64,000 nt of DNA from assembly GCF_007750855.1 (NCBI RefSeq), contig NZ_CP036291.1, positions 620,001 to 684,000 of the forward strand, written 5' to 3'. The position numbers and the translations under genes are program-made. This document shows positions 1 through 64,000 of the stretch, piece after piece; positions within the stretch are counted from its first letter, which is position 1, and the number at the start of each line of letters is the position of its first letter. The stretch comes from Pirellulimonas nuda (GTDB taxonomy: Bacteria; Planctomycetota; Planctomycetia; Pirellulales; Lacipirellulaceae). A model generated the notes under the pieces. The model saw only the letters and a list, made by a program, of their open reading frames with translations. It had not been told where the DNA came from and ran no database searches.

Positions 1-83
1 GGCACGTGCGCCAGATCGGCGGGCCACTGGGTGAGGGTTTCCATCACCAACGCCTCGCGGTACGGGTCGAACTTGTCCGGCAT
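1..83 (-). CDS. N-terminal fragment of an unidentified protein
   Basis: The reverse strand reads from an ATG at 83 to the window edge without a stop and begins MPDKFDPYREALVMETLTQW. Only 27 residues are visible, so no family can be assigned. There is no strong ribosome binding site before the ATG. The gene is divergent from the DUF1499 gene at 171, and the 87 bases between them would hold both promoters. It could be a chance open frame, but the protein-like composition favours a real gene that continues to the left. Confidence 0.45.
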   Translation of the reverse strand, partial: MPDKFDPYREALVMETLTQWPADLAHV

Positions 84-170
84 GAATGGTGCGGGGGGGA
101 GTGGTTTCTGCGGCCAATGGCGGCCCGCATTCGTGCCGTGCTATCGTGACCCACGCATCGGAAAAGGGCA

Positions 171-671
171 ATGGCTTCAAAAAGGCGCATCATGATCTAC
201 GCGATCGGCATCCCGCTGGCGGCGGTCGCCCTGGCGGCGTTGATCCTGGCCACGCACATCGAGGATTGGAGCCGCGACCTCACCACCAACCGGGCCGCCG
301 CTACCCCAGACGCCCGCGACCCACGGCTCAGGCCGCTCGAGCTAGAAGCGGGTCCGCGCGTGCTGCTCGCCCGGATCGACCGGTTGATCGCCGAGAGCAG
401 CGCCTGGCGCGAGCCCGAGGCCCCCAAGCCGCTGCCGGCCGACTCTCCGCTGCCGGCGTTGTGGACCGGCGAGGTCGTGGAGACGCGTCACCTGGTTCAC
501 GTGTCGGGGCTGATGCGCTACCGAGACGACGTGTGGGTGGCGATCGAGCCGGCCCCAGAGGGGCGCTGGCGCGTGTGGGCCGAGAGCCGGTCGCGGATCG
601 GCAAGGGCGACCTGGGACAGAACCCACGCAACCTCCGCGAGCTGCTCTCGGCGCTGGGTGACGCGGGTTAA
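171..671 (+). CDS. DUF1499 family membrane-anchored protein
   Basis: A 166-residue protein with one hydrophobic segment at about residues 8-27 and a soluble domain. The pattern WTGEVVETRH...DDVWVAIEP...SRSRIGKGDLGQNPRNLREL resembles DUF1499, whose members end with a conserved 'S.SR.G..D.G.N..R...L' stretch. The family's function is unknown; members are usually membrane-anchored or lipid-associated. The start at 171 (MASKRRIM) places a short basic stretch before the membrane segment; an internal ATG eight codons later is an alternative. The stop lies inside the left arm of the palindrome at 670. Confidence 0.7.
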   Translation: MASKRRIMIYAIGIPLAAVALAALILATHIEDWSRDLTTNRAAATPDARDPRLRPLELEAGPRVLLARIDRLIAESSAWREPEAPKPLPADSPLPALWTGEVVETRHLVHVSGLMRYRDDVWVAIEPAPEGRWRVWAESRSRIGKGDLGQNPRNLRELLSALGDAG

Positions 672-868
672 CCACAGAGATGGACAGAGGCCACTCGCCA
701 AGACGCAAACAACTCTCGCAGAGGCGCGGAGGGAACAACAAGAACAACCAGTGACCAAGCCTCAATAGACAAGCCGAGCTAGCGGATGTCTGTTGGACAT
801 CGCGGCTTGGTCATCGGTCATGCTTTCTTTTCTCCCTCCGTCTCAGTGTTCTCAGTGGCTCTGTGGTT
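670..868. repeat. 199-bp nested imperfect palindrome
   Basis: The outer arms are AACCACAGAG (670-679) and CTCTGTGGTT (859-868). Inside, GACCAAGCC (about 751) pairs with GGCTTGGTC (about 813). The element has the same outer and inner motifs as the one at 15320-15545. It covers the stop codon of the DUF1499 gene and the last few codons of the convergent gene at 852-1523. This is probably a non-autonomous mobile or REP-like sequence. Its position between convergent genes means it may also work as a bidirectional terminator. Confidence 0.7.
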
Positions 869-1523
869 CATCATCGTGGGAACCGGCGCCCGGCAGCATG
901 CACTCCAGCGGGCAGCCCGCGCAGCGGGGCGTGGGGCGGCAGTGCTCAACGCCGACCTTCACGATCAGCGCGTGCAGCTCGCCCAGCAGGGGGGCGTCGG
1001 CCGGCAGCCGCGACTCGAACCACTGCTGCACCGCGGCGTAGGGGGCCTTGGCGTCGAGCCACCCGTGCCGCCCCGCCACGCGCCGGGCGTACGCGTCTAC
1101 GACAAACCGCGGCGCCCCCGCGCCGTAGTTCATGATGCAGTCGGCCGTCTCGGGCCCGATGCCGTGCACGCCCAGCAGGCTGGCCCGCAGCGTCTGGGGG
1201 TCGTCGGCGAACATCGCGTCCAGCGAGCCTCCGTAGCGGTCGACGATGAACTGCGCCACGCACTGCAGGCGCCGCGCCTTGACCCGGTGGGGCCCGGCGA
1301 CGCGGATCAACTGGGCCAGCTCCTCTTGCGGCGCCCGCGCCAGGGGCCCCGGCTCCAGCAGCCCCGCGGCCTGAAGCTGCGTGATGGCGCGCTCAACGTT
1401 CCGCCACGCGGTGTGCTGCACCAGCACGGCGCCCACGATCATCTCCATCGGCGTCTGGGCGGGCCACCAGTGCTGCGGGCCGTAGGCCTCAAGCAGCCGG
1501 CGGTAGGCTTGGTCGATCGGCAT
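852..1523 (-). CDS. Endonuclease III-related HhH-GPD DNA glycosylase (COG2231 / MagIII-like)
   Basis: A 223-residue base-excision repair enzyme of the HhH-GPD superfamily. The helix-hairpin-helix lies at about residues 116-131 (LLGVHGIGPETADCI), followed by the catalytic Asp143 in VVDAYARRV. At the position where bifunctional Nth has its lyase lysine (GxxKTA) this protein has Glu (GPETA), so it is probably a monofunctional glycosylase, as in the MagIII 3-methyladenine group. Four C-terminal cysteines (195, 201, 204, 208) suggest a [4Fe-4S] cluster, though the spacing differs from Nth (C-X6-C-X2-C-X5-C). The last residues (EPQSH) are encoded by a palindromic repeat. The substrate cannot be fixed from sequence. 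Confidence 0.8.
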   Translation of the reverse strand: MPIDQAYRRLLEAYGPQHWWPAQTPMEMIVGAVLVQHTAWRNVERAITQLQAAGLLEPGPLARAPQEELAQLIRVAGPHRVKARRLQCVAQFIVDRYGGSLDAMFADDPQTLRASLLGVHGIGPETADCIMNYGAGAPRFVVDAYARRVAGRHGWLDAKAPYAAVQQWFESRLPADAPLLGELHALIVKVGVEHCRPTPRCAGCPLECMLPGAGSHDDEPQSH

Positions 1524-1737
1524 GCGTCAAGTGGTGGTTGGCGTCGGGCGCTGTGTGCGCGGCGTTGTCAAGCGGGAATCACGCAAAGAAACTTTGCTGC
1601 GCGAATCACGCTTTGAGGCTTTCGTCATCGGCAGTTATAATCGCTGATGTGCGACGCGCCCGTCGCCAAGCGTTTACGAACCAACCCTGCCACGGCGCGT
1701 CGCGCCGCGTCTGGGCGATGCATACGGAGGCCTGACC

Positions 1738-2295
1738 GTGCTATCGGTCCGTCCCAAGATCGCGGAGCTTACCGTCCAACTCTTTGGCCGGTCGATCCAC
1801 CCCGAGCTGTTCCAGGTCTACGCTAGCAAGAGCTACCAGCGGAGCCGCTACGACGCCACGGTGCAGGTAACCAGCGCCGGGCACGTCGTGATCTGGCGCC
1901 ACCAGGGCCTGGTGCTGACCGAGGTGGCCGCGGCCGCCAACCACCCGCTGCCGCAACGCCGCCGGCTGATGGCCCACCGCGCGCTCGGCGAGCGCGCCGA
2001 CCGGGTCGAGCTGCGTGGCGGGGGCGTTTACGAGGTCAAGTTCGCGATGGAGCCCGTGGAAGTGGGGCTGTTCAACTTCTACCAGAACGAGCTGGCCCGC
2101 TGCGGCAAGGCCGAGGGGGGGATCGCCGAAGGGGTGTTCCACCAGTTCGACAAGAGCGAGCGCTTCGGCCTGGGGGCGCTGAGCTACATGCACGTGGAGT
2201 GCCGCGACCGCACCTTCAAGGTGCAAACCCTGCACACCTTCCCCGACGACTGCGCGCTGCTGAAGTGCGAAACCGTGTTCCGGCTCCCGAAGTAG
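1738..2295 (+). CDS. DUF2617 family protein
   Basis: A 185-residue soluble protein beginning MLSVRPKIAELTVQLFGRSI. The N-terminal pattern and the overall size fit DUF2617, an uncharacterised family. There is no signal peptide or membrane segment. The start is GTG at 1738 with a GGAGG ribosome binding site ending seven bases upstream, which fixes this start. The gene is convergent with the TPR gene, and the hairpin at 2303-2341 lies between the two stops. No function can be inferred from the neighbours. Confidence 0.6.
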   Translation: MLSVRPKIAELTVQLFGRSIHPELFQVYASKSYQRSRYDATVQVTSAGHVVIWRHQGLVLTEVAAAANHPLPQRRRLMAHRALGERADRVELRGGGVYEVKFAMEPVEVGLFNFYQNELARCGKAEGGIAEGVFHQFDKSERFGLGALSYMHVECRDRTFKVQTLHTFPDDCALLKCETVFRLPK

Positions 2296-2302
2296 TACCG
2301 CG

Positions 2303-2341
2303 TAGGCCTGCCGTCGGCGGCTGACGCCGACGGCTCGCCTA
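2303..2341. terminator. Hairpin between convergent genes, probable bidirectional terminator
   Basis: GTAGGCCTGCCGTCGGCG pairs with CGCCGACGGCTCGCCTAC around a short GCTGA loop. It sits immediately after the DUF2617 stop and overlaps the stop of the convergent TPR gene (2339). There is no T-run. A 15-base core of this hairpin recurs inside lysA at 22054-22068, so the sequence is also a dispersed repeat. Confidence 0.5.
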
Positions 2342-4165
2342 CTTGGTGGGCGTGTGTTGTTCGGCCAGTTTCTGCTCGAACTCTTCGAGCTGGCGCCGCA
2401 TGACCTGCAGGTGGGGCATCTTGTCGACCGCCAGACGCTGGGCGTCGACCGCCTGCTGGACGTCGCCGACCGCGAAGTAGCAGCGCCCCAGCGTGTCGAG
2501 GTAGCCGGCGTTGCCGGGGCTGAGCTGCAGCGACCGCTGCGAGTACCGCAACGCCTTGCCGTAGTCCCCCTCGGTGTTCGCCACGAGCCACGCCCATTGG
2601 TTGTAGGGGGTCGGGTCGAGGGGGTCTTCTTCGATCATCAACTGCATCGAACGCGCCAGCCGCTCGATCCGGTCGATCACCCGATCGCGTTGGGCGTCCT
2701 CGTCGCCCGCCGCCCGGTGCATGGCGATCAGCACGTCTGCGTTGGTGGGGTCGAAGCCCCAGCTCTGCTCGTAGAAGTCGCGCGCCTGCTTGGCGTCCCC
2801 CTCGGCCTGCGCCGCCAGGCCGCGGAAGAACGCCTCGGTCGCCCGAAGGGTGTTGACCTTGGGGATCACCCTCCAGCGGTCGGCGAGCTGGCCGTACGTG
2901 CGGCTCGACTCCGGGGTGGCGTCGATCCGCGACAGCAGCGCGGCGATCACCTCGGCCGATTCTGCTTCTTGGCCGTTGTCGTGCAGCGAATCGGCGAGCC
3001 AGCTAGCCGCGCACACACTCGAGAGGTTCAGCGCCGCATCGTCGCCCGTCGCCGCGTAGTACTCGCGTTGGGCCCACTCGGGCCGGCCGCGCGTCTCGAG
3101 CCACTGCGCCACCACCACGCCGCCGTCGATCTCGGGGGAATCCTCGTTTAGCCGGGCGTCGCGGTCGGTCGCTGGCGTGTCGTAGGCCTCGTCGGCCAGC
3201 CGCTGGGCCTGTTCTTGCTGGCCCTGCAGCATCGCGAGGTCGGCCAGCAGGTACCGCGAGCGCTTGGAGGTGAGCGTGTCCTTGTGCCGTTCGACCAACG
3301 CCTGAACCACCCCCCACCGCTCTGCCTTGCCGCTCCACCCGAGCACCCGTTCTAGGTAGCCTTCTTTCTGATCTTCCGTAGAGCCGACGAGCGCTTCGGC
3401 GGTCTCGAGCACCGCGTCGCGCGGGGCGTCGGCGTCGAGCTCGAGCCGCAGCAGGTTCCAACGCAGCACGCCGGCGCCGGGCGAGCCTCGCCCCGGGTCC
3501 TGGGCCGCCATCCGCTGCGACTGGCCGGCGACCGCCTCGCGCCACGGGGCGATCGCGTCTTCGGGCGACTCGACCTGCGCCGCCAGCAGCTCGCACCAAC
3601 GCCCGGAGGCGCGCTGGCTGGGGCCTGCCAGCCGGTTGACGCGCTCGATCACGGCCGGCAAGACCGCGCGCAGGGCCGCTTCCTCGGCGATGGCGACCTG
3701 TTCTATCAGCAGCAGGCCCGCGGTCTCGCTCACGTCCGGCGACGTGTCAAAGCGGGCGATCCGCACCAACGCCGAGGCCGATTCGCCGGCCGGCATCGCG
3801 GCCAGCGCCGCCACGGCCGCCAGGCGCCCCTGTTCCGACTGCTGGGCGTACTCCGACATCACCTGACGCACCGAGGGGGAGTCGTCCCACCGCGCCCAGC
3901 GGGGCGCCAACCGGTCGAGCAGCCGCCGGCTCGCCGCGGCGACCTCGGGGTCGGGGCTCTCGGCCGAGGCGAGCAGCGGCTCCACCGCCGGCAGCCCCAA
4001 CGCTTCGAGCTCGATCGCCGCCCCCTGCCGCTCTACGTAGACCGGGCTCGCGAGCTGCGCGATCAGCCCTTCGGCCTGCTGGGCGCGGGCCGCCGGGTCG
4101 GCGTCCGCCGCCGCGGCCCACGAAGCGCACCAAAACGCGAGCAGCACAGTACAGATCAAGATCAC
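2339..4165 (-). CDS. Secreted HEAT/TPR-repeat protein
   Basis: A 608-residue protein with an N-terminal signal peptide (MILICTVLLAFWCASWAAAA, cleavage near AAA-DAD). Residues ~25-90 look like HEAT-type helical repeats (RQGAAIELEALGLPAVEPLL). The rest is alpha-helical, with TPR-like units near the C-terminus (YGKALRYSQRSLQLSPGNA and YLDTLGRCYFAVGDVQQAVD). Such proteins act as periplasmic scaffolds; the partner is unknown. The start is GTG at 4165, with AGAGGAC upstream. A response regulator lies just upstream on the same strand. Confidence 0.7.
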   Translation of the reverse strand: MILICTVLLAFWCASWAAAADADPAARAQQAEGLIAQLASPVYVERQGAAIELEALGLPAVEPLLASAESPDPEVAAASRRLLDRLAPRWARWDDSPSVRQVMSEYAQQSEQGRLAAVAALAAMPAGESASALVRIARFDTSPDVSETAGLLLIEQVAIAEEAALRAVLPAVIERVNRLAGPSQRASGRWCELLAAQVESPEDAIAPWREAVAGQSQRMAAQDPGRGSPGAGVLRWNLLRLELDADAPRDAVLETAEALVGSTEDQKEGYLERVLGWSGKAERWGVVQALVERHKDTLTSKRSRYLLADLAMLQGQQEQAQRLADEAYDTPATDRDARLNEDSPEIDGGVVVAQWLETRGRPEWAQREYYAATGDDAALNLSSVCAASWLADSLHDNGQEAESAEVIAALLSRIDATPESSRTYGQLADRWRVIPKVNTLRATEAFFRGLAAQAEGDAKQARDFYEQSWGFDPTNADVLIAMHRAAGDEDAQRDRVIDRIERLARSMQLMIEEDPLDPTPYNQWAWLVANTEGDYGKALRYSQRSLQLSPGNAGYLDTLGRCYFAVGDVQQAVDAQRLAVDKMPHLQVMRRQLEEFEQKLAEQHTPTK

Positions 4166-4213
4166 GTTCGCGCGTCCTCTTTGGCTGATTGCTGAAAGCT
4201 GACCGCTACCCGC

Positions 4214-4654
4214 TCAAACCCCGTCGCGCTTCTCCATCTCTTCGATGTAGCGACGCAGACGCTCTACCTCGTCCGTCACCGCGCTGAGCCGCAGCATGTT
4301 CTCGACGCGTTTGAGCAGCTCGATCTTGTTGACCGGCTTGGAGAGGAAGTCGTCGGCGCCCGCCTCCACGGCGCGCTCGATGTCTCCCAGCTCGTTCAGC
4401 GCCGTGACCATCAGCACCATCACGCTGGGGAGCTCGCCGGAACCCTTGAGCTGCTTGCACACCTCAAACCCGCTGAGCCGCGGCATCATCACGTCCAACA
4501 GCACCAGGTTGGGCTTGAACTCGGCGGCCTTGTCGAGCGTCTGCTGCCCGTCCATGGCGATCTCGACGTCGATGTCGAGCCCCGACAGGTAGGCCTCCAT
4601 CAGCTCGACGTTGGTCTCGTTGTCGTCGGCGATCAGTACGCGGTGCTTGGGCAT
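4214..4654 (-). CDS. Single-domain response regulator (CheY-like)
   Basis: A 146-residue receiver domain starting MPKHRVLIADDNETNVE. Acidic DD of the phosphorylation pocket is at residues 9-10, the phospho-acceptor Asp lies in NLVLLDVMMPRLSG, the switch Thr in MVTALNE, and the conserved Lys in FLSKPV. The receiver is followed by a short coiled-coil tail (VTDEVERLRRYIEEMEKRD) and no output domain, so signalling is probably by protein contact or phosphotransfer. No histidine kinase is adjacent. A TTG start four codons upstream is possible, but the ATG at 4654 matches the usual start of the fold. Confidence 0.9.
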   Translation of the reverse strand: MPKHRVLIADDNETNVELMEAYLSGLDIDVEIAMDGQQTLDKAAEFKPNLVLLDVMMPRLSGFEVCKQLKGSGELPSVMVLMVTALNELGDIERAVEAGADDFLSKPVNKIELLKRVENMLRLSAVTDEVERLRRYIEEMEKRDGV

Positions 4655-4667
4655 CGGGACTCTCAAA

Positions 4668-4750
4668 GGGTAGGGTGCACGCAGTGCACCATGCGTCGCG
4701 ATGGAGTGAGTTATTCAGGGGCTTGGTGCACTGCGTGCACCCTACTACCC
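4668..4750. repeat. Palindromic element with GGTGCACGCAGTGCACC-type arms
   Basis: The left arm (4668-4690) contains GGGTGCACGCAGTGCACC and the right arm (4725-4750) the complement, with a 3-base insertion on the right side. Each arm is itself partly palindromic (GTGCAC..GTGCAC). The 34-base loop shows no gene. It lies between the response regulator and glyA, both on the minus strand, so it could act as a terminator for glyA; origin as a dispersed repeat is more likely. Confidence 0.65.
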
Positions 4751-4764
4751 GGCGTCTTGGCGGT

Positions 4765-6030
4765 TCAAACCGTCGTCATTTCTTGGTTCAGAGCGGCGGC
4801 CGGGACAGGGAAGTCCGCGCACAGCGTTTTTACTTCGCCGCGGATCTTGGCGTGGCGGGCCTCGTCTTCGGGGTTGGCCAGCGCGTCCAGCATCCAGGCG
4901 CCGATGGTGCGCATCTCGGCTTGGCCCATGCCGCGGGTGGTCAGCGCCGGGGTGCCGATGCGGATGCCGGAGGGGTCCATCGGCTTGCGCTGGTCGTACG
5001 GGATCATGTTCATGTTCACCGTGACGCCGCAGCGGTCGAGGGCCGTCTCGGCGGTCTTGCCGCCGATCCCCAGCGGGGTGACGTCGACCAGCATCAGGTG
5101 GTTCTCCGTGCCGCCGCTCACCAGCCGCAGGCCGCCGGCCATCAGCGTCTCGGCGAGCGCCTGGGCGTTGTCGATCACCTGCTGGGCGTACTTCTTGAAG
5201 CTAGGCTTGAGGGCCTCGCCGAAGCAGACCGCCTTGCCGGCGATCACGTGCATCAGCGGGCCCCCCTGGATCCCGGGGAAGACGCGGCTGTTGAGCACCT
5301 TGGCGTACTCCTTCCGCGCCAGGATCACCCCGCCGCGTGGGCCGCGCAGCGTCTTGTGGGTGGTGCTGGTCACCACGTCGGCCACCTCGACCGGGTTGTC
5401 GTGCAGCCCGGCGGCCACCAGGCCGGCGTAGTGGGCCATGTCCACCATCAGCTTGGCGCCCACTTCGTCCGCGATCTCGCGGAACGGGGCGTGCTTGATC
5501 TCGCGCGGGTAGGCGCTGGCGCCGGCGATGATGAGCTTCGGCTTGTGCTCGCGGGCCAGCTTGGCGACCTGGTCGAAGTCGATGCGGTGCGCATCCTTGG
5601 TGACGCCGTAGCCGACGAAGTTGTACAGCATGCCGCTGATGTTCAGCTTCATGCCGTGCGTCAGGTGCCCGCCGTGCGCCAGGTCGAGCCCCAGCACGGT
5701 GTCGCCCGGCTCCAGCAGCCCCAGGTAGACCGCGGTGTTGGCCTGCGAGCCGGAGTGGGGCTGCACGTTGGCGAACTCTGCGCCAAAGAGCTGCTTCACG
5801 CGGTCGCGGGCCAGGTCTTCCACCACGTCGACAAACTCGCAGCCGCCGTAGTAGCGCCGGCCGGGGTAGCCCTCGGCGTATTTGTTGGTCAGCACGCTGC
5901 CGGCGGCCTGCATCACCGCGGGGCTGGTGTAGTTCTCGCTGGCGATCATCTCCAGCCCGTCTTGCTGGCGCTCGATTTCCGAGTCGATCGCCGCCCACAC
6001 GTCCGGGTCGTTCTGCTCAATAAAGTTCAT
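4765..6030 (-). CDS. glyA: Serine hydroxymethyltransferase
   Basis: A 421-residue PLP enzyme that interconverts serine + tetrahydrofolate and glycine + 5,10-methylenetetrahydrofolate. Family motifs are all present: [20 protein letters not shown] near the N-terminus, the [14 protein letters not shown] active-site loop, [12 protein letters not shown], and the PLP-lysine segment [13 protein letters not shown]. The length is normal (E. coli 417). The start at 6030 ([10 protein letters not shown]) was chosen because upstream in-frame sequence runs into the palindrome at 6071. With thyA and folA elsewhere in the window it belongs to one-carbon/folate metabolism, though they are not in one operon. 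Confidence 0.97.
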
Positions 6031-6070
6031 GCAACTCGCGTCCCAAGAGAAAACCCAACCACAGATCCAA

Positions 6071-6136
6071 TAGCCGACGGGCTCCGCCCCGTCGACGCGC
6101 TTGGCCGGCCACCGACGGGGCGGAGCCCGTCGGCTA
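6071..6136. repeat. REP-like palindrome, two perfect 24-base inverted arms
   Basis: The arms at 6071-6094 and 6113-6136 are perfect inverted copies containing GACGGGGCGGAGCCCGTCGG, separated by 18 bases. Single copies of the same unit occur at 28395-28417, 42248-42271 and, in part, 32374-32388, so this is a dispersed repeat family. It lies upstream of glyA and downstream of the metalloprotease gene. Confidence 0.8.
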
Positions 6137-6267
6137 TCGCTCACCCAGTTGGCGCCGCGCCAAGCGTTTCGCTGCCCCTCCAGCATCCCCGAACCCCTAG
6201 CGGGGTGTCAATCGGCGCGGAGCGTGGCGACCCGAGGGTTTGGCACGTGCGGGCCTAGGGTCGGCCG

Positions 6268-7599
6268 CTACTGGGCTGTGCGTTTCACGCGTTGGACGAT
6301 CACCCGCAGCTCTCCCTGATTCTCTGCGACCGCCGCGGGAGAGTCGTTCACCCGCAGGTAGAGGGTCCCCGAATGCAGCGGGACCAGTTCTGCTTCGGGC
6401 CCAACGCCCACGGGCCGGAGCAGGCTCCCCTCGAACCAAGCCGACCCCCCCTCGCCCCCGGCGCTCTCCCGCTGGTCGATCGCCGCTAGCAGCATCCCCA
6501 GCGGTCGGCCGGCGAAGTACTCCAGCGTCACCCCCCCCGCCTCGCAGGGCCAGGGCGTACCCTCGGCGTCTCGGTGCACCACAAACCGGCCGCTGGCCGA
6601 GAGCCGCACCGGCCGGCCCGCCTCGACGGCCACGCCCGTCGATTGCCAGCCCCGGTCCGCGGCGACCGTCACTTCGGCCGGTTCTTCCGCAAGCGGCCTA
6701 CCGGGTCGGAAGTCGATCGCTTCGGGCGCCACTTGGTAACCGTAATCCAGCCGCGAAACAAACAGCCGCCACTCGAGCGCTAGATCGCTCCAGTCGTCCG
6801 CAAAAGCTGCTCGGAACCCGTCGTCGAAGTCCTCACGCAGGACTTCTTTCGGCAGGTCGCGGAAGCGTGGCTGGTAGCGGGGGTGGGAGTCGAGCAGCTT
6901 GGCCAGAGACCAGACCCAGGCGTAGGAGTCGGGGCCGAGCACCTGGCGGTTATCGATCTTCATCACCGCGGGGACCGACAGCGCCTTGCCCGCCGCGAAC
7001 GCGTCGCGGACCGACTTGACCCGCCCCCAGTACGCAGAAGCCCCGCGGGAAGCCGGCATGACCCCCAGTTCTAGCCTCCCCGAGCCGGGGTCCCAGGCGT
7101 GCGTCCCCAGCAGCTCCGCCATAGCCTCCATGTACCAGCCGGGGCCGCAGCCCCCCAGCACGGTGGCCATGTAGCTGTGGGTGGCCTCGTGCAAAACCAG
7201 GTGCCGGCGGTAGTAGTCGGTCGACTGCTCGGCGACCCAGGCCTCGTAGCCCAGCGACAGGCCGTTGAGGAAGTCGCCCCCCCGGTCGGGCATCAGGCCG
7301 AGGGCCTCGAGCGGCTGGCGGTCGCGCACCAGGTACATCCGCAGCCGCCAGTCGGCGGGGGCCTGCTCGCCGGTGTGAGCGAAGTAGCGATCCCAAGCCG
7401 GCATCGCTGCTTCGACGACGCTGGGCAGCTCGTCGATCGCGGGGGAGGGGGGCAGGTCCGTCACTAGTTCCAGCCGCGGACCGGACACGACACGTAAACC
7501 AGCGGCGGCGAGGCGATCGGCGTCGAGCGGCGGCGGGGGTGGCCACTCGGCAAAGGCGCTTCGCGTCAACAGGAGCAGCAATAAGACGGTGCGCGTCAC
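6268..7599 (-). CDS. Secreted zinc metalloprotease-like protein
   Basis: A 443-residue protein with a signal peptide (MTRTVLLLLLLTRSAFA). The zinc-binding motif HEATH is at residues 137-141, and a downstream acidic motif WYMEAMAE (Glu158 or Glu162) could supply the third ligand, a gluzincin arrangement. The C-terminal ~150 residues (from about 290) look like a beta-sandwich, with WQSTGVAVEAGRPVRLSASG and LYLRVNDSPA resembling PA-I lectin/carbohydrate-binding-like domains. The role is probably extracellular or periplasmic. The start is GTG at 7599, overlapping the upstream small gene by four bases (GTGA), which suggests translational coupling. Confidence 0.75.
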   Translation of the reverse strand: MTRTVLLLLLLTRSAFAEWPPPPPLDADRLAAAGLRVVSGPRLELVTDLPPSPAIDELPSVVEAAMPAWDRYFAHTGEQAPADWRLRMYLVRDRQPLEALGLMPDRGGDFLNGLSLGYEAWVAEQSTDYYRRHLVLHEATHSYMATVLGGCGPGWYMEAMAELLGTHAWDPGSGRLELGVMPASRGASAYWGRVKSVRDAFAAGKALSVPAVMKIDNRQVLGPDSYAWVWSLAKLLDSHPRYQPRFRDLPKEVLREDFDDGFRAAFADDWSDLALEWRLFVSRLDYGYQVAPEAIDFRPGRPLAEEPAEVTVAADRGWQSTGVAVEAGRPVRLSASGRFVVHRDAEGTPWPCEAGGVTLEYFAGRPLGMLLAAIDQRESAGGEGGSAWFEGSLLRPVGVGPEAELVPLHSGTLYLRVNDSPAAVAENQGELRVIVQRVKRTAQ

Positions 7600-7856
7600 C
7601 CGACGGTCACTGCCTGTTGACTGAACCGTTCCGCGATGCCCACGCAGCCCGGAAAACGCTCAGCGATGTCATCCAGCGTCGCTGCAAAGTTTTCTGTCTG
7701 ATCGGTCGGCTCGGCGATCATCTTAGGTAGCAACTCTGCTGCATCGAACAGATCTCCCAACTCCTTGGAGCCGGACTCGTAGGCGATCCATCGGGCGCGA
7801 ATGAAGATTTCGTGTAATGCCTGCAGCGCAGCCTGCTCTTTGCCTGGGCCAATCAT
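7596..7856 (-). CDS. Small hypothetical protein, second gene of an overlapping pair
   Basis: An 86-residue, acidic, helical protein starting MIGPGKEQAALQALHEIFIR. The ATG at 7856 overlaps the stop of the upstream gene (ATGA at 7853-7856) and its own stop overlaps the GTG start of the metalloprotease gene. Three genes are therefore tightly coupled on the minus strand. I do not recognise the family. The partner-like pairing of two small soluble proteins could be a toxin-antitoxin or effector-immunity module, but nothing in the sequence proves this. Confidence 0.6.
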   Translation of the reverse strand: MIGPGKEQAALQALHEIFIRARWIAYESGSKELGDLFDAAELLPKMIAEPTDQTENFAATLDDIAERFPGCVGIAERFSQQAVTVG

Positions 7857-8176
7857 GGATCGCCTCCAAAGTCCAAGTAAACTTGTTCGATCGGAACGCC
7901 GCGGACCCCACGAACGACATGAATTGGCGGGAGCGGGGAAGGATTCTGCAATGCGGCGGTCTCGATCTCTCTCCATCGTAGTTCCTGCGTCGCCGTACGA
8001 CACGCAATCGACAGTTGATTCGGCGAACGAAGGTTCTTCAATTCTATGTCTGCCTCGAACAGGAAAACATAGTCAACGTCGAAGAATCTCGCTCGGATTG
8101 TCCGATCGCCGGCCAGCCAGGCAGCCTTTGCTCGACGTACGCCGTCAGTGATTTCGTAGAGCAGGCCGAAGGGCAT
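7853..8176 (-). CDS. Small hypothetical protein, first gene of an overlapping pair
   Basis: A 107-residue protein starting MPFGLLYEITDGVRRAKAAW. It is predicted to be soluble and mixed alpha/beta, ending with IHVVRGVRGVPIEQVYLDFG. I do not recognise the family. It has lower GC codon use than its neighbours, which together with the four-base overlap to the next small gene hints at a laterally acquired two-gene cassette between the AsmA-like gene and the metalloprotease. Function unknown. Confidence 0.6.
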   Translation of the reverse strand: MPFGLLYEITDGVRRAKAAWLAGDRTIRARFFDVDYVFLFEADIELKNLRSPNQLSIACRTATQELRWREIETAALQNPSPLPPIHVVRGVRGVPIEQVYLDFGGDP

Positions 8177-8208
8177 TCTCTAATTCTAAACTCGGCGGTA
8201 GGCGCCCG

Positions 8209-11200
8209 CTACTTCGACCGGAACAGCTTCTCCAGCGCCTTGCCCACCTCGTTCTCGATCGCCTGCCCCGCCGCGCCCCGCACCGTGTCGCGGGTGAGCG
8301 ACTCGAACGCGCGGCGGTCGACCCGCGGCTTGTCGAACGTGCCGGTGACCGGGAGCTGGAGGTTCTGGCCCCGCAGCCCCACCAGCAGCGGCTTGCCCTC
8401 GACCCAGCGGTCTTGGATCGGGATGGTGAGCGTCAGCGCCAAGGTTTCGTCGAGGCCGACCGAGCCTTCGGTGTTCACCAGCACGTCTCCCACCTCGAAC
8501 TGCATGCCGCGGTGGTAGACGCGGCCCTCGGCCACGCGGAACTCGATCACGCGGTCGCGGACCGACAGCAGCGTCGGCGCCGGCTTGTTCAGCGCGGCCA
8601 GCGGGTCCTGGTTCTTGGCGAGCGCCTCGACCTGCCGGGCGGTAGAGACCCAGTCGCCCACCATCGGCCCGGGCATCACGGTGACGCCGTGGATGGCGAG
8701 CTGGCCGGTCACGGAGAGTTTCTTCGGGTCGTCCAGCGGAAGCGTGAGGCCGTCGGTGCGCATCGAGAAGGCGCCGTCCGTTTGCGTTGCCCCTTGCAGC
8801 GCGGGGGCGATGTACTTCAGCAGCTTCTCACTCACCTCGGGGGTGATCCGCACGCCCGAGAAGAGGTCGCCCGCCGGGAGCGACAGCTCCATCGGCGCGG
8901 GTTGCAGCCGCAACGTGGGCTGGGTGGTGAACTTTCCTTCACCCACGGCCACGTTCAGCGGGTCGCACCGCAACGCGCCTCCGGCGATGACGCCTTGGAT
9001 GGCGCCCGGGCCGACCGGCAGCCCGTACAGGCTGGCCGAGTCCCAGGGCGCCTGGAACCGGCCTGAGAGGTCGGCGCCCGCGCCGGCCAGCTCGAAGCGG
9101 GCCTGCTTGCGGCCCACCAGCTCGATCCCCGGGCCCAGCCGGGCCGCGATCAGCGGCGAGAGGTTCGCCAGGTCGTAGTCTACCGAGCCGCGCAGCTCGA
9201 TCTGCGTATCGGCCAGCGATCCGCTGAGCGTGCCGGCCAGCGACCGCGACTCGACACGCATGTCTGAAACGTCTATCCGGCCCGACTGGGGCGTGTAGCC
9301 CACCGCGCCGCGGAGGCGGACCTCGGGTTCCGACCACACGACCGCTCCCGCGCGGCTGCGATCGATCAGGCTGACCGATTGGCCGGTGAGGTCGACGTCG
9401 GCGGCCAGGCGGTCGCCTTGCTGACGCAGCATCAGCCGCCCCACCACTTGGCCCTGCGGCTCGAGGCCGCCCGCGGTCGAACGCCACGCGGCCATGCGCG
9501 CCAGGTCGGCCCGGATTGCTAGCTCTCCCTCGGCCGGTTGCTGGCCGGTGGGATCGAACCGCAGCCGGCGGGCGCGGTACGCCACGGCGCTGGTCACGAG
9601 CTGGCTTTCTTGCGATTCGATCAGCCCCGTGGAGAAGTCCCAGCCCAGGTCGCCTTGCAGCAGCAGCTTGGGCTCCGCCACGCGGACGCCGGGGACCGCC
9701 AGGTCGAACCCGTCCACGTTGGCGTCGATCTTGGAGAAGCGGGCGCCCCCGGGGGTCAGCGTCCCGGCGAAGGTGGCGCTGCCGGCGCCCGCGAGCCGCG
9801 TTTGCCCGAGGTCGAAGAACTGCGCCAGGTGTTCCGCCAGGCGGTCGAGGTCGAACCGGGCGTCCCCCTCCATCGACTGGGTGGCGGCGCCGCGGGCGTC
9901 GATCGTTAGGAAGTCGGCGTCGCAGCGCACGCCGTCGATGGCGACCCCCTGGGCCGACTGCGTCAGCGCAAAATGCGCCTGCACGGGGTGGTCCCAGGTG
10001 ATCTCGCGATCGCCGGCGTGGGCGTGCAGGTCTTCGGTCTGCAGCGTGCCGGTGAGGGTGCGGCCGCCGCTGATCGGCTTGGCCGCGAGCGAGAGCCGCA
10101 ACTGGCCCGCCTCGAGCCGGGTGCCGGCCCGCATCGGCAGCAGGCTGGGCGCCTGCTCGGCGAGCGCGGCCAGGTCGACGCTCGCCCGCACGTCGGCCTG
10201 GGTGGCGGTCGTCAGGTCGCGGAGCTGGCTGGGCGAGAGCGACCCGGAAGACTCGATCGTGGCCGCAGGGGTCCGCAGCCAGAGCTGCTGCACCACCAAC
10301 CGCCCCCCCGCTGCGCGGGCGTTCCACGGGAGCTCGACCGAGAGCACACGCACCGGCGCGGGGCCGAGCCCCGCGGCCGAAGCCTGCAGGCGGTCGATCC
10401 GCAGCGAGCCGCGGGTCGCGAAGCCGTCGCGGACCGCGGCGTCTGCCAGGCGCCCGGAGAGGTCGTTGACCATCAACTGCCCGCTGCCGCTCAGGACGCC
10501 GTCCAGCCGGATGGTGCGGTCGAAGCGCCGCAGCCAGGGGGCCAGCGAGGCGAGCTGCATGTTTTGCGCGCTGAGGCTCACCTCGGCGCCGCCGGTTTCG
10601 CTTGGACCGGTGGTGACCGACAGCGCGCCGTCGGGGAGCGGGCGGGCCTGCAGGGCGATCTTGGGGGGCTGCGAGTTGAGGTCGATCGTGGCGCCCACCG
10701 CGTCCCACTGCCACACGGCGCCCGTTTCGGCGTCTAGCACTTGCAGGCCGCCGCCGATGATCTCGATGGTGGGCTTGCGCGCCGCCGTCGCCGAGGGGGG
10801 CGGGGCGAGCCCGTCCGCGGGCGACTGGGCCACGGGAGGCGGATCGGCCTGCGGGCCGACCAGGGCCAGCAGGTCTTCGAGGTTGCTGCCGTCGGGCCGG
10901 ACGACCGCCATCAGCCGCGGGCCCTCGAGGCGGATAGCTCCCAGCGGCCGCTTGGAGACCAACAGGTCCCACACCGAGAGGTCGATCGCCACCGCGTCGG
11001 CCGAGGCGAGCAGTTGGTCCTGGGGGTCGAACACCTCGACCCCCTTGAGCACCACCGGCGAGGTCCAGCCCAGCTCTGCGCTACGCGCCGCCACGCGGCC
11101 GGCGCCGGCTGGCAGCACGCGGGCCAGCAGCGCGTCCTTGAGCGGCGTCAGCCCCACCAGGGTGGGCGCCAGCACTACCAGCACCACGACCAACACCAGG

Positions 11201-11268
11201 CCGATCACCAGCCGACGGCGCAGCCGCCCGCCGCGTGGTTTGTCTGCATTGGCCCGCCATCCGCGCAT
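8209..11268 (-). CDS. AsmA-like / DUF748-type large envelope protein
   Basis: A 1019-residue protein with an N-terminal membrane anchor (LVIGLVLVVVLVVLAPTLVG, about residues 20-40) followed by a very long, beta-rich, repetitive region. The pattern GRVAARSAELGWTSPVVLKGVEVFD, followed by repeated short strands, resembles AsmA/TamB-like proteins, which form long periplasmic grooves thought to move phospholipids to the outer membrane. Near the C-terminus, PIQDRWVEGKPLLVGLRGQNLQLPVTGTFDKP resembles AsmA-like C-terminal sequences. The start at 11268 is supported by AGGAGCAC just upstream; 16 further in-frame codons upstream are less likely. Confidence 0.75.
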   Translation of the reverse strand: MRGWRANADKPRGGRLRRRLVIGLVLVVVLVVLAPTLVGLTPLKDALLARVLPAGAGRVAARSAELGWTSPVVLKGVEVFDPQDQLLASADAVAIDLSVWDLLVSKRPLGAIRLEGPRLMAVVRPDGSNLEDLLALVGPQADPPPVAQSPADGLAPPPSATAARKPTIEIIGGGLQVLDAETGAVWQWDAVGATIDLNSQPPKIALQARPLPDGALSVTTGPSETGGAEVSLSAQNMQLASLAPWLRRFDRTIRLDGVLSGSGQLMVNDLSGRLADAAVRDGFATRGSLRIDRLQASAAGLGPAPVRVLSVELPWNARAAGGRLVVQQLWLRTPAATIESSGSLSPSQLRDLTTATQADVRASVDLAALAEQAPSLLPMRAGTRLEAGQLRLSLAAKPISGGRTLTGTLQTEDLHAHAGDREITWDHPVQAHFALTQSAQGVAIDGVRCDADFLTIDARGAATQSMEGDARFDLDRLAEHLAQFFDLGQTRLAGAGSATFAGTLTPGGARFSKIDANVDGFDLAVPGVRVAEPKLLLQGDLGWDFSTGLIESQESQLVTSAVAYRARRLRFDPTGQQPAEGELAIRADLARMAAWRSTAGGLEPQGQVVGRLMLRQQGDRLAADVDLTGQSVSLIDRSRAGAVVWSEPEVRLRGAVGYTPQSGRIDVSDMRVESRSLAGTLSGSLADTQIELRGSVDYDLANLSPLIAARLGPGIELVGRKQARFELAGAGADLSGRFQAPWDSASLYGLPVGPGAIQGVIAGGALRCDPLNVAVGEGKFTTQPTLRLQPAPMELSLPAGDLFSGVRITPEVSEKLLKYIAPALQGATQTDGAFSMRTDGLTLPLDDPKKLSVTGQLAIHGVTVMPGPMVGDWVSTARQVEALAKNQDPLAALNKPAPTLLSVRDRVIEFRVAEGRVYHRGMQFEVGDVLVNTEGSVGLDETLALTLTIPIQDRWVEGKPLLVGLRGQNLQLPVTGTFDKPRVDRRAFESLTRDTVRGAAGQAIENEVGKALEKLFRSK

Positions 11269-11344
11269 AGAGTGCTCCTCGTGCGCGCGGATTCTAACGT
11301 GCGCGGCGGGGGGCACCTATTGCAGTTTGGCGGAGGCATGAAGT

Positions 11345-11488
11345 CTCTCGCAGAGGCGCGGAGACGCAGAGCGGAACAAGAGCAGACAGAAAGGCGCGAT
11401 TGACCCATCAACGCAGGGCGACCGCCTTGCGCGGACGGATCACTGGTATTGATGATTCACCCTCTGCGCCTCCGCGCCTCTGCGAGAG
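11345..11488. repeat. 144-bp palindromic element (CTCTCGCAGAGGCGCGGAG arms)
   Basis: The 27-base arms at 11345-11371 and 11462-11488 match at 26 of 27 positions as inverted repeats. The 90-base loop holds no gene. The organisation (long arms, ~100-base loop, intergenic) matches the elements at 15320, 40004 and 41461, although the arm sequence differs. It occupies the whole gap between the AsmA-like gene and the M50 gene. Confidence 0.75.
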
Positions 11489-11503
11489 ACCTTCCAGGCG
11501 CGA

Positions 11504-13753
11504 TCAATCGAAATTGAACGTCTGCCAGAAGTACCGCGTGAGGCGTTCCCACAGGGTGCGCGGCGCGGTGTGGATCTTGGCCTGGCCTACCAGGCCGACG
11601 CGGAGCATGCCGGCCGGGCCGAGGTCGCCGCGCAGCGGCGCCTCGGCGAAGAAGTGGGGCTCCAGCGGCCGGGGGACCCCCGACTCGTCCGCCTGGGTGG
11701 CGAGCTTGCCCCCCGACAGGCTGCTGAGCCGCGGCGGCGTCTGCTCCATCGCTTCGCTCGCCTTGCGGGTGATCTTGCTGCGGTAGACCACGTCGGTTGA
11801 TTGGTCGAGCATGATCTCCACCGACTGGCCGATCAGCACCAGCTCGTTGTCGCTCTGGTTGATCGCGATCCGCGCCTCCAGCTTGGTGGGGTCGCCCACC
11901 TGGCAGAACGCGGCGCCCTGCTGCAGCACGGCGCCGGCGTTCTCGGCGTCGAACGGCGTGCCGATCCACGAGCCGAGCCCACGCGGGTCCTGGCCGCGGG
12001 CGTCCTTGATGGTCGGCGGGATCACCGTGCCGGCGATCGGCGCCTTGAGCACCAACCGCGCGGCGTCTTCAAGCTGCCCGGCCAGTTGCTCGCGCGCGGC
12101 GGCCAGCTGCTCGTTCACCTGGTTGATGCGGCTCGCGGCGCGGGGGTCGCCGAAGCTCATCGCTTCGAGCCCCTCGATCTGCGTCACCGCGGCGTCGACC
12201 TGCGCTTCCAGCTTGCCGATCTCTAGCTCGAGGTCGATGTTCCGCAGCCGCGCCAGCGGCTGGCCCGCCGCCACCCGGTCGCCCGGCTTCACCAGCAGCG
12301 CTTGCAGCACGCCCGGCGACGAGACGTACACGGTCTCCGCGTCGTCCAGCGCCACCTCGACGGGGCAGAACACGGCCGACGGGATCGGCGCCAGCAGCAC
12401 GCCCGCGATTGCCGCGGCGATCACCAGGGCCGAGACCACCATTCTCCAACGTTTCACTTTGTTCAGCCTTCCGGGGACCTTGAGGAACTTCCACAGTTTC
12501 ACCAGCGGCTGCCCGACCAGCCCCCACGCCGCGCTCAACGCGATCAATTGTCCGATCGGCTTGAGCCCGTACGGCTCGAACACCTGGTTCAAGAAGTACA
12601 GGATCGACAGCACCACCACCCAGCGATAGACGGCAGACGCCACCGTGTACAGGGCGAACAGCCCCTGGTGCTTCTTGGGCAGGAACGGGTCGTCCTGGGG
12701 CTCGAGGCCCAGGCAGAGCTGCCCCAATTTTCGAGACAGGATGCTGCTGGCCTTCTGCCGCAGGTTGGGGATCTCTAGCAGGTCGCTGAGGATGTAGTAG
12801 CCGTCGTACCGCAGCAGCGGGTTGGCGTTGAACATGATCGTGCTGACGGAGCTGACGAACATCACGTTCAGGCAGATGTTGTTCAGCAGCGTCGTGGGGT
12901 CGCTGAACCACCAGATGAACGTGCAGACCGAGGCCAGCACCACCTCAACGTACATGCCCGCCGCGCCGATCGCGGCGCGGTGCCAGCGGTTGGGCAGCAT
13001 CCAACTGTCGCTCACGTTGCAGTACAGGCAGGGCGTGAGCACCAGGAACATCACCCCCATCTCGTGGCACTCGCCGCCGAAGTGCTTGCAACTGAGCCCG
13101 TGGCCGAACTCGTGCAGCACCTTCGTGGTCCCCAGCACGCAGGCCAGCAGCAGCCAGTTCTGCACGGAGAAGAAGGTGTGGAAGTCGGGCAGGCGGGACT
13201 GGAAGGTGTCTAGCTGCACCAGGATCAGCGTGCCGGCAGCCGCCACCAGCATCAGGCACAGCACCAGCGCCGGGGTGGAGAAGAACCACCGCACCGGCGG
13301 CAGGCCGTAGAGGAAGTTGAGCAACCGCTCGGGGTCGAACCCCTTGAAGCGGACCGAGAGGATATTGGCGACCATCGCCATCCGCTCTTTGTTCTTCCGC
13401 TCGTCGTGCCGCGTCTTGAGCTGCAGGCCCTGCCCGCCGGCGTCGGTCAGCACCAGCCCGCTGCGGTGCAGCATGCCGATGAACTGCTGCAGCTCCTCGG
13501 TGCGGATGGTCTGCGGCGGGAACTCGGCCTCAAACCGATCGGCGATCTCTTCGAGACTGGACTCGCCATCGAGCATCTGCAGGATGGCGAACTCTTCTTC
13601 CTCGAAGCGGAAGTACTGCAGCGCCACGGGGTCCTTCACCACCCAGTAAACGCGCCCCTGATAACGGTTCCGCTTCGCCTCAAGATCAGGACGCACCCGT
13701 ATCGGCAGCGCGCGGCTGGTGGAGGAGACGAGGCTGGAAGCGAGCGTGGCCAT
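11504..13753 (-). CDS. PqqD-like / M50 site-2-type protease / HlyD-like fusion membrane protein
   Basis: A 749-residue fusion. Residues ~18-105 form a PqqD/RRE-like winged-helix domain (VRPDLEAKRNRYQGRVYWVV, then FAILQMLDGESSLEEIADRF). Residues ~150-440 are a multi-spanning M50 metalloprotease core with HEFGH (214-218) and a downstream NPLLRYDGYY motif, the equivalent of the S2P 'DG' ligand site. After a further transmembrane helix (LVIAAAIAGVLLAPIPSAVF) comes a biotinyl-lipoyl/HlyD-like part with a coiled coil. It lies in a minus-strand cluster with an HlyD adaptor and a GAF-HlyD protein. RRE domains bind peptides in RiPP pathways, so peptide processing or export is a reasonable inference, but no precursor or ABC transporter is visible. 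Confidence 0.85.
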   Translation of the reverse strand: MATLASSLVSSTSRALPIRVRPDLEAKRNRYQGRVYWVVKDPVALQYFRFEEEEFAILQMLDGESSLEEIADRFEAEFPPQTIRTEELQQFIGMLHRSGLVLTDAGGQGLQLKTRHDERKNKERMAMVANILSVRFKGFDPERLLNFLYGLPPVRWFFSTPALVLCLMLVAAAGTLILVQLDTFQSRLPDFHTFFSVQNWLLLACVLGTTKVLHEFGHGLSCKHFGGECHEMGVMFLVLTPCLYCNVSDSWMLPNRWHRAAIGAAGMYVEVVLASVCTFIWWFSDPTTLLNNICLNVMFVSSVSTIMFNANPLLRYDGYYILSDLLEIPNLRQKASSILSRKLGQLCLGLEPQDDPFLPKKHQGLFALYTVASAVYRWVVVLSILYFLNQVFEPYGLKPIGQLIALSAAWGLVGQPLVKLWKFLKVPGRLNKVKRWRMVVSALVIAAAIAGVLLAPIPSAVFCPVEVALDDAETVYVSSPGVLQALLVKPGDRVAAGQPLARLRNIDLELEIGKLEAQVDAAVTQIEGLEAMSFGDPRAASRINQVNEQLAAAREQLAGQLEDAARLVLKAPIAGTVIPPTIKDARGQDPRGLGSWIGTPFDAENAGAVLQQGAAFCQVGDPTKLEARIAINQSDNELVLIGQSVEIMLDQSTDVVYRSKITRKASEAMEQTPPRLSSLSGGKLATQADESGVPRPLEPHFFAEAPLRGDLGPAGMLRVGLVGQAKIHTAPRTLWERLTRYFWQTFNFD

Positions 13754-13760
13754 AGGGTCG

Positions 13761-13826
13761 GGGGAGGCGCGGCTACGCCGCGGGGGCTGGGGGCAGCGCG
13801 GCTTTGCCGCGGGGGCTGGGGGACGC
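13761..13826. repeat. G-rich hairpin array, left flank of the four-helix-bundle gene
   Basis: Two units, each a short hairpin (GCGGC-TAC-GCCGC and GCGGC-TTT-GCCGC) followed by GGGGGCTGGGGG, end with TGGGGGACGC at 13817-13826, which touches the stop codon of the gene. The inverted counterpart lies at 14270-14345. The pair brackets the four-helix-bundle gene and suggests a mobile unit. A related empty copy is at 29171-29258. Confidence 0.7.
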
Positions 13827-14203
13827 TAGGGGGCGAGGTTTCGTTTTAGGGCCGTCGCTAGGGCACGTAGCTGTTTTCCTAGTCCTGCGAGGTCGCTGAG
13901 CAGCGTTTGTGAGTTGTCCCTGCAGAGATACTTCAGCTCCTCTGCGATCAAGACTTGGGTTTCAACTTCCGCCAGAGAGCCAAGTGCGTACGAGACGTGA
14001 TGAAGGTATTCCTTCGTCGATTGTCGGGCGTGTCCCTCAGCGATGTTAGAAGGGATCGACGTAGCGGCCCGACGTAGTTGGCTGACCAACCCGAAGCGTT
14101 CGTCGTCGGGGAATATTCTGGTCAGTTCGTAAACGCGGAGCGTCACCCGCATCCCCGACTTCCAAACCTCAAGGTCCTGGTAGCTGCGTATCGGGTCTGA
14201 CAT
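13826..14203 (-). CDS. Four-helix-bundle protein (23S rRNA intervening-sequence protein family)
   Basis: A 125-residue protein of the IVP / 'four helix bundle' family, with the typical start YQDLEVWKSGMRVTLRVYEL and the signature FGLVSQLRRAATSIPSNIAEG. The family was first seen encoded inside 23S rRNA intervening sequences of Leptospira; relatives (Avd) are accessory proteins of diversity-generating retroelements. Molecular function in free-standing genes is unknown. Here the gene sits alone between inverted G-rich hairpin arrays and separates two genes of the HlyD cluster, which suggests that it was inserted there. No reverse transcriptase or variable repeat is nearby. Confidence 0.9.
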   Translation of the reverse strand: MSDPIRSYQDLEVWKSGMRVTLRVYELTRIFPDDERFGLVSQLRRAATSIPSNIAEGHARQSTKEYLHHVSYALGSLAEVETQVLIAEELKYLCRDNSQTLLSDLAGLGKQLRALATALKRNLAP

Positions 14204-14269
14204 GCACCAAAGCCTCAGTTAGCGTCAACTGCGCCCATCGCTCATCGGCCCTAGTTTGACGCCGACTCC

Positions 14270-14350
14270 CGCTTGCGCGTCCCCCAGCCCCCGCGGCGCA
14301 GCCGCGCTGCCCCTAGCCCCCAGTCCCCCGCGGCGCAGCCGCGCTGCTGA
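14270..14350. repeat. C-rich hairpin array, right flank of the four-helix-bundle gene
   Basis: CGCTTGCGCGTCCCCCA at 14270-14286 is followed by two hairpin units, GCGGC-GCA-GCCGC, each preceded by CCCCC-type runs. This is the inverted counterpart of 13761-13826. The array runs into the 3' end of the HlyD gene (stop 14313), so that protein's last residues (AAAPRGTGG) are encoded by repeat DNA. Confidence 0.7.
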
Positions 14351-15284
14351 TGCCGCCGGTGCCTAAGTGAATGGTCATCTTCGCCGGCAGCCTCGAGAGG
14401 ATCAGCCAGCGGCCGTCTTCTTGGCGGTTGGCGATCTCGGCACGCACCAGGTAGCGCGAGCCCTTGCCGTCGGTGCCGGCGATGGGGTCGATGTTCACGA
14501 TCCGGCCCGCGGTGGGGATGGTGCGGCCCGGGCCTACGTTGACCTCAACGGTCACCTCGCAGCCGTCGATCTGCGACGGCGAGTAGTCGTCCAGGCGGAC
14601 GTAGCCGTCTACCTGCAGGGTGTCGAGCTTGATCACGCGGACGATGGGGTCCCCGGGCGACACCCACTCGTTCTGATGCCGCAGCACCTCCAGCACCACG
14701 CCGTCGAACGGGGCGAAGATGGTCCGCTTGTCTACGGCGATCTGCGCCAGCTCCAGCTCGGCCTTCTTGACCCAGTACTCGTGCCCGGCCAGCGTGCGGT
14801 CGTGCTGCGCCTTCTCGATCGCCAGCTCCGACCGCTTGACGTTCAGTTCCGCGGTGCGGACCTCGTCGTTCGTGACCGCTTGCAGGTCTTTGTTCGCGTT
14901 CCGGATCTCCTTCAGGGCCGACTTGGCGTGTTCAAGCTGCGCCCGGGCGAACCGTTCTTCGATGTCGTCCTTCCAGCGCTGCAGGGCGCTTTCTACCGCG
15001 TACTTGGCGGCGTTGCGTTGGGCCTCGACCTCACGGGCGTCGACCCGCGCGATCACGTCCTCCGAGCGGATCACCGACCCTTGCTTCACCGCCAGGTGCG
15101 TCAGCACGCCGGCGTCGCTGGCGGGGATGCGGATGTCTTCGACCAGCCCGATGATGCACCGCTCGATCACCGGGTCGCCGGCCGGCCCGGCGGCGGCAGG
15201 GGGGGCGTCGGCCGGCAACTGGAACTGCTGCGCAAGGGCAGGCGCCGCCAACGTGATCAGACCAATCAGCAATAGGGGCTTCAT
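14313..15284 (-). CDS. HlyD-family periplasmic adaptor protein
   Basis: A 323-residue secreted protein with a signal peptide (MKPLLLIGLITLAAPALA). It has the HlyD/membrane-fusion layout: a split lipoyl domain (DAGVLTHLAVKQGSVIRSEDVIARVD, later IFAPFDGVVLEVLRHQNEWVSPGDPIVRV), a long coiled coil between the halves (about residues 85-190), and a beta-barrel region. The start at 15284 was chosen for the signal peptide; upstream frame sequence belongs to a palindrome. It lies between the PqqD-M50-HlyD and GAF-HlyD genes, so the three probably form one envelope complex. The extreme C-terminus comes from a hairpin repeat. Confidence 0.85.
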   Translation of the reverse strand: MKPLLLIGLITLAAPALAQQFQLPADAPPAAAGPAGDPVIERCIIGLVEDIRIPASDAGVLTHLAVKQGSVIRSEDVIARVDAREVEAQRNAAKYAVESALQRWKDDIEERFARAQLEHAKSALKEIRNANKDLQAVTNDEVRTAELNVKRSELAIEKAQHDRTLAGHEYWVKKAELELAQIAVDKRTIFAPFDGVVLEVLRHQNEWVSPGDPIVRVIKLDTLQVDGYVRLDDYSPSQIDGCEVTVEVNVGPGRTIPTAGRIVNIDPIAGTDGKGSRYLVRAEIANRQEDGRWLILSRLPAKMTIHLGTGGISSAAAPRGTGG

Positions 15285-15319
15285 CGACAACCGCCGGTTG
15301 AGGGAAACTCGCGACGCAG

Positions 15320-15545
15320 TTAACCACAGAGTCATAGAGAGCACGGAGACGGACGTTGGCCACGAAAAGGCACAAAAAGGCACAAAGGCAAAATGACCAA
15401 GGACTAAGCCTCAATGACTAATTTCAAGAGACGGTGGTTGAATCTTTGGTCATTAGAAATTGGCTATTTGCAGGCGCTTTCTTTGTGCTTTTTCGCGCCT
15501 TTTCGTGGCAATCCTCCGTCGTTTTCTCCGTGGCTCAGTGGTTAA
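15320..15545. repeat. 226-bp nested palindrome (TTAACCAC ends, GGCACAAA arms)
   Basis: Outer ends TTAACCAC (15320-15327) and GTGGTTAA (15538-15545); next GAGCACGGAGA against TCTCCGTGGCTC; then GCCACGAAAAGGC...CACAAAG against its complement; innermost AATGACCAA against TTGGTCATT. The same outer and inner motifs occur at 670-868, and the GGCACAAA arms recur at 40004-40145. It fills the gap between the HlyD and GAF-HlyD genes. It contains no gene. Confidence 0.8.
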
Positions 15546-15554
15546 CCCGTCCGT

Positions 15555-17678
15555 CTAAAACCAGAACAGGATGTTTGACTGCACAAAGTAGATCAGGTCG
15601 TGGAAGTAGCAGTACAGGATCGACTGTTGGCCGCAGTGCACCTTGGCGCGGACCCCTTCGCCCACCTTGGGCTCGCCGACCTTGCTGAACAACGCTTGCT
15701 TGTCGAAGTCGATGACCAGGCGGACCGTGTTGCCTTCCTCGCCCCGCGGCTCGGCGGTCTGGCCGATCTCGATCACGCGGCCCGTGAATGTTTCTTCGGG
15801 GTGCGAACGGGCGTGGAAGGTCACTTCGAGACCCCCACTGGGCCCCCCAGGGGAGCCTTCGTCTGGACCCTTCTCGCCGGCCGCCTGCCAGGCGGATCGG
15901 ATGTGGCCCATCCGTTTGTCGGGCATGTTCACCTCGACGCGCCAGGGGCCCGTCGGGTCGGCGATCTCCATCAGCTCGTCGCCGGTGTTCACCGGCCGGC
16001 CCGCCAGCACGTCCTCTACCTTGTACGTGATCACCCGGCCCGCGATCGGGCTGGTGATGGTGAGCATGGTCTGCTTCTCTCGGAGCAGGTTGCGTCGCTG
16101 CTCCAGCGAGGAAAGCTGCCGCTGGATCTGCGAGATCCGCGACTGACGCTCGTCGATGTCGGCCCGGTCGAGCCCCGCGCGGTCGGAGAGCTCGAAGTTG
16201 AGCGATTCGATCTGCGCCTCGGCCGTGCTGATCTCTCCCAGCACGCCGGTCAGCTCGTTGGCGAGCTCGATGTTCCGCAGCACGGCCACCGTTTGGCCGG
16301 CCGTGACCACGTCGTCGTCGTGCACCTTGACGTCGGTCACGACGCCGCCGACCTGGGCGAACACCTTCCGCGACAGGTCGGGCAGGAACTCGCCGTCCGC
16401 CTGAACGGTGAAGTCTTTGTGCACAAACACGCCGGCCAGCGTGAGCCCCGTGAGCAGCGTCAGCACCGCCACGGTTTTCGGCAGCCGGCTGCCGCGGATG
16501 AACCAGGTGGCTTTGCCGAGGGTCTTCCACAACGGCATCAAGAACAGGCTCTCGTGCTCGAGCGCGTTGGCGATCGCCGTGGTGCCGTGGCTGCGGACCA
16601 CGGCCACCCGTTGGCGGAAGCCCTCGGGCTCCTGGCTGTCGACCATCTGCTCAACGATGAGCGCGCCGTACACCTTGGGGGGTTTGCGTCGCTGGCCCGG
16701 CTCGGGGGGGGCGTCCTCGTCCTCGGCCTCCAGCAGCGGCAGGATGGCCATCCCCTTGGTGTGCGACTCGTCGACGTAGGCGTCGAGCGCCTTCTCTACC
16801 TGCGGCGCCAGGTTCGAGGCGTCGCCGGAGTACCACACGTCTTCGCCGGTGCGGGCCACGGCGCGGGCGGCGCGGGTGAGCAGCGTCGCTACGTTCGACC
16901 GCTTGTCGAAGGCGTCCTGCCCGCTGATGGCCTCCATCGTCATGCGGGAGCCCTTCTGCACGGCGACCGAGACGCGGTCGCAGCCAATCAGCCGGCGTCC
17001 CTCGTTGGCGATGGTGAAGGCGGTCTCTTTGACGTCTAGCTTGCCGTGGGCGGTGCGGGTGAACGACTCGAGCTGCTCCCACAGGCTCTGCTTCTGGGCC
17101 AGGTGGCTGAGGCGGCGGGCCCGCAGGTAGTCGCCGGCGAGGTCGCAGGTTTGCAGCAAGAACTTCAGGTAGCCCTGCTGCACGCTGTGGCGGGTGTCGG
17201 GCCGCTGGAAGACCTCGACGACGCCCTGGACCCCCTGGTCGTTGTGGACGGGCGCCAGCACCAGCAGGAAGTCGGTGGGGTTGGCCGCGGCGTTCTCGTC
17301 GTCGGTGTCGATGCCGCCGGTGGCGCCGGAGTGGGGCGCCACCAGGGCGCCCTCGCCGGTGGTGAGCGTGCGGGTGAGCAGCCGGCCGTGCTGGGCCTGG
17401 CCGATGGGGTTTTCCGCCAAACCGGTGCGTCGCAGGTCGATCTGGTAGGCGAGCTGCAGGACGCCGGTGTCGGACAGGGTCCAGACGGCGCCGCCGATCG
17501 CGGCCAGCGCGGCGACCACTTTATTGAGGAATTCGTCGTAAAAACGCTCCGGCGCAGCGTCGCTGCGGGCCAGATCGGCGATCTGGCCGACGATGCCGCG
17601 GATCTCCGCCTTGGCGCGGCGGACCGCGTCGTCGTCGGGGCGGGGGGCGTCTGTATATTCGGTGGTGCTCACGGTCAT
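15555..17678 (-). CDS. GAF-domain / HlyD-like fusion membrane protein
   Basis: A 707-residue protein. The N-terminal ~390 residues are cytoplasmic and contain one or two GAF-type sensor domains (about 45-190 and 205-370; for example ALAAIGGAVWTLSDTGVLQL and NEGRRLIGCDRVSVAVQKGS). A transmembrane helix follows (VAVLTLLTGLTLAGVFVH, about 405-422), then an HlyD part with split lipoyl motifs (VGGVVTDVKVHDDDVVTAGQ and TITSPIAGRVITYKVEDVLAG) around a coiled coil. The arrangement would let a cytoplasmic signal control a periplasmic adaptor. It is the first gene of the minus-strand cluster with HlyD and PqqD-M50-HlyD. The ligand is unknown. Confidence 0.85.
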   Translation of the reverse strand: MTVSTTEYTDAPRPDDDAVRRAKAEIRGIVGQIADLARSDAAPERFYDEFLNKVVAALAAIGGAVWTLSDTGVLQLAYQIDLRRTGLAENPIGQAQHGRLLTRTLTTGEGALVAPHSGATGGIDTDDENAAANPTDFLLVLAPVHNDQGVQGVVEVFQRPDTRHSVQQGYLKFLLQTCDLAGDYLRARRLSHLAQKQSLWEQLESFTRTAHGKLDVKETAFTIANEGRRLIGCDRVSVAVQKGSRMTMEAISGQDAFDKRSNVATLLTRAARAVARTGEDVWYSGDASNLAPQVEKALDAYVDESHTKGMAILPLLEAEDEDAPPEPGQRRKPPKVYGALIVEQMVDSQEPEGFRQRVAVVRSHGTTAIANALEHESLFLMPLWKTLGKATWFIRGSRLPKTVAVLTLLTGLTLAGVFVHKDFTVQADGEFLPDLSRKVFAQVGGVVTDVKVHDDDVVTAGQTVAVLRNIELANELTGVLGEISTAEAQIESLNFELSDRAGLDRADIDERQSRISQIQRQLSSLEQRRNLLREKQTMLTITSPIAGRVITYKVEDVLAGRPVNTGDELMEIADPTGPWRVEVNMPDKRMGHIRSAWQAAGEKGPDEGSPGGPSGGLEVTFHARSHPEETFTGRVIEIGQTAEPRGEEGNTVRLVIDFDKQALFSKVGEPKVGEGVRAKVHCGQQSILYCYFHDLIYFVQSNILFWF

Positions 17679-18134
17679 TGCAGTTTATCGCAATCTGGCG
17701 ATCGGGCAGACGCCATTCTGGCGGGATGCGGAACAGTCTGAATTTGACGTTTGTTTGCCTTGCGCAAGGGGCGCTATCTGGACGCTGCCCGCCAAAGCGG
17801 CCTATACTTGCCGAGAATATCGTTTGGCCGCATTGGCCGCTCGTTTTTACCCGTCGTGCGGCCAGTCACCCCCCGTGTGGCCGGTCGCCCCGGTGGGCCA
17901 GCCTAAAATGTTGTTGGGCCGGCCCACGGTCGGTCCGGTTGGGTTGACTCCCGAACGGCGGCCGACCGGCAGCGTTACTCGTGTTGTCGATTTATCGGAC
18001 CCACGGCGGGTCGTCGTGTGCCGGGTTTGTCCAGCGGACAACCCTGCCAAGCCGTCCCGTGACTTAATACCCCGCGTCAGAACACCCCCGTCCTAAGACG
18101 CTCCGCGAACAAAGAACAAAGCAGTTTGGCCCGT
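17679..18134. other. 456-bp divergent intergenic region
   Basis: The gap between the GAF-HlyD gene (minus) and infA (plus) holds no convincing gene. It has GC-rich blocks with repeated GGCC/GGTCGG motifs (about 17875-17975). It must carry the promoters for both directions. I could not identify a clear -35/-10 pair or a riboswitch. Confidence 0.5.
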
Positions 18135-18359
18135 ATGGCAAAGGAAAAGGAAGAGGCTCTCGAAGTCGAAGGCGTCGTTACCCAGGCGCTGGCAAACACC
18201 CGGTTCCGCGTTGAGATCGACGGCGGGCACCTGGTGCTGGCGCACGTCGCTGGGCGGATGCGGAAGCACTTCATCCGTATTGTTCCAGGCGACCGCGTCC
18301 GCGTCGAGCTATCTCCCTACGACCTCACCAAGGGACGAATCACCTACCGCGAGCGGTAG
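18135..18359 (+). CDS. infA: Translation initiation factor IF-1
   Basis: A 74-residue S1-fold protein starting [20 protein letters not shown], with the family signature [30 protein letters not shown] and the end [14 protein letters not shown]-1 binds the ribosomal A site during initiation and assists IF-2 and IF-3. The length is normal (72-74). An ATG three codons upstream is possible, but MAKEK matches the usual family start. It is monocistronic here, far from ribosomal protein genes. Confidence 0.97.
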
Positions 18360-18397
18360 GGCGGGGCCAGTTGGTCAGGCCCAACCGGGCATGCTCA

Positions 18398-18425
18398 GCC
18401 GGGCAGATGAGGCCGGGCAGATGAG
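18398..18425. repeat. Tandem repeat, two 14-base units
   Basis: Two exact copies of GCCGGGCAGATGAG in tandem downstream of infA. A related GCCCAACCGGGC lies just before. No coding potential; the meaning is unknown, possibly a replication-slippage product. Confidence 0.6.
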
Positions 18426-18610
18426 GCCCGTCCGTGGCGGCCCCCCCCGATCACTGCGCGACTACGTTACGCAGGAACCTCGCGATTGTTCCGATAATTC
18501 CGAGCGCGCGGGCCGAGGACGGCCCGGCTTGCACGAATAGCCTTCCCGCTGACCGTCCGTTCTTGAAACTCTGATTCTAAAACTCCGCTCCGCATCCCGA
18601 GGAGATTGAC

Positions 18611-20353
18611 GTGACCTATCTGACCGCTTCCTGGCGCTGCGCCGCGCCGGCTGTGCTGATGCTTTCCGCAGCCGCGTACGCACCGATCGCCGTCGCCCAG
18701 CCCGCCGTGCTCGAAGAGCCGGCCGCCGTGGCGGGGGGCAAGATGACCACCGTCGTCGCCGCCGCGGTGTCGAGTTACGACAACCTGATGGGAGACATCA
18801 GCTACCTGGCCAAGGTGTCTGGCAACCCCGACAGCGTGCAGATGCTGCAGGGGACCGCGGGCATGTTCACCCAGCCGGTCGACAAGAAGAAGCCGTGGGG
18901 CTTCCTGATGCAGACCGACGGCGCCCAGTTTGTGCCGCTGCTGTGCCTGCCGATGAAGGACTTCGACGCCGCGATGCAGATGCTGGCGGCCACCGGCGTT
19001 GAGCCGGACGACCTGGGCGACGGCGTCTTCGAGGCGCAGGTGCCCGGGCAGGCGCAGTCGGTGTACATCAAGCAGCAGGGCCCCTGGGCGTTGCTATCGA
19101 ACCTGCCGGACGCGTTCGGCGGCGCGCCGGCCGACCCCGGGCCGATGTTCACCGAGATGGCCAAGGGCTACAGCATCAGCGTCAAGGCGATGGTGCAGAA
19201 CATCCCGCCGATGTACCGGCAGGTAGCGATCGGCAGCCTCCGCGAGGGGATCGAGGCCGGCCTGGAGCAAGAGCCCGACGAGAGCGACGAGACCTTCGCC
19301 AAGCGGCAGGAGCTCGCCGAGCTGCAGCTCGCCAACATCGAGCGGCTCTTCACTGAGTTCGACACCGCCACCATCGGCTGGGGCGTCGACCAATCCGCCG
19401 GCAAGACCTTCCTAGACGTCGTGTACACTGTCGTTCCCGGCAGCAAGCTGGCCGAGCAGGTGGCGGTCTACCAGAACAGCAAGACCGACTTCGCCGGGTT
19501 CATCGATCCGGCCGCCGCGATGACGATGGGGCTGGCAGTCGAGAACTCCCCCGAGTTGATGCAGTCCGACATCGAGCAGATGAAGCTGACCCTGGCCACC
19601 GTGCGAGAGAAGGCAGAGAACGAGATCGACAACGACCCCTCGCTCCCCAACGACGAAGCCCGCGAGGTGATGAAGTCGGCCCTGGGGGACGTGATGGAGG
19701 TGGTCGAGGCGACCGTGTCCGCCGGCAAGATGGACGCCGGCGCCAAGGTGATGCTGTCCGACGCCAGCGCTACGATCACCGCCGGGGGCCACGTGGTGAA
19801 CCCGGAGAAGATCGAGACCGCGCTGCGGAAGCTGGTGAAGCTCTCCGAAGGCAAGCCCGACTTCCCCGGCGTGAAGTGGAACGCCGCGACCCACGCCGGC
19901 GTTTCGTTCCACACCATGTCGCTGCCGATCCCGGCGGACGCCGCGCCGGCCCGCAAGCTGTTCGGTGAGACCGTGAGCGTCGCGCTAGGCATCGGCGAGT
20001 CGGAGCTCTACCTGGCCGCTGGAAGCGACTACATGGACGCCATGAAGAGCGCCATCGACGCCTCGAAGGCCTCGCCCGGCAAGAAGAGCGATCCGCTGAT
20101 GATGGTCATGTCGCTCAAGCCGTTCATCGCCACGGCCCAGGCGGTAGCGCCCCCCAACCCGGAGGCCGCCGCGGTGCTCGACATGCTGTCCGACGCGCTC
20201 GAAGACGCTGAGGGCTCCGACCGTATCCTGATGACCCAGCAGTACATCACCGACGGCATCAAGATGCGGTTCGAGATGGAAGAAGGGGTCCTCAAGGCGA
20301 TCGGCGCCGCGGCCACGTTGGGCGTACAGCAGCGGGCCCAAGGGGGATTTTAG
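18611..20353 (+). CDS. Large conserved secreted protein of unknown function
   Basis: A 580-residue protein with an N-terminal signal peptide (about residues 10-30, LMLSAAAYAPIAVAQP, with cleavage after AVA). The rest is soluble, acidic and mixed alpha/beta, with no catalytic motif that I can name; two internally similar halves are possible. I know similar large secreted proteins from planctomycetes but not a function. The start is GTG at 18611, preceded by GAGGAGATT, a good ribosome binding site. It is followed closely by a small toxin-antitoxin pair. Confidence 0.7.
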   Translation: MTYLTASWRCAAPAVLMLSAAAYAPIAVAQPAVLEEPAAVAGGKMTTVVAAAVSSYDNLMGDISYLAKVSGNPDSVQMLQGTAGMFTQPVDKKKPWGFLMQTDGAQFVPLLCLPMKDFDAAMQMLAATGVEPDDLGDGVFEAQVPGQAQSVYIKQQGPWALLSNLPDAFGGAPADPGPMFTEMAKGYSISVKAMVQNIPPMYRQVAIGSLREGIEAGLEQEPDESDETFAKRQELAELQLANIERLFTEFDTATIGWGVDQSAGKTFLDVVYTVVPGSKLAEQVAVYQNSKTDFAGFIDPAAAMTMGLAVENSPELMQSDIEQMKLTLATVREKAENEIDNDPSLPNDEAREVMKSALGDVMEVVEATVSAGKMDAGAKVMLSDASATITAGGHVVNPEKIETALRKLVKLSEGKPDFPGVKWNAATHAGVSFHTMSLPIPADAAPARKLFGETVSVALGIGESELYLAAGSDYMDAMKSAIDASKASPGKKSDPLMMVMSLKPFIATAQAVAPPNPEAAAVLDMLSDALEDAEGSDRILMTQQYITDGIKMRFEMEEGVLKAIGAAATLGVQQRAQGGF

Positions 20354-20370
20354 GTTGTAGGAGTGCGGAG

Positions 20371-20583
20371 ATGACGAAGATAGAAGAATTGGAAGCTCGC
20401 ATCCTCCGCCTCGAGGAGGCTGTGGGCGTGTTCAAGAAATCCGACAAGAGCGACTGGCTGGAAAAAACTGCCGGAATCTTTGCCGACGATCCTGCGTTCG
20501 AAGAGATCGCGCGGCTGGGCCGGGAGTATCGCAAGAACTACGACGAACAGCCCGAACGCGACGATAAGTCGGAGCGTCAGTAG
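20371..20583 (+). CDS. Small coiled-coil protein, probable antitoxin
   Basis: A 70-residue charged protein starting MTKIEELEARILRLEEAVGV, with a coiled coil at residues 3-25 and a disordered acidic C-terminal end. It lies four bases upstream of a PIN-domain gene, the usual order for a type II antitoxin. It is too short for classic VapB N-terminal DNA-binding folds to be obvious; the LEEA heptads may mediate dimerisation. Function is inferred from context. Confidence 0.7.
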   Translation: MTKIEELEARILRLEEAVGVFKKSDKSDWLEKTAGIFADDPAFEEIARLGREYRKNYDEQPERDDKSERQ

Positions 20584-20587
20584 CGCC

Positions 20588-21028
20588 GTGTACTTACTGG
20601 ACACAGATCACGCTGCCTTCTACTTCGGATCACTTTCTGCAGAGCGCACTAGTCTCACTCGGAGACTGGCTGAGGTCGCGGGCGAAGACGTGTTTTTGCC
20701 CATTGTCAGCTTCCACGAGCAGTTCGCGGGTTGGCAGTCGTATCTCCGCCAGCGTCGCCCGGCACCCCACCTTGTGTACGCCTACAGCCGGCTCGAGGCC
20801 CTGGTAGACGCATTCAAGTTGATGCACATTGCGTCCTTCGATCAAGCGGCGTCCGAAGAGTTTGAGTCGCTACGAGCGGATGGGGTGCGCATCGGGACCT
20901 TCGATCTGCGGATCGCGTCCATCGCCCTGACCCGCAACTTCACGCTGCTCACCCGCAACGCCGTCGACTTTGACAAGGTCCCCGGCCTCCGGCACGAAGA
21001 CTGGACCGCCCCGATAAGGCCCAAATAG
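20588..21028 (+). CDS. PIN-domain ribonuclease toxin (VapC-like)
   Basis: A 146-residue PIN protein starting at a GTG (VYLLDTDHAAFYFG). Conserved acidic residues are visible: Asp in LLDTDH, Glu in SFHEQFAGW, and Asp in TFDLRIASIAL and NAVDFDKVPGL, which form the Mg-binding site of VapC RNases. The GTG at 20588 is preferred over earlier frame starts because LLDTDH should be close to the N-terminus. It follows the antitoxin gene with a four-base gap. The likely target is tRNA or rRNA, as for VapC; this specific target is not known. Confidence 0.85.
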   Translation: MYLLDTDHAAFYFGSLSAERTSLTRRLAEVAGEDVFLPIVSFHEQFAGWQSYLRQRRPAPHLVYAYSRLEALVDAFKLMHIASFDQAASEEFESLRADGVRIGTFDLRIASIALTRNFTLLTRNAVDFDKVPGLRHEDWTAPIRPK

Positions 21029-21036
21029 CTTAACTA

Positions 21037-22392
21037 ATGCCCAGCCCGCTCGTTCAAACCCAAATCGCCGGCCACTCCATCCCGGAGCTGGCGGCCCAGT
21101 ACAGCACGCCGCTGTACGTCTACGACGCCCAGACGATCGTCCAGCGGATCGCGGAGCTGAAGCGGTTCGACGTGATCCGCTTCGCCCAGAAGGCCTGCTC
21201 GAACATCGCGGTTCTCGACCTGATGCGCCGCCACGGCGTGCTGGTCGACGCGGTCAGCTCCGGTGAAGTCGCCCGCGCAGTCGCGGCCGGCTTTAAGCTG
21301 GGTCCGGGCGAGCCGGCCCAAGTGGTGTATACGGCCGATATTTTCGACCGCGAGTCGCTCGACTTGGTGATCAACCAAGGGGTGCCGGTCAACTGCGGCT
21401 CGCCCGACATGCTCGACCAGTACGGCGCCCGTTCGGCCGAACTGGGCAAGGCGCCGCTGGGGGTGACGCTCCGCGTGAACCCCGGCTTCGGCCACGGCCA
21501 CAGCCAAAAGACCAACACCGGCGGCGAGCAGAGCAAGCACGGCATCTGGCACACCGACATCGCGGATTGCAAGCAGCGCGCCGGCCGGCACGGCCTGTCG
21601 ATCACCGGCCTGCACATGCACATCGGCTCCGGGACCGACCTAGAGCACCTGGGCCAGGTGTGCGGGGCTTTAGAAAAAACGGCGCTGGAGATCGGCCCGT
21701 CGATCCACTCCATCAGCGCCGGCGGGGGCATCAGCACGCCCTACCGCGAGGGGGACGTCCGCGCCGACCTGTCGGGCTACTTCGAGCTGTGGGACGCCGC
21801 ACGCCGCCGGCTCGCCGAGGCTTTCGGCCACGCAGTGAGCCTGGAGATCGAGCCGGGCCGCTACCTCGCCGCGGAGTCGGGCTGGCTGATCTCCGAGGTC
21901 CGGGCCGTGAAGCAGCAGGGAAACAACCTCTTTTACTTGGTCGACGCCGGCTTCAACAACCTGGCCCGCCCCATCCTGTACGGCGCGTACCACCCGATGA
22001 CCATCTGTCCGGGAGAGGGGGGCGAGGCGAGCGGCGAGGGGCGAGCATCCACGGGCGAGCCGTCGGCGCCCCGTCTCAGCAACCACACCGACGGAGCAAC
22101 CCACGGCCACCCCACCCAAAAAGTAGTCGTCGGCGGCCCCCTGTGCGAATCGGGCGACATCTTCACGCAGGACGAAGGGGGCTTCGTCAACCAGCGCGAA
22201 CTGCCCGAGGCCCGCGTCGGCGACTTCTTGGTGATCGGCTGCGCCGGCGCCTACGGCGCGGTGATGGGGAGCAACTACAACTCCAAGCCGCTGGCCGCCG
22301 AGGTGCTGATCGAGGAGGGCAAGGCCCACCTGGTCCGCGAGCGGCAGACAAGCGACGACCTGCTGCGTGGCGAAAAGCTGGTTTCATATTAG
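21037..22392 (+). CDS. lysA: Diaminopimelate decarboxylase
   Basis: A 451-residue fold-III PLP decarboxylase that converts meso-diaminopimelate to L-lysine. The PLP lysine lies in VIRFAQKACSNIAVL; the glycine-rich and substrate motifs HMHIGSGTD, SAGGGISTPY, EIEPGRYLAAESG and PLCESGDIF are all present, as is the C-terminal YGAVMGSNYNSKP. Between AYHPMTICPG and VVVGGPLCESGD there is an unusual hydrophilic stretch of about 35-40 residues rich in Gly, Ser and Pro (about 22015-22125), encoded in part by repeat DNA. It is probably tolerated in a surface loop. The start at 21037 gives the usual N-terminus. Confidence 0.95.
   Translation: MPSPLVQTQIAGHSIPELAAQYSTPLYVYDAQTIVQRIAELKRFDVIRFAQKACSNIAVLDLMRRHGVLVDAVSSGEVARAVAAGFKLGPGEPAQVVYTADIFDRESLDLVINQGVPVNCGSPDMLDQYGARSAELGKAPLGVTLRVNPGFGHGHSQKTNTGGEQSKHGIWHTDIADCKQRAGRHGLSITGLHMHIGSGTDLEHLGQVCGALEKTALEIGPSIHSISAGGGISTPYREGDVRADLSGYFELWDAARRRLAEAFGHAVSLEIEPGRYLAAESGWLISEVRAVKQQGNNLFYLVDAGFNNLARPILYGAYHPMTICPGEGGEASGEGRASTGEPSAPRLSNHTDGATHGHPTQKVVVGGPLCESGDIFTQDEGGFVNQRELPEARVGDFLVIGCAGAYGAVMGSNYNSKPLAAEVLIEEGKAHLVRERQTSDDLLRGEKLVSY
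22021..22068. repeat. Repeat sequence inside lysA
   Basis: GGCGAGCCGTCGGCG (22054-22068) is the exact complement of a 15-base core of the intergenic hairpin at 2303-2341. It is preceded by reiterated GCGAG motifs (22021-22045). The segment is in frame, adds residues such as GEPSAPR, and lies within the extra loop of LysA. Confidence 0.6.
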
Positions 22393-22515
22393 CTTTGCGC
22401 GGACCGGTCTGCTAAACTGCGGCCCGGGAACGCATCCAGCGTCCGCACGCCCAGGCGTGAGCGGCACGGCAGCGCCCCCAAGGTCCGGTCCGCTACTCGT
22501 CACGGTCTTTTCGCA

Positions 22516-23532
22516 ATGCTACGCGCCACGCTGCTTCTGCTCACGCTCGCCACGGTCTTGCCGGCCCTCGCCGACAAACCGAAAGTCTGGATCTACACCG
22601 ACACCAGCGACAAGACGATCCCGGGCGGCAACAGCGAGGGGACGCTGAACGACCCCGACGACATCTCCGCGATGGCCGGCTACCTGCTGATGGCGAGCGA
22701 GTTCGATACGCTCGGGATCGTGGTCGCCAGTACGCACCGTGGCGAGCATCGGGGCACCCCCGATCAGTCCGAGTGGGCGGAGCGCTACTTCGGCGGGGCC
22801 TACCGCCACGATCTTCCCGCGCTCAACCGCGAGATCGGCGGCTACCCAGAGAACATCCGCTTCCAGGAGTCGTGCATTAAGCCGACCGCCGAGCGTTTTG
22901 ATCCGAAGAAAGACTACCGCTCGCTTAAAGATTACGACACCGTCCAGGCGCTGCTCGACGCCGTCGAGGGCCAGAGCGATGCGGTGAACGTGCTGTGCTG
23001 GGGTTCGCTCACCGAGCCCGCGATCGCCGTGAGCCATTGCTTGGCGACCGACCGACGCGACCTGCTCGGTAAGATGCGGTTCATCGCCCACTGGACCGAC
23101 TCGCCCCACCACCAGGGGTCTCCCGAAAAGCCCGAGGACGTGGCCAACTGCCGCGAGGACGCCGCGGCCTGCCGGTACATGAAGCAGCGGGCCAAGGCGG
23201 GCGACATCGTTTACCACGAATGCGGCGCCATCGGCCAGCACGGCATCGTCAGCGGCAGCCCGAAGGGTCGCGAGTACTTCGACCGGTTCCGCACCAGCCG
23301 GCTAGGAACCGTGTTTGTGGAGGGAAAATACGTGCATAACTGCGTCGATCACTCCGACGCCGCTACCTACTGGACCCTGCTGGGAGGCTGGGGCGTGAAC
23401 CTGAACGACATCCGCCCCGACGGCTCGAACCCACCCGAGGTCGAGCTGGCTAACGAAGCGAAGTTCGAGGGGTCGTCCAGGCGCATCCACGACGAGCTGC
23501 TGCGGCGCTCTCGGGCCGCGTCCGCAGATTGA
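22516..23532 (+). CDS. Secreted DUF1593 / nucleoside hydrolase-like protein
   Basis: A 338-residue protein with a signal peptide (MLRATLLLLTLATVLPALA). WIYTDTSDKTIPGGNSEGTL, then DPDDISAMAGYLLMASEFDT, and later VNVLCWGSLTEPA are typical of DUF1593, which has a nucleoside hydrolase-like fold with an Asp cluster for Ca2+. Family members are sometimes linked to polysaccharide or cell-wall sugar hydrolysis. It lies alone between lysA and a methyltransferase. The substrate is not known. Confidence 0.8.
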   Translation: MLRATLLLLTLATVLPALADKPKVWIYTDTSDKTIPGGNSEGTLNDPDDISAMAGYLLMASEFDTLGIVVASTHRGEHRGTPDQSEWAERYFGGAYRHDLPALNREIGGYPENIRFQESCIKPTAERFDPKKDYRSLKDYDTVQALLDAVEGQSDAVNVLCWGSLTEPAIAVSHCLATDRRDLLGKMRFIAHWTDSPHHQGSPEKPEDVANCREDAAACRYMKQRAKAGDIVYHECGAIGQHGIVSGSPKGREYFDRFRTSRLGTVFVEGKYVHNCVDHSDAATYWTLLGGWGVNLNDIRPDGSNPPEVELANEAKFEGSSRRIHDELLRRSRAASAD

Positions 23533-23596
23533 CAGCGCGCGCCGCGCCGCTAGTCTGGGGTTTCAGGACCCCCAGGCCCACAAACAGGCTCGCCAG

Positions 23597-24592
23597 ATGG
23601 CCAAAGCACGGAAGCAACCCACCTCTCCTCCGCAACCTAGTGGCGTTGCGCCCAACTGCATCCATCAGGGAGACTGCCTCGAGCTGCTCGCCCGGCTGGA
23701 AGACGAGTCGGTCGACCTGGCGTTCGCCGACCCGCCGTTCAACATCGGCTTCAAGTACGACGCCTACCACGACCGGCACGAGGACGAGGCGTACATCGAT
23801 TGGTGCGCCGACTGGATCGGGCAGCTCCACCGCGTACTGAGGCCCACCGGCTCGTTTTGGTTGGCGATCGGCGACGAGTTCGCGGCGGACCTGCGTGTGG
23901 CCGCGCACCGCAAGGTGGGGTTCGAGCCGCGCAACTGGGTGGTTTGGTACTACACCTTCGGGCAGAACTGCAAACGCAAGTTCAACCGCAGCCACGTCCA
24001 CCTGTTCCATTTCGTCAAAGATCAAGAGAACCACACGTTCAACGCCCTCGACCCCCAGGTGCGTGTCCCCAGCGCCCGCGCGCTGGTGTACGGCGACAGC
24101 CGCGCCAACCCCATCGGGCGGCTGCCGGACGACACCTGGATCCTGCGTCCGCAAGACCTGCGCGACACGGAGGGCGCCCTGCAGCCCATGGACGACACGT
24201 GGTGCTTCTCGCGCGTCGCCGGCACGTTCAAGGAACGCCAGGGCTGGCACGGCTGCCAGATGCCCGAGCAGTTGATGGCCCGCATCATCCGCTGCTCTTC
24301 GAACGAGGGCGACCTGGTGCTCGACCCCTTCAGCGGCAGCGGCGCCACCGCCGCGGTGGCCAAGAAGCTGGGCCGGCAATGGATGGGCTTCGAGCTCTCC
24401 GAGCAGTACGCCACGCACGCCGCCAAGCGGCTCGCAGCCATCAACCCGGGCGACCCGCTGAGCGGCCCCGAGGACCCGATCCTCAGCTCACCGAGCACGG
24501 CGGGGGGGATCAAGCTGAAGGACCGGGAGGCGCGGAAGAAGAAGCGGGCGAAGAAGCCCGTGGAGGAAAGGGCATTGCCGTTCGGGGAGTGA
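23597..24592 (+). CDS. Orphan DNA methyltransferase (beta-class, DPPF)
   Basis: A 331-residue S-adenosylmethionine-dependent DNA methyltransferase. The catalytic motif IV DPPF (residues 45-48, FADPPFNIGF) comes before the SAM-binding motif I (DPFSGSGATA, residues 243-252), which is the beta-class order. It probably methylates adenine N6 or cytosine N4. The central region 110-220 would hold the target recognition part. The C-terminal tail is strongly basic (KKKRAKKP). No cognate restriction enzyme is evident, but a small gene and an inactivated HNH nuclease gene follow within 350 bases. Confidence 0.9.
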   Translation: MAKARKQPTSPPQPSGVAPNCIHQGDCLELLARLEDESVDLAFADPPFNIGFKYDAYHDRHEDEAYIDWCADWIGQLHRVLRPTGSFWLAIGDEFAADLRVAAHRKVGFEPRNWVVWYYTFGQNCKRKFNRSHVHLFHFVKDQENHTFNALDPQVRVPSARALVYGDSRANPIGRLPDDTWILRPQDLRDTEGALQPMDDTWCFSRVAGTFKERQGWHGCQMPEQLMARIIRCSSNEGDLVLDPFSGSGATAAVAKKLGRQWMGFELSEQYATHAAKRLAAINPGDPLSGPEDPILSSPSTAGGIKLKDREARKKKRAKKPVEERALPFGE

Positions 24593-24663
24593 GGATAGTT
24601 GGCGTCCCTCGCTCGGATAGTGCTAGAATAGAGTGACTTCATTGCCCCCCATGGCTCCTACGG

Positions 24664-24885
24664 ATGTCCCAGACGATTCAGTTCGAGGTTGAGATGCCGG
24701 AGCACCTCGCAGGGCTAAAGCTGCCTGCCGCCGTTCATAGGCGCCTCCAATTCCTGTTGGACGCTCAGGATTCTGGGCGGGGTCTCAGCGAAGATCAGCG
24801 CGGGGAAGCAGAAGGGCTGGTCGAGCTTTCGGAGTTGTTGTCTTTGCTAAAGCTGCGAGCGCAACGGATCGCCGGTGAAAGCTGA
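24664..24885 (+). CDS. Small protein paired with an HNH nuclease gene
   Basis: A 73-residue acidic helical protein starting MSQTIQFEVEMPEHLAGLKL. Its stop overlaps the ATG of the HNH gene (TGATG at 24883-24887), so the two are translationally coupled. Similar small proteins often precede this type of HNH gene, so they probably act together, perhaps as an antitoxin-like or accessory partner. Function unknown. Confidence 0.75.
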   Translation: MSQTIQFEVEMPEHLAGLKLPAAVHRRLQFLLDAQDSGRGLSEDQRGEAEGLVELSELLSLLKLRAQRIAGES

Positions 24886-25292
24886 TGGCGCACGTACCGG
24901 CCGCACTTCGTCGAGCGACAATCGAACGCGCCGCGAATCGCTGAGAGTATTGCCAGCTATCTCAGTTGGGGCAGGAGGCCACTTTCCACATTGATCACGT
25001 GTGTCCGGTTTCCGCGGGAGGAGCGACCGACGCGGGCAATCTGGCGCTTGCTTGCGTTTCCTGTTCGCTACGAAAGGGCGCCCGAGAGGTGGTTGAGGAC
25101 CCTGTTGCCAACAGCTCCGTTCAGCTCTTCAATCCCCGCCAGCAACAATGGCAGGATCACTTTGAATGGGTCGGCACGACGGTGCTGGGTCGAACCCCTA
25201 CCGGTCGAGCCACGATCCAAGCGCTCCAGCTCAATCGGCCGATTGCATTGGCGATCCGCGGGGAAGAGGCCGCGATCGGACGCTTCCCCTAG
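24885..25292 (+). pseudogene. HNH endonuclease gene with an in-frame UGA at codon 20
   Basis: The reading frame from ATG 24885 gives MAHVPAALRRATIERAANR, then TGA (24942-24944), then EYCQLSQLGQEATFHIDHVC and the rest of an HNH domain (AGGATDAGNLALACVSCSLRKG) to the stop at 25292. In relatives the stop position is the first Cys of the 'R-C-EYC' zinc pair, so a single TGC to TGA change explains the break. Only translation from an internal TTG at 24966 could make the downstream 108 residues, without the first zinc ligands. The gene is most likely inactive; the frame is otherwise undamaged, which means the mutation is recent or the base is a sequencing error. Confidence 0.8.
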
Positions 25293-26347
25293 CGCATCGC
25301 GATCCTCCGGTTCTCCTTCCGCACCAACTGCCCGCACGCCGCCTCGATGTCGGCGCCCAGCGAGTAGCGGACCGTTGTCGGCACGCCGGCTGCTTTGAGC
25401 ACGTTGGCGAACGCCTCGATCGTCGGCCGGTCGCTGCCGGCCAGGTGCGGCGCGTCGGCCACCGGGTTGTAGGGGATCAGGTTCACGTGCACGCGCAGAC
25501 CCGCACACCAAGCGAGCAATGCCGCAGCGTCTTCTTGCCCGTCGTTCACGCCGGCCAGCATCACGTACTCCAGCATCACCGGGCAGCGCTGCCGGCGGTT
25601 GAGCTGGGCGACCGTCAGCCGCAGCTCGGCCACCGTGTGTTTGCGAGACAGCGGGACGATCTCTTCACGCGTCCCCTGCACCGCGCTGTGCAGGCTCAGC
25701 GCCTGATGCACCGTCGGGAACGCCTCGGCCAGCCGCTGCATCGCCGCCGGGACGCCGACGCTGCTCACCAGGATGCGGCTCGGCGGGTGGTGGAAGGTGG
25801 CGGCCTCGGTCAGCGCGGTCAGCGCCCCGTGCAGCGCGGCCTCGTTATGCAGTGGCTCGCCCATCCCCATGAACACCACGTTGCGGACGCGGCGGTCTTC
25901 GCTGCGCAGCAGCTGGTTGGCCTGCACCAGTTGGTCAACGATGTCGGCGGCCGTCAGGTCGCGGGCGATCCCCATCCGCCCGGTGGCGCAGAAGTCGCAC
26001 GCCGCGGCGCAGCCGACCTGGCTCGAGACGCACAGCGCCGTCCGGCCCGTGGCGGGGCGGAGCACGACCGACTCGATCAGGAACCCGCCGGCGGTGCGGA
26101 AGAGGAGCTTCGTGGCGCCGTCGAGCGACGAGTCGATCCGCTGGTCGAGCGAGAGCGAGTGCAACCCCACCCGCTGGGCGAACGCCTCGCGGCGGTCGGC
26201 CGAGATCGCCTCGAGCGCCGCAAGGTCGTCGCGTCCGTGCTTGAAGAAGCGGGTCCGCAGCCGGCGGACCTCGTCTGGGTTGATCTTCAAGTCGGCGCGT
26301 ACGCGGTCGACCGCGGCGGCGTCGTGGATGGGGGACTTTTCGACCAC
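25289..26347 (-). CDS. rlmN: 23S rRNA (adenine-C2)-methyltransferase RlmN-like radical SAM enzyme
   Basis: A 352-residue radical SAM enzyme with the cluster motif CAAACDFC, the GMGEPLHN motif, and the conserved C-terminal cysteine region IEAACGQLV. RlmN methylates C2 of A2503 in 23S rRNA and A37 in some tRNAs, using two cysteines; the first lies in SSQVGC and the second in EAACGQ. The start is uncertain: the frame is open to 26401, but that extension is intergenic repeat (ACCACGGATAGCACGG), so the GTG at 26347 is preferred. It overlaps the end of the HNH gene by four bases. Confidence 0.9.
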   Translation of the reverse strand: MVEKSPIHDAAAVDRVRADLKINPDEVRRLRTRFFKHGRDDLAALEAISADRREAFAQRVGLHSLSLDQRIDSSLDGATKLLFRTAGGFLIESVVLRPATGRTALCVSSQVGCAAACDFCATGRMGIARDLTAADIVDQLVQANQLLRSEDRRVRNVVFMGMGEPLHNEAALHGALTALTEAATFHHPPSRILVSSVGVPAAMQRLAEAFPTVHQALSLHSAVQGTREEIVPLSRKHTVAELRLTVAQLNRRQRCPVMLEYVMLAGVNDGQEDAAALLAWCAGLRVHVNLIPYNPVADAPHLAGSDRPTIEAFANVLKAAGVPTTVRYSLGADIEAACGQLVRKENRRIAMR

Positions 26348-26404
26348 GGATAGCACGGATTTCACGGAACGATGGCCACGAAAATGCACAAGCACGCACA
26401 AAAA

Positions 26405-27436
26405 CTACGGGAGTGAGTCGAGGGGTGTCTTGGAACGATTGCCTGGGCGCTCCTCGACGTACCTAGGCACGAGGTAGCCCGGCAGCCGGGCTCGTAGCTC
26501 CTCGACCATCGCCCGGCCCTGTTCAATCGGCACGGCGAAGTGGGCCGCTCCTGCGACCCGGTCGAGCTGATGCAAATAATAGGGCGTGACGCCGACCTCG
26601 ATCAGCCGCTCGCTCAGCTCGGCTTGGGCCACGACGCTGTCGTTCACGCCCCGCAGCAGCACCGCTTGGTTGAGCAGCGGCACGCCGGCGCGGGCCAGCC
26701 GGCCGAGCGCCGCGGCGACGGTGGCGTCTAGCTCTTGGGCGTGGTTCGCGTGGACCACCACCACCGGCGCCAGCCGCGTGCCGGTGAGCCAGCCTACCAG
26801 GGCGTCGGTGACGCGTTCTGGGAGCACGATCGGCCAGCGGGTGTGGATGCGCAGCCGGCGTAGGTGGGGGATGGCCGCCAATTGGTCGGCCAGCCGGGCG
26901 AGCGTTTCGTCCACCAGCGAGAGGGGGTCGCCGCCGCTGAGGATCACCTCGTGGATCGAATCGTCCGCGGCCAGGTAGTCGACGGCCGGCGCCCAATCGG
27001 CGAGCCCTTTCGGCGATTCTTCGTACGGAAAATGGCGGCGGAAACAGTACCGGCAGTGCACCGCGCAGGCGCCGGTGGTCACCAGCAGCGCCCGGCCGCG
27101 GTATTTGTGCAGCAGGCCGGGGGCCCCCTGGGAGGCCAGGTCGCCGACGGGATCGACGCCAAAACCGGGGGCCTCGAGCGTTTCTTCCCCCACGGGAAGC
27201 ACCTGCCGCAGCAGCGGATCGGCCGGGTCGCCGTGCCGCATCCGGGCCGCGTACCCCCGCGGCACCAGCAGCCCAAAACCGGCGGCCGCGGCCCGATCGC
27301 CCAGGTCCGGGGGCAGCCCCAACAGCCGGCACAGCTCGGCCGGATCGCGGATCGCTTCCCTCAGCGCCTGCTTCCAGGGAGAGGCCGCCGGCCCTTTGGG
27401 GCGGACAACCGGCGGGGGGGCGGCTACACTATCCAC
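26405..27436 (-). CDS. epmB: EF-P lysine 2,3-aminomutase EpmB
   Basis: A 343-residue KamA-family radical SAM/PLP enzyme that turns alpha-lysine into (R)-beta-lysine for elongation factor P modification. The motifs are GACAVHCRYCFRRHFPYEES, SGGDPLSL, and the end SKTPLD, which matches E. coli EpmB closely. The start at GTG 27436 gives almost the same length as E. coli EpmB (342); the open frame extends to 27520, but that part is intergenic repeat. It is divergent from efp, its substrate gene, and epmA is 4 kb away, so the pathway is complete here. Confidence 0.93.
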   Translation of the reverse strand: MDSVAAPPPVVRPKGPAASPWKQALREAIRDPAELCRLLGLPPDLGDRAAAAGFGLLVPRGYAARMRHGDPADPLLRQVLPVGEETLEAPGFGVDPVGDLASQGAPGLLHKYRGRALLVTTGACAVHCRYCFRRHFPYEESPKGLADWAPAVDYLAADDSIHEVILSGGDPLSLVDETLARLADQLAAIPHLRRLRIHTRWPIVLPERVTDALVGWLTGTRLAPVVVVHANHAQELDATVAAALGRLARAGVPLLNQAVLLRGVNDSVVAQAELSERLIEVGVTPYYLHQLDRVAGAAHFAVPIEQGRAMVEELRARLPGYLVPRYVEERPGNRSKTPLDSLP

Positions 27437-27659
27437 TTCAAATTGAGCCCACGAATCGAGCGAATGGAACGAATCAAGAGAGAATCCTAGCCGAAACCAG
27501 GCCAAGCTTCCACGCGACACGCTCCTCGGGTCGGAGTGTCCTAGGCTTGCCTGAGCAGCGTGGCGGTGTTAACTGCCGCTCGTTCCGCGGCCGGTCATTC
27601 GCGTTGTTCGATCGATTTGTGGGCAAGTTTCCTTCAAAACCAAACACGGAACCTACGGC

Positions 27660-28244
27660 GTGGCAACCTACGGCACCAGCGACTTCCGCAAGGGTCTGAA
27701 GATCCAGATCGACGGCACCCCCTTCTTGATGGTGGAGATGAACTTCCGCAAGCCGGGCAAGGGGGCGGCGTTGTACGAGTGCAAGATGAAGAACCTTATC
27801 CGCGGCACGATCGTCGACCGCACCTACCGTGCCGGTCAGTCGCTCGAGGCGGCCGACGTGATGGAGTTCACCGCGCAGTACCTGTACAAGGTGGCCGACG
27901 CGTTCGTGTTCATGAACAACCAGGACTACGAGCAGTACGAGCTGACCCCCGACCAGATGGGGGACGCCTGGAAGTACGTCAAGGAAGGGATGGAGTGCCA
28001 GGTGATGACGTTTGACAACAACCCCATCGCCGTGACCCCCCCCAACCACGTGGTGCTGCAGGTGCAGTACGCCGAGCCGGCGCCCAAGGGGAACACCGCC
28101 ACCGGCGTCTCCAAGCCGGTCACCCTAGAGACGGGCGCCGAGATCCTGGCCCCGGCGTTTATCAACACGGGCGACTGGTTGCGGGTGGACACGCGTACGG
28201 GTGATTACATCGAGCGGACCACCGCGCCGGAAGAGAAGTCGTAG
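27660..28244 (+). CDS. efp: Elongation factor P
   Basis: A 194-residue protein with the three-domain EF-P layout. The modified loop reads NFRKPGKGAA, with Lys at position 34, the residue beta-lysylated in E. coli. The end (GDWLRVDTRTGDYIER) is the normal EF-P C-terminus. EF-P rescues ribosomes stalled at polyproline. Because epmB is divergent and epmA lies downstream, Lys34 is very probably beta-lysylated rather than rhamnosylated (Arg) or left bare. The start may be GTG at 27660 (MATYGTSDFRK). Confidence 0.97.
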   Translation: MATYGTSDFRKGLKIQIDGTPFLMVEMNFRKPGKGAALYECKMKNLIRGTIVDRTYRAGQSLEAADVMEFTAQYLYKVADAFVFMNNQDYEQYELTPDQMGDAWKYVKEGMECQVMTFDNNPIAVTPPNHVVLQVQYAEPAPKGNTATGVSKPVTLETGAEILAPAFINTGDWLRVDTRTGDYIERTTAPEEKS

Positions 28245-28394
28245 GGGGTGCGGTCGATCCGCTTGTGCGACTTGGGAAAAGTCGCTGCCGACCCACGGTC
28301 GACGCGGTCCCCAAGATTCGACGTCGGACAGCGAAGTGATGATGTAGGAATACGGGTCGGGCGACTGCCTGAATCGCGACGGGGCCCAATCGAT

Positions 28395-28417
28395 GACGGG
28401 GCGGAGCCCGTCGGCTA
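28395..28417. repeat. Single copy of the GACGGGGCGGAGCCCGTCGG unit
   Basis: This is the same unit as in the palindrome at 6071-6136 and in the single copies at 32374 and 42248. It lies in the 246-base gap between efp and lemA. It is self-complementary in its centre (GGGCTCCGCCCC) and can form a small hairpin. Confidence 0.7.
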
Positions 28418-28490
28418 CTAGGCGATTGCTGTTTCCCTAATGCCTAACGACTAACTCCTAAAACCTAAAACCTCTTCCCCCGAGCTGCAC

Positions 28491-29093
28491 ATGCCTCCTT
28501 GGATGATCGCCCTGATTGTTGTGGCCGCCCTTGGCCTGTTGTTCTTGATGTTCGGTGTGGGCATCTACAACAAGCTGGTCCAGCTCAAGAACCGCTTCGA
28601 GAACGCCTTCTCGCAGATCCAGGTGCAGCTGCAACGGCGTTACGACCTGATCCCCAACCTGGTTGAGATCGCCAAGAAGTACATGGCCCACGAGCGGGAA
28701 ACGCTCGAGGCGGTCATCGCCGCCCGCAACACCGCGGCGGGCGCCCTGCAGGGCGCCGCGGCCAACCCGGGCGACCCCGACGCCATGGCCAAGCTGGCCA
28801 GCGCCGAGCAGGGCCTCGGCGGCGTGCTGGGGCGGCTGTTCGCGGTGTCGGAGGCCTACCCGGACCTCAAGGCCAACCAGAACATGATGCAGCTCTCCGA
28901 AGAGCTCACCAGCACGGAGAACAAGGTCGCCTTCGCCCGCCAGGCGTTCAACGACTCTGTCATGGCCTACAACACCTACCGCCAGAGCTTCCCCCCGATC
29001 TTCTTCGCCGGCCTGTTCGGCCACGGCCGCGACGCCGAACTGCTGGAGTTCGACTCCGCGGCGATCGCCCAGGCGCCCAAAGTCACCTTCTAA
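28491..29093 (+). CDS. lemA: LemA family protein
   Basis: A 200-residue protein with one N-terminal membrane helix (ALIVVAALGLLFLMFGVGIY) and the LemA signature YNKLVQLKNRFENAFSQIQV...RRYDLIPNLVEIAKKYM. LemA proteins are membrane-anchored helical bundles of unclear role, often encoded next to HtpX-like proteases, as here with the M48 gene downstream. They may act together in membrane protein quality control. Confidence 0.93.
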   Translation: MPPWMIALIVVAALGLLFLMFGVGIYNKLVQLKNRFENAFSQIQVQLQRRYDLIPNLVEIAKKYMAHERETLEAVIAARNTAAGALQGAAANPGDPDAMAKLASAEQGLGGVLGRLFAVSEAYPDLKANQNMMQLSEELTSTENKVAFARQAFNDSVMAYNTYRQSFPPIFFAGLFGHGRDAELLEFDSAAIAQAPKVTF

Positions 29094-29095
29094 GC

Positions 29096-29352
29096 GGGGT
29101 GTGGTCGCTGACGCGACCGGGGTGTGTGGCCTTGCGGCCACGGGGTGTATTCGCCTGCGGCGGATGGGGTTGGGGGGCGCGCAAGCGATGCAACGACCGG
29201 GCACGACCGCTACCGCCGACTTGTGACACGCGTTTCCCCTCCGCCTGCGCGTCCCCCAACCCCATCCGCCGCAGGCGGATAACCCCCGTCTGCGAAGCGA
29301 ACACTCCCCGTCCGCGCAAGCGGACCCACCCCCGCGGCGAAGCCGCACTGCT
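29096..29352. repeat. Mirror-image array of hairpins with constant GGGGTGT spacers
   Basis: On the left, GGGGTGT is followed three times by different short hairpins: GGTCGC-TGAC-GCGACC, GTGGCC-TTGC-GGCCAC and ATTCGCC-TGC-GGCGGAT. On the right, the mirrored order of hairpins and CCCC spacers follows (29259-29350). The middle part is bounded by TGGGGGGCGCGCAAGCG (29171-29187) and CGCCTGCGCGTCCCCCA (29242-29258), the same ends as the four-helix-bundle unit at 13817-14286. No gene is present. The array fills the gap between lemA and the M48 gene. Confidence 0.7.
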
Positions 29353-31383
29353 ATGGCGACTGACTTCTACAAGCGGCAGGACCGGGCCCGGCGGAACACC
29401 AGCTTCTTGGTGCTGTTGTTCGCGTTGGCGGTGATCGGGATCGTGGGCGCCGTGAGCGCCGTGACCTACTTCGTGCTGGTCGAGCAGCAGAGCACGCTTG
29501 CGCCGCTGGCCGGCGGGTACGACGCGATGGGGCGGCCCGAGTCGTTCCGCTGGGACGCGGTGGTCGGCGCCGGCGTGCTAACGCTGGCCGTGATCCTTGG
29601 CGCCAGCGCCGTGAAGGGGGTCCAGCTCCGCTCCGGCGGGGGCGCCGGCGTGGCCGAGCACCTGGGCGGGATGCGGCTCTACCCCAACTCCGGCGGCGTT
29701 GTCGAGCAGCGGCTGCTGAACGTGGTGGAAGAAATGGCGCTGGCCTCCGGCGTGCCGGTCCCCCCCGTGTACCTGCTCGAGGACGAACAGGGCATCAACG
29801 CCTTCGCGGCGGGCTACTCTCCCAGCGACGCGGTGGTGGGGGTCACGCGCGGCTGCGCCGAGACGCTCAGCCGCGACGAGCTGCAGGGGGTCATCGCCCA
29901 CGAGTTCAGCCACATCCTCAACGGCGACATGCGGCTCAACATCCGCATGATCGGCTACCTGCAGGGGATCTTGCTGCTGGGGCTGATCGGCCAGTGGCTG
30001 TTCCGCGCGTTCATCTACAGCGGCGGGGGCAGCAGGCGTTCCAATAGCCGCGGCTCGGGCGGTTCTGGGGGATCGGCCATCCTGGTCGTCTTGGCCGTCA
30101 GCCTGGCGTTGATCGTGCTGGGGGCGCTCGGCTCATTCATGGGGGGGCTCATCAAGGCCGCCATCTCGCGCGAGCGCGAGTACCTGGCCGACGCGTCGGC
30201 GGTGCAGTTCACCCGCAACCCGGGGGGCATCGGCGGCGCACTCAAGCGGATCGGCGCGGCGGTCACCGGCGGCCGGCTGAAGGCGCCCGCGGCCGCCGAG
30301 GCGAGCCACATGTTCTTCGCCACCGGGGTGTGGGAGGGGCTCTCGGGGCTGACCGCCACGCACCCGCCGCTCGAGAAACGGATCTTGGCGATCGAGCCCG
30401 ACTGGAACGGGGTGTTCCCCGAAACCCCCGCCGCTGGCCAGGCGGCCTCGGCGGTCGGCGCCGCGGGCGCCATGGGTTTCTCTGGCGGCCTCTCTGTTGC
30501 GGCAGCCGCGACGGTTGGCGCCGCGGGCCGCCCGGCGGAAGGCTCGGTGCCGCTGGACGTGGTCGACCACGCCGCCGAGCACATCGGCGCCCCGACCCGC
30601 GAGCACCGCTCGTACGCCCAGCGGCTGATCGAGTCGCTGCCGGAAGAACTGATCGACGCGGCCCACGAGCCGTTCGGCGCGCGGGCGGTGATCTACGGCC
30701 TGCTGCTCGACCGCGACCCGGCGGTGCGGAAGGCGCAGCTCGCCGGCCTTGCCCAGGGCGCGGAGGCGCCCGTCCGCGAGCTGATGCACAAGCTGCTGCC
30801 GGCCATCGACGCGGTCGACCACCGAGCCCGCTTGCCGCTGGTCGACATGACGCTGCCGGCCCTGAAGTCGTTGAGCACGCCGCAGTACGTCGGCTTCGGC
30901 AACTGCCTGCGGCTGCTGGTCGAGGCGGACCAGCGGCTGGGGCTGTTCGAGTGGACCCTCGGCCAGGTGCTCTCCCGCCACCTGCGGCCCCAGTACGAAA
31001 AGGTCCGCGCCCCCGCGGTGCAGTACTACGGCTTGCAGAAGCTGGGCGCCCAAGTGGCGCAGGTGCTTTCTACGCTGGCGTACGTCGGCGGGGACGACAC
31101 CCAGGCGTCGGCCGCGTTCTCGGACGCAAGCTGCCACTTCCCAGAGCTGGACGTGCGGTTGCTGCCCCGCGACCAGTGCTCGCTCACCGCGCTCCGCGGC
31201 GCGCTCGACACGCTCACCCACGCCGCGCCGAAGCAGCGGGGCAGGGTGGTCGACGCCTGCGCCGCGGCCATCTGCACCGACGGCGAGGTGACGCTCCGCG
31301 AGGCAGAGCTGCTCCGCGGCGTTTCGGACCTGTTGGACTGCCCCATGCCCCCGCTGTTGGCGGGACAGAAGGTCGCCCCGTGA
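29353..31383 (+). CDS. M48 family (HtpX-like) membrane metalloprotease
   Basis: A 676-residue protein with two N-terminal membrane helices (about 18-42 and 72-88), the zinc motif HEFSH at 183-187, further membrane segments (about 200-215 and 235-265), and the downstream EREYLADASAVQFTR, where E and D complete the M48 site. The C-terminal ~280 residues are an extra helical domain not found in HtpX (for example DAAHEPFGARAVIYGLLLDR). Its end (DACAAAICTDGEVTLREAEL) resembles TerB-type repeats. With LemA it probably forms a membrane quality-control pair. Its stop overlaps the start of epmA. Confidence 0.9.
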   Translation: MATDFYKRQDRARRNTSFLVLLFALAVIGIVGAVSAVTYFVLVEQQSTLAPLAGGYDAMGRPESFRWDAVVGAGVLTLAVILGASAVKGVQLRSGGGAGVAEHLGGMRLYPNSGGVVEQRLLNVVEEMALASGVPVPPVYLLEDEQGINAFAAGYSPSDAVVGVTRGCAETLSRDELQGVIAHEFSHILNGDMRLNIRMIGYLQGILLLGLIGQWLFRAFIYSGGGSRRSNSRGSGGSGGSAILVVLAVSLALIVLGALGSFMGGLIKAAISREREYLADASAVQFTRNPGGIGGALKRIGAAVTGGRLKAPAAAEASHMFFATGVWEGLSGLTATHPPLEKRILAIEPDWNGVFPETPAAGQAASAVGAAGAMGFSGGLSVAAAATVGAAGRPAEGSVPLDVVDHAAEHIGAPTREHRSYAQRLIESLPEELIDAAHEPFGARAVIYGLLLDRDPAVRKAQLAGLAQGAEAPVRELMHKLLPAIDAVDHRARLPLVDMTLPALKSLSTPQYVGFGNCLRLLVEADQRLGLFEWTLGQVLSRHLRPQYEKVRAPAVQYYGLQKLGAQVAQVLSTLAYVGGDDTQASAAFSDASCHFPELDVRLLPRDQCSLTALRGALDTLTHAAPKQRGRVVDACAAAICTDGEVTLREAELLRGVSDLLDCPMPPLLAGQKVAP

Positions 31384-32375
31384 ACCGGCTCGATCGGCTG
31401 CGCATGCGGGCCCAGATGTTGTCGAGGCTGCGGGCGTTCTTCGCCCAGCACGGGTTCTTGGAGGTCGAAACCCCGGCGCTAAGCGCTGAGGTGATCCCCG
31501 AGCTGCACATCGAACCATGGCGCGCCTCGCAGGCGCCCCGCAGCTTGCGACCTAGGGTCGGAGGGTCTGCTGGATGCAGCGACCACGACGACCCATCGCT
31601 GCGCTACCTGCAAGCTTCGCCCGAGCTACACATGAAGCGTCTGCTGTGCGAGGGGTCGGGCCCCATCATCCAGGTCGCCCGCGCGTACCGGGCCGACGAG
31701 CAAGGCCCGCTGCACAACGCCGAGTTTACGATGGTGGAGTGGTACCGCCCCGGGGACGGCATGGCCGAGGGGATCGCGCTGCTCGACGCGTTGGTGCAGC
31801 GCGTGGCGGGGGCGCCGGCCGCGGTCCGAACGTCGTACCGCGAGGCCTTCGTTAGGCACCAAGGGCTCGACCCCTTCACGGCAACGCAGTCCGAGCTGTC
31901 GTCCGCGTGCGAGTCGCTCGGCGTCGATCTTTCTAGGGACGTGGCCGCAGGGGGGGACCGCGACGGGCTGCTGAACATCATCTTGGCGCTCGGCGTCGAG
32001 CCGCACCTGGGCCGGGACGCCCCCGAGGCGCTCTACCATTACCCCGGCAGCCAGGCGTCGCTTGCCAGGACAACCACCGACCCCCACGGCGCCGCCGTCG
32101 CCGAGCGGTTCGAGCTGTACTGGCGCGGCGTCGAGCTGGCCAACGGCTACCACGAGCTGTGCGACGCGGAGGAGCTTCGCCGCCGGCTGGAGCGCGTCAA
32201 CCACGGGCGCGTAGAGCTTGGCCACGCGGCGCTGCCGCTCCCGGAGGCGCTGCTCGGGGCGATGGCCCACCCGGGGCTCCCCGCGAGCACGGGGGTAGCG
32301 CTGGGGTTCGACCGGCTGGTGATGCTGGCCGCGGGCGCCGAGTCCATCGACCAGGTGATGACCTACCGCGACTGA
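31380..32375 (+). CDS. epmA: EF-P--(R)-beta-lysine ligase EpmA
   Basis: A 331-residue paralogue of the class II lysyl-tRNA synthetase catalytic core, without an anticodon-binding domain. Motif 2 is ARAYRADEQGPLHNAEFTMVEWYRP and motif 3 GVALGFDRLVML. It attaches (R)-beta-lysine to EF-P Lys34. The start is GTG at 31380, overlapping the protease stop by four bases (GTGA). Compared with E. coli EpmA, about ten extra residues (around PRSLRPRVGGSAG) lie before LQASPELHMKRLL. With epmB and efp nearby the assignment is firm. Confidence 0.93.
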   Translation: MNRLDRLRMRAQMLSRLRAFFAQHGFLEVETPALSAEVIPELHIEPWRASQAPRSLRPRVGGSAGCSDHDDPSLRYLQASPELHMKRLLCEGSGPIIQVARAYRADEQGPLHNAEFTMVEWYRPGDGMAEGIALLDALVQRVAGAPAAVRTSYREAFVRHQGLDPFTATQSELSSACESLGVDLSRDVAAGGDRDGLLNIILALGVEPHLGRDAPEALYHYPGSQASLARTTTDPHGAAVAERFELYWRGVELANGYHELCDAEELRRRLERVNHGRVELGHAALPLPEALLGAMAHPGLPASTGVALGFDRLVMLAAGAESIDQVMTYRD

Positions 32376-32388
32376 GCCCGTCGGCTAT
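32374..32388. repeat. Partial REP-like unit across two stop codons
   Basis: GAGCCCGTCGGCTAT is the end of the unit seen at 6113-6136. It contains the stop of epmA (32373-32375) and the stop of the convergent folA (32385-32387), so the repeat provides both gene ends. Confidence 0.55.
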
Positions 32389-32900
32389 TTCCCGCTTACG
32401 TGTGGCTCGTATACCTCGTGGGTGCACGCGAACTCATCCTTCGGACCCGCGTCCTGCGGTTCGGACTCGACCAGCTCCCACGCGTCCCAGTCGACCTCGG
32501 GGAACAACGCGTCTCCTTCTACCTCCGCGTGCACACGCGTCAGGTAGATGCGATCGGCGCGCGGGAGGGCCAACCGGTAGACCTCGGCGCCTCCGATCAC
32601 AAACGCCTCGTCGGTCTTCATGCCGGTCTGGGGGAGCCGCGCGAGCGCCGCGTCGAGCGAGTCGACGTAGCTGAGGCCTTCGACCTCCGACGCGCCGGGC
32701 GAGCGCGTCAGCACCAGCGAAACCCGCCCCGGCAGCGGCCGGCCGATGGAGTCGTACGTCTTGCGGCCCATGATCAGGCAGCGCCCCATCGTGAGCCGCT
32801 TGAAGCGGCGCAGGTCGGACGAGAGCCGCCAGGGGAGCTCGCCCCCGCGGCCGATGACGCCGTTCTCAGCGACCGCGGCGATGAGGGAGATTTGGGTCAT
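32385..32900 (-). CDS. folA: Dihydrofolate reductase
   Basis: A 171-residue enzyme that reduces dihydrofolate with NADPH. Typical sequence: ISLIAAVAENGVIGRGGELPWRLSSDLRRFKRLTMG, with the catalytic acidic residue in SSD, the NADPH motif MGRKTYDSIGRPLPGR, and FVIGGAEVYRLAL. It overlaps the upstream small gene by 35 bases and is on the same strand as thyA about 500 bases away, which fits, since ThyA produces dihydrofolate. Confidence 0.95.
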   Translation of the reverse strand: MTQISLIAAVAENGVIGRGGELPWRLSSDLRRFKRLTMGRCLIMGRKTYDSIGRPLPGRVSLVLTRSPGASEVEGLSYVDSLDAALARLPQTGMKTDEAFVIGGAEVYRLALPRADRIYLTRVHAEVEGDALFPEVDWDAWELVESEPQDAGPKDEFACTHEVYEPHVSGK

Positions 32901-33252
32901 GCAGGGCGGACTTGAGTAGTGCGTTTGACTGAGCGCGAGCGCAGCGTCGATCGTAAGAATAGCGGATCCCGGCGCCGACGAGGGGCGAGGCGACGAACCC
33001 GATCGCTGCGGCGATCGGCGCCCCGCGTCGAAAGTATTGCTTGAGTTCGGGATCGGCGAACGGTCCGGACCATCCGAGTCCCTCGTAGAAGGACCAGGCG
33101 AGGCAGATCAGGGTCCACACAAGCAACGGCGCGGCTAAGCAGAGGACTGATAAGATCAGCCCATAGCCGAGTTGCTGCGGAGGCGGAGGCACGTCGTCCG
33201 GAGGCGGCTCGCCGCCTGCCTGCGGCGGTTGGTAAGGATTTGCGTCGTCCAC
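32866..33252 (-). CDS. Small membrane protein of unknown function
   Basis: A 128-residue protein starting at GTG 33252 (VDDANPYQPPQAGGEPPP), with a proline-rich N-terminus and two transmembrane helices (about 38-62 and 88-108). The 'NPYQPP' start is common in planctomycete small membrane proteins. A longer open frame to 33360 runs through a palindrome (33279-33351), so it was not chosen. It overlaps folA by 35 bases. Function unknown. Confidence 0.6.
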   Translation of the reverse strand: MDDANPYQPPQAGGEPPPDDVPPPPQQLGYGLILSVLCLAAPLLVWTLICLAWSFYEGLGWSGPFADPELKQYFRRGAPIAAAIGFVASPLVGAGIRYSYDRRCARAQSNALLKSALHDPNLPHRRGR

Positions 33253-33278
33253 ACGTCCAGCGCCTCCACCAGCGCTTG

Positions 33279-33351
33279 GAGCCGGAAGCGTCAGCGCCCG
33301 GAGTCGTGCGATTCGCCCCGCAAAAACTCCGGGCGCTGACGCTACCGGCTC
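33279..33351. repeat. Palindromic repeat (GAGCCGGAAGCGTCAGCGCC arms)
   Basis: The 25-base arms at 33279-33303 and 33327-33351 match at 24 of 25 positions as inverted repeats, separated by a 23-base loop. The sequence type (CCGGGCGCTGACGC) looks like a REP element. It lies between the small membrane protein gene and thyA. To its right is a low-complexity ATCATTCATCA run (33355-33390). Confidence 0.75.
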
Positions 33352-33409
33352 AATGTCCATTCATCATTTATCACTCATCATTCATCACTCTCCGCCACAC
33401 CCCTCCCCG

Positions 33410-34204
33410 TCACACCGCCACCGGCGCCTTGATGTGCGGGTGCGGGTCGTAGTTCTCCAATGCAAAATGCTCGAAACGGAAGTCGTCGATCTGCTTCACA
33501 CTGGGGTCGATCCGCATCGTGGGGAGCGGTCGCGGATCGCGGGTGAGCTGCAGGCGGGCCTGCTCTAGGTGGTTGTCGTACAGGTGCGCGTCGCCCAGGG
33601 TGTGGATGAACTCGCCCGGCGCGAGGCCCGTCACTTGGGCGACCATCATCGTTAGCAGCGCGTAGCTGGCGATGTTGAACGGCACGCCGAGGAAGACGTC
33701 GGCCGAGCGCTGGTAGAGCTGGCAGCTCAAGCGCCCCTCCGCGACATAGAACTGGAACAGCAGGTGGCACGGCGGCAGCGCCATCTGGTCGATCTGGGCC
33801 ACGTTCCACGCGCTGACGATCAGGCGGCGCGAGTCGGGGTTGGACTCGATCTGCTCGATCACCCCGGCGAGCTGGTCCACCGCTCGGCCGTCGGCGCCTT
33901 CCCACGCGCGCCACTGCTTGCCGTACACGGGGCCCAGCTCGCCGTCGTCCGCGGCCCACTCGTCCCAGATGGAGACGCCGTTCTCATTCAGGTAGCCGGT
34001 GCTGGTCTCGCCGCGGATAAACCACAGCAGCTCGTGCAAGATCGACCGCAGGTGCAGCTTCTTGGTGGTGACCAGCGGAAACCCGTCGACTAGGTCGAAC
34101 CGCATCTGGTAGCCGAACAGGCTGCGGGTGCCGGTTCCGGTGCGGTCGCTCTTGGGGACGCCGGTTTCCAGCACGCAGCGTAGCAGGTCGAGGTAGGGCT
34201 TCAC
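33410..34204 (-). CDS. thyA: Thymidylate synthase
   Basis: A 264-residue enzyme, the same length as E. coli ThyA, making dTMP from dUMP and methylenetetrahydrofolate. The catalytic cysteine lies in [32 protein letters not shown] and the C-terminal IKAPVAV are typical. The start is GTG at 34204 ([15 protein letters not shown]), overlapping the stop of the upstream small gene by four bases. Together with folA and glyA it covers the dTMP synthesis cycle. Confidence 0.97.
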
Positions 34205-34458
34205 GCACTCAGCTCCTGCACCACCTTGGCCAGCAGGGCGGGGTCGTCCTGCTTGCGGAGGTGGCTGATCCGATCGGGCTTCATGCCGGTGTTCTTCAGG
34301 GCGCTCTCGACCTGCTCCCAGGTCTTTTCGCGCTTCTTCCCCTCGGCCAGGTAGAGGTCGGTGACCAGCTCGCCCAGCCGCTGGATGCCCAGCGTCTCGC
34401 GGTTGTCGTAGAAGTTCTTGATCGCCTTTTGCTGGAACTTCGAATACTGACGGTCCAT
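34201..34458 (-). CDS. Small conserved basic protein of unknown function
   Basis: An 85-residue soluble protein starting [20 protein letters not shown], rich in lysine and helical. It precedes thyA with a four-base overlap (GTGA), so the two are co-translated. I do not recognise a characterised family. The ATG at 34458 is preferred over an extension to 34530, which has intergenic character. A nucleic-acid-binding role is possible from its charge but not shown. Confidence 0.7.
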
Positions 34459-34545
34459 GGCGGCAGCTCTGCGGGGGGAAGAATTGGGGGGATAGCGGAA
34501 TTGTAACGCTACCGGGGGGCCGTGTGGCAAGGTAGGCTAAAAAAG

Positions 34546-34620
34546 GCTGTCAGCGATCAGCGGTCAGCCGTCAGCTAGGGCGGCGAGAGCTGACCGCTGA
34601 AAGCTGATCGCTGACAGCTT
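34546..34620. repeat. Palindrome of CAGCGATCAGCGGTCAGC type
   Basis: CTGTCAGCGATCAGCGGTCAGC (in part) pairs with GCTGACCGCTGAAAGCTGATCGCTGACAG (in part) across a loop of about 20 bases. A half copy of the same text (GCTGATTGCTGAAAGCTGACCGCT) is at about 4180-4204. It lies between two divergent genes, so it would be in the promoter region of the PII gene. Confidence 0.65.
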
Positions 34621-34671
34621 CTCACGTTCCATCGTCGCTTTTGTTCCTATCCTGAACCCGCCGTCGGTGCC

Positions 34672-34989
34672 GTGAAACAGGTCGTCGCAGTCGTCAAACC
34701 CTTCCTGGTAGAAAAAATACTGGAGGGGCTCCGCCTGGCCCCGCTCGAGGCGGTGGTGGTCCGCGAGGTCAAAGGGGTCGGCAAGCAGAAGAGCTACCTC
34801 GACCAGTACGCCGACACCGACTACGCCCGGGCGTTCCTGCCCAAGGTCGAGGTGGCCATGTGGGTAGACGACACGCGCGTCGAGGAGGTGGTCCGCAAGC
34901 TGGTTGAGGTCGCCCGCACCGGGCGGATGGGGGACGGCAAGATCTGGATCCTGCCGGCGGACAACGCCGAACGCGTGGTGTCGTTCTGA
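34672..34989 (+). CDS. PII-family nitrogen regulator, C-terminally short
   Basis: A 105-residue PII protein. The start MKQVVAVVKPFLVEKILEGL, the T-loop with Tyr exactly at position 51 (DTDYARAFLP), and the B-loop TGRMGDGKIWILP are family signatures. Canonical GlnB has 112 residues and ends with an arginine-containing (RIRTGE-like) segment that contacts ATP phosphates; here the protein ends VVSF. It may therefore bind nucleotides differently. It is convergent with glnE, a target of PII control in enterobacteria. No amtB or glnA is nearby. Confidence 0.9.
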   Translation: MKQVVAVVKPFLVEKILEGLRLAPLEAVVVREVKGVGKQKSYLDQYADTDYARAFLPKVEVAMWVDDTRVEEVVRKLVEVARTGRMGDGKIWILPADNAERVVSF

Positions 34990-34992
34990 GGG

Positions 34993-35166
34993 GGAGTTAC
35001 GGAAGGGGGAGGTGGAGATGACGGGAGAGGTGGGGAAGGTCTTGAGTAGGTTCACCCCCATCTCGATTGTCGTCGCAAGTCTGGTCGAGACTTGCGCAGA
35101 GCTGCAATGGCTCGTAACGTCATCCCCGTATCTCCCGCCATCTCCACCTCTCCCTTCCGGAACTCC
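34993..35166. repeat. 174-bp palindrome between the PII gene and glnE
   Basis: The arms at 34993-35028 and 35131-35166 are inverted copies with a few mismatches (GGAGTTACGGAAGGGGGAGG and its near complement). The 100-base loop carries AAGTCTGGTCGAGACTT, an inner palindrome. It fills the gap between two convergent genes and may end transcription from both. Confidence 0.75.
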
Positions 35167-35172
35167 GGCGCC

Positions 35173-38100
35173 TTACCGCGCCGCTTCCCCGACGAGTTTC
35201 TCAAACCGCGCCCGCGTCTCTTCGAACCACCGCAGCGCCTCGCGCTCCAGCGCGTCCGGGTCGTCGTAGCCCAGCAGGAACGCCAGCTTCTTGAGCTCCC
35301 GCGGGTCGGTCGGCAGCTCGTGGCGGCCGATGCTGTTCATCAGGCGGATGCGGGCCTCGATGTTGCGTTGGAAGCGGTAGCCGTCTCGGAAGAACGCGGC
35401 GTCGTCCGCGGCCAGGTAGCCGGCGGCCTCGAGCGCGTCGAGCGCTTCGAGCGTGCCGGGCACACGCACCGAGGCGTCGAGGCCGCCGTGCTTGAGCTGC
35501 AGCATCTGCACCACGAACTCGGTGTCGACGGTGCCGCCACGGCCGCGCTTGAGGTTGCGGGGGGTAGCGGTCTCTTCCAGACGCAGACGCATCTCGCGCA
35601 CCTCGTGGGCAGACTCCGGCGTCCAGGGGGCGCCGTAGGCGGCCTCGGCCACGGCCTGCATCACGTCGCCCGCGGCGGCCGGGGGGCCGTACACCACGCG
35701 GGCCTTGCACAGCGCCTGGCGTTCCCACAGTTGGGCCTGCCCCCCCTGGTAGTAACGCAGGAACGCATCGATCGGCACCGCCAACGACCCGCTGCGGCCG
35801 GTGGGGCGGAGGCGGACGTCGATCTCGTACAGCTTCCCCTGCGGCCCCATCCGCGCCGCGGCGCGGATGATCCGCTGCCCCAGCTCGCCGAAGAAGTGCC
35901 CGTTGGTGGTCCCCTCGCCGGCGCCGCGGCGCCGCGGCACGGTGCGGCCCTCGGCCTCGTACAGGAACACCAGGTCGAGGTCGCTGTGGTAGTTGGGCTC
36001 GCGGCCCCCCAGCTTCCCCAACGCCAGGATCACCAGCCCGCACGTCTCGCCCGTGCGGGAATCCAGGTCGCGGCCCAGCGGGTCGAGGATGATCTCGCCG
36101 TCGGTGCTGGGGGGGGGCGACACGATGGTCGGCACGCCAAACTTTTCGACCTGGGCGCGGTACTCGCGGTCGACGATCTGCCGCAGGCACGCCTCGGCGA
36201 TGTCCGACAGCGAGGCGTTGGTGTCGCGGACGTCGTCCTTGCCCAGCAGGTCGCGGACGCCGACGCGCAGGTGGTACGCGTTCTTGAAGCTGTGCAGGAT
36301 GGGGTCGAGCTCTTCGGCGCCGCGCGTCAGGTCTGCCAGCGCCGCGAAGATGGCGTCCTGGCTCGGCAGCCGGTCGACGATCAGGCTGTCCAGCAGCTCG
36401 TCGATCATGCCGGGGCTGCTGGTGATGGTCTCCGCCAGGTAGGGGCAGGCCGCGCAGAGCATCACGTACAGCTTCAGCGACGGCGGGTGGGCGCTAAACA
36501 GCTCCCACAACGCCGCCTTGCCCCCCAGCGAGTCGCTGACGCGGGCCAGGTTCACCAGCGTGGCGTCCGGCTCCGGCGTGCGGGCGATCGCCTGTAGCAG
36601 CCTGGGGGCGATGGACGCCAGGAAGTGCCGGCACCGCCGGGTCGAAAGGAAGCGGATCCGCTCGGTGGCCAACGCCATCAGGTTCACGTACGCGGTCTCC
36701 ACGTCCTCAAACGGGTACCGACCCAGCACGCGGACGATCTGCTGCTCGCTGGGGTCGGGGTCGTTCACCAGGTCGACCTCCGGCTCGATCTCGGCGTCGT
36801 CGCCGAAGGCGTCGTGCAGCAGGTGGTCGAGGATCCGCCGGTTCACGGTGGTCCGCTCGGCGAAGTCGGCCCGGAACGCGTCGAGCGGCGCCCCGCCGTT
36901 GGCCGAAGCGTACCCCATCCGTACCGCCACCTTGGCCAGGTCTTCGTCGTCGGCCGGCAGCGTGTGGGTCTGCAGGTCGTGCATCATCTGCAGGCGGTGC
37001 TCGAGCTTGCGGAGCATCGCGTAGTTCTCTTCCAGCAGCAGCCGCTCCTGCGGCGTCAGGCAGCCTACCTCCGCCAGCTTGCGGATGGCTTCGAGCGTGT
37101 TGCCGGTGCGGACATCGGGCAGGGCGCCGCCGTTGAGCAGCTGCAAGAACTGGATCACGAACTCGATGTCGCGGATCCCTCCCTGGCCCGTCTTCACGTT
37201 CACCGGAGACCGGCCGTCCCCCTCGGCGCGGTTCTCGATCCGCCGCTTGAGGGCCTTGATGCCGGTGATGTCCGCCAGGCTTAGGTACCGGCGGTAGACC
37301 CAGCGGTCGAGACGGGCCAGCAGCTCGTCTCCCAGGGCGATGTCGCCGGCGATGGGCCGCGCCTTGATCATCGCCTGCCGCTCCCAGGTGCGGCCCTTGG
37401 AGTCGTAGTAAGCGGCCATCTGCTCGAAGCTGTGGCACAGCGGCGCGCTGGCGCCCTCGGGGCGCAGCCGCAGGTCGACCCGATACGCGACCCCCAGCTC
37501 GGTGGGCTCGGTGAGCAGGCGGATCAGCTCGCGCGTCAGTCGCTCGAAGAACTCTCGGTTCGTGACGCCGCGGCCGCTGTCGGTCTGGCCCTCGAGCCCG
37601 TAGAAGGGGATCAGGTCGATGTCGCTGGAGTAGTTCAGCTCGATCCCCCCCAGCTTGCCGAGCGCCAGCACACAGTAGCGCGCCGGTTGGCCGTCGTCGG
37701 GGCCGCCGGCGCGGCGCGGGACGCCGTGCTTCTGCTCCAGCGCCCGGCGGGCGAACGCCAGGGCCGCCTCGACGATGGCGTCTGCCAGGAACGAGATCTG
37801 CCGGGCGACCACCTCGATCGACTGGTTGCGGACGATGTCGCCGTAGGCGATGCGGATGGTCTCGCGGCGTTTGGCCTGCCGGAGGGCGGCCATGGCGTCG
37901 CGCGGGTCGTCGATCGCCAGCAGGTCGCCCCGCAGCTCCTCGACCAGCAGCTCGCGCGAGACGGGACGGCCCTCGGTCATCCGCAGCAGGTCGAAGCACT
38001 CCTGGTCGATCACCAGCAGGTCGCTCACGTACTGGCTCGCCGCGAACAGTTGCAGCAGGCTGGCCAGCGATTCGGGCTCGCGCTCAAAGAGCGCCGCGGT

Positions 38101-38355
38101 GGAGACGGGGCTGCGCGCCGCGCTGAGGAACCGCTCGAAGTTGTTCCACGCCATGTCCGGGTCGGCCAGCGTGGGCGCGGCCCGCGAAAACTGCCCGATG
38201 AGCGTGCCGATCAGGTCCAACGGCACGCGGGCGTCCGCCATCCGCACCAGGCAGGCGTGCCCCGCCTTGGGCCGCCGCAGCCCCATCGACGCCAGCAATG
38301 GGCGCGCGGCGTCGCGGTCGTCGAGCAATCGGCGGAGTTCGGCCACATCCATCAC
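35173..38355 (-). CDS. glnE: Bifunctional glutamine synthetase adenylyltransferase/deadenylase
   Basis: A 1060-residue protein with two nucleotidyltransferase domains: N-terminal GKLGGIELNYSSDIDLIPFY and C-terminal GKLGGREPNYHSDLDLVFLY. Each has the D-x-D catalytic pair. In E. coli the N-terminal domain removes AMP from glutamine synthetase and the C-terminal domain adds it, controlled by PII and glutamine. It is slightly longer than the E. coli protein (946). The start at 38355 (MMDVAELRRLLDDRD) is plausible. The convergent PII-like gene supports a joint nitrogen-control role. Confidence 0.95.
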   Translation of the reverse strand: MMDVAELRRLLDDRDAARPLLASMGLRRPKAGHACLVRMADARVPLDLIGTLIGQFSRAAPTLADPDMAWNNFERFLSAARSPVSTAALFEREPESLASLLQLFAASQYVSDLLVIDQECFDLLRMTEGRPVSRELLVEELRGDLLAIDDPRDAMAALRQAKRRETIRIAYGDIVRNQSIEVVARQISFLADAIVEAALAFARRALEQKHGVPRRAGGPDDGQPARYCVLALGKLGGIELNYSSDIDLIPFYGLEGQTDSGRGVTNREFFERLTRELIRLLTEPTELGVAYRVDLRLRPEGASAPLCHSFEQMAAYYDSKGRTWERQAMIKARPIAGDIALGDELLARLDRWVYRRYLSLADITGIKALKRRIENRAEGDGRSPVNVKTGQGGIRDIEFVIQFLQLLNGGALPDVRTGNTLEAIRKLAEVGCLTPQERLLLEENYAMLRKLEHRLQMMHDLQTHTLPADDEDLAKVAVRMGYASANGGAPLDAFRADFAERTTVNRRILDHLLHDAFGDDAEIEPEVDLVNDPDPSEQQIVRVLGRYPFEDVETAYVNLMALATERIRFLSTRRCRHFLASIAPRLLQAIARTPEPDATLVNLARVSDSLGGKAALWELFSAHPPSLKLYVMLCAACPYLAETITSSPGMIDELLDSLIVDRLPSQDAIFAALADLTRGAEELDPILHSFKNAYHLRVGVRDLLGKDDVRDTNASLSDIAEACLRQIVDREYRAQVEKFGVPTIVSPPPSTDGEIILDPLGRDLDSRTGETCGLVILALGKLGGREPNYHSDLDLVFLYEAEGRTVPRRRGAGEGTTNGHFFGELGQRIIRAAARMGPQGKLYEIDVRLRPTGRSGSLAVPIDAFLRYYQGGQAQLWERQALCKARVVYGPPAAAGDVMQAVAEAAYGAPWTPESAHEVREMRLRLEETATPRNLKRGRGGTVDTEFVVQMLQLKHGGLDASVRVPGTLEALDALEAAGYLAADDAAFFRDGYRFQRNIEARIRLMNSIGRHELPTDPRELKKLAFLLGYDDPDALEREALRWFEETRARFEKLVGEAAR

Positions 38356-38413
38356 GAGGCCAATTGTACCCCGGCGGGGGGGCCTGTGGCAGCGGAGAAC
38401 CTAACTGAGGTCC

Positions 38414-38490
38414 CCAATAGCTGCCGACCTACGGTAGGCGCGGTTGAAGTATCGACCCAAACGCGCCGACCGTAGGTCGGCAGCTATTGG
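38414..38490. repeat. Palindrome (CCAATAGCTGCCGACCTACG arms)
   Basis: The 29-base arms at 38414-38442 and 38462-38490 match at 28 of 29 positions, with a 19-base loop. A related but diverged palindrome is at 40435-40507. It lies between glnE and miaB, both on the minus strand, and could end miaB transcription. Confidence 0.8.
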
Positions 38491-38510
38491 GCCTTGCGAT
38501 GGGGGCGTCG

Positions 38511-39938
38511 CTACACCCCGCTGCCGCTGAGCTGCACCAGCTCGCCCACCACGTGGTCTGTCTCGACCGTGCCGAACAAGGTGTGGCTGTTGGCGTCGTA
38601 GATGGCTACGTCGAGCAGTTGCCCTGTTTGACGCGGGTTGCCCTCGAAAACCACGATCCGGTCGCACAGCGTGCGGCCGGTGAGTTGGAGCGATGGCCCA
38701 GCGGCCTCGTGCTTGACGCTCGCGCGGCTGGGGCCCTCGACCAGCACCTGCACGCTTTGGCCCAGCATGCGGTGGTTGTCCTCTTCGCTGATCTGGTTCT
38801 GCAGGGCCAGCAGCTCGTTGTTCCGCCGACGCTTGACCTCGTCCGGCACGTCGTCCGCATACAACGAAGCCCCGCGGGTGCCGGGCCGCTCGCTGTACTT
38901 GAAGATGAAGCTGTTCTTGAAGCGGGACTCGCGCACCAGCTCGTAGGTGAGCTGGAAGTCCTCGTCCGTCTCGCCGCAGAAGCCCACGATAAAATCGCTG
39001 GTGACCGCGACGCCCGGCACCCACTCGTAGGCGCGCTGCAGCATCTCGCGGTACTCGGCCACGGTGTAGCCGCGCTTCATCCGCTTGAGCACCGCGTCGC
39101 TGCCGGACTGCACGGGGACGTGCAGGTACTTGGAGACCTTGGGCAGGTCGCGCACGGCGGCCAGCACGTCGTCCGTCATGTCCTTGGGGTAGTTGGTGAC
39201 GAACTTGATGCGGTCGAGCCCGTCGATGGCGTGCAGGTCGTGCAGCAGGTCGCTAAAGCGGTAGGTCGTTTCGCCCTGGCGGTAGCGGTAGCTGTTGACG
39301 GTCTGCCCCAGCAGCGTCACCTCGCGGCACCCCTCGCCGACAAGCTGCCGGGCCTCGGCCAGGATGTCTGCCGGCGGCCGGCTTTGCTCGGGGCCCCTGA
39401 CACTGGGGACGATGCAGTAGGTGCAGAACTTGTCGCAGCCGATCTGGATCCGCACAAACGCCTGGAACGGCGTCGGGCGCATCGTGGGGTCGCGCAGCGG
39501 GTCGAAGCTCTCGTGGCTGCGCTCGATGTCCTCGCGCGCGCCGTCCTTGCGGCCGAGGCTCACTTCGATTCTTTGCCCGCCGCTGGCCTCGATGTCGCGG
39601 ATCAGCGCAGGGATCTGGTGCAACTGCCCGGGGCCGACAACCAGGTCGACGTACGGCGCCCGCTTGAAGACGCTCCCCTGGTGGTTCTGCGCCATGCAGC
39701 CGATCACGCCGATCACCCGCTCGGGCTTGTCACGTTTGGCGTCTTTGAGTCGACCGAGCGCGCTGTAGATCTTCTCCTCGGCGTGCTCGCGGACGCTGCA
39801 CGTGTTGAACAGGATGGCGTCGGCGTCGGCGGTCTGGCTGGTCAGCTCGTAACCCTCCTTGCGGAGGCTGGCGACCACCAGCTCGCTGTCCAGCATGTTC
39901 ATCTGGCAGCCGACGGTTTCGATGTAGAGTTTCTTCAT
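38511..39938 (-). CDS. miaB: tRNA-2-methylthio-N6-dimethylallyladenosine synthase
   Basis: A 475-residue methylthiotransferase. The N-terminal UPF0004 domain starts MKKLYIETVGCQMNMLDSEL and carries three cysteines for one [4Fe-4S] cluster (VGCQMN, FNTCSV, IGCMAQ). The radical SAM motif is CDKFCTYC. A TRAM domain is at the C-terminus. It adds the 2-methylthio group at A37 of tRNAs reading UNN codons. The start at 39938 fits the family; an open extension to 40010 lies in a palindrome. Confidence 0.95.
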   Translation of the reverse strand: MKKLYIETVGCQMNMLDSELVVASLRKEGYELTSQTADADAILFNTCSVREHAEEKIYSALGRLKDAKRDKPERVIGVIGCMAQNHQGSVFKRAPYVDLVVGPGQLHQIPALIRDIEASGGQRIEVSLGRKDGAREDIERSHESFDPLRDPTMRPTPFQAFVRIQIGCDKFCTYCIVPSVRGPEQSRPPADILAEARQLVGEGCREVTLLGQTVNSYRYRQGETTYRFSDLLHDLHAIDGLDRIKFVTNYPKDMTDDVLAAVRDLPKVSKYLHVPVQSGSDAVLKRMKRGYTVAEYREMLQRAYEWVPGVAVTSDFIVGFCGETDEDFQLTYELVRESRFKNSFIFKYSERPGTRGASLYADDVPDEVKRRRNNELLALQNQISEEDNHRMLGQSVQVLVEGPSRASVKHEAAGPSLQLTGRTLCDRIVVFEGNPRQTGQLLDVAIYDANSHTLFGTVETDHVVGELVQLSGSGV

Positions 39939-39974
39939 GGCGGTCGGCGGAGGACTCAGTGGCAGACGGAGGGA

Positions 39975-40155
39975 ACCACGGAAGTTACGAGCTACGAAGG
40001 ATAGCCACAAAAAGGCACAAAAGGCACAAAGACATGAACAACCAATGATACAGCCGCAATAACCAACTGGTTTCGCGCTCCCGCGACTCTCACTCCATTA
40101 AGAATTGGGTATTCCTTCTTTGTGCTTTTTGTGCCTTTTTGTGGCAATCGCTTCC
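39975..40155. repeat. Palindromic element (CCACAAAAAGGCACAAAAGG arms)
   Basis: The inner 28-base arms at 40004-40031 and 40118-40145 match at 27 of 28 positions; CACGGAAG and CTTCCGTG further out extend the symmetry. The arms resemble those at about 15360 and 15490. The loop of 86 bases has no gene. It separates miaB from the small gene at 40177. Confidence 0.8.
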
Positions 40156-40176
40156 GTGTCATCCGTAGTTGAATTC

Positions 40177-40353
40177 TTACGCAGCGTCATTCTTCTTCTG
40201 CCGTCGCACGCGGGCTTGTTCGTCCGCTAGCTGCTGGCGGACGTCGGCGATCAGGTGGTCGCGACGGGCCCGCATCAGCCGCACGAGCGAGGTGATCGCC
40301 ACCAGCGCCGCGATTGCTAGCAGCACCCAGTCGAGGCGGGAGAGTCCATTCAT
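40177..40353 (-). CDS. Small single-span membrane protein
   Basis: A 58-residue protein starting MNGLSRLDWVLLAIAALVAI, with one transmembrane helix (about residues 9-25), then a basic, helical cytoplasmic tail rich in Arg, Gln and Lys that ends RRQKKNDAA. Codon use is typical of the genome and the open frame fits between two repeats. I do not recognise the family. Function unknown. Confidence 0.6.
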   Translation of the reverse strand: MNGLSRLDWVLLAIAALVAITSLVRLMRARRDHLIADVRQQLADEQARVRRQKKNDAA

Positions 40354-40434
40354 GCGGTCGATGATACCAAGCGGCGCCCCTGAGGGGCGAGGGCGAAGTC
40401 GACGCGGAACCGACGCCGCAATCGCAAAAACAAG

Positions 40435-40507
40435 CGGCTACCGACCTACGGGCGGCGCGGGATGGGAATAAACGGGGAAGCGCCGACCCTACGTCGGCGG
40501 CTATTGG
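40435..40507. repeat. Palindrome related to 38414-38490
   Basis: CGGCTACCGACCTACGGGCG (from 40435) pairs with GCGCCGACCCTACGTCGGCG (from 40480) and then GCTATTGG, with mismatches. The right arm includes the stop codon of fmt (40501-40503), so the repeat contributes the end of that gene. Confidence 0.6.
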
Positions 40508-41460
40508 CGGGTTTCGAGAGGGTCGCTGGGGACCTCGAATCGGTCGCCTGCCCGCAGCGACGCGCCCCGCAGGAACTCTGCCGCGGTGAGCCTCCGCTTG
40601 CCGGGCGCCTGCACCGATTCGAGGCTTACTCCTCCCTGGCCGCACGCCACCACCAGCCGATCGCCCGCCTCGAGCACCTCGCCCGGCGCCCCAGAGGCTT
40701 CTGCGACCAGGCTCACCCGGTCGATGTTCAGCCGCACCGGATCGCCGCCGGCCGCACGCCACGTCGCGTACGTCCGGGGCCAGGGCTGCATGGCGCGGAC
40801 CTGGTTCTTGACCCGCAGGGCCGTGCGGGACCAGTCGATCTGGCCGTCTTCTTTGCTCAGACGCGGCGCCTTGGTCGCCAGCGACTTGTCTTGGGCGACC
40901 GGCGTCGCCGTGCCGGCCTCCAGGCGGTCGACCATCTCAACCATCAGCGGGGCGCCTAGCTGCGCGATACGGGCCTCCAGCTCGCCGGCGGTTTCGTCCG
41001 GGTCGACCGCCAAACGCGCCACGCCGTGGATCGGCCCCGAGTCGAGCCCGCGCGTCATGGTGATCACCGCGACACCGGCCTCGGCGTCGCCGTTCCACAC
41101 GGCGTGCTGCACCGGCGCGGCGCCGCGGTAGCGGGGGAGCAACGACCCGTGCAGGTTCACCCCGCCGAGCCGGGCGGCTTCGAGCACGCCGGGCTTAAGG
41201 ATCTCGCCGTAGTCGCACACCACCAGCAGGTCGGCTCCGAGCCCCGCCAAACACTCCAAGGCGTCCGACGCGTTGATCGTCTCGGGCCGCCACAGCGGCA
41301 GACCCAGCTCCTCGGCGCACGCCGCCACCGGCAGCGGCGGGTCGCTCCGCCGACCACGGTGCGGGCGGCAAACAACATGCGCAATCTCGTGGCTGCTGGC
41401 GTGGAGAGCGCGCAGCATCGGCACAGCAAACGGCCCGGCGGCGATGACGACTAGTTTCAT
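40501..41460 (-). CDS. fmt: Methionyl-tRNA formyltransferase
   Basis: A 319-residue enzyme that formylates initiator Met-tRNA with 10-formyltetrahydrofolate. The formyltransferase motif HGSLLPRYRGAAPVQHAVWN is complete, and the C-terminal OB-like domain follows from about residue 210. The start is at 41460 (MKLVVIAAGPFAVPML). It is downstream of def on the same strand, the usual pair, but the two are separated by a 140-base palindrome. Confidence 0.96.
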   Translation of the reverse strand: MKLVVIAAGPFAVPMLRALHASSHEIAHVVCRPHRGRRSDPPLPVAACAEELGLPLWRPETINASDALECLAGLGADLLVVCDYGEILKPGVLEAARLGGVNLHGSLLPRYRGAAPVQHAVWNGDAEAGVAVITMTRGLDSGPIHGVARLAVDPDETAGELEARIAQLGAPLMVEMVDRLEAGTATPVAQDKSLATKAPRLSKEDGQIDWSRTALRVKNQVRAMQPWPRTYATWRAAGGDPVRLNIDRVSLVAEASGAPGEVLEAGDRLVVACGQGGVSLESVQAPGKRRLTAAEFLRGASLRAGDRFEVPSDPLETRQ

Positions 41461-41600
41461 AAGAATAGGACGCGGATCGACGCGGATAAATCGGATGAAC
41501 GCAGATACTCAAAGGTGACTTACCCTACTGCGCTGCAACAAACAACTGGCAGCCTCTTGTTCTTATCCGTCTTGATCCGCGTCATCCGCGTTCTATTCTT
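41461..41600. repeat. 140-bp palindrome filling the def-fmt gap
   Basis: AAGAATAGGACGCGGATCGA (from 41461) pairs with TCCGCGTCATCCGCGTTCTATTCTT-type sequence (to 41600), with some mismatches. The element begins on the base after the fmt start codon (minus strand) and ends at the first base of the def stop, so it occupies exactly the intergenic space. Confidence 0.7.
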
Positions 41601-42187
41601 CACGTCCGCAGCCGCTCGAGCTCGGCGATGCGATCGGCGATCGACTTGTCGCTCGGCACATCGCCGCTTTCTTGCTTGCTGGAGAAGTCGATCTCGAACT
41701 CCTCTAGCTCGTCGCGCAGCGACGCCTTGTGCGACGGGGGCACGCGGTCGATGAACAGCGTGCCGTCTAGGTGGTCCGTCTCGTGCTGGAACACGCGGGC
41801 CGCCAGGCCGGTGAGTTCTTCATCGATCTCGTTCCCCGCCAGGTCGTAGGCCTGCACGCGGATCGAGGTCTTGCGGACGACCGGTCCGTACAGCCCGGGC
41901 AGGCTGAGGCACCCCTCGCTCCCCTCGGCCGTGCCGGCGCCGCGGACGATCACCGGGTTCAGGAACACCCGCTCCGACTCCGGCGAATCCGGGTCGCCCG
42001 TCGGGTTGGTCACGAACAGCCGGTAGGGGAGGTCGACTTGGTTGGCCGCCAGCCCGATCCCCTCGTGCTCGTACATCAGCTCGAGCATCTCGTCGACCAT
42101 CGCCCTCAACTCTGCATCGACCCGCATCAGCGGCCGAGAGACGTGCCGGAGGGTAGGATGCGGGTAGTGGATTACCTTCAGCGCCAA
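41600..42187 (-). CDS. def: Peptide deformylase
   Basis: A 195-residue metalloenzyme that removes the formyl group from nascent proteins. All three motifs are present: GIGLAANQV, EGCLSLPG and QHETDHLDG, with Cys and two His binding the metal and Glu as catalyst. The start appears to be TTG at 42187 (MALKVIHYPHPTLRHVS). It is paired with fmt, whose action it reverses. The C-terminal tail (about 165-195) is a charged helix. Confidence 0.96.
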   Translation of the reverse strand: MALKVIHYPHPTLRHVSRPLMRVDAELRAMVDEMLELMYEHEGIGLAANQVDLPYRLFVTNPTGDPDSPESERVFLNPVIVRGAGTAEGSEGCLSLPGLYGPVVRKTSIRVQAYDLAGNEIDEELTGLAARVFQHETDHLDGTLFIDRVPPSHKASLRDELEEFEIDFSSKQESGDVPSDKSIADRIAELERLRT

Positions 42188-42247
42188 AACAACACCTCAA
42201 GAAATATCGGGAACGAACCCCCCCAAGTCTAACATTCCAACCCAGAA

Positions 42248-42271
42248 TAGCCGACGGGCTCCGCCCCGTCG
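42248..42271. repeat. Single copy of the GACGGGGCGGAGCCCGTCGG unit
   Basis: The unit lies in reverse orientation 22 bases upstream of the pxpBC start codon, between two divergent genes. It is identical in sequence to the arms at 6071-6094. Confidence 0.7.
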
Positions 42272-42292
42272 TCAAGCGTAAAAAGCCCCCCA

Positions 42293-43996
42293 GTGACCAC
42301 CCCACACCCCCACCCCCGCTACTGCCTCTCCCCGCTGGGCGACGCGGCAATCCTGCTGGAATCGACCACGCAGCACCCAGACCAAGCGGCCCAAGAGGTC
42401 GCCCGGCTGTCAGAAACGCTGCGGGCAAACCCGCTCCCCGGGGTGACGGACGTGGTTTGCGCCTATCAGGCGCTCGCGGTGCACTACGCGCCGCTGCGGG
42501 TACTGGAAGCGGCCGGCGGCGAAGGGGGGCGCCCCGCGGCGATTGTGGCGCAGTGGGTCAACTCCAACGCAGCCAAGCCCCCTAGCCTCGTGGCTACACC
42601 GCGGCAGGTCTCCATCCCCGTCTGCTACGCAGAAGAGTTCGCGCCCGACCTCGCGGCGGTCGCCCAGCACGCGGGGGTCTCCCCCCACGAGGTCATCGCC
42701 CGCCACACGCAGGCAACCTACCCGGTGCGGGCCATCGGCTTCTCGCCGGGCTTCCCCTACCTGGCCGGCCTGTGCCCCTCGCTCCACACGCCCCGCCGCA
42801 CGACGCCCCGCACACGCGTGCCGGCCGGCAGCGTGGCGATCGGCGGCGCCCAGACCGGCGTCTACCCGCAAGACTCGCCCGGCGGCTGGAACCTGATCGG
42901 CCGCACGCCGCTGCGGCTGTTCTCGCCCGCGGCCGAGCCGCCGTCGCTGCTGGCCGTGGGCGACGTCGTGCGTTTCGAGCCGATCGACCGCGCGCGGTTC
43001 GATGAGCTGGCGAGCGCCCGGGAGTCTGCGCCGTTGGTTGTGGAGGCGGAGGGCGAACCCACGCTCAAAGTCCTCCGGCCCGGCCTGCAAACCACCGTGC
43101 AAGACCTCGGCCGCTCCGGTTGTCAGGCGCTCGGCGTCACGCCCGGCGGGGCGATGGACCCGGTAGCGCTGCGGCTCGCCAACCTGCTGGTGGGCAACCC
43201 CGAGTCCGCGGCCGCGATCGAGTGCGTGCTCACCGGGCCGAAGCTGCGGGCGCTGCGCGAGACTGTGGTCGCCGTCGTCGGCGCCCAGGCGGACGGCGTC
43301 CCCCTCGGCAGGCCGATCCCTCTGCGGACCGGCGACGTGCTCGACCTCGGTCGTTTGACCTCCGGGGCGCGGGCGTACCTGGCCATCCGTGGCGGCGTCG
43401 CGGCGCCGGTGGTGCTCGGGGGCCGCGGGACCGACCTGCGTGGCGGCTTCGGCGGCAGCGGGGGGCGGGCGATCGGCGAAGGAGACGTCATCCACGCGCT
43501 CCCCGCTACGGCCCAACCCCCTCAGGCAGGCCGGTGGTTCGCCTCGGCGGCCGACCTCGCCCCCAACAGCCCCGAGGGCCGCATCCGCCTGCTCCGCGGC
43601 CCGCAGGCCCACTGGTTCGCCCCGCAGGCATGGAAGGGGCTGCTGACGCGGCCCTTCACGCTCAGTCCCCACTCCGACCGCATGGGGCTGCGGCTGACGG
43701 GGCCGGAGCTAGCGTGCAAGAGGCGGCAAGAGATGACCTCGCAACCGGTCGCCCTGGGCGCCGTCCAGGTCCCCCCAGACGGCCAGCCGATCGTGCTCGC
43801 CGCCGACCGACAGACGATCGGCGGCTACCCGGTGATGGCGGTAGTGGCGACGGTCGACCTGCCGAGCCTTGCCCAGTTGCGCCCGGGAGAAGCAGTAAGA
43901 TTCACCGAGATCGGGCCCGAAGAAGCCGAGGCGTTGCTGCAAGAATCCGAACATCAGTTCGAACGGCTCCGCTTAGGGATCGCCCAACATGCCTGA
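42293..43996 (+). CDS. pxpBC: Fused 5-oxoprolinase subunits B and C
   Basis: A 567-residue fusion. Residues ~8-230 are PxpB (KipI-like; YCLSPLGDAAILLE, IGFSPGFPYLAGL, GGWNLIGRTPL). Residues ~245-560 are PxpC (KipA-like; VLRPGLQTTVQDLGRSGCQA, GGAMDPVALRLANLLVGN). With PxpA they form the ATP-dependent 5-oxoprolinase that opens pyroglutamate to glutamate. In E. coli B and C are separate; fusion also occurs in other bacteria. The start is GTG at 42293. The end overlaps pxpA by eight bases. Confidence 0.93.
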   Translation: MTTPHPHPRYCLSPLGDAAILLESTTQHPDQAAQEVARLSETLRANPLPGVTDVVCAYQALAVHYAPLRVLEAAGGEGGRPAAIVAQWVNSNAAKPPSLVATPRQVSIPVCYAEEFAPDLAAVAQHAGVSPHEVIARHTQATYPVRAIGFSPGFPYLAGLCPSLHTPRRTTPRTRVPAGSVAIGGAQTGVYPQDSPGGWNLIGRTPLRLFSPAAEPPSLLAVGDVVRFEPIDRARFDELASARESAPLVVEAEGEPTLKVLRPGLQTTVQDLGRSGCQALGVTPGGAMDPVALRLANLLVGNPESAAAIECVLTGPKLRALRETVVAVVGAQADGVPLGRPIPLRTGDVLDLGRLTSGARAYLAIRGGVAAPVVLGGRGTDLRGGFGGSGGRAIGEGDVIHALPATAQPPQAGRWFASAADLAPNSPEGRIRLLRGPQAHWFAPQAWKGLLTRPFTLSPHSDRMGLRLTGPELACKRRQEMTSQPVALGAVQVPPDGQPIVLAADRQTIGGYPVMAVVATVDLPSLAQLRPGEAVRFTEIGPEEAEALLQESEHQFERLRLGIAQHA

Positions 43997-44714
43997 CGCA
44001 CACCCGCCACTCGCGATCGACCTGAACGCCGACGTCGGCGAAGGGGAAGCAGACGACGCCCGCCTGATCCCGCTGCTCAGCTCCGCCAGCATCGCCTGCG
44101 GCGGCCACGCCGGCGACCCGGCCAGCATGCGACTAGCGCTAGAGCGCTGCGCCGCGGCGGGCGTCTCGGTCGGCGCCCACCCCGGCTACGAAGACCGCGC
44201 GCACTTCGGCCGCCGGCCCCTCGACCTGGCGCCGGCCGAGGTCGAAGCGCTGGTCGCCCGGCAGCTCAACGCCTTCCTCGAAGCAGCCGACGGGGCGGGC
44301 GTCGCCCCCCGTCACGTCAAGCCGCACGGCGCCCTCTACAACCAAGCGATGCGCGACCCCGCGCTCGCCGAGGCGATCGTCCGCGCCGTCGCCGCGTCGG
44401 GCCGGCCGCTGAGCCTCTTCGGCCTGCCCGGCAGCACCCTGCAGGCCGCCGCCGCCGAGGCGGGGCTGCCGTTCGTCCGCGAGGCCTTCGCAGACCGCGC
44501 GTACCTCGCCGACGGAACCCTCGCGCCGCGCAGCACGCCCGGCGCGGTGCTCACCGACCCCGAGCAAGCCGTGGCGCAGGCGCAGCAAATCATCGCCCAA
44601 AACCGCGCCGATTCCATCTGCATCCACAGCGACACCCCGGGCGCGGTGAAGCTGGCCCAGCGGCTGCGGCAAGCGTTCCGCGGACCCCTCGACCCCCCCC
44701 GAGGCAGCCGCTGA
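43989..44714 (+). CDS. pxpA: 5-oxoprolinase subunit A (LamB/YcsF family)
   Basis: A 241-residue protein starting MPDAHPPLAIDLNADVGEGE. The motifs DLNADVGEG, ACGGHAGDP, GAHPGYEDR, VKPHGALYNQ and ICIHSDTPGA are typical of PxpA. It completes the 5-oxoprolinase complex with the preceding fused PxpBC and overlaps it by eight bases, so both are translated together. The probable source of pyroglutamate is cyclisation of glutamine. It is the last gene before tRNA-Arg. Confidence 0.95.
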   Translation: MPDAHPPLAIDLNADVGEGEADDARLIPLLSSASIACGGHAGDPASMRLALERCAAAGVSVGAHPGYEDRAHFGRRPLDLAPAEVEALVARQLNAFLEAADGAGVAPRHVKPHGALYNQAMRDPALAEAIVRAVAASGRPLSLFGLPGSTLQAAAAEAGLPFVREAFADRAYLADGTLAPRSTPGAVLTDPEQAVAQAQQIIAQNRADSICIHSDTPGAVKLAQRLRQAFRGPLDPPRGSR

Positions 44715-44791
44715 CCCCACAAGCCTCGCCGCGTTTACGGCCTCCGCTCCCCCAAGTAAGCTAAAGCCGCCCCCGCTGGCGGGCACCGCAC

Positions 44792-44865
44792 GCGCCCGTA
44801 GCTCAGCTGGATAGAGCAGCGGACTTCTAATCCGCAGGTCGTTGGTTCGAGTCCAACCGGGCGTG
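44792..44865 (+). tRNA. tRNA-Arg (anticodon UCU)
   Basis: A 74-base cloverleaf: acceptor GCGCCCG pairs with CGGGCGT (one G-T), D arm GCTC/GAGC, anticodon stem GCGGA/TCCGC with loop CTTCTAA (anticodon TCT), T arm GTTGG/CCAAC with TTCGAGT loop. CCA is not encoded. The 3' part from the anticodon loop onwards is duplicated at 55257-55301 because an element is integrated here. Confidence 0.97.
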
Positions 44866-44867
44866 CT
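44823..44867. other. attL core, tRNA-Arg 3' half
   Basis: This 45-base sequence, from the anticodon loop to two bases beyond the tRNA, is perfectly repeated at 55257-55301. The flanking bases differ on both sides. The intact tRNA gene lies on this side. The integrase gene reads into it. Confidence 0.95.
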
Positions 44868-46113
44868 CAGAAAGGCCTTGTTTTAGAGTCTTTCGGCGAC
44901 GCTGCTCCGGCGGGTTCTGTTCAGGTGAACAGCTAGTGTCCACCGAAGTGTCCCCCAAAGCGGTCCAAAGCTCGGCCGCGGTCGCCGCTGCGTTCTGTCC
45001 GACGTAGAACGTCAACGTCGTTTCTACGGACGCGTGCCGCATTAGCTCCTTCAAAGTCGCCGGCATCACCCGCCGCGACCACCGGAAGCCAAACGATCGG
45101 CGCAGGTCGTGAGCTGATGCCGTCTTCCCTTTCTCCGGGTCCGTGACCACCCCCGCGGCCTTGCCTAGGGCGACGATCATCTTCCCGATCTTGAGCGGGT
45201 GCCTCGCCATCACCCCTTCGCCCCGAACCCGCTGAACGTTGAACACGAACCCAGTTTCCTTCCGCAGCGGCGCCAAGAGCTGGACGGCCTCGGGCGCCAA
45301 TGCCACAAGCTGCACCTTGCCCGACTTCTGTGAGCCGGCATCGAACACGAGAACGCTCTGCTTGCCGTCTAGACGCACGCTAACGCCACCGGGCTGATGG
45401 TCCCACCGCAACGCCAGGGCCTCGCCTAGACGCAAGCCAGACGTCCACAGGCCGCGTAGAAGCAGCTTCCACGACTCGGCCGCCTTGGCGCCCACGACGC
45501 CAGGGACAGCAGCGATCAGCCGGTCGAACTCTTCGCCGGTGATCGGTCGCCCCTTCATCTTCGCGGCGACGCCCTTCTTCGGCATATCGAACGATGGAAC
45601 CTTGGGCAGAATCCCTTGGCGGTTCGCCCACCGCGCCACGGCCTTGAGCTGGCGCAGGTGACGTCCGACGCTGGCCTCCGTCAACCGGTACTTCTGGACG
45701 GTCGGCTTCTCGTCGGCCTTGCCCTTGATCTCCCGCGTCCGTTCCTTCCGCAGCTCAGCGGCAAACGCCGAGATCCGCGCCGTCGTCAGGTCCGCCACGC
45801 GCCGGGGTCGGCAAAGCTGCTCAAACGCGTTCAAGGTCGACGCGTAGTTTCTCAGCGTCGCCGGAGTGACGGTCGGCATCAATTGCGTCTCGTACTGCTC
45901 ACGCAGCTCGTCCCACGGCATCCTAGCGGTTCGCTCGTACCTTCCGGCCTGTAGCTCGCCCTCCCACTTGGCGGCTTCCTTGGCGGCTTGCTTCGGCTTG
46001 TCGGTGCCGGTGCTGCGAGACTCTTCTTTGCCGGTCAGCGGGCAGCGGTAGCGCATGTAGAGGAATCGCCTGCCCTTGTCGACCACGTAGACGCGAATCT
46101 TGTCGTCCATCAC
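44827..46113 (-). CDS. int: Tyrosine recombinase/integrase
   Basis: A 428-residue integrase. An N-terminal SAM-like DNA-binding part is at about 55-160. The catalytic domain shows Arg in GLWTSGLRLGEALALRWD, HDLRRSFGFRW (H-x-x-R), His in LMRHASVETTLTFYVG and Tyr in FYVG. The last 12 residues (HARLDSNQRPAD) and the stop are encoded by the att core, i.e. tRNA sequence; since the stop is inside the core the C-terminus is the same in the integrated and circular states. The gene starts at 46113 next to a small intergenic region. Confidence 0.95.
   Translation of the reverse strand: MMDDKIRVYVVDKGRRFLYMRYRCPLTGKEESRSTGTDKPKQAAKEAAKWEGELQAGRYERTARMPWDELREQYETQLMPTVTPATLRNYASTLNAFEQLCRPRRVADLTTARISAFAAELRKERTREIKGKADEKPTVQKYRLTEASVGRHLRQLKAVARWANRQGILPKVPSFDMPKKGVAAKMKGRPITGEEFDRLIAAVPGVVGAKAAESWKLLLRGLWTSGLRLGEALALRWDHQPGGVSVRLDGKQSVLVFDAGSQKSGKVQLVALAPEAVQLLAPLRKETGFVFNVQRVRGEGVMARHPLKIGKMIVALGKAAGVVTDPEKGKTASAHDLRRSFGFRWSRRVMPATLKELMRHASVETTLTFYVGQNAAATAAELWTALGDTSVDTSCSPEQNPPEQRRRKTLKQGLSEHARLDSNQRPAD
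44936..44960. promoter_or_regulatory. Putative integrase arm-type site, left
   Basis: GTGTCCACCGAAGTGTCCCC and the following CAAAG match 55143-55166 at 22 of 24 positions in direct orientation. Each copy holds two GTGTCC units. This copy is 69 bases inside the attL core, in the integrase coding region. Confidence 0.5.
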
Positions 46114-46181
46114 TCACCCCTTGGTTGTTGAGCACAAACAACCCGGCCGCCCCTCCCTGGGCAGCCGGGCATGATCTCGAA

Positions 46182-46535
46182 TCACCTAGGCTTCCAAACG
46201 TCGCCTAGGTCGGGCAGCGTCAACGCGACTAGCAGCGTGTGCATCGCGTCGAACGAAGCGACAGACCTACAGGTCCGCCCCTTGCAGCTCACGCGGACCA
46301 TCAAGTGCGTGAGACGATCGATATGGCCCTCGCCGCGCAACCGTGCGGAGATGGCCATCGGGTCCATCGTCGGCGCCGGCGTCTTGCCAGTCGCCTGCAC
46401 AAGCATTTGGCGAAGCGACAGGTCTAGCGCGTGCTGTAGCAGCGGCCAGGCGTCCGTGATCCGGCCGGCGCCGCGCTCATCAACCGCGGCCCTCAGCGTC
46501 GCGGCCAGCTCGTTCCGTGTGGTGGAAACACTCAT
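46182..46535 (-). CDS. Hypothetical element protein
   Basis: A 117-residue soluble protein starting MSVSTTRNELAATLRAAVDE, helical in the first half (LLQHALDLSLRQMLVQATGK), with cysteines near CKGRTCRS. AGGAC precedes the ATG at 46535, and the open frame upstream has non-coding character, so this start was chosen. It lies between the integrase and the hairpin array. I do not recognise a family. Confidence 0.6.
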   Translation of the reverse strand: MSVSTTRNELAATLRAAVDERGAGRITDAWPLLQHALDLSLRQMLVQATGKTPAPTMDPMAISARLRGEGHIDRLTHLMVRVSCKGRTCRSVASFDAMHTLLVALTLPDLGDVWKPR

Positions 46536-46594
46536 CTTGCGAATGTCCTTTCCCGTCCGCTCCAGCCTTCGAAGGGCCAGCCGGACGAACCCTC

Positions 46595-46701
46595 GGGCCC
46601 GGTAGCGCGCTTCGAAAGGGGCAGCAGGGCTCCCCCCGCCAACGTCTTGCTCCCCGCCTACGCGGATCATCGCTTGTGCGTTGGCACACGCTACCGGGCC
46701 C
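46595..46701. repeat. 13-base perfect inverted repeat with 81-base loop
   Basis: GGGCCCGGTAGCG (46595-46607) and CGCTACCGGGCCC (46689-46701) are perfect complements. A second pair, GCAGCAGGGC and GGCCCTGCTG, overlaps it. The region 46536-46960 has no convincing gene and lies upstream of the 117-residue protein gene, so structured RNA or regulatory DNA is possible. Confidence 0.55.
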
Positions 46702-46960
46702 AAAGGCCCTGCTGATGGTGAACATAGAATCCCTGCACTTCTGCCAGTTGATCGGCGGCAAGGTTTCGAAGGCCCGGCCGCCAGGCCCCGGGTATCGGGG
46801 GCTTGGCAGGCGTAATTGTGCCGGTGGGCGTCCCAAAATGTCAACAGAGGAAAAACGGCCGCACCAGACGTCGCTGGTGACGCTCCGGCGGGCAGGTTGG
46901 TGTCTAAGGTCGTCTGGCGGGGGCGTGCGTTATTCGGGCTGCTAGGGGCTCGGGGCAGGA

Positions 46961-47222
46961 AGTGAACCAAATTCGGTTCACTTGTTGCCGCCGCGTTCGC
47001 CCGCGAGGCTCGCTATTAAGCATCGTTTCCCAAACTTGGGAAACGATGGTGCCCTTCGCGTGCCCGCGAGGCTCACCGGAGATAAATGCAATCCTGCACT
47101 TAATTCGATTGACTCCCTTCGCGTGTGCGCGCGAGGCTCGCCTAAGTGGGGTGGTTCCACCCCACTTCCTCCTACGCGTGCCCGCGAGGCTCACTTTTGC
47201 AACAAAACGAAAGGTTGCAAAA
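46961..47222. repeat. Array of conserved 20-nt repeat alternating with unrelated hairpins
   Basis: Hairpins: 46961-46982 (AGTGAACC stem), 47021-47048 (CATCGTTTCCCA stem, 12 bp), 47083-47102 (TAAATGCA, one mismatch), 47145-47168 (AAGTGGGGTGG, 11 bp), 47194-47222 (TTTTGCAAC, 9 bp). Between them lie four copies of a repeat of type CGCGTGCCCGCGAGGCTC, with cores at 47001, 47064, 47129 and 47182 (spacing 63, 65, 53). The hairpins share no sequence, only the ability to pair. No protein is plausible in any frame. Confidence 0.75.
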
Positions 47223-47330
47223 TCTTGCAAAACCTTGTCGAGCGATTGCTGCGTGACGCCAACCTGTAACCGTTACAAGTAGCCCCGGCGCGGCCGTTCA
47301 CGCACTGACCACCGGGGCACGCTCAGGTTG

Positions 47331-47516
47331 TCAAACAGCGTCCGCGTAACTGATCTCGGCCACCTTCACCACGGGGATCTCCGCATCTACAGCGTTCTCG
47401 GCCTCAGCTCTCGTCAATTGGAATAGCGATCGTCGGCGCCGCCGCTCCGCCGGGCTCCAGGTCGCCTGGAACGCCAAGCACGCCGCCTCGATCTCTTCCG
47501 GGCTCGGGTCGACCAT
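47331..47516 (-). CDS. Small phage-type hypothetical protein
   Basis: A 61-residue protein starting MVDPSPEEIEAACLAFQATW, followed by SPAERRRRR. The pattern 'EIEAACLAFQATWSPAERRRR' is common in short proteins of phages. It overlaps the upstream gene by 113 bases in a different frame, so one of the two ends is probably altered. It lies just after the hairpin array (in gene order just before it). Function unknown. Confidence 0.5.
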   Translation of the reverse strand: MVDPSPEEIEAACLAFQATWSPAERRRRRSLFQLTRAEAENAVDAEIPVVKVAEISYADAV

Positions 47517-47793
47517 CCTGGCTCCGTGTTGGTGTTCTCGTCAGAACCGTCTGGCCCATGCGCGCCGTCACCGCTTGGAAGCCGGCGGCAAAGTCCAACC
47601 GGTCGGCCGGTAGCTGGCAGATCTCGACAGCGAACCCTTCGGCCTCGGCGTCGGTCAGCATCCCCAGCTCTATCGCGGTCTGCATGGCGTCCAGGATCAT
47701 GTCAGCGCCCTCGATAACCCCGCCGTCGACGTCGAGGTCACCGCAAAAGTAGTCGTAGGCTCGCATCCTGATCGCGTGAATCGGGTTGTCCAT
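47404..47793 (-). CDS. Hypothetical protein following the tape-measure gene
   Basis: A 129-residue open frame starting MDNPIHAIRMRAYDYFCGDL. The first ~95 residues look like a real acidic helical protein (ILDAMQTAIELGMLTDAEAE). The tail (RPEPGRDRGGVLGVPGD) is the out-of-frame image of the next gene and is probably not native, which suggests that the original stop was lost. The ATG overlaps the tape-measure stop (TAATG), so translation is coupled. Function unknown. Confidence 0.5.
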   Translation of the reverse strand: MDNPIHAIRMRAYDYFCGDLDVDGGVIEGADMILDAMQTAIELGMLTDAEAEGFAVEICQLPADRLDFAAGFQAVTARMGQTVLTRTPTRSQDGRPEPGRDRGGVLGVPGDLEPGGAAAPTIAIPIDES

Positions 47794-49523
47794 TACACGC
47801 CCACCAGCGGGTTGGGCTTGTCCAGGTTCCGCACGCCCTTTTTGATCTCACGCAGTTCGCGAAGCTGAGCGTCGCCGGTGCTGCCAAACTGCTGGCCAGC
47901 GAAACGCGTGTCGAAGATGGCGGCCTGGTTGCTGGTGCCGAACGCCCCGGCGGATTGAGCCCCCTCGACCGCGTCTGCGATCGCCTGGACCTTGTCCGCA
48001 ACAACAGCGTGTGCGTCGGCTACTGTGGTCCCCAACAACTCCGCCCCGGTGGCGAGCTGCGCCCCGAGGTAGTTGCCGCCCTTGACCATCGCGTCGCCGA
48101 TCTTCTCCGTGAGCCACGTCCCGGCGCCCTCGATCTTCTGCTCTACCGGTGCGGCCGTCTGCTGCGCCGCGGACAACTGGCCACGGAACGCAGCGATCTT
48201 GGCCAACCGGGCTTCCGTGGAGGCGATGTTGCCGCTGATCGCCCTGGTAGCCTCGCCACCGATGCCGCGGAGCCGACCGTCTAGGTTGTTCGTCTGGTAG
48301 AGCTGCTTGTCGAGAATAGCCTTTTGCTCGGCCAGGCCCTTACGCAAGATCCGCTCTTCCTCGTCCAGGTCCGCAGCGATCGAGGCTTTACGCTTCTCGA
48401 ACTCCTCAGCCGGCCCACCGATCGCGGCGTTTAATTCCGCAGACCGCTTCTTCTCGTTCCGCCAGTCCGTGTTAGCGGAGATCTTCCCCAACTCGGCGTT
48501 GAGCTTGCGCAGGTCGACCAACAGGGCGGCAACGACAACAGCCACGCCCGCGAACGCCGCGATCAGCGGGTTGGCGATCAGGAACGCCGAGGCCGCCGAG
48601 ATAGCTGTCAGGCCCGCAGCGATGCCGGGAAGCGCCGCCCCGAACGTGATGGCGGCCGGACCCGCGACAGCAAGCGCCGCCCCGAGATAGCCGACCGTCT
48701 TGACCACCCCGGGGTTCTCAGTCGACCACTTCGCCAGGCCCTTCACGACGTCGCGGATCTTGCCGATCATCGCCGTAGCGGCCGGGAGGAAGTTCATTCC
48801 GATCTCAGTGGCGTAGTCGCTGATCTGCGTCTTCAGCCCCTTCATCTGGTTGGCGAAGCTGCCGGCCGTCCGCAGCGCGTCACCTTGTGCGTCCGTCGTG
48901 CCCGCCAGGATGATGGCAAACCGAGCGAACGCCCTTTGAGCCTCGGTGGCGAACTTGGGGTCGATGTTCGTATTGAGCAACTCCTGCTTGACGGCTGCCT
49001 CGCTGACGATGACGCCGTACTTTTTCATGACCTCGCCCGAGCCCGTGAGCGCCGCCGTCAGGTCACGCTGTACGTCCGCGTCGGTCATGTTATTGAAGCT
49101 GGCCAGGTCGATCGACAGCTCGGTGAGCTTCTTCGACAGGTCGGCCGCTTCGTTGGGCATCACGCCCATCGGCTTCAGTAGATCCTGGAAGCCGGCCGCG
49201 GCGCCGGCGATCTCGTACTTCGAGCGGCCGAGGGCCAAAGCCAACTCGTCACCCCAGCGGCGGATTGCCGGGGCCTGATCGCCAAATACTACGCCGAACT
49301 TGGACAGCGTTTCCTCGGCGTCGGACGCCTTGCTGATCGCGGCGACCAGGGGCGCGGTGATCGCTGCGCCGGCGGCCGTAGCCACCCGGCCCATCGTCTG
49401 GAAGCCGGAGCCGATCGTTCTCAGCTTCTTCTGCAAAGTGCGGAGCCCCTTGTCGACGGGCCCGGTGAGCAAACTCATCTCGATGACGGCCTTACCGGCC
49501 CGCAGTGCTCCAGCGCTTGCCAT
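47793..49523 (-). CDS. Phage tail tape-measure-like protein
   Basis: A 576-residue protein with the TP901/lambda-type tape-measure start: LRTIGSGFQTMGRVATAAGA, KASDAEETLSKFGVVFGDQA, then FQDLLKPMGVMPNEAADLSK and LTAALTGSGEVMKKYGVIVS. Two hydrophobic stretches (about 275-310 and 318-345) resemble the membrane-active parts of tape measures. A coiled coil is at about 380-450. Tape-measure proteins set tail length and help DNA pass the membrane. It is short for this class and no other tail gene is recognisable, so its present role in this element is open. Confidence 0.9.
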   Translation of the reverse strand: MASAGALRAGKAVIEMSLLTGPVDKGLRTLQKKLRTIGSGFQTMGRVATAAGAAITAPLVAAISKASDAEETLSKFGVVFGDQAPAIRRWGDELALALGRSKYEIAGAAAGFQDLLKPMGVMPNEAADLSKKLTELSIDLASFNNMTDADVQRDLTAALTGSGEVMKKYGVIVSEAAVKQELLNTNIDPKFATEAQRAFARFAIILAGTTDAQGDALRTAGSFANQMKGLKTQISDYATEIGMNFLPAATAMIGKIRDVVKGLAKWSTENPGVVKTVGYLGAALAVAGPAAITFGAALPGIAAGLTAISAASAFLIANPLIAAFAGVAVVVAALLVDLRKLNAELGKISANTDWRNEKKRSAELNAAIGGPAEEFEKRKASIAADLDEEERILRKGLAEQKAILDKQLYQTNNLDGRLRGIGGEATRAISGNIASTEARLAKIAAFRGQLSAAQQTAAPVEQKIEGAGTWLTEKIGDAMVKGGNYLGAQLATGAELLGTTVADAHAVVADKVQAIADAVEGAQSAGAFGTSNQAAIFDTRFAGQQFGSTGDAQLRELREIKKGVRNLDKPNPLVGV

Positions 49524-49591
49524 GGCAATCCTTTGTAGTTTGAAGTTTAAAACGCCCGGCCGCCGGGAGGTTGGCCAGCGACCGGGCTAAT

Positions 49592-49615
49592 ACCCGCGGA
49601 GGGAAGAACCGCGGG
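49592..49615 (-). terminator. Possible terminator after the coiled-coil gene
   Basis: CCGCGG pairs with CCGCGG around TTCTTCCCT on the minus strand, just downstream of the gene ending at 49623. A second weak inverted repeat (GCCCGG...CCGGGC) follows. No T-run is present, so the assignment is tentative. Confidence 0.3.
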
Positions 49616-49622
49616 GCGTTTG

Positions 49623-50342
49623 TTACAGTGTCAGCATCTCTCGCCGGTTCTCAGCCGCAGCCAGGCGAACGTCCACCAGCATCTTGCCGACGAGGTCCGC
49701 CTCTTGGTCCCAGTTGCCAAGCCGCCAGGCGAGCAAGGTCCGACCGGGTTCTACGGCAGACGCAATCGACTCCTTCAGCTCTTTCCGCTTCGAGTCGATT
49801 GACTTGCAATAGGTGTCGAGAGTCGTCCCAACGCGATTCAGAGCCGTCCCCTTCTGCTGCAACTCGGGGGGGGCAGTGGCAATCAACTGGTTGTCGAGCA
49901 CCTCGGGCGTCGCCATCTTCGCCTGTACGGCGGCACGCTCTTCCCGCAGCGGCTTCGTGCGAGACTTCACGTCTTCCACGGTGCGTTCTAGCGTCGAGGT
50001 CAGGTCGCCCAACTTGGCGAGCAACTTCTCCCGCTCGGCTTCGAGCTTGGCGTTCGCCGGTCTGCCGTCTGCCATCGCGTCGACAACAGCTTCCTCGATT
50101 TCCGCCAGCCGGTCGCGGATGGTGGTCGTCTCCGTCTTGTGGCGAGCGACCGCGGCTTCGCTCTCCCGCTCGAACCCGTCGATGGCGGTGGTCAGGTCCG
50201 CTTTGCGGCGACGCAGCAGCCCGTTGGCTGCAATCAGTCTCTTCAGCCGCTTTCGCTCGGCGGCACGCTCGGCGTCGGTCGAAGTGTGGTTGCAGCTTGG
50301 GGGAATCACAATCTTTTCGTCGGTGGGGGTGGTCCAGAACAT
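49623..50342 (-). CDS. Long coiled-coil element protein
   Basis: A 239-residue protein dominated by coiled coils (about residues 25-150; for example ERAAERKRLKRLIAANGLLR and AEREKLLAKLGDLTSTLERT). The first 20 residues (MFWTTPTDEKIVIPPSCN) are distinct. It is probably structural. The position directly upstream of the tape-measure gene is that of tail assembly chaperones in phages, but the sequence does not resemble them. The ATG at 50342 is three bases from the stop of the preceding gene. Confidence 0.75.
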   Translation of the reverse strand: MFWTTPTDEKIVIPPSCNHTSTDAERAAERKRLKRLIAANGLLRRRKADLTTAIDGFERESEAAVARHKTETTTIRDRLAEIEEAVVDAMADGRPANAKLEAEREKLLAKLGDLTSTLERTVEDVKSRTKPLREERAAVQAKMATPEVLDNQLIATAPPELQQKGTALNRVGTTLDTYCKSIDSKRKELKESIASAVEPGRTLLAWRLGNWDQEADLVGKMLVDVRLAAAENRREMLTL

Positions 50343-50345
50343 GGG

Positions 50346-51011
50346 CTAGCCTCTTGATTGCTTGATGCGTTGAAAGTAGTTATTGGCGTCGCGTTCAAAG
50401 GCGTCGATGTACCCCGTCGGTGGCGTCACGCTCTCCACCTTGGCGAACGTCCAATTCGCCATCCGGTCGGGCTCGTCGCCTAGCGCCGCGGCGTAGACCT
50501 GGGGTGCAGCCAACTGGTAGTCGAGTCCGGCGACGCGCAGGTCCTCGATGTCGACCACGCAGCCCGCCAGCTTCGCCCGATGGTGCAGGTGCAGAACGCG
50601 GCGAATCCACAGGATGCCGTGACCGTCCCACGGGGGCAGGTCAAACGTTCCTTCCCAAGCCACAGCAGCCCGCAGCCAGTCGTCACCCGTGGCGTCAAAA
50701 GAGCCGCCAGCGTCGTCGTAGGTGCCCGCCTCGATAGCCTCAGCAGCAGCGACCGACTCGGGACCGTCGACCGGCAACAAATGCGCTAGCTCGTGGAGCA
50801 ACAGCCCGGCGTCGGGCTCCCGGGCGAAGAGGATGGTCGGGATTTGGTCGTCCGCTAGGTCGAAGTGTTCCGCGATACGGGGTCCAGCACAGGGACGTGC
50901 GTAAGCCAATGCGTAGCCCGTGTGCCACTCCTCGGGGTGGCGACCGATGAACAGCTCTTTCAGCTCGGGGGCGACCATCTCCGCCAGCCGATAACACTGG
51001 CTGATTTTCAT
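50346..51011 (-). CDS. HELAH-motif putative zinc protease-like protein
   Basis: A 221-residue soluble protein with HELAHLL at about residues 93-99 and a possible third ligand among the downstream acidic residues (ESVAAAEAIEAG). The first part, MKISQCYRLAEMVAPELKEL, is helical. Phage-like elements often carry such HExxH proteins of unknown role. The start at 51011 overlaps the previous stop by four bases (ATGA). Confidence 0.7.
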   Translation of the reverse strand: MKISQCYRLAEMVAPELKELFIGRHPEEWHTGYALAYARPCAGPRIAEHFDLADDQIPTILFAREPDAGLLLHELAHLLPVDGPESVAAAEAIEAGTYDDAGGSFDATGDDWLRAAVAWEGTFDLPPWDGHGILWIRRVLHLHHRAKLAGCVVDIEDLRVAGLDYQLAAPQVYAAALGDEPDRMANWTFAKVESVTPPTGYIDAFERDANNYFQRIKQSRG

Positions 51012-51241
51012 TCCTCACCCCTCGGGGCAGAGGCAGCGGTCGGATAATGGCGGGGCACTCCGCGAATCTCGTGTTGGGGCAGAGTCTTGCACTTCACCCA
51101 ACGCTCGCCCTCCGCGTCGACCCGCCATTCCTGGATGGTCGTTCCGTTGATGACTGCGCCCATGGGCAGGTCCGCCTCACGTAAAAACTCCCACTCGCAT
51201 TCGTTGGTCACGGCTTCGGCCTCGGGGTGATTGTTCATCAT
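51008..51241 (-). CDS. Small hypothetical protein
   Basis: A 77-residue soluble protein starting MMNNHPEAEAVTNECEWEFL; a second ATG at the next codon may be the true start. It contains GAVINGTTIQEWRVDAEGER, a possible small beta-fold. It overlaps the HELAH gene by four bases. Function unknown. Confidence 0.6.
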   Translation of the reverse strand: MMNNHPEAEAVTNECEWEFLREADLPMGAVINGTTIQEWRVDAEGERWVKCKTLPQHEIRGVPRHYPTAASAPRGEE

Positions 51242-51247
51242 TGGAAT

Positions 51248-51457
51248 CTACCAAACGCCTAGGTCGTCACTGCCACAGTCTGGCAACGACAACACGATGT
51301 AAAGCTGGCCGCAGCGTTTGCACACTCGCCGCGATGTTCTGCCGCCGTCCGCGTCCCGCCAGCCTTTAATGCCGATGTACTTCAGCTCGCCGCAGGTCGG
51401 GCAGGTCGGGAGCCTAACCTCGACCACAGGGACGGTATCCCACGTGCTTTTTTTCAT
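51248..51457 (-). CDS. Small zinc-ribbon protein
   Basis: A 69-residue protein with two CxxC pairs, CPTCGE (about residues 19-22) and CKRCGQ (about 46-49), spaced as in a zinc ribbon. It begins MKKSTWDTVPVVEVRLPT. Such proteins in phages bind DNA or partner with Mu-type Com proteins; this assignment is not secure. It overlaps the next upstream gene by four bases. Confidence 0.7.
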   Translation of the reverse strand: MKKSTWDTVPVVEVRLPTCPTCGELKYIGIKGWRDADGGRTSRRVCKRCGQLYIVLSLPDCGSDDLGVW

Positions 51458-51804
51458 TGGTCGTCACTCCACAACAACGGCTTGGGGTCGCGTAAGGCTC
51501 GCAGGCTCTCCGCCAGGTCACGCCCGGTGTCGGTCAGGCGTAGGTGAGTTACACGCCCACCCCTCGCACGGTAGGCGTCTAGAAAGCCGGCGTCGGCAAG
51601 CTGCTCGGCGGCTCGAAGGAATCGCCGCTGCTCGGTCGCGGTCAGGTTGGAACCCCAGAAGTCTGGTCGGACGCGGGGTCCGTGCTCTAGCTCGGTCGTC
51701 TGCTCGAGGTAGTCCGAAGCCCACAACGGCAGCCGGGGCTCAGCCTCTAGGGCTTCGGTGCGGCACAGCATTTCGACGAGGATTCTTTTCTGTTCTGGGG
51801 TCAT
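51454..51804 (-). CDS. Small winged-helix-like protein
   Basis: A 116-residue protein starting MTPEQKRILVEMLCRTEALE; a GTG start at 51828 would add eight residues. TATEQRRFLRAAEQLADAGF and VTHLRLTDTGRDLAESLRAL look like a winged helix-turn-helix. It may regulate transcription of the element. It is the first gene of the minus-strand block 51828-46182. Upstream (51805-52087) is a non-coding stretch of about 280 bases. Confidence 0.6.
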   Translation of the reverse strand: MTPEQKRILVEMLCRTEALEAEPRLPLWASDYLEQTTELEHGPRVRPDFWGSNLTATEQRRFLRAAEQLADAGFLDAYRARGGRVTHLRLTDTGRDLAESLRALRDPKPLLWSDDQ

Positions 51805-52087
51805 TTCTTGTCCGTCCGATTGAATCACTACCTACAAAATTGACACTTCTGTTGCACCAGTGCTGGCGAGAGGTCGTAGAAGTCCCTTGACCATTTTCAA
51901 AACGTGTTGGGTCCTGGAAAAAAGAGGCACGCCACCCCGGGGCCAGACAGAAGTGCCAAGGTTTGCCACACACTAGATAGCTCGCCACAGTCCCTAGCGT
52001 GCCGCTGGTGACGTTGCGTTGGTTGTTGGTGTTCTGAGTCATGGTGATGGTCAAGCGTGCGTTGTGCGTTGCGTGGTGCGACGTGCG

Positions 52088-52192
52088 CTAGTCAGGCTCC
52101 GGCTCGTCGTCTGGCTCGTCTTGCTCCGGCTGGGGTTCGACAGGGGAGTCGTAGGGGCTGCTGTAGGGGCTGCTGTAGGGGGAGTCGTACAC
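52088..52192 (-). CDS. Possible 34-residue acidic repeat peptide
   Basis: From GTG 52192 the frame reads VYDSPYSSPYSSPYDSPVEP, followed by an acidic tail (QDEPDDEPEPD). YSSP is repeated in tandem, as is the DNA (GGGGCTGCTGTA). It follows the gene ending at 52208 by 15 bases. No clear ribosome binding site is present. It may be real, or only the trace of a tandem repeat. Confidence 0.3.
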   Translation of the reverse strand: MYDSPYSSPYSSPYDSPVEPQPEQDEPDDEPEPD

Positions 52193-52207
52193 GGCTGGCT
52201 CGGGTGG

Positions 52208-52468
52208 TTAGAACGGGATGCTGGTGGTGTTGTGCTTCAACTCGGCGGCCTCACGCTGGAGGTCAACCGCGATCTGCTCCCTCGCCACCTTGGGGCAGTT
52301 GTGCGTGCCGGGTAGCTCGTGCTGGCCACCGAGGTAGTCCAGGCGATCGAGCCTGAGTGCCCGATACGGGTTGTCGTGGCTCCAGGTCTTAGCTTTGGCG
52401 ATCATCTTGGCGATCTCTTCTCGGGTGAAGGTTGCTTCTATCGGTGCTGGGGGGTGGTCGGTTCTCAC
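52208..52468 (-). CDS. Small hypothetical element protein
   Basis: An 86-residue charged protein starting at GTG 52468 (MRTDHPPAPIEATFTREEIA), with AAGGAG upstream. Helical segments: EIAKMIAKAKTWSHDNPYRA and KVAREQIAVDLQREAAELKH. The first codons overlap an iteron-like repeat. Function unknown. Confidence 0.6.
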   Translation of the reverse strand: MRTDHPPAPIEATFTREEIAKMIAKAKTWSHDNPYRALRLDRLDYLGGQHELPGTHNCPKVAREQIAVDLQREAAELKHNTTSIPF

Positions 52469-52590
52469 TTCTCGAATCCCTCAAAACTCCTTCCGACCGG
52501 GGGGGGGTGGGTGGTCTCCCTTTAGGGGGACCACCAACACCCCCGTGGTCGGGGTGGTCGGGGGGGTGGTCGGTTTCAATCGACCACCCC
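52451..52590. repeat. Iteron-like GGGGTGGTCGGTT repeats and hairpin beside the replication ATPase
   Basis: GGGGTGGTCGGTT occurs at 52451-52463 and 52563-52575. Partial copies lie at 52509, 52544 and 52551, and inverted copies at 52526 (GGGGACCACC) and 52581 (CGACCACCCC). The region lies directly at the 3' end of the RepA-like ATPase gene. This could be a plasmid-type origin, or a terminator with slipped repeats. The GGGGTGGTCGGGG runs could also form a G-quadruplex. Confidence 0.5.
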
Positions 52591-54066
52591 CTCTGTAGGG
52601 GCAAGCGCGTACTCGTTAGTGGTGTTCCCGTTGGCGTCCGTCTCGCCGGCAATGATGGTCCCTCGCTTGAGCATCAAGCCGATCAGACGGGCCATCCGGT
52701 CGCGGCTGAACCCGGTCGCGTCGCGGAGCTTCCTGGTAGTCGCCGGACCACCAAGCAGGGCCGAGGCGATCTCCGTCATGGCCTCCTGGTCCTTCTCCGT
52801 CTGGCGTTGTTCACCACCGGTCAGCCGACCCTTGAGCTTGGAGGCGTCCAGGAGCGCATCGGGCCGCCACAGCGGGAACTCCCACCGAAGCGTGACGGGC
52901 TCGATCGGGGCGAAGGATCGGACGGCAGCGTCTAGGACGACCACGCCGGGTTCTTCGTGCTCACGGAGCACTAGGTGGCAATCCGCGGCCCGTGATTGGG
53001 CACCAGCCCCGGCCCCTACGTCCGTGGTCCGCTTGCCGGACTGATCGCCCTTGCTGGTGTGATGGATCATCACCAGGGCGGACTGCGTCTTCTCTGCGAT
53101 CCGGTCAAGCAGGTTATAAACCTGGGTCTCGGCCGCGTTGTCGTTTTCACTTGCCCCGGGCTCGATGAATCTATATTTGGCGTCGAAGAGGATCGCCCGG
53201 TAGTAGCCGGCCTCGATCGCCTCTAGCTCGCCGGCCAATTGCTGGAGCGACTTCAGGTTGCCCCGCAGCGGCCAGACGTCTAGCTCGCCCTGATAGTCGT
53301 GAGGCTCGATCCCCATAGCTTCCGCCACCAGCGGGATACGATGGGCCAGCGTGCTACGGTGTAGCTCGTTGTCGATCAGCAACACGCGGCCGCAGTGCGT
53401 GTCGAAGCGATCGAGCCAGCGACGCCCAGTGATAATCGACAACGCCAGGCTGTAACCCAACCAAGACTTGCCGACCTTGCTCATGCTGATCAAGTTGACC
53501 GTCTCGCCCTGCCGGCAGAGCCCGTCGATAACCGCTGGATTCAATCGCGGGTGAAGCTTCAGCAGCTCCCCGAGGTCGAACTTCTCCACCCCGCGGCGTT
53601 TGACTCCCGGCTCACGCTGGAAATCGTCCAACGCGGCCAGCATGTCGTTGAGCACGGCCTGAGACGTGCTGCCGTTTAAGGCGTCCTGGGCGGCCGTCTG
53701 GGCCAGGTCGTAGAGTTGCCGCTTGCGATCCGCCTCGACCACCAGCCCCGCGTAATAGGGCACGTCTAGGGCGTGTGGCGTGTCGTCCATCGCCAACGCC
53801 AGGAACGCGGCGGCCTGTTCACCCAACGCGGGGGATTTCTTCACCTCCCGGAGCACCAGCCCGATGTCGAGCGGCTTGCCCGAGCTGCGCTGCTGGAGGA
53901 TCGCGAGAAAGGCGTGGCGGTGTGCCGGGTCGCTGAAGTGGCGCGGCCCGACAATCTTTAACGCCTTATCGATTGATTCCGAGTCGAGCAACATGCCGCC
54001 GATCAGCAGTCGCTCCGCTTCCGTCGCGGTGGGTAACGTCGGCTCCGCCGAGGGGGACGCTTTCAC
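52576..54066 (-). CDS. DnaB-N / RepA-like AAA ATPase, probable replication protein
   Basis: A 496-residue protein starting at GTG 54066. Residues ~12-110 resemble the DnaB helicase N-terminal domain (TEAERLLIGGMLLDSESIDK). Residues ~165-420 form a RecA-like RepA/AAA_25 ATPase with Walker A SMSKVGKSWL, Walker B AILFDAKY and the MIHHTSKG motif. A C-terminal winged helix follows (TRKLRDATGFSRDRMARLIG). It resembles replicative hexameric helicases of plasmids of RSF1010 RepA type. It is probably the replication initiator or helicase of the element. It overlaps the preceding gene by four bases (GTGA). Confidence 0.85.
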   Translation of the reverse strand: MKASPSAEPTLPTATEAERLLIGGMLLDSESIDKALKIVGPRHFSDPAHRHAFLAILQQRSSGKPLDIGLVLREVKKSPALGEQAAAFLALAMDDTPHALDVPYYAGLVVEADRKRQLYDLAQTAAQDALNGSTSQAVLNDMLAALDDFQREPGVKRRGVEKFDLGELLKLHPRLNPAVIDGLCRQGETVNLISMSKVGKSWLGYSLALSIITGRRWLDRFDTHCGRVLLIDNELHRSTLAHRIPLVAEAMGIEPHDYQGELDVWPLRGNLKSLQQLAGELEAIEAGYYRAILFDAKYRFIEPGASENDNAAETQVYNLLDRIAEKTQSALVMIHHTSKGDQSGKRTTDVGAGAGAQSRAADCHLVLREHEEPGVVVLDAAVRSFAPIEPVTLRWEFPLWRPDALLDASKLKGRLTGGEQRQTEKDQEAMTEIASALLGGPATTRKLRDATGFSRDRMARLIGLMLKRGTIIAGETDANGNTTNEYALAPTEGVVD

Positions 54067-54308
54067 TTGGAGCCCTCCCCGGGGGCGACTGCGATAGAGA
54101 AAACGTCCGCCAGCAGAACGCGGGAGGTCGTTGCCCTGATCTTTCGCCGAAGGTTGCCGTAGTGAATGAGCCCTTGCGTGTCGTGCGGGCCCATCCCCAT
54201 GCATTGCAGGGCAACCGACAGCTCACTGATGGCAGCAAGCGCCCTCTCACGCTGATCTTCAGAGACGGGAACGGTGGGGAATTGCTGGGCTGTTTTGGTG
54301 GTGTTCAT
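54063..54308 (-). CDS. Small hypothetical protein
   Basis: An 81-residue soluble protein starting MNTTKTAQQFPTVPVSEDQR. It is helical in the middle (RALAAISELSVALQCMGMG). Overlaps of four bases with both neighbours put it in one operon with the excisionase-like gene and the ATPase gene. Function unknown. Confidence 0.6.
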   Translation of the reverse strand: MNTTKTAQQFPTVPVSEDQRERALAAISELSVALQCMGMGPHDTQGLIHYGNLRRKIRATTSRVLLADVFSIAVAPGEGSK

Positions 54309-54550
54309 TGCTCGCCCCCCACTTCCAGCTCGGCGAGCTTGGCGGACAACGTCCGAAGCCACTCAATGCCGTCGGCGCCTTGGATGTAGACGCGTTTGCC
54401 GACAGTGAACGTCGGAAGGGGGACGCCAAGCAACTTGGCTTCGTGGATGCGCGTCTTCGAGACGCCAGCGGCCTTGCACCAGGCTGCCAGGGGGTAGCAC
54501 GCTTCGGGGTGAAGCGGCTGCGTGTCCTTCGCGTAGGCGGTAATCGCCAT
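54305..54550 (-). CDS. Excisionase/AlpA-type helix-turn-helix protein
   Basis: An 81-residue protein starting MAITAYAKDTQPLHPEACYP. YPLAAWCKAAGVSKTRIHEAKLLGVPLPTFTVGKRVYI fits a MerR/excisionase-type winged helix (the sequence is a 'helix-turn-helix, wing with K/R-VYI' pattern). Such proteins direct excision or regulate integrase. GTAGGAGAG upstream of the ATG is a good ribosome binding site. It leads the replication operon. Confidence 0.75.
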   Translation of the reverse strand: MAITAYAKDTQPLHPEACYPLAAWCKAAGVSKTRIHEAKLLGVPLPTFTVGKRVYIQGADGIEWLRTLSAKLAELEVGGEQ

Positions 54551-54578
54551 GGCCAGACTCTCCTACGGGGTTCTTTGT

Positions 54579-54607
54579 GTAATCGCACCAAACGGGGTGC
54601 AATTCAA
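54579..54607 (-). promoter_or_regulatory. Possible promoter of the excisionase-replication operon
   Basis: On the minus strand, TTGAAT (54607-54602) and GATTAC (54584-54579) are separated by 17 bases, close to a sigma70-type promoter, about 30 bases upstream of the start codon. The spacer holds GCACCCCGTTTGGTGC, an inverted repeat that could be an operator. Tentative. Confidence 0.35.
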
Positions 54608-54653
54608 ACCACGTAGTTAAGTTTGCCGGAAAGACGGCTATGGGTCGGTCGCT

Positions 54654-54669
54654 AACGGTATATACCGTT
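54654..54669. promoter_or_regulatory. Perfect 16-base palindrome, probable operator
   Basis: AACGGTATATACCGTT is a perfect palindrome with an AT-rich centre, typical of a dimeric repressor site. It lies two bases beyond the stop of the 121-residue wHTH-like gene and about 105 bases upstream of the excisionase-like gene. Confidence 0.55.
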
Positions 54670-54670
54670 C

Positions 54671-55036
54671 TCAGGCTCGCTTGTAGCCGCGATCTCCCTT
54701 AACCGGCACCAGAACGCCACGCGCTTTTAGCTCAGCTAGGCGTAGCTTGATCGATCCCTCAGAAGCGATCTCGCCATCTTCTGCGAGCTTGTCGAGAAGG
54801 TCGGTCTGTGATTTCACGGAACCGTGATTGTCAATGCAATCGAGGATCATTTCGTCGACTGCGGTAAGCCGGACCGCAGGCGCAGGCGGTTTGATTTTCT
54901 CCGCTGCGTCCACAATCCAGCCGCGGGTGACGTTGTTGCCACCACCGCGGAAGAGCGACTCCCGCACTTGTCGCAACTCCTCGTCGGTGAACGGAATGTC
55001 AACCGGATCAACAGTACGCCGTGGGGCTTCGCCCAT
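54671..55036 (-). CDS. Small wHTH-like protein, possible repressor
   Basis: A 121-residue protein starting MGEAPRRTVDPVDIPFTDEE. The C-terminal part (about 55-121) resembles a winged helix-turn-helix (AVDEMILDCIDNHGSVKSQT, SIKLRLAELKARGVLVPVKG). AAGGA lies ten bases upstream of the ATG at 55036, so this start is preferred over a TTG at 55057. Its place at the right end of the element fits a regulator of maintenance. The palindrome directly downstream could be its operator. Confidence 0.65.
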   Translation of the reverse strand: MGEAPRRTVDPVDIPFTDEELRQVRESLFRGGGNNVTRGWIVDAAEKIKPPAPAVRLTAVDEMILDCIDNHGSVKSQTDLLDKLAEDGEIASEGSIKLRLAELKARGVLVPVKGDRGYKRA

Positions 55037-55065
55037 TGAGAATCCATCCTTTTCCAACCCGACCC

Positions 55066-55095
55066 CCGCGGCGCCAAGGATGGTAGGCGCCGCGG
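55066..55095. repeat. Inverted repeat CCGCGGCGCC / GGCGCCGCGG
   Basis: Ten-base perfect arms with a ten-base spacer in the region upstream of the gene starting at 55036. It is a candidate operator or a structural part of the element end. Confidence 0.45.
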
Positions 55096-55142
55096 TGATC
55101 GACGGGGGTAGCTACTCCCCCTAGTTGGCTTCGAGTGCCTTG

Positions 55143-55166
55143 GTGTCCACTAAAGTGTCCCCCAAA
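55143..55166. promoter_or_regulatory. Putative integrase arm-type site, right
   Basis: GTGTCCACTAAAGTGTCCCC plus CAAA matches 44936-44959 at 22 of 24 positions and lies 90 bases inside the attR core. Both contain two GTGTCC units. Confidence 0.5.
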
Positions 55167-55256
55167 TCGCTCTGGACCACTTATCCCAAAGCGTTGGGAG
55201 GCACGTTTTCTCCGCTACTTAAATATAACGGAATCCAAACGGTTGTACAAATTGAC

Positions 55257-55301
55257 ACTTCTAATCCGCAGGTCGTTGGTTCGAGTCCAACCGGGCGTGC
55301 T
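55257..55301. other. attR core
   Basis: A perfect 45-base copy of 44823-44867 (3' half of tRNA-Arg). It lacks the 5' half of the tRNA, so it is not a gene. It defines the right end of the integrated element. Confidence 0.95.
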
Positions 55302-55611
55302 TTTGCGATTTTGCTAGTTGACCGCGACCACCTTGAGCCAGGCGAGCTTTCCATCGCTGCGGGGCACTCCGCTGAACGCAACAGCTGGCTCGCCGGCAGC
55401 GAGCCGGGGGGAGGGATTCGCCACTGGAAGGTCCGCGACTGGCCTTTCCTGCTGCTCATGGTAGTTCGTGAGCAGAGAATTATGGGGTAAGGATTGGGCG
55501 TCGAAGTCGCGCTGAATTGCGCGCCGTAGACCGCTTCACACCGCTGGCGAGCCAGCAGAGGCGCCCCGGCAGCCTCACCCGCCGTGGAACCAACAATAGA
55601 GACATCGAACT
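55302..55611. other. 310-bp non-coding region right of attR
   Basis: I see no convincing gene. GGCTCGCCGGCAGCGAGCC (about 55389-55407) can form a hairpin. This is the host DNA that originally followed the tRNA gene; short frames in it run through tRNA-derived sequence and look spurious. Confidence 0.5.
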
Positions 55612-56030
55612 ATGGCGTTGAACAGTTGGAACAGTGCAGTGTTCGGGACGATCGCCGTCCTCATGTTCACTCAAATCAGCATTGGAAGTGAGATTGAAAG
55701 CCGGGCTGGCGAAGCCAGTCACAGAGATGCGGAGCGCGACGCCCTACTTGCAGAGATGAAGGCAGTGGGGCACGCCTTCGAAGTCGAGGGCCTTACTTAC
55801 CTTGACCTGGGTAGAGGGGCGCAGGTTGCCGAAGTGCTTCATTTGCTGGGAGATTACGATCAGGCGGGGATAGTTAAAATGTCGGAAATAGTACTCGACC
55901 GCGGCTTGATCGGACAGCTCTCGAGTAATCGATGTATTTTTGAAGTCAATGTTCACGACTCGATCATTGCATCAGAAGCGTTGTCTGGATTATCTGTGTT
56001 CGGGCGGTTGATGAAGTTCGGATGTCCTAA

Positions 56031-57577
56031 CACTACAGCGCTAGGTCACGTCCATCTGCAGCGTATCAGGCCTTTGAGAATGATGCCGTTTCTCCGCAGT
56101 TTTTTCAGGGTTCGCTTCCGGTGGGAGGCCCGCGCGGCGGCGTTGCGTTGTTGCCAGTGCTGGATGACGTTGGCGGTGTGCTCGATGAGCGTCGGCGAGG
56201 CCCGGCCGTTACGCTGCCAACTCGGCAGCAGCGCGCCGACGGCGGCGTGGACTTGGCAGACCGTGACCTCCGGATTTTTTCCCCCGCAGCCGTTCACGAC
56301 AGCGGGCCAGGAACAAGTAGCTGACGCACGACAGGATCAAATGGCGTTTGAGACCGAGGTAACAGCGGCCCTCCCACTGATCGAGTCCGATCTCCTGCTT
56401 CTGGTCGCGGAAGCACCGTTCGACGCGCCACCGCGAGAACGCAACCAGCAACAACGTCTCGATGGTCGTGTCGGACGGGGCGTTGCTGATGAAATACTTC
56501 ACCTCATCGTGGTTCAATGCGTTGCGGGCGACGAGCAGGTGGAGTTCGATCCCCGGCAACCCGTCGTCGTTCTTCATGACGATGCGGGCGTGCTTCGCCT
56601 CCCACACGAGCGGCCCCTTCTCGCCGTCCTTCACGTAGTACCGGGTCCACGCTTGATCACGCAGCTCGGGCCAGTTCTCGGCGAGGTCTTGCACGCTCTG
56701 CGGGGCGCTCGCTGCGGCGACCAACCGCGGGACCTTGCGGGGCCGGCCGCGACCGCCGCGGCGAAAGGGTCGCTCCGTCACGCGCGGCCGGTCGGTCCAA
56801 CACGAGAACGTCGTCGGGACCTCGGCGACGAAGCGTTGCTTTCGACCGTCCAAGCCCTGCAAAAACAGCGGCTTTCCGCCGTAGCCTTCGTCGAACGTCA
56901 GCCAGTCGAACATCACGCCGTGGGCCGCGGCCCGATCGCAAAGCTCCAGGGCGATCTTCCACTTGGAGCGGTAGACCATGTCCTCGGGAATGCCGGCGGC
57001 CCGACACCGCTGGCGGTCCTCCGACCAACTCTCCGGCAAGAACAGCTCGCCGTCGACCAGCGCGTGGAAGTCGCCGGTCGCGTAGCCCAAGTGGACCGTG
57101 ACGATGCCGTTCTCCTGCTTGCCGACGCAGCCGCAGTACTGCCGCTGCACGCCGGGCGTCTTGTCCCCCTTCTTGACGTCGCTCGTTTCGTCGATCAGGC
57201 CGATCGAGTGCGGCCCCGCATGATCTCGGAGGACGATCTCTTGGAGTCGCCGGCGCACGGCGTCTTCGTCCCAGCGGTGCTGGGCCAGGAACTCTTGCAG
57301 CGTCCGCGGCGCCACTCCGGCGGCCAGCGCCATCGGCTCGCAACTCTTCGCGGGCAGTTCGGAGAGTTGGCCTTCGACGTAGGTTGGCAAGTGCGCACGA
57401 GTATCCCGACGCGAGAAACAGGCGTCGAATTCGTGCAAGTAACTCGTCAATTCCGGCTTCAAACGGCGGATCTCATCGGCGTCCATGCTAGCGGCCCTGC
57501 GCCAGGTCGCCCCCCTGCGACACCAACAACATGGCCGATCGCCCAAACGCAAACAAGATCAACGTAGCGCTGTAGTA
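56031..57577. mobile_element. IS701-family insertion sequence
   Basis: The element is 1547 bp, with 12-base terminal inverted repeats ACTACAGCGCTA at 56032-56043 and its complement at 57565-57576. It is flanked by a four-base target duplication CTAA (56027-56030 and 57578-57581), which fits the YTAR target preference of the IS701 family. It has one transposase gene on the minus strand, which carries a frameshift. Confidence 0.9.
56046..57486 (-). pseudogene. IS701-family DDE transposase, frameshifted near the C-terminus
   Basis: From ATG 57486 the frame starts MDADEIRRLKPELTSYLHEF. DDE residues: Asp in LIDETSDVKKG, Asp in FDEGYGGKP and Glu in WRVERCFRDQKQEIGL. The frame goes out at CRERLRGKKS, and homologous sequence resumes in another frame as KNPEVTVCQVHAAVGALLPS to the stop at 56046. 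One extra A in an A6 run near 56277-56282 explains this. If the run were A5, a normal transposase of about 480 residues would result. A sequencing error, a real mutation, or transcriptional slippage are all possible. Confidence 0.85.
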
Positions 57578-57744
57578 CTAAACGGGCGACGAGAACCTCT
57601 CTGGGGGTGCGCCAAAGCTAGCCAACCTGGGCCGACGCGTCAACGAATTCGGTTCCCGGCGTCTCTTGGGTCCCCTAGAATGGGAGGCCGAAAAGGGGAC
57701 GATGTGCTCCACCTGACCTTACGCGCCTATCGAGGATTCCAACC

Positions 57745-58527
57745 ATGCCTTGCCCCGGCGCCCGAACGGCAGCGGCGATTGTAGCGGCGTTGCTTTGCGT
57801 CGGCGGCGCGGGGGGCCAGGCCCCCGGCGCCGGCGCACCGGCGGAGCTGCCGCCCGGCAAACTGGGTGAGGCGATCGCGCTGGGGCGGGCGATCGTCGAG
57901 AACACCAAGGACCACCCGCTGTCGAAGCCATTCGTGGGCAACGCACTCAACTGCACTTCGTGCCACTTAGACAACGGCACGCACCCCGAGGCCGCCACGT
58001 TCCTAGGCGTCGCGGCCGCCTACCCGGCCTGGTCGCCGCGGGAGGCGCGCGTCATCACGCTCGAGCAGCGCGTGCAGAACTGCTTTATCCGCAGCGAGAA
58101 CGGCGCCCGGCCCCCGCTCGGGGGCGAAGTCGCGACCGCCATCACCGCCTACATCACGTGGCTCTCTACCGGGCAGCCTATCCAGCAGAACGCCGACCGC
58201 CCGTTGGGCCCCCGGGCCATGCGGGCGCTCGAAGTGGAAGGCGGCGACGCGGAGCGGGGCGCTGCGCTGTACGCCGATCACTGCGTCTCCTGCCACGGCG
58301 ATCAGGGCGAGGGAGACGACGTTTCTCCCCCGCTGTGGGGCGACCAGTCGTACAACGACGGCGCCGGGATGAGCCAAGCGCCCAAGCTGGCGTCGTACCT
58401 CAAGGTGGCCATGCCGCTAGACGACCCCATCCTCAGCGAGCAAGAAGCAACCGACATCGCCGCGTACGTCAACGGCCACGCCCGCCCAAGGTTCCGCCTG
58501 TCGGACCACGCCGAACCGGCGCCTTAG
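57745..58527 (+). CDS. TsdA-like dihaem cytochrome c
   Basis: A 260-residue exported protein with a signal peptide and two haem motifs, CTSCH (about residue 72) and CVSCH (about 182). Region 1 (NALNCTSCHLDNGTHPEAAT, then RVQNCFIRSENG) matches the thiosulfate dehydrogenase TsdA family, in which a conserved Cys in the 'NCFxRSxNG' motif is an axial haem ligand. Region 2 is a normal cytochrome c domain. It may oxidise thiosulfate or reduce tetrathionate in the periplasm. GAGG precedes the ATG. No other sulfur gene is nearby, so the substrate is inferred from the family only. Confidence 0.8.
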   Translation: MPCPGARTAAAIVAALLCVGGAGGQAPGAGAPAELPPGKLGEAIALGRAIVENTKDHPLSKPFVGNALNCTSCHLDNGTHPEAATFLGVAAAYPAWSPREARVITLEQRVQNCFIRSENGARPPLGGEVATAITAYITWLSTGQPIQQNADRPLGPRAMRALEVEGGDAERGAALYADHCVSCHGDQGEGDDVSPPLWGDQSYNDGAGMSQAPKLASYLKVAMPLDDPILSEQEATDIAAYVNGHARPRFRLSDHAEPAP

Positions 58528-58598
58528 CCCGTCGCGACCGGTCGCCGGCGAACCGAGCTGCTGCTTCCCACACATTCTCGAATCGACGCAAGTTCGTC

Positions 58599-58907
58599 AT
58601 GTACGTAGTGGGCTCCGATCCCAACGCGGTGGGCGCCCCCGGCGACTACAACGGCGATTCCTTCGTCGATGCCGCCGACTACACCGTCTGGCGTGACAAC
58701 CTGGGCCTGAGTCTGACCAACCTGCAGAACACCGACCCGAACAACCTCAGCGGCACGGTGCAGGCCAGCGACTACGACTATTGGAAGGACAACTTCCCCG
58801 GCCCGGCCGTTGACGGCGCCATCGGCGGCGCGCCGGTCCCCGAGCCCGCTTCGTGGCTGCTGCTTGCCGGGGGGGTCGCGCTCGCCGCCGCCGTGAGGCG
58901 CCGGTAG
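58599..58907 (+). CDS. Dockerin-like segment plus PEP-CTERM signal, possibly a remnant
   Basis: A 102-residue frame from ATG 58599: MYVVGSDPNAVGAPGDYNGD, a dockerin-type calcium loop pair (GDYNGDSFVDAADYTVWRDN), then VPEPASWLLLAGGVALAAAV and RRR, a PEP-CTERM sorting tail. In planctomycetes this combination is the end of large secreted proteins. Here it has no N-terminal signal peptide and no catalytic domain, so it is probably the remaining tail of a larger gene, or it lies in a rearranged region next to the IS. Confidence 0.6.
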   Translation: MYVVGSDPNAVGAPGDYNGDSFVDAADYTVWRDNLGLSLTNLQNTDPNNLSGTVQASDYDYWKDNFPGPAVDGAIGGAPVPEPASWLLLAGGVALAAAVRRR

Positions 58908-59025
58908 TACGCTGGGGCCTCGCCAAGGCGGCGCGTTTTATTGCTGCCGCCTTCCGCGGTCGGCCTGCGTGTAGCGTCCGCTTTTGTCTGCTCCGCCCAA
59001 CAGCGCGCCTGCGCCAGGTCGCATC

Positions 59026-59703
59026 CTACCGGCGCCGGCCCGCTACGCAGGCCAGCGCGGCGAGCGTAATGAGCGCCAGCGCGCCCGGTTCGGGCACGTA
59101 TACCACCCCGGGCGAGAACTCGTTGTTCTCGGGCATGCCCAACACCGGCAGCAGCCCCTGGATGGTGGTGTCGACCTGCATCAGGTTGTCGGGGTCGGCC
59201 GCGTTCTCGAGGAGCTCCACCGAATCGACCAGCAGGTAGTCCAGGAACATCTCGTCGAACTCCAACCCCAACGGCAGCAACACGCCGTTGGTGCCGATGT
59301 GCACCTCGCTGGTCGGCTCGTTGGATTGCATCAGGTTCAGCACGTCCGCGCCGTTGTTGCGGAGCGCCAGCGAGAAGTCGCCCGTCCGCAGCCCGTCCGG
59401 GTCGACCGTGAACGCCATCAGCGCAAAGAAATCGACCGCGGCGTCGACGCGCCAGTAGTGGTTGTCCTGCGCGGCGATCGTCCACTGGAACGTGTCGCCG
59501 GGCGACAGCGTCACCCCCGTCGGGTCTTGGCTCCCCGGGGCGACCAGAGAAACGTCGTCGCCAAAGTACTGGATGTCGAAGACATAGTTGGCGGCTTCAA
59601 GCGGCACGCAGAACAGCGGCGCGAGCCAGAACGCTAGGCCAACGGACAGAGAACGCAAAGCGCCGGGGAGCGTTCCGCGACCGGCACGGTAGAAGTGATT
59701 CAC
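59026..59703 (-). CDS. PEP-CTERM secreted protein
   Basis: A 225-residue protein. The GTG at 59703 gives a good signal peptide (LSVGLAFWLAPLFCVPLEAA). The mature part is beta-rich (NYVFDIQYFGDDVSLVAPGS) and the C-terminus is a PEP-CTERM sorting signal (VPEPGALALITLAALACVAG, then RRR). An EpsH/exosortase-type enzyme would cleave it. It shares the sorting type with the neighbouring gene on the other strand. Function unknown. Confidence 0.8.
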   Translation of the reverse strand: MNHFYRAGRGTLPGALRSLSVGLAFWLAPLFCVPLEAANYVFDIQYFGDDVSLVAPGSQDPTGVTLSPGDTFQWTIAAQDNHYWRVDAAVDFFALMAFTVDPDGLRTGDFSLALRNNGADVLNLMQSNEPTSEVHIGTNGVLLPLGLEFDEMFLDYLLVDSVELLENAADPDNLMQVDTTIQGLLPVLGMPENNEFSPGVVYVPEPGALALITLAALACVAGRRR

Positions 59704-59851
59704 TACGCACTCTCTTTGTTGGATGTCGTTCAAGAGGGGCAGGCGGGTCGCTGCCAGAACCGGGCTGGGGACCTGGAAACTGGGCGGACTCGCGCCGCGG
59801 CAGCATACCCGTTTGGATTGCCGAAGACAAATCGACTTTCGGCGGGGAGGG

Positions 59852-61396
59852 TCACACGCACTCGGCCGCGCCGCGGTCGACCGTGGCCATCGCGCGGTTC
59901 AGCTCCGCCATGTCGATCGGCTTGACCAGGTGGATGTCGATCCCCGCGGCCTGCGACTGGGCGCGGTCGCGGTCGCTCCCCCACCCGGTGACCGCCACGA
60001 TGGTCGGCCGGGGGTCGATCCGCTGGGCGCGGATCCGGCGGGCGGTCTCGTAGCCGTCCATGCCGGGCATGCCGATGTCCAGCAGGATCACGTCGGGCTT
60101 GAACGCGCAGGCCTGCTCGATGCCGGAGCAGCCGTCGTGGGCCGCGCGTACCGCGTAGCCATCAAGCTTCAGCAACGAGGCGAGCGTGCGGGCCGCGTCA
60201 ACGTTGTCGTCTACCACCAGCACGCGGGTCGGCCGGCCGCGGTCGGTGGGCGGGGGAGACGGCAGTGCGGCGAACACGCCGGAGAGCTCCGGGGTGGGCT
60301 CGGTCATCAGGGCGGGGTCTGCCGCGGGCAGGCGCACCGTGAACCGGCTGCCGCGTCCGGGGCCCTCGCTCGACACGGCCGCCTGCCCGCCGTGCATCTC
60401 CACCAGTTGCTTCACCAGCGCCAGGCCGATGCCCAGCCCCTGGCTCTCGCGCGTGCTGGAGGCGTTGGCCTGGGTGAACAGCTCGAAGATGGCGTTCTGC
60501 GATTCGAGGGCGACGCCGATGCCGTTGTCGACGACGTGCAGCACCATCTCGGTCGGCTCGGAGTCGAGGAAGATGCGGATCCGCCCCTGGCGCGGCGTGT
60601 ACTTGGCGGCGTTGGAGAGCAGGTTGGTGACCACCTGGATCAGCCGCAGCGGGTCGCCGTTCACCGCGGCGGGGAACGCGGGCCGCGAGAACTTCAGGTC
60701 GTGCTCGTTGCTGTCGATCTGCGGCCTGACCATCTCGATGGCGCGGTCGATCACGTCGCGCAGGTCGATCACCTCGCGTTTGAGCGTGAGGCCGCCGCGG
60801 AGGTAGCGCGAGACGTCCAGCAGGTCTTCGACGATGAGCACGAGCTGTTCGAGCTGGCGGCGCATCGAGCGGCGCACCTCGCGGCGTTTGTGCGATTCGA
60901 GGTTGGGGCGCTCCATGTACTCGATGCCGGTGCGGAGCGTCGCCAGCGGGTTGCGGAGCTCGTGGGCCAGCAGGGCGAGGAACTCGTCCTTGCGGCGGTC
61001 AGAGTCGCTGAGCTGCTTCGACATGGCGTCGCAGTTGCGCGCGTGCTGCTGCGAGAGGGCGTGCTCCTCGTCGTTGCGGCGGAACAGCACGATCGCGACG
61101 ACGCCCACCAGCCCGTACACAAACAGCGCCACCAGGTGGGCCGGGTCGCCCCCCAGCAGGCTCCCCTCGGGCGGGATCACCCACAGCGCGGTGGCGAAGA
61201 TCCCCATCACCAGCGCCAGCACGGCCGGCCCCGATCCGCCGACCCAAGCGGTGAGCAGGACGGAGACGTAGTAGAGCGCAAACGGGACGCGGTCTTCCAG
61301 CGAGACCGATAGAAAAATCCGCACCCAGGTGACCGCAACAGTGCTCGCGATCGCGAACCCGTACCTACAAACCGCATCCTTCACCCAAGGACTCAT
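59852..61396 (-). CDS. Hybrid histidine kinase with C-terminal receiver
   Basis: A 514-residue protein starting MSPWVKDAVCRYGFAIASTV. Membrane helices (about 10-105) look like a DUF4118/MASE-type sensor. The HisKA H-box is ALLAHELRNPLATLRTGIEY; the HATPase has N, G1 and G2 boxes (LLSNAAKYTP, VVDNGIGVAL, GLGIGLALVKQ). A receiver domain with DD, Asp (VILLDIGMPG) and Lys (HLVKPI) is at 390-510. A TTG four codons upstream is also possible. The kinase is upstream of and on the same strand as the CsrA-receiver gene, so they may form a phosphorelay. Confidence 0.93.
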   Translation of the reverse strand: MSPWVKDAVCRYGFAIASTVAVTWVRIFLSVSLEDRVPFALYYVSVLLTAWVGGSGPAVLALVMGIFATALWVIPPEGSLLGGDPAHLVALFVYGLVGVVAIVLFRRNDEEHALSQQHARNCDAMSKQLSDSDRRKDEFLALLAHELRNPLATLRTGIEYMERPNLESHKRREVRRSMRRQLEQLVLIVEDLLDVSRYLRGGLTLKREVIDLRDVIDRAIEMVRPQIDSNEHDLKFSRPAFPAAVNGDPLRLIQVVTNLLSNAAKYTPRQGRIRIFLDSEPTEMVLHVVDNGIGVALESQNAIFELFTQANASSTRESQGLGIGLALVKQLVEMHGGQAAVSSEGPGRGSRFTVRLPAADPALMTEPTPELSGVFAALPSPPPTDRGRPTRVLVVDDNVDAARTLASLLKLDGYAVRAAHDGCSGIEQACAFKPDVILLDIGMPGMDGYETARRIRAQRIDPRPTIVAVTGWGSDRDRAQSQAAGIDIHLVKPIDMAELNRAMATVDRGAAECV

Positions 61397-61458
61397 CCGC
61401 CCCCCCAACTAGTCTGATGCCGCGTTGATACGTCCCCCCGCCCCAAGCCGTCGCGGCC

Positions 61459-62232
61459 CTAGTGGCCGGCGTGCTCGAGGTCGCCGCTCATCTCACGGAC
61501 CAGTTCGCCCGGCTTGATGGGCTTGGTGAACCAGCGGTCCACGCCGCGCGGGCCGATCTCTACCCCCCCGGAGCCGGGGTCTTCTCCGGTCACGGCAAAC
61601 ACCTTCACGCCTCGGTAGTCGGGGTTGGCGCGGATGGTGTCGATGGTCTTGCGGCCGTTCATCCGCGGCATGTTCATGTCCAACAGCACCATGTCGGGCC
61701 GGTCCTGTCGGGCGAGCTGCACCAGCGCTTGCAGGCCGTCGGCCGCGGTGTCGACCTCGAACCCGCTGAGCCGCAGGTAGCCGGCCAGCAGCTCGCTCTC
61801 GTTCTGGTCGTCCTCCACCAGCAGCGCACGGCGCCGCGGCGGCGTGGCCGGGGGCTTGGCGGGGGGGTCTTGCTCGGAGTCGATCCGGTCGAGCTGCGTG
61901 ATGGCGCGGGCGAGCGACTCGAGGGCGTCGTCTTGCAGCCCCGCCTCGAGCTGCTTCTGCACCAGGCTCAGCCCCAGGTGGGCCGTGTTCAGCCGGTTGC
62001 GGAGGTCGTGCCGGCGTTTGGCCGCGGCGGGGTCGTCGGCGCCCTGCTTGGCGGCCTCGGCCTGTAGCTGCGCGCCGAGCGTGTCGACCAGCTCGTGGCG
62101 GAGCACTCGGACGTTGTCCGGGGCGTCGACGCCGATCCGCACCTTGTTGCCGCTGACGCGGAGGATCTCTACCGAGATGCCGAGGTTCGGGAAAACCACC
62201 TTGTCTTGCGGGCCGCGCGAGAGAACGAGCAT
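61459..62232 (-). CDS. CsrA-like RNA-binding domain fused to a receiver domain
   Basis: A 257-residue fusion. Residues 1-60 are CsrA-like (MLVLSRGPQDKVVFPNLGIS, then VRIGVDAPDNVRVLRHELVD) with the RNA-binding Leu4, Arg6 and the Arg of VLRHE kept. Residues ~78-115 are a DHp-like helical pair (RRHDLRNRLNTAHLGLSLVQ). Residues ~130-255 are a receiver with acidic EDD, Asp (MVLLDMNMPRMNG), Thr (AVTGED) and Lys (FTKPIKPG). The start at 62232 is the CsrA start; an extension to 62328 lacks support. This would couple phosphorylation to post-transcriptional control. The histidine kinase gene just downstream is the obvious partner. Confidence 0.88.
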   Translation of the reverse strand: MLVLSRGPQDKVVFPNLGISVEILRVSGNKVRIGVDAPDNVRVLRHELVDTLGAQLQAEAAKQGADDPAAAKRRHDLRNRLNTAHLGLSLVQKQLEAGLQDDALESLARAITQLDRIDSEQDPPAKPPATPPRRRALLVEDDQNESELLAGYLRLSGFEVDTAADGLQALVQLARQDRPDMVLLDMNMPRMNGRKTIDTIRANPDYRGVKVFAVTGEDPGSGGVEIGPRGVDRWFTKPIKPGELVREMSGDLEHAGH

Positions 62233-62520
62233 GGGGACCTCCGTTTCGAGTTCGGCCGGGAGTCTCCACCCGGCGGCAGACGCCGTCGCTCCGCGATGGC
62301 GTTCCGCTGTGTAACATCTGGCGAGCACGTGACGCCCGGACCCAGGAACTACCTCCCTGGCGGCCGGCGTTGCGGAGGTCCCTTCCGCGGCTCGCGACTT
62401 TTGGTCAACCAGAAATCTAATCCGCCCCGGCCGGTTTGCCTACGGCAGTTGGCGAAGGATTTTCTTCTGCTAGCACGCCCCAGCGTCGGCCCCCGGCTCC
62501 GCGGGGGGCTGACGACCGGC

Positions 62521-63390
62521 TCACCACGTCCCTACGCCGTAGTAAGGCTCGGCGGTCAAACCGGTTCGGGCGTGAACGAGGCCCACGATCGCGTCGACCT
62601 CGGCGTCTTCCAGCGGGCCGACGTACGACTCGGTCGGCTTGCGGGCGACCGTGTACACCTGCACCAGCCGCAGCCGGCCGCCGGCTGCGGTGATCTCATT
62701 CAGCCGGTCGCAGAACGCCTCTAGCTCTGCCGCGGGGGGCGCCTCGCCCGCGACGCGCATGAAGAGCGACTGGATCACCAGCGGCCGCGTCTGCGCGGCG
62801 GCCGTGATGTTGTCGACGATCCGCTGGAAAGGGATCGTGGTGCGGTCGATCTGCTTGAAGTACTCGGGGGTGCCCGCCTCGAGCTTGGCCCACACCTCGC
62901 CGTTGTTCTGGTCGAGCACCTCGAGGCCGCGCTGCACCACGGGGCGGTGGAACATGCTGGCGTTGGTGATCAGCACCATCTTGACGTCGTCGAGCGCCAA
63001 CTCCCGCTTGACCCCCGCGGCGAGGGTCATCAACTGATCGAAGTTGCGGTACGTGGTCGGCTCGCCGTCGCCGCTAAAGGCGATGTCGTTCAGCCGCCGC
63101 AACGCGGGGGGGACGTCGCGGAACCGCGGGTGATCGAACAACTCGCCGGACGCGGCCAGGCGCAGCGACCACCGCAGCTCACCCAGCAGGTCGTCTGTTT
63201 CCACGAACCGGGTCTCGCTGCGCGTGGTGCGGTCGACCTGGCAGTAGACGCAGTCGAAGTTGCAGACCTTGTCGGGGTTCAGGTTGACGCCGATCGACAC
63301 CCCGCCGCTACGCCGGCTGAGCACCGGGTAGACAAACCGGCTGGTCTCGAACGACCGCGAGTGCTGCGTGTGGAGCGGGAGGGGGTTCAT
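62521..63390 (-). CDS. Radical SAM protein
   Basis: A 289-residue protein starting MNPLPLHTQHSRSFETSRFV. The cluster motif is CNFDCVYCQV, followed by IAFSGDGEPTTYRNFDQL (SAM-binding GGE-like motif). It resembles the COG0731-type radical SAM family related to wybutosine-type enzymes; the reaction in bacteria is unknown. The start at 63390 was chosen because the upstream frame runs into repeat-like sequence. Around it is no pathway context. To the right (62233-62520 to its left) is non-coding. Confidence 0.85.
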   Translation of the reverse strand: MNPLPLHTQHSRSFETSRFVYPVLSRRSGGVSIGVNLNPDKVCNFDCVYCQVDRTTRSETRFVETDDLLGELRWSLRLAASGELFDHPRFRDVPPALRRLNDIAFSGDGEPTTYRNFDQLMTLAAGVKRELALDDVKMVLITNASMFHRPVVQRGLEVLDQNNGEVWAKLEAGTPEYFKQIDRTTIPFQRIVDNITAAAQTRPLVIQSLFMRVAGEAPPAAELEAFCDRLNEITAAGGRLRLVQVYTVARKPTESYVGPLEDAEVDAIVGLVHARTGLTAEPYYGVGTW

Positions 63391-63551
63391 GCGGGGGGCT
63401 TGTCCGCCTGGGCGAACGGGGCTTGTCGCTGCGCGACGGGGTTGCGGGAACGGCGGATCTGGCGTTGGCAATAAACCGCGGCGGGGGTGCGAAAAAGGGG
63501 TAAGGCGTCGGCGGCGGCGCCTCCGCACACCCTTCTCCAGAGGTTCACGAT

Positions 63552-64000
63552 ATGACGGCCCCAACACGAAGGCAAACGGGTTTTACGCTGGTCGAGCTGC
63601 TGGTGGTGATCGCCATCATCGGCACGCTGGTGGCGTTGCTGCTGCCGGCGGTGTCGATGGCGCGCGAGTCGGGGCGGCGTTCGGCATGCCTGAACAACCT
63701 GCGGCAGTTGACGCTGGCGGCGATCCAGTTCGAAGGGAGATTCCAGCGTTGGCCCGGGTCGATCGAGAAACTAGACAACAACCGGCTGGCGTCTCAGGAA
63801 GGAGAGCACTTTAGCACGTGGCCGGTGTCGCTGCTGAACGACCTGGAGCAGGCAAACCTGTTCGAGGTCTACGCCGCGGGGGGCGCCCCCGAGCCGTTCC
63901 TGTCGGTCATGCTCTGCCCCAGCGACGGCTACAAGCAGCGGTCGGGCGCGGCCAACTCGTACGTCGCCAACGCGGGGCGCGCGGGGCCCGCCAACGCAGA
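63552..64000 (+). CDS. DUF1559 family protein (partial)
   Basis: Starts [20 protein letters not shown], a type IV pilin-like prepilin leader with the [15 protein letters not shown] motif (cleavage after G), then [20 protein letters not shown], the DUF1559 signature, and later MLCPSDG. At least 149 residues are in the window; the rest lies to the right. Members are very abundant in Planctomycetota and are surface-associated, pseudopilin-like proteins of unknown function. Confidence 0.92.

What the first reader, a model, noticed from the sequence alone, without database searches (positions are those of the whole stretch)
13761..14350. Four-helix-bundle gene framed by inverted hairpin arrays, with a gene-less relative elsewhere
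The IVP-type gene is bracketed by TGGGGGACGC (13817) and CGCTTGCGCGTCCCCCA (14270) with two G-rich hairpin units outside on each side. The locus 29171-29258 has nearly the same ends and hairpin flanks but no gene. Together this looks like a mobile palindromic unit with an IVP-type protein as autonomous partner, like RAYT proteins with REP sequences. It interrupts a conserved gene cluster.
Basis: partly seen in the sequence, partly recalled or inferred. Interest (0 to 1): 0.72.

Follow-up and report, generated by a model that had tools for sequence, protein, structure and literature searches.

The report
IVP genes bracketed by heptad arrays
Across many bacterial phyla, genes of one small helical-bundle protein family sit between two mirror-image arrays of 7-letter repeats, in the gaps between genes of operons; they look like minimal mobile cassettes with gene-less copies, a link I did not find in the papers I could search.

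Summary
The window gene is a 23S_rRNA_IVP (PF05635) four-helix-bundle gene between inverted arms; gene-less relatives exist (five in this genome with the same ends). The GC-rich hairpins are only this copy's version. All six IVP loci of the genome sit between inverted arrays of short repeats, each copy with its own 7-nt unit. In 17 genomes of the family 54 of 64 IVP genes have such arms versus 22 of 910 control ORFs (P 4e-60); across many phyla 61 of 77 versus 11 of 449 (P 6e-53). The arms fill operon gaps from stop codon to next ATG. Sister genomes show empty sites, and one pair with the same arms with and without the gene. Arm sequence follows the protein clade across genera at unrelated sites (0 of 2000 permutations). 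The known heptamers of Xanthomonas (GGGAATC) and Nostoc (GGGGAGT-type) bracket IVP genes. Best reading: a minimal mobile cassette with gene-less derivatives, REPIN/RAYT-like in logic but with an unrelated protein. How it moves is unknown; a G-U wobble test gave no support for selection on a sense-RNA stem. A second family, GxxExxY, shows the same layout with 8-10-nt spacing (27 of 28).

The parts
13826..14203 (-). IVP (four-helix bundle) gene, 125 aa; stop codon abuts the 3' arm
   Evidence: PF05635 E 5.7e-36, TIGR02436 E 1.4e-33; nearest solved structure 2GSC/XCC0516
13767..13826 (-). 3' arm (C-rich on the gene strand): two palindromes with heptad linkers, ending a few nt before the M50 gene start at 13753
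14277..14344 (-). 5' arm (G-rich on the gene strand); supplies the last codons and stop of the HlyD reading frame
29101..29184 (.). left arm of the gene-less relative
29246..29340 (.). right arm of the gene-less relative
34541..34619 (.). gene-less inverted heptad pair (GTCAGCG type, loop 11 nt), same heptad type as the sucC-sucD IVP element of this genome
   Evidence: own-genome match p 0.12 for this copy alone
11504..13753 (-). downstream host gene (M50/HlyD)
14313..15383 (-). upstream host gene (HlyD); its 3' end runs into the 5' arm

Best explanation
The unit is a minimal mobile cassette: inverted heptad array - IVP gene - inverted heptad array. It lies in gaps of operons, mostly in the host reading direction. 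SHOWN: anatomy, enrichment, IVP as by far the main gene inside such arms, empty sites, re-use of the same junction by different cassettes, gene-less derivatives, arm type following protein clade, matching drift of the two arms. INFERRED: the IVP protein (a pentamer in the solved relative, related to Avd of diversity-generating retroelements) binds its own heptad arrays, and the unit is copied or moved at DNA level with enzymes supplied in trans; loss of the gene leaves MITE-like arms and later lone arrays. The rRNA IVS of Coxiella, with the same protein family and three GACAGAT heptamers before the ORF, would be a special case that sits in rRNA.
For: Arms at 54/64 IVP genes vs 22/910 control ORFs in 17 genomes and 61/77 vs 11/449 across phyla. 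Period 7 or 14 in 46/54 arms; 5' arm starts near the upstream stop, 3' arm ends near the next ATG; both neighbours codirectional in 46/64 vs 294/791 (P 9e-8). Empty sites: gaps of 454 vs 3 nt (L133/L318), 471 vs 22, 530 vs 23, 471 vs 24, 555 vs 58; same arms with and without the gene: L144/L311. Arm similarity tracks protein similarity across genera with no shared neighbour (rho 0.20, 0/2000 permutations). Gene-less pairs match own-genome IVP arms (Fisher 1.5e-16, 9/23 individually). 39 of 41 long-loop heptad pairs hold an IVP gene (most of these loci were fetched because they hold one). Arms of one element match each other better than those of its orthologues: 12 Xanthomonad accB-accC loci, P 0.0002. 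dN/dS 0.04-0.09 for the two measurable pairs.
Against: No transposition event was observed and no target-site duplication seen. The protein has no recognised catalytic motif. Some elements persist at one site over many species (accB-accC in Xanthomonadaceae), as a domesticated cassette would. 10 of 64 family loci score below threshold. No phage copy found (one query). Sister genomes are 74-90% identical at the flanks, so insertion and loss cannot be told apart at every site.
Confidence: 0.62

Rival explanations
1. A resident regulatory or RNA-processing cassette: the arms form an RNA stem in the operon mRNA (cut by RNase III as in rRNA IVS) and tune the neighbours; spread is by vertical descent and ordinary transfer.
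For: Same-strand bias, stop-to-ATG placement, strong RNA fold of the window element (z -7.4), long retention at accB-accC, IVS excision by RNase III in Coxiella (PMC4990558).
Against: No excess of G-U wobble over A-C mismatches in the sense transcript (family 59 vs 88; other sets about even); the same junction carries different cassettes or none in sister genomes.
Confidence: 0.2
2. The heptad arrays are independent elements and landing pads; IVP genes are inserted into them by another mechanism.
For: Gene-less pairs are common (23 short-loop pairs in 2.0 Mb); L144/L311 share arms with and without the gene.
Against: Arm type follows protein clade across genera and sites; clean sites differ by arms and gene together (L133/L318).
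Confidence: 0.12
3. Chance: IVP genes happen to lie in repeat-rich gaps.
For: About 10 gene-less pairs in 864 kb of this genome.
Against: Fisher P 4e-60 and 6e-53; mismatched left/right flanks only 3.6%.
Confidence: 0.01
4. An RNA-mediated retroelement: IVP works with a reverse transcriptase in trans, like Avd in DGRs.
For: Avd kinship (PMC10053308).
Confidence: 0.05

Closest known systems
REPIN / RAYT (TnpA_REP) systems
   Same: Gene-bearing and more numerous gene-less copies; repeats cognate to the resident protein; intergenic
   Different: Protein is PF05635, not a Y1 transposase; ends are 7-nt arrays; cassette sits stop-to-ATG in operons
rRNA intervening sequences (IVS) with IVP/S23p ORF (Leptospira, Coxiella)
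   Same: Same protein family, inverted-repeat stem, heptamers GACAGAT before the ORF in Coxiella (PMC4990558)
   Different: These lie in protein operons, not in rRNA; excision from RNA not tested
Heptamer repeats of Xanthomonas and Nostoc (PMC4692102) and TAACTGA repeats of Beggiatoaceae (PMC4679880)
   Same: 7-nt units, mostly between genes; 70-75 inverted pairs per Xanthomonas genome; TAACTGA arrays end near start codons
   Different: Neither paper mentions IVP; the second asks for an unknown repeat-binding protein
Avd of diversity-generating retroelements
   Same: Related four-helix-bundle family (weak profile match)
   Different: No RT or template/variable repeat was seen beside the window gene

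Membership tests
23S_rRNA_IVP (PF05635) proteins | Match over curated cut-off | tested here: met
   123.4 bits vs 33.8
rRNA IVS elements | Located inside an rRNA gene | tested here: not met
   Between HlyD and M50 coding genes
rRNA IVS elements | Excised from RNA by RNase III | not testable with these tools
   Arms can fold; no RNA data
REPIN/RAYT | Y1 (PF01797) transposase in the element | tested here: not met
   Only PF05635 and a sub-cut-off bAvd match in the gene
REPIN/RAYT | Gene-less copies share ends with the gene-bearing copy of the same genome | tested here: met
Classical transposon / MITE | Transposase in the autonomous copy | tested here: not met
   No transposase domain in the only gene of the unit
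Classical transposon / MITE | Target-site duplication | tested here: inconclusive
   None seen by eye in the printed junctions; flanks 74-90% identical
Diversity-generating retroelement accessory (Avd) | NCBIfam DivGenRetAVD over cut-off | tested here: not met
   25.7 bits vs 80

The most novel reading that the evidence does not exclude
A new bacteria-wide class of single-gene mobile cassettes without a transposase, defined by inverted short-tandem arrays cognate to the resident protein, with at least two unrelated resident families (IVP with heptads; GxxExxY PD-(D/E)XK-like proteins with 8-10-nt spacing). It would explain the heptamer repeats of Xanthomonas and Nostoc, perhaps also the TAACTGA repeats, as gene-less or lone-arm forms.
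Probability: 0.45. Interest if true: 0.95.

Novelty: new variant of a known kind. Interest (0 to 1): 0.86.

Why it matters
It gives a genomic context to a widespread family of unknown function, links separately described heptamer-repeat families to a candidate partner protein, and recasts rRNA intervening sequences as one case of a larger class. The TAACTGA paper (PMC4679880) raised a repeat-binding protein as a possible mobile factor; IVP is a concrete candidate that can be tested at the bench. Cassettes in gaps of core operons (sucC-sucD, next to rpoC, accB-accC) also bear on how operons change.

Tried and rejected
GC-rich hairpins as the general end: rejected, only this copy's version. Chance: rejected by the controls. 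RNA-stem selection by wobble counts: not supported. RT dependence: not required for upkeep. Y1 transposase count correlates weakly with IVP count but genome size correlates more. Phage carriage: no hit with one query. Own-genus comparison impossible, only one genome held. rRNA IVS arms were not examined directly; the Coxiella heptamers are taken from PMC4990558. bioRxiv is not held and the library holds only open-licence papers, so priority cannot be settled.

Full report
What was asked.

The window copy. The gene at 13826-14203 (-) belongs to PF05635; the nearest solved chain is 2GSC (XCC0516 of X. campestris, E 2.8e-42), described as a homopentamer of four-helix bundles (PMC4990558). Its arms at 13767-13826 and 14277-14344 fill the gap between M50 and HlyD; HlyD now ends inside the arm. 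The exact end occurs in 12 places: one with the gene, five gene-less pairs, five lone ends, one in a coding gene.

The general feature. This genome has six PF05635 loci. All six lie between inverted short-repeat arrays, each with a different unit: GGGGGCT (plus palindromes), GAGGGGC, GATGATA/GAGGTTA, GCTTTCA/GCGGTCA, GTGAGTG, ATTGCAA. The last is a broken copy beside rpoC. Another sits between sucC and sucD; by neighbour sequence the rest include what look like kor and tsf/pyrH operons (gene names from reading the sequences, not formally annotated).

Statistics. In 64 loci of 17 genomes of the same family, the flank-to-flank inverted score reaches 14 in 54 loci, in 22 of 910 other ORFs in the same stretches, and in 3.6% of 4032 mismatched left/right flanks. 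In 77 loci from many phyla (Acidobacteria, Bacteroidota, Bacillota, Proteobacteria, Chloroflexi, Gemmatimonadota, Omnitrophota and others, by record title) it is 61, against 11 of 449 controls. Period is 7 or 14 in 46 of 54 arms; the 5' arm begins within a few nt of the upstream stop, the 3' arm ends a few nt before the next ATG; both neighbours are codirectional in 46/64 against 294/791. Heptads share a weak register G-N-R-R-Y-Y-R (2.05 bits vs 1.54-1.59 permuted).

Exclusivity. In 2.0 Mb, 41 inverted heptad pairs have loops over 200 nt; 39 hold an IVP gene. These loci were largely chosen around IVP genes, so the figure is inflated; the unselected 864-kb sample had only short-loop pairs.

Movement. 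Sister genomes give gaps of 3, 22, 23, 24 and 58 nt where the other has 454-555 nt; L144/L311 share AATGGGG-type arms with and without the gene; other junctions carry gene-less arms with different heptads. No duplication of target bases was noticed by eye. Junctions are re-used: argG-permease in several genera, HlyD-M50 in two genomes with IVPs of different clades.

Cognate link. Across genera, arm similarity rises with protein similarity; without pairs that share a homologous neighbour rho is 0.20 (0/2000 within-genome permutations), and the share of similar arms goes from 0.9% to 62%. Gene-less pairs match own-genome IVP arms. In 12 Xanthomonad accB-accC loci the heptads differ between species but the two arms of each element agree (P 0.0002); 15 orthologue pairs of the window's family show the same more weakly (P 0.012). 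The protein is under purifying selection where it can be measured.

Known repeats. IVP genes in the family of L235 (Lysobacteraceae) include ones bracketed by GGGAATC/GGGATTC arrays, the heptamer of Rehm et al. (PMC4692102), whose 70-75 inverted pairs per genome resemble the gene-less pairs here. Five of five cyanobacterial plasmid IVP genes have inverted arms, one GGGGAGT-like. TAACTGA repeats end near start codons in Beggiatoaceae (PMC4679880); a link to IVP there was not tested.

Mechanism. RNA pairing was tested: under selection for a sense-RNA stem, G-U should exceed A-C mismatches. It does not (59 vs 88, 91 vs 103, 24 vs 26). This leans toward a DNA-level role but does not prove it. Reverse transcriptase is undetected in 14 IVP-bearing relatives, some of them incomplete genomes.

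A second family. Two control ORFs with arms were GxxExxY-like genes. In 28 readable PF13366 loci of the same family, 27 have inverted arms, of the CACGGAG/CGCCAAGG kind with 8-10-nt spacing. Presence of the two families is associated across the 43 genomes (Fisher P 0.006), which genome completeness may explain. No matched control ORFs were scored for this set; the earlier control rate is about 2.4%.

Literature. Nine searches of PMC found no paper joining IVP to heptad arrays. That rRNA IVSs may be mobile with the ORF as helper was proposed by Ralph and McClelland 1993, as cited in PMC4990558.

Verdict. The anatomy, its spread and the link between arms and protein are well supported. Mobility is the best reading, at about 0.6. 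The way it moves is open.

Noticed in passing
L376-L404 (28 readable loci); also L127:6212-6590, L132:12238-12637: GxxExxY (PF13366) genes bracketed by inverted arrays such as ACCACGGAGGCACGGAG with 8-10-nt spacing, 27 of 28.
   Followed up: partly
L104:7084-7639: Small Y1-like gene with REP-like ends (GGAGCCGGAAGCGTCAGCGCCCGGAG), a probable true RAYT/REP pair in the same genome.
   Followed up: no
L312, L317, L321, L322: Gene-less inverted CACAGAGG/CACGAAGG or GCGGATTT arrays at operon junctions, probably gene-less forms of the GxxExxY type.
   Followed up: no
window 4184-4214, 22011-22051, 28433-28479, 33356-33395: Lone heptad arrays without an inverted partner within 700 nt.
   Followed up: no
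L357, L368-L371, L374 (Xanthomonad accB-accC): The IVP reading frame appears to start and end inside the arms, so heptads would encode its termini.
   Followed up: partly
G031: 20 PF05635 matches in one genome, mostly weaker-scoring and many near contig ends.
   Followed up: no

Follow-up and report, generated by a model that had tools for sequence, protein, structure and literature searches.

The 10,434-bp element that is integrated in the Pirellulimonas nuda genome is probably a phage satellite that puts its own tape-measure protein (TMP) into the particles of a helper siphophage, giving chimeric tails, and that perhaps adds a protease and a scaffold to helper capsids. The integrase and an excisionase-like protein would move the element into and out of tRNA-Arg, and a DnaB-N/AAA_25 ATPase would support its replication. 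A helper siphophage would provide the tail tube, tail tip, portal and terminase. The TMP made by the element would substitute for that of the helper, and satellite particles with chimeric tails would result. The HExxH and coiled-coil proteins of the element would act on helper capsids as head-maturation protease and scaffold.

Boundaries and gene content of the element

The element is bounded by identical 45-bp direct repeats at 44823-44867 and 55257-55301 of the window, the whole stretch of 64,000 nucleotides that was analysed. An earlier note on this DNA had described perfect 45-bp att repeats, and the two copies are indeed identical, spaced 10,434 bp apart, with the first at the 3' end of tRNA-Arg(TCT). 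When the 6.6-Mb genome was searched, the att core was matched perfectly at two places only, the tRNA-Arg site and the attR copy. Inside both element ends, at 44936 and 55143, there are 20-nt direct repeats, GTGTCCACNNAAGTGTCCCC (chance expectation 0), that look like integrase arm sites. Apart from the tRNA, the matches from an Rfam scan of the element were all below gathering scores. The features are as follows.

44792-44866, plus strand: tRNA-Arg(TCT), the integration target (ARAGORN; Rfam tRNA)
44823-44867, no strand: att core copy 1, 45 bp, tRNA 3' part (perfect direct repeat)
44827-46113, minus strand: tyrosine integrase, 428 aa (PF00589, E 6e-9; phrog_1, E 8e-38)
44936-44965, no strand: putative integrase arm site (repeat D2; GTGTCCACNNAAGTGTCCCC motif, 0 expected)
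46182-46535, minus strand: 118-aa ORF adjoining the integrase gene (open frame; similar-sized ORF at this position in relatives)
46960-47225, minus strand: non-coding array in which palindromes alternate with GYGAGCCTCGCGGGC repeats (RNA fold z = -7.2)
47331-47516, minus strand: 61-aa ORF in another frame, overlapping the neighbouring gene (weak similarity, E 0.006, to a protein of element L305)
47404-47793, minus strand: 129-aa ORF immediately after the TMP gene (open frame)
47793-49523, minus strand: TMP, 576 aa (several PHROG TMP families; tblastn to annotated phage TMPs; alignment)
49623-50342, minus strand: coiled-coil protein, 239 aa, putative scaffold (coiled-coil Pfam matches; aligns with the proteins in the same place in relatives)
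50346-51011, minus strand: HExxH protein, 221 aa, putative metalloprotease (conserved residues in relatives)
51008-51241, minus strand: 77-aa ORF (L319 homologue before the HExxH gene, E 3e-4)
51248-51457, minus strand: zinc-ribbon protein, 69 aa (homologues in L159, L317, L330, L120, L121 and L322)
51454-51828, minus strand: winged-helix protein, 124 aa (L317 protein 39% identical, E 9e-16)
52208-52468, minus strand: 86-aa ORF (open frame)
52576-54204, minus strand: replication-type ATPase, at most 542 aa (DnaB N-terminal domain, 1e-18; AAA_25, 1e-24)
54063-54362, minus strand: ORF, at most 99 aa, that overlaps the start of the ATPase gene (open frame)
54305-54550, minus strand: excisionase-like protein, 81 aa (L305 homologue in the same place, E 4e-12; also L307, L309, L312 and L313)
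54671-55057, minus strand: 128-aa protein at the outer end, possibly a regulator (homologue in the delimited element L310, E 9e-14)
55143-55172, no strand: putative integrase arm site, oriented as at 44936 (repeat D2; GTGTCCACNNAAGTGTCCCC motif)
55257-55301, no strand: att core copy 2 (attR), 45 bp (perfect direct repeat)

The integrase has homologues of the same family that are up to 67% identical, and relatives of the ATPase are 39-60% identical. A Pfam search with the excisionase-like gene gave no significant match. The earlier assignment of an integrase, an excisionase-like protein and a DnaB-N ATPase is borne out by Pfam and PHROG matches and by the excisionase homologues in relatives. 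All frames of the element are open and tightly packed, which agrees with the earlier remark that the short overlapping genes are intact and speak against simple decay. The exact 15-mer of the palindrome array has no further copy elsewhere in the genome. The L305 counterpart of the 61-aa ORF (the weak match) is a 68-aa protein adjoining the TMP.

The absence of capsid, portal, terminase and lysis genes had also been noted before. Comparison of the ten larger proteins with PHROGs and of the smaller ones with Pfam gave no portal, terminase, capsid, tail tube, other tail or lysis match, and diverged tail genes could escape PHROGs. A terminase small subunit, a pac/cos site and a tail assembly chaperone, a class of small and fast-evolving proteins, were not recognised in the element, nor was a relaxase among its proteins. 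As in phage satellites, an att-bounded integrative element with an integrase and a replication gene is found, its size is within about 7-20 kb, and it has no gene set for making virions alone. A full helper siphoprophage was not found in the P. nuda genome, where the sole portal match lies in a head-and-packaging locus without a recognisable TMP; no MCP-protease homologue was found there either.

The tape-measure, coiled-coil and HExxH genes

PHROG matches, tblastn and alignment all identify the claimed tape-measure gene as a real one. Several PHROG tape-measure families match the protein (best named E 2.5e-11), and it is 46-52% identical to siphophage TMPs over about 300 residues. In the alignment, good conservation is confined to the N-terminal core (about residues 60-260), and the C-terminal half is divergent. 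Satellite TMPs scatter to several positions among the siphophage TMPs. TMPs of the element's own family occur inside complete siphophage modules, alongside portal and capsid genes, and these relatives point to the likely source of the TMP and the likely type of helper rather than to a deletion of the element.

The HExxH and coiled-coil genes stand immediately before the TMP gene. Residues H73, E74, H77, H131 and H141 of the HExxH protein are invariant across five relatives. AlphaFold predictions of its fold had a pLDDT of 48 and then 62, and Foldseek against the PDB returned no usable match. From the position of the genes, the HExxH protein is probably a head-maturation protease and the coiled-coil protein a scaffold, both acting on helper capsids.

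Related elements in other Planctomycetota

Full prophages carry relatives of the ATPase, and therefore the ATPase alone does not define satellites; relatives were chosen by integrase, excisionase and gene order. The earlier note had proposed looking for the same gene order at tRNA genes in Planctomycetota, and it was found in an 11.1-kb element from the same bacterial family (L317), which has a 57-bp att repeat and sits at tRNA-Leu. Both elements have the order ATPase, winged helix, zinc ribbon, HExxH, coiled coil, TMP and integrase. The L317 proteins flanking the TMP are 21-45% identical to those of P. nuda and its TMP is of a different lineage; the TMP lineage has been replaced inside a conserved layout. 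The same succession of zinc ribbon, HExxH, coiled coil and TMP-like protein is present in L330. A 14.2-kb element from the same family (L305) shares the integrase (2e-94) and excisionase (4e-12) and has a coiled-coil protein and a PHROG-confirmed TMP.

Elements of the same integrase family with two att copies carry a protease, coiled coil and TMP (L312), a TMP (L309), an MCP-protease (L120 and L322) or a terminase with protease-like and coiled-coil proteins (L321). No portal was detected in elements of this integrase family, including among the best 25 of the 58 PHROG families matched by unassigned proteins. The relatives by integrase, excisionase and layout that are without portals are L305, L317, L312, L309, L319, L322 and L120. 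The MCP module common to L120 and L121 has a dN/dS of 0.065; selection on the MCP of these two portal-less elements is purifying. In one sister element, the same integrase occurs together with a CRISPR-Cas locus.

TMPs are also found in elements with other integrases (L300, L302, L298 and L135), among them a 16.9-kb element with a protease and TMP (L300) and a 16.1-kb element with an MCP and TMP (L302). Other tRNA-bounded elements in the order of the host pair a TMP with a capsid or protease gene. A small protein adjoins the TMP in L300, and its likeness to phage counterparts is one of position only. TMP lengths across the elements vary from 427 to 1124 aa. Proteins of 505 aa (L121), 658 aa (L203) and 723 aa (L207) that are TMP-like by eye, without PHROG or profile support, were not counted. 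A 522-aa protein of L313 is without a PHROG match and is TMP-like solely through its homologues in L330 and L309.

It is possible, as a more tentative proposal, that these elements form a Planctomycetota satellite family with a swappable cassette of protease (HExxH metalloprotease or ClpP/SppA type), coiled-coil scaffold and TMP that re-sizes the helper head and tail. The TMP would be exchanged between lineages to match the helper and the element frame would stay constant.

Alternative explanations

The earlier note had offered a helper phage, a tail-like device or decay as explanations, and had held that close relatives with a full structural module would make the element a deleted prophage. 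Relatives by integrase, excisionase and gene order are also without a structural module; therefore this test for a deleted prophage fails, and helper-dependence is the best supported of the three. Judged by these relatives, the P. nuda element is not a one-off deleted prophage. It is rather unlikely that the element derives from a siphoprophage by loss of the head, packaging and most tail genes, with the TMP left over. Such decay would fit with the TMP relatives in complete siphophage modules that include portal and capsid genes, with the use of the same ATPase family by full prophages of the phylum and with L222, which resembles a damaged prophage and in which TerL, a portal, the ATPase, HExxH and coiled-coil proteins are present. 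However, decay does not give the situation in L317, where the TMP has been replaced and protein identity is low, yet the order of the genes is kept. The open, tightly packed frames, the lack of portals in the elements that hold the nearest integrase and excisionase relatives, and the purifying selection on the MCP of two portal-less elements also argue against decay.

An unlikely explanation is that the element interferes with other phages: its TMP, or the conserved core of it, would act as a decoy and poison tail assembly when a phage comes in. It would protect the host or the satellite and would not become part of particles. The TMPs are full-length where a short decoy would do, and protease, coiled-coil and capsid genes accompany them. 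In PLE satellites the TMP is incorporated and the inhibitor is a separate protein, Rta (PMC12987554). The restriction of good conservation to the N-terminal core would suit a decoy, and antiviral systems that target tail assembly, including the TMP, are known (PMC12987554; PMC11364771). That a mobilisable or integrative element travels by conjugation or is passively carried along, with the TMP as random cargo, is very unlikely. The element is small and tRNA-integrated and a same-integrase sister carries CRISPR-Cas, but no relaxase was recognised and the cargo is repeatedly phage morphogenesis genes at a fixed position. It is most improbable that the element makes a tail-like device for killing or injection that works autonomously and whose parts are highly diverged. 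A TMP and many small proteins without assignment are present, but tube, baseplate and lysis genes were not recognised in the element, about 10 kb leaves little room, and relatives instead carry capsid or terminase genes that such a device does not need.

Comparison with known satellites and prophages

The reading as a satellite with its own TMP has its closest parallel in the PLE satellites of Vibrio cholerae, which were shown in 2026 to build chimeric tails with their own TMP (PMC12987554). In PLE11 the satellite TMP is incorporated, the ICP1 TMP is excluded and the tails are shorter; deletion of tmp in PLE1 and PLE4 lowered transfer by 96-99% (PMC12987554). Compared by gene content, PLE11, PLE1 and PLE4 and the P. 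nuda element are integrative and have their own TMP and an incomplete tail set. However, no counterpart of the tail chaperone of PLE or of the baseplate hub protein of PLE11 was recognised in the P. nuda element, and the PLE helper is the lytic contractile-tailed phage ICP1 in a Gammaproteobacterium (PMC12987554).

The cf-PICIs, too, are small and integrative and depend on a helper for whatever their own structural genes do not supply, and some carry putative tmp genes according to one figure legend (PMC12987554, Extended Data Fig. 10). Their capsid and packaging genes form a complete set, with portal, connectors and both terminase subunits (PMC10690885), whereas none of this set was recognised in the P. 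nuda element. Classical PICI/SaPI, P4-like and PICMI satellites resemble the element in a size of about 10 kb (PICI 9.5 and P4 10 kb, as cited in PMC10803314), an integrase, an excisionase-type regulator and a replication gene, but differ from it in that the element has a TMP. Besides PLE, no satellite had been reported with its own TMP, as stated in PMC12987554. Full siphoprophages of Planctomycetota (L112, L115 and L123-L128) share the TMP superfamily, MCP-protease family and ATPase family, but they differ from the P. nuda element in having portal and head genes and, in the case tested (L127), TerL.

Implications

The first report of tape measures encoded by satellites dates from March 2026 and concerns PLE, and there are hints of them in other Vibrio elements and in cf-PICIs (PMC12987554). 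PLE chimeric tails had been shown by then, and therefore the principle is already known; the satellite family, the host phylum and the cassette appear to be new. No paper on phage satellites of Planctomycetota was found in the literature that was searched. The Planctomycetota elements add an apparently unrelated set from another phylum, in which TMPs were acquired several times and one was replaced within a conserved layout. If the satellite reading is true, reprogramming of helper tails would be a widespread satellite strategy, and such elements could be used to probe whether the benefit of an own TMP lies in the length of the tail, in DNA delivery or in evading defences that target tails.

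Borders and gene content

The element is bounded by identical 45-bp direct repeats with a spacing of 10,434 bp, as an earlier note had claimed in describing perfect 45-bp att repeats around an element of 10.4 kb. These repeats correspond to the 3' part of a tRNA-Arg(TCT) gene. When the tRNA was used as a query, a perfect match was found at only two places in the 6.6-Mb genome, namely the two repeats. The direct repeat GTGTCCACNNAAGTGTCCCC lies just internal to both ends (0 expected by chance), a pattern that would fit integrase arm sites. The features are:

44792-44866, tRNA-Arg(TCT)
44823-44867, direct repeat
55257-55301, direct repeat, second copy
46960-47225 (-), four GYGAGCCTCGCGGGC repeats, spacing about 51-67 bp, alternating with palindromes of unlike sequence
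47331-47516 and 47404-47793 (-), two overlapping ORFs 3' of the tape-measure gene
56209-57552 (-), DDE_5 transposase gene, about 0.9 kb beyond attR

The integrase, the DnaB-N and AAA_25 ATPase and the tape-measure protein (TMP) are all supported by profile search and are real, as the note held. Its claim that capsid, portal, terminase and lysis genes are missing also stands, as capsid, portal, terminase, other tail and lysis families were all absent from the profile matches. Compared with TMPs of uncultivated siphophages, the TMP shows 46-52% identity across a stretch of about 300 residues; in the alignment the best 50-residue blocks of its core reach up to 72-76% identity and the C-terminal half has diverged. 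The longer of the two overlapping ORFs ends like an out-of-frame translation, therefore a frameshift or overlapping start is possible. The palindrome array folds strongly (z -7.2), and within the genome the exact 15-mer is confined to this array. Palindromes in a comparable layout are seen at the equivalent position in L121 (16920-17110) and L120 (3960-4090), two elements that share one genome.

Related elements and their structural genes

Relatives of the TMP are found mostly within full siphophages (viral contigs and prophages), surrounded by genes for portal, neck and tail and for a capsid protein that is often fused to a protease. The relatives of the element itself give a different picture. 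A search with the integrase in 396 genomes of the order gave close matches in 51 genomes, with a maximum of 67% identity. Twenty of these places were fetched, a sample and not a census. In nine of them, exact att repeats of 28-57 bp at a tRNA gene mark the borders of an element of 8.5-18.7 kb (L307, L309, L310, L312, L313, L317, L319, L321 and L322). Genes in the fetched loci were called with a simple script and several source genomes are incomplete.

Elements with this integrase family carry various structural genes. L312 has a head protease (6e-19 to that of L300), a coiled coil and a TMP (E 1e-6), L309 has a TMP homologous to that of L312, and L313 has a protease, a coiled coil and a TMP-like protein. 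L321 encodes a terminase large subunit (TerL, E 8e-36), a protease-like protein and a coiled coil, and a capsid protein (MCP)-protease is present in L120 (E 3e-65) and L322. For 94 otherwise unassigned proteins from eleven such elements, there is no portal in the PHROGs matches listed (25 of 58 families), which do include a capsid match and one to a terminase small subunit. In the rest of the order, a TMP also occurs in elements that are bounded by exact tRNA repeats and have other integrases: L300 (16.9 kb) pairs it with a head protease and L302 (16.1 kb) with a capsid protein. L298 has a protease and a TMP, with no exact att pair found, and L135 has a capsid and a TMP adjoining tRNA-Pro in a locus that ends at a contig edge. 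In a tree with phage TMPs, those of the element, L298, L300, L302 and L305 are placed separately, with weak support for the element and L300.

Several other loci were observed. L307 (1390-19172), an 18.2-kb att-bounded element whose integrase is 67% identical, contains what by eye appears to be a type I-G CRISPR-Cas locus (Csb1/Csb2-like, Cas3-like, Cas4-Cas1-like and Cas2-like) with about 15 repeats of 36 nt each, and a protein resembling a P27-type terminase small subunit. L308 (464-5293) has two integrases of this family (61-63% identical), one at tRNA-Arg and the other at tRNA-Met of one genome, with 3.5 kb between them, followed by giant ORFs of 2452 and 1288 aa. In L140, L141, L142 and L188, none of which has a portal match, an MCP-protease gene directly precedes genes for an AAA_25 ATPase and a putative serine recombinase; these are possibly another Planctomycetota satellite group. 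The organism's own genome has a head-and-packaging locus (L275/L276, G000:C1:382583-394824) with a portal (E 1e-40), putative TerL, TerS and capsid genes. No tail gene is recognisable there, and the locus may be a further capsid-forming satellite or a remnant. L222 has at 555-4007 an ORF of 1150 aa that resembles a terminase large subunit, with an apparent intein at its Walker A motif region; the surrounding prophage looks damaged and contains ATPase, HExxH and coiled-coil genes.

Conserved layout and the question of decay

The note suggested looking for the same gene order at tRNA genes of other Planctomycetota, and it is found in L317, an 11.1-kb element at tRNA-Leu from the same bacterial family. 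Gene by gene, both have an AAA ATPase, winged helix, zinc ribbon, HExxH protein, coiled coil, TMP and integrase, in that order. Identity is 39% for the winged helix, 25% for the HExxH protein, 21% across the alignment for the coiled coil and 45% for the integrase; the zinc ribbons match at E 4e-6. The TMP of L317 is certain (PHROGs, E 8e-29), but it belongs to a different lineage, has no BLAST match to the element's TMP and matches that of L305 at 32%. The common gene order with different TMP lineages shows that the frame is old and conserved and that the TMP has been replaced.

Three further loci share parts of this layout. L330, from the same family, has zinc ribbon, HExxH protein (E 2e-22), coiled coil and a TMP-like protein, which represents a third lineage; neither an att repeat nor an integrase was found there. 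L305, also from this family (tRNA-Leu, 14.2 kb), shares the integrase (2e-94) and excisionase (4e-12), has a coiled coil preceding its TMP and has a different primase. L319 has the HExxH protein and coiled coil, with no TMP recognised.

L120 and L121 occupy different tRNAs with different integrases and share a 3.3-kb module from zinc ribbon to MCP at about 95.5% DNA identity. Of the differences between their MCP genes, 32 are synonymous and 6 are nonsynonymous (dN/dS 0.065), which indicates that the capsid gene of these portal-less elements is under purifying selection, although part of this history may have taken place in another carrier. Together with the L317 layout, this argues against decay; the note had also disfavoured simple decay.

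Comparison with known satellites and proposed mechanism

The element is not a cf-PICI because the complete head and packaging set that those satellites possess is missing. It differs from classical PICI or P4 in having a TMP and two putative head genes. Its likeness to PLE is one of gene content, in that both carry a TMP. PLE satellites incorporate their own TMP, exclude that of the helper and produce tails that are shorter by about 10 nm (PMC12987554).

At the position of the HExxH and coiled-coil proteins, L312 and L313 encode a head protease of ClpP/SppA type and a coiled coil. From this gene position it is proposed that the two proteins of the element may act as protease and scaffold on helper capsids. 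Structure prediction was no help for the putative protease role of the HExxH protein. The element probably works as follows: the integrase and excisionase would excise it, its ATPase would replicate it and a helper siphophage would package it. Its TMP would then take the place of the helper's, with PLE as precedent, and chimeric tails would result.

Follow-up and report, generated by a model that had tools for sequence, protein, structure and literature searches.

Alternating linkers and palindromes in a tRNA-Arg element of Pirellulimonas nuda: a candidate row of protein-binding sites beside an ncRNA-integrase module

An array of linkers and palindromes in an integrated element

What purpose could be served by a mostly noncoding block (46540-47330) in which a short conserved repeat alternates with palindromes that differ from one another? 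The block lies in the window, i.e. the whole stretch of 64,000 nucleotides of Pirellulimonas nuda DNA that was analysed. The initial annotation regarded it as an array of boundary and palindrome units within an element at a tRNA-Arg gene, and this is confirmed by the coordinates and by exact 45-bp direct repeats, which represent the 3' sequence of tRNA-Arg(tct) and delimit a 10.4-kb integrated element. The main genes of this element are located on the minus strand and comprise, besides those named below, unknown genes and further small genes.

44792-44866, tRNA-Arg(tct)
44823-55301, integrated element of 10.4 kb, bounded by the direct repeats 44823-44867 and 55257-55301
44827-46113, minus strand, tyrosine integrase (phrog_1)
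46182-46535, minus strand, small ORF between the ncRNA and the integrase gene, no family found
46584-46716, minus strand, structured ncRNA (model R1), between the array and the integrase gene
46815-46844, minus strand, promoter-like site TTGACA-N18-CACAAT, likewise placed in the related locus L177 (L177:9074)
47793-49523, minus strand, tail tape-measure-like protein (phrog_28)
52510-52591, two further palindromes at the 3' end of the DnaB-like helicase gene, alike in their ends (GGTGGTC..GACCACC) but not in their centres
52576-54204, minus strand, DnaB-like helicase

Among the proteins of the element that were searched, none could be assigned to a capsid gene, and the element may therefore be a phage satellite or remnant. 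The array within it consists of four linker copies of the CCTTCGCGTGCCCGCGAGGCTC type alternating with five palindromes (H1 to H5).

46960-46983, palindrome H1, AAGTGAACCAAATTCGGTTCACTT, arms AAGTGAACC-AAATTC-GGTTCACTT, extended outer stem 46954-46989
46990-47013, plus strand, linker copy 1, diverged
47021-47048, palindrome H2, CATCGTTTCCCAAACTTGGGAAACGATG, arms CATCGTTTCCCAA-AC-TTGGGAAACGATG
47053-47076, plus strand, linker copy 2, CCTTCGCGTGCCCGCGAGGCTCAC, the reference copy
47083-47102, palindrome H3, TAAATGCAATCCTGCACTTA, arms TAAATGCA-ATCC-TGCACTTA, one mismatch, weakest of the five
47116-47140, plus strand, linker copy 3, 2-nt insertion
47144-47167, palindrome H4, AAGTGGGGTGGTTCCACCCCACTT, arms AAGTGGGGTGG-TT-CCACCCCACTT
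47171-47194, plus strand, linker copy 4
47195-47222, palindrome H5, TTTTGCAACAAAACGAAAGGTTGCAAAA, arms TTTTGCAAC-N10-GTTGCAAAA, 10-nt loop

The four copies of a repeat of about 20 nt that had been noted at intervals of 53-65 bases hold in their coordinates: the linker core CGCGAGGCTC starts at 47002, 47065, 47130 and 47183, giving a spacing of 63, 65 and 53 bp. The accompanying statement that the five hairpins share no sequence stands for their inner parts, which differ, and fails for their outer ends, as AAGTG..CACTT bounds H1 and H4 and, one mismatch aside, also H3; the ends of H2 and H5 are unlike it. Most of the palindromes have short loops and Watson-Crick paired stems, and their G+C content is 42%, as against 75% in the linkers and 63% in the whole element. 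To the right of the array, a possible sixth short palindrome (CTGTAACCGTTACAAG, 47264-47279) has AACCGTT at its centre, which resembles the centres of the palindromes in ParB-like genes (see below), and it is followed at 47279-47343 by a dispersed intergenic repeat (GCCCCGGCGCGGCCGTT..CCGCCGGGGC..GGTTGTCAAACAGC), of which the genome holds at least five other copies that are 82-92% identical (C1:1519000, 3649667, 3153987, 3488361 and 3152262).

A repeated motif of 18-24 bp, palindromes that are richer in AT than the GC-rich element around them and a DnaB-like helicase encoded by the same element are features that would suit a replication origin or packaging site, in which the linker acts as an iteron and the hairpins are structural parts. 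However, the helicase gene is 5 kb from the array, the spacing is irregular and no initiator was identified; moreover, the linker is unique to the array among 396 genomes of the order, and because of this there are no relatives across which it could be compared. This explanation is thus considered improbable.

The array exceeds chance and three of its palindromes are unique in the genome

The array is far beyond chance, since four stems of at least 9 bp occur in 46940-47260, while 2000 dinucleotide shuffles yielded none (1918 shuffles), one (80) or two (2). Even when up to three mismatches are allowed, the 6.62-Mb genome contains no second copy of H1, H2 or H4; the proposed check for REP sequences from elsewhere in the genome therefore did not identify them as such. 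Inspection of 1.29 Mb, about a fifth of the genome, for clusters of at least three stems revealed one besides the array, namely a run of near-identical REP-like CATGCCCACGC..GCGTGGGCATG sequences. The genome has its own REP-like family of this CATGCCCACGC..GCGTGGGCATG type, located at L203:17408 and L373:5009.

Neither did the array recur elsewhere as a whole. Searching the 396 genomes of the order with the linker-pair pattern produced no second array (two chance pairs lacked palindromes), and blastn detected no homologue of the array in 97 relatives, 50,697 phage records or 72,556 plasmid records; weak blastn matches in the own genome were rejected as they represent the dispersed repeat described above. 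The exact 18-mer of the linker has 29 scattered single matches in public genomes and none in the viral contigs, and the one planctomycete match that was read (L023) was rejected as a second array, being coding sequence. H2 and H4 were not found in the viral contigs, and H1 recurred in three phage contigs as a terminator complete with T-run, which is deemed a coincidence. These viral-contig results consequently provide no support for the capture of sites from the sampled phages.

With a block of minus-strand genes on one side and the promoter-like site of the ncRNA-integrase operon on the other, the array is placed as would be expected of a transcription insulator, i.e. a row of hairpin terminators shielding this operon from read-through from the tail-like operon. 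Yet no terminator-like site was detected by a scan of 46940-47260 and no T-runs follow the stems, for which reason a cluster of intrinsic terminators was rejected, and insulation would leave the conserved linker unexplained. We consider such a role as improbable as that of an origin.

A structured RNA family adjoins the array

The ncRNA that lies 240 bp from the array has a promoter-like site upstream and measures about 130 nt, with a long closing stem, inner hairpins and a conserved GATCC..GGGGAGCAAG core. Its covariance model (R1) has 34 matches (E<=0.01) in 21 of 147 relative genomes, with up to six copies per genome (G014), the loci including L237-L266 and L196. In an alignment of 29 sequences, 96.4% of the pair cells are standard and 33 of 37 pairs have changed on both sides, although these pair counts lean towards structure because the sequences had been aligned to the model; the covariation score is 0.738, compared to 0.207 for shuffled and at most 0.144 for slid alignments. 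Frames downstream of many R1 loci resemble tyrosine recombinases, as judged by eye except for five tblastn matches. No Rfam family was matched, and R1 is well supported as a new RNA family linked to integrases in mobile elements. A different hairpin-type sequence occurs upstream of the integrase at L193:2400-2510 and L195:2520-2625, where GCTGCGCGGG and a long closing stem are shared, and is possibly a second RNA family.

The presence of a true structured ncRNA so close by raises the possibility that the array is itself transcribed from the minus strand, its hairpins serving in a multi-hairpin RNA as domains or as spacers. Single hairpins indeed fold much better than shuffled sequences (z-scores of -6.6 for H1, -6.2 for H2, -1.9 for H3, -4.1 for H4 and -3.7 for H5), and the mismatch in H3 becomes a G-U pair on the minus strand. 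Against this, the only promoter-like match is situated downstream of the array on that strand, the array matches no Rfam family, its stems are nearly all Watson-Crick with mostly very short loops, and the comparable palindromes of ParB-like genes exhibit no wobble preference in their mismatches. Furthermore, a search for RNA covariation would need homologues of the array, and none was found. An RNA function is therefore regarded as unlikely, if somewhat less so than an origin or an insulator.

Related elements and recurrence of the design

It had been suggested that related tRNA-Arg elements would retain the layout and exchange the hairpins. This applies to the closest relative, L177 (integrase 67% identical, same tRNA-Arg), which in the corresponding interval, approximately 1.9 kb upstream of int, carries three other, different palindromes, and to some others, as palindrome clusters are also present close upstream of the more distantly related integrases of L186, L193 and L195. 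It does not apply to L178 and L179 (integrases 61-64% identical), where no palindrome cluster was found within 2.5 kb upstream of int, and the feature is therefore not obligatory. Across the 2.5 kb upstream of 21 related integrases, the density of palindromes (stem score >=10) is 0.53 per kb, versus 0.20 per kb in random DNA of the own and related genomes (800 kb). L177 additionally contains a CRISPR array (L177:5683-6742; Rfam CRISPR-DR16) about 1.3 kb upstream of its palindromes.

For a scan, the design was defined as two palindromes that differ from each other, lie 35-110 bp apart and share a conserved 14-nt flank. In 0.47 Mb of integrase- or ncRNA-linked DNA the scan retrieved L193, L251 and the window array, and none was found in 0.80 Mb of random chromosome or in 0.70 Mb of viral contigs. 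Matches at window position 29848, L186, L140 and L166 are probable false positives that look coding or like ordinary repeats, and the match in L177 is the CRISPR array. In L193, palindromes centred on AGAATTCT are followed by GCCCATCGACACCC; in L251, TGTCCGCAATTGCGGACA and TGTTGCCCATGGGCAACA are each followed by AATCTTAACAGAG; and in L262, three units were recognised by eye (GTATCGCATGCGATAC, GTGTCGGATTCGACAC and GTCGCCCCGGGGCGAC), the sequence after them being similar. The window integrase and the L245-type protein were not found in the viral contigs.

The palindromes of L193 and L263 are positioned within genes or gene fragments (partly duplicated coding sequence), and those of L251 are beside and in a ParB-like remnant. 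Such cases are in keeping with the array being a tandem relic, each unit of which is the functionless leftover of a duplicated HTH-gene segment that had carried a palindrome, and translation of the linker gives xRAREA(H/R), in frames that differ between copies. The 63/65/53 spacing, however, breaks the frame, and symmetry was kept during divergence, which is not expected of neutral decay. A decayed protein gene, which the initial annotation had named as a refuting outcome, was sought and no relic was found: Pfam yielded nothing for the ORFs of the array up to an E value of 1, nor do they have a homologue in the first batch of fetched loci or in the integrase-linked loci. This origin of the array is consequently also unlikely, marginally more so than an RNA function.

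A ParB-like family with a palindrome after the HTH

A search with the L263 protein led to a family of ParB-like proteins from plasmids (L267-L271 and L356-L364) and from the best 80 of 492 viral contigs (ParB-like loci L276-L355). In 54 of 93 genes a palindrome (stem score >=9) was present within the 120 nt just after the HTH, as opposed to 5 of 372 control segments taken from the same genes. These palindromes have semi-conserved outer ends, TCACT..AGTGA or TATCT..AGATA, which differ from the ends in the window array, and their centres are variable. Genes that are alike in the HTH tend to be alike in the palindrome centre (partial r 0.215 with the N-domain controlled for and a permutation p of 0.0005, over 61 genes whose palindromes are distinct), the correlation being 0.31 for the recognition helix, 0.08 for the N-domain and -0.04 for the peptide downstream of the palindrome, and strongest for helix residues 131-133 and 135. 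Among the pairings of helix and centre are DHKTV with the GGGAATTCCC type, SHPFV, SHTFV or SQPFV with AACG(G)TT, and HHEMV with GGCGG..CCGCC.

In 27 pairs with like helices and N-domains less than 65% identical, the mean palindrome similarity is 0.56 versus 0.36. Identical residues in the like-helix pairs use the same codon only 35% of the time, and recent common descent of the gene segment is therefore unlikely. Loops of 0-1 nt are seen in 39 of the 61 palindromes, and stem mismatches are without wobble bias (2 GT, 3 AC and 13 other); short loops and the absence of a G-T preference thus point to DNA sites rather than RNA. The simplest reading of these sequence relationships is that each palindrome is a putative binding target of the protein to which the adjacent HTH belongs. 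The literature titles and abstracts listed contained nothing relevant on hypervariable palindromes, on parS inside parB or on int-linked RNA.

The window array resembles this family in part: most of its dyads have short loops, the centres vary while the ends are shared by three of the five palindromes, and the setting is a mobile element. The ParB-gene palindromes, in contrast, are intragenic and each has a recognition helix as its counterpart, whereas the array is noncoding and has no adjacent HTH gene; a search of the own genome, run without a positive control, found no ParB-like gene of this family. Anatomy and location are the grounds on which the array may be placed in the same class.

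A putative function of the array

The comparison favours protein-binding DNA dyads for the array. Our preferred, though tentative, explanation is that its palindromes, lined up next to the ncRNA-integrase module, are dyad-symmetric sites for protein binding and differ in specificity. The array would have been built from a duplicated unit of about 60 bp, a GC-rich linker plus a palindrome, of which the linker was conserved and the inner parts of the palindrome were replaced with their symmetry kept. It would function at the DNA level, in that its palindromes may be bound by dimeric proteins with an HTH, of a ParB-like or repressor-like kind, that this and other mobile elements encode, and this binding may control, insulate or partition the adjacent module, several different sites allowing response to, immunity from or exploitation of several proteins. 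We infer both the binding and its effect. The anatomy of the array, its uniqueness, its position by the ncRNA-int module, the recurrence of the design and the covariation in the ParB family all argue for binding sites. Conversely, the five palindromes are not bindable by one protein, the loop of H5 measures 10 nt and the stem of H3 contains a mismatch, L178 and L179 are without clusters, no second linker array exists among the genomes searched, the ends are unlike those of the ParB family, and no partner gene was found.

A broader and more doubtful proposal, which we nonetheless rate above the alternatives considered in the preceding sections, is that these loci form a new class, namely banks of palindromic binding sites in mobile elements with interchangeable specificity. 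Centres would be swapped between linkers, often together with a matching recognition helix, and the element would thereby recognise, exploit or be immune to several competitors. If the binding-site reading is right, mobile elements carry in their own DNA a record of how fast their DNA-binding specificity turns over: in one gene family the recognition helix adjoins its target, and elsewhere targets are gathered in arrays. Such a record would amount to a natural code table from HTH helices to their targets and may be a basis of compatibility or immunity between elements.

Comparison with known systems

Several known arrangements have features in common with the array. REP/BIME elements are likewise clustered intergenic palindromes, but the palindromes tested here are unique in the genome and differ among themselves, and this identity was rejected. 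A CRISPR also alternates a conserved repeat with unrelated segments at a spacing of about 60 bp; its near-identical repeats of at least about 23 nt and non-palindromic spacers contrast with the short and diverged copies (71-96% over 24 nt) and palindromic spacers of the array, and no Rfam CRISPR match was obtained in the window, so that the initial view that this is not a CRISPR is upheld. The same annotation was right to set integrons aside. As in attC arrays, structure is kept while sequence varies and a tyrosine recombinase is nearby, but a reading of the sequence disclosed no RYYYAAC/GTTRRRY core sites and no cassette genes between the units.

Operator and centromere arrays, such as parS, KorB O_B and phage operators, place within one element several palindromes that dimeric HTH proteins bind, at distances of tens of bp. 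Those arrays repeat one and the same site, whereas in the window array the site differs from unit to unit and it is the linker that repeats.
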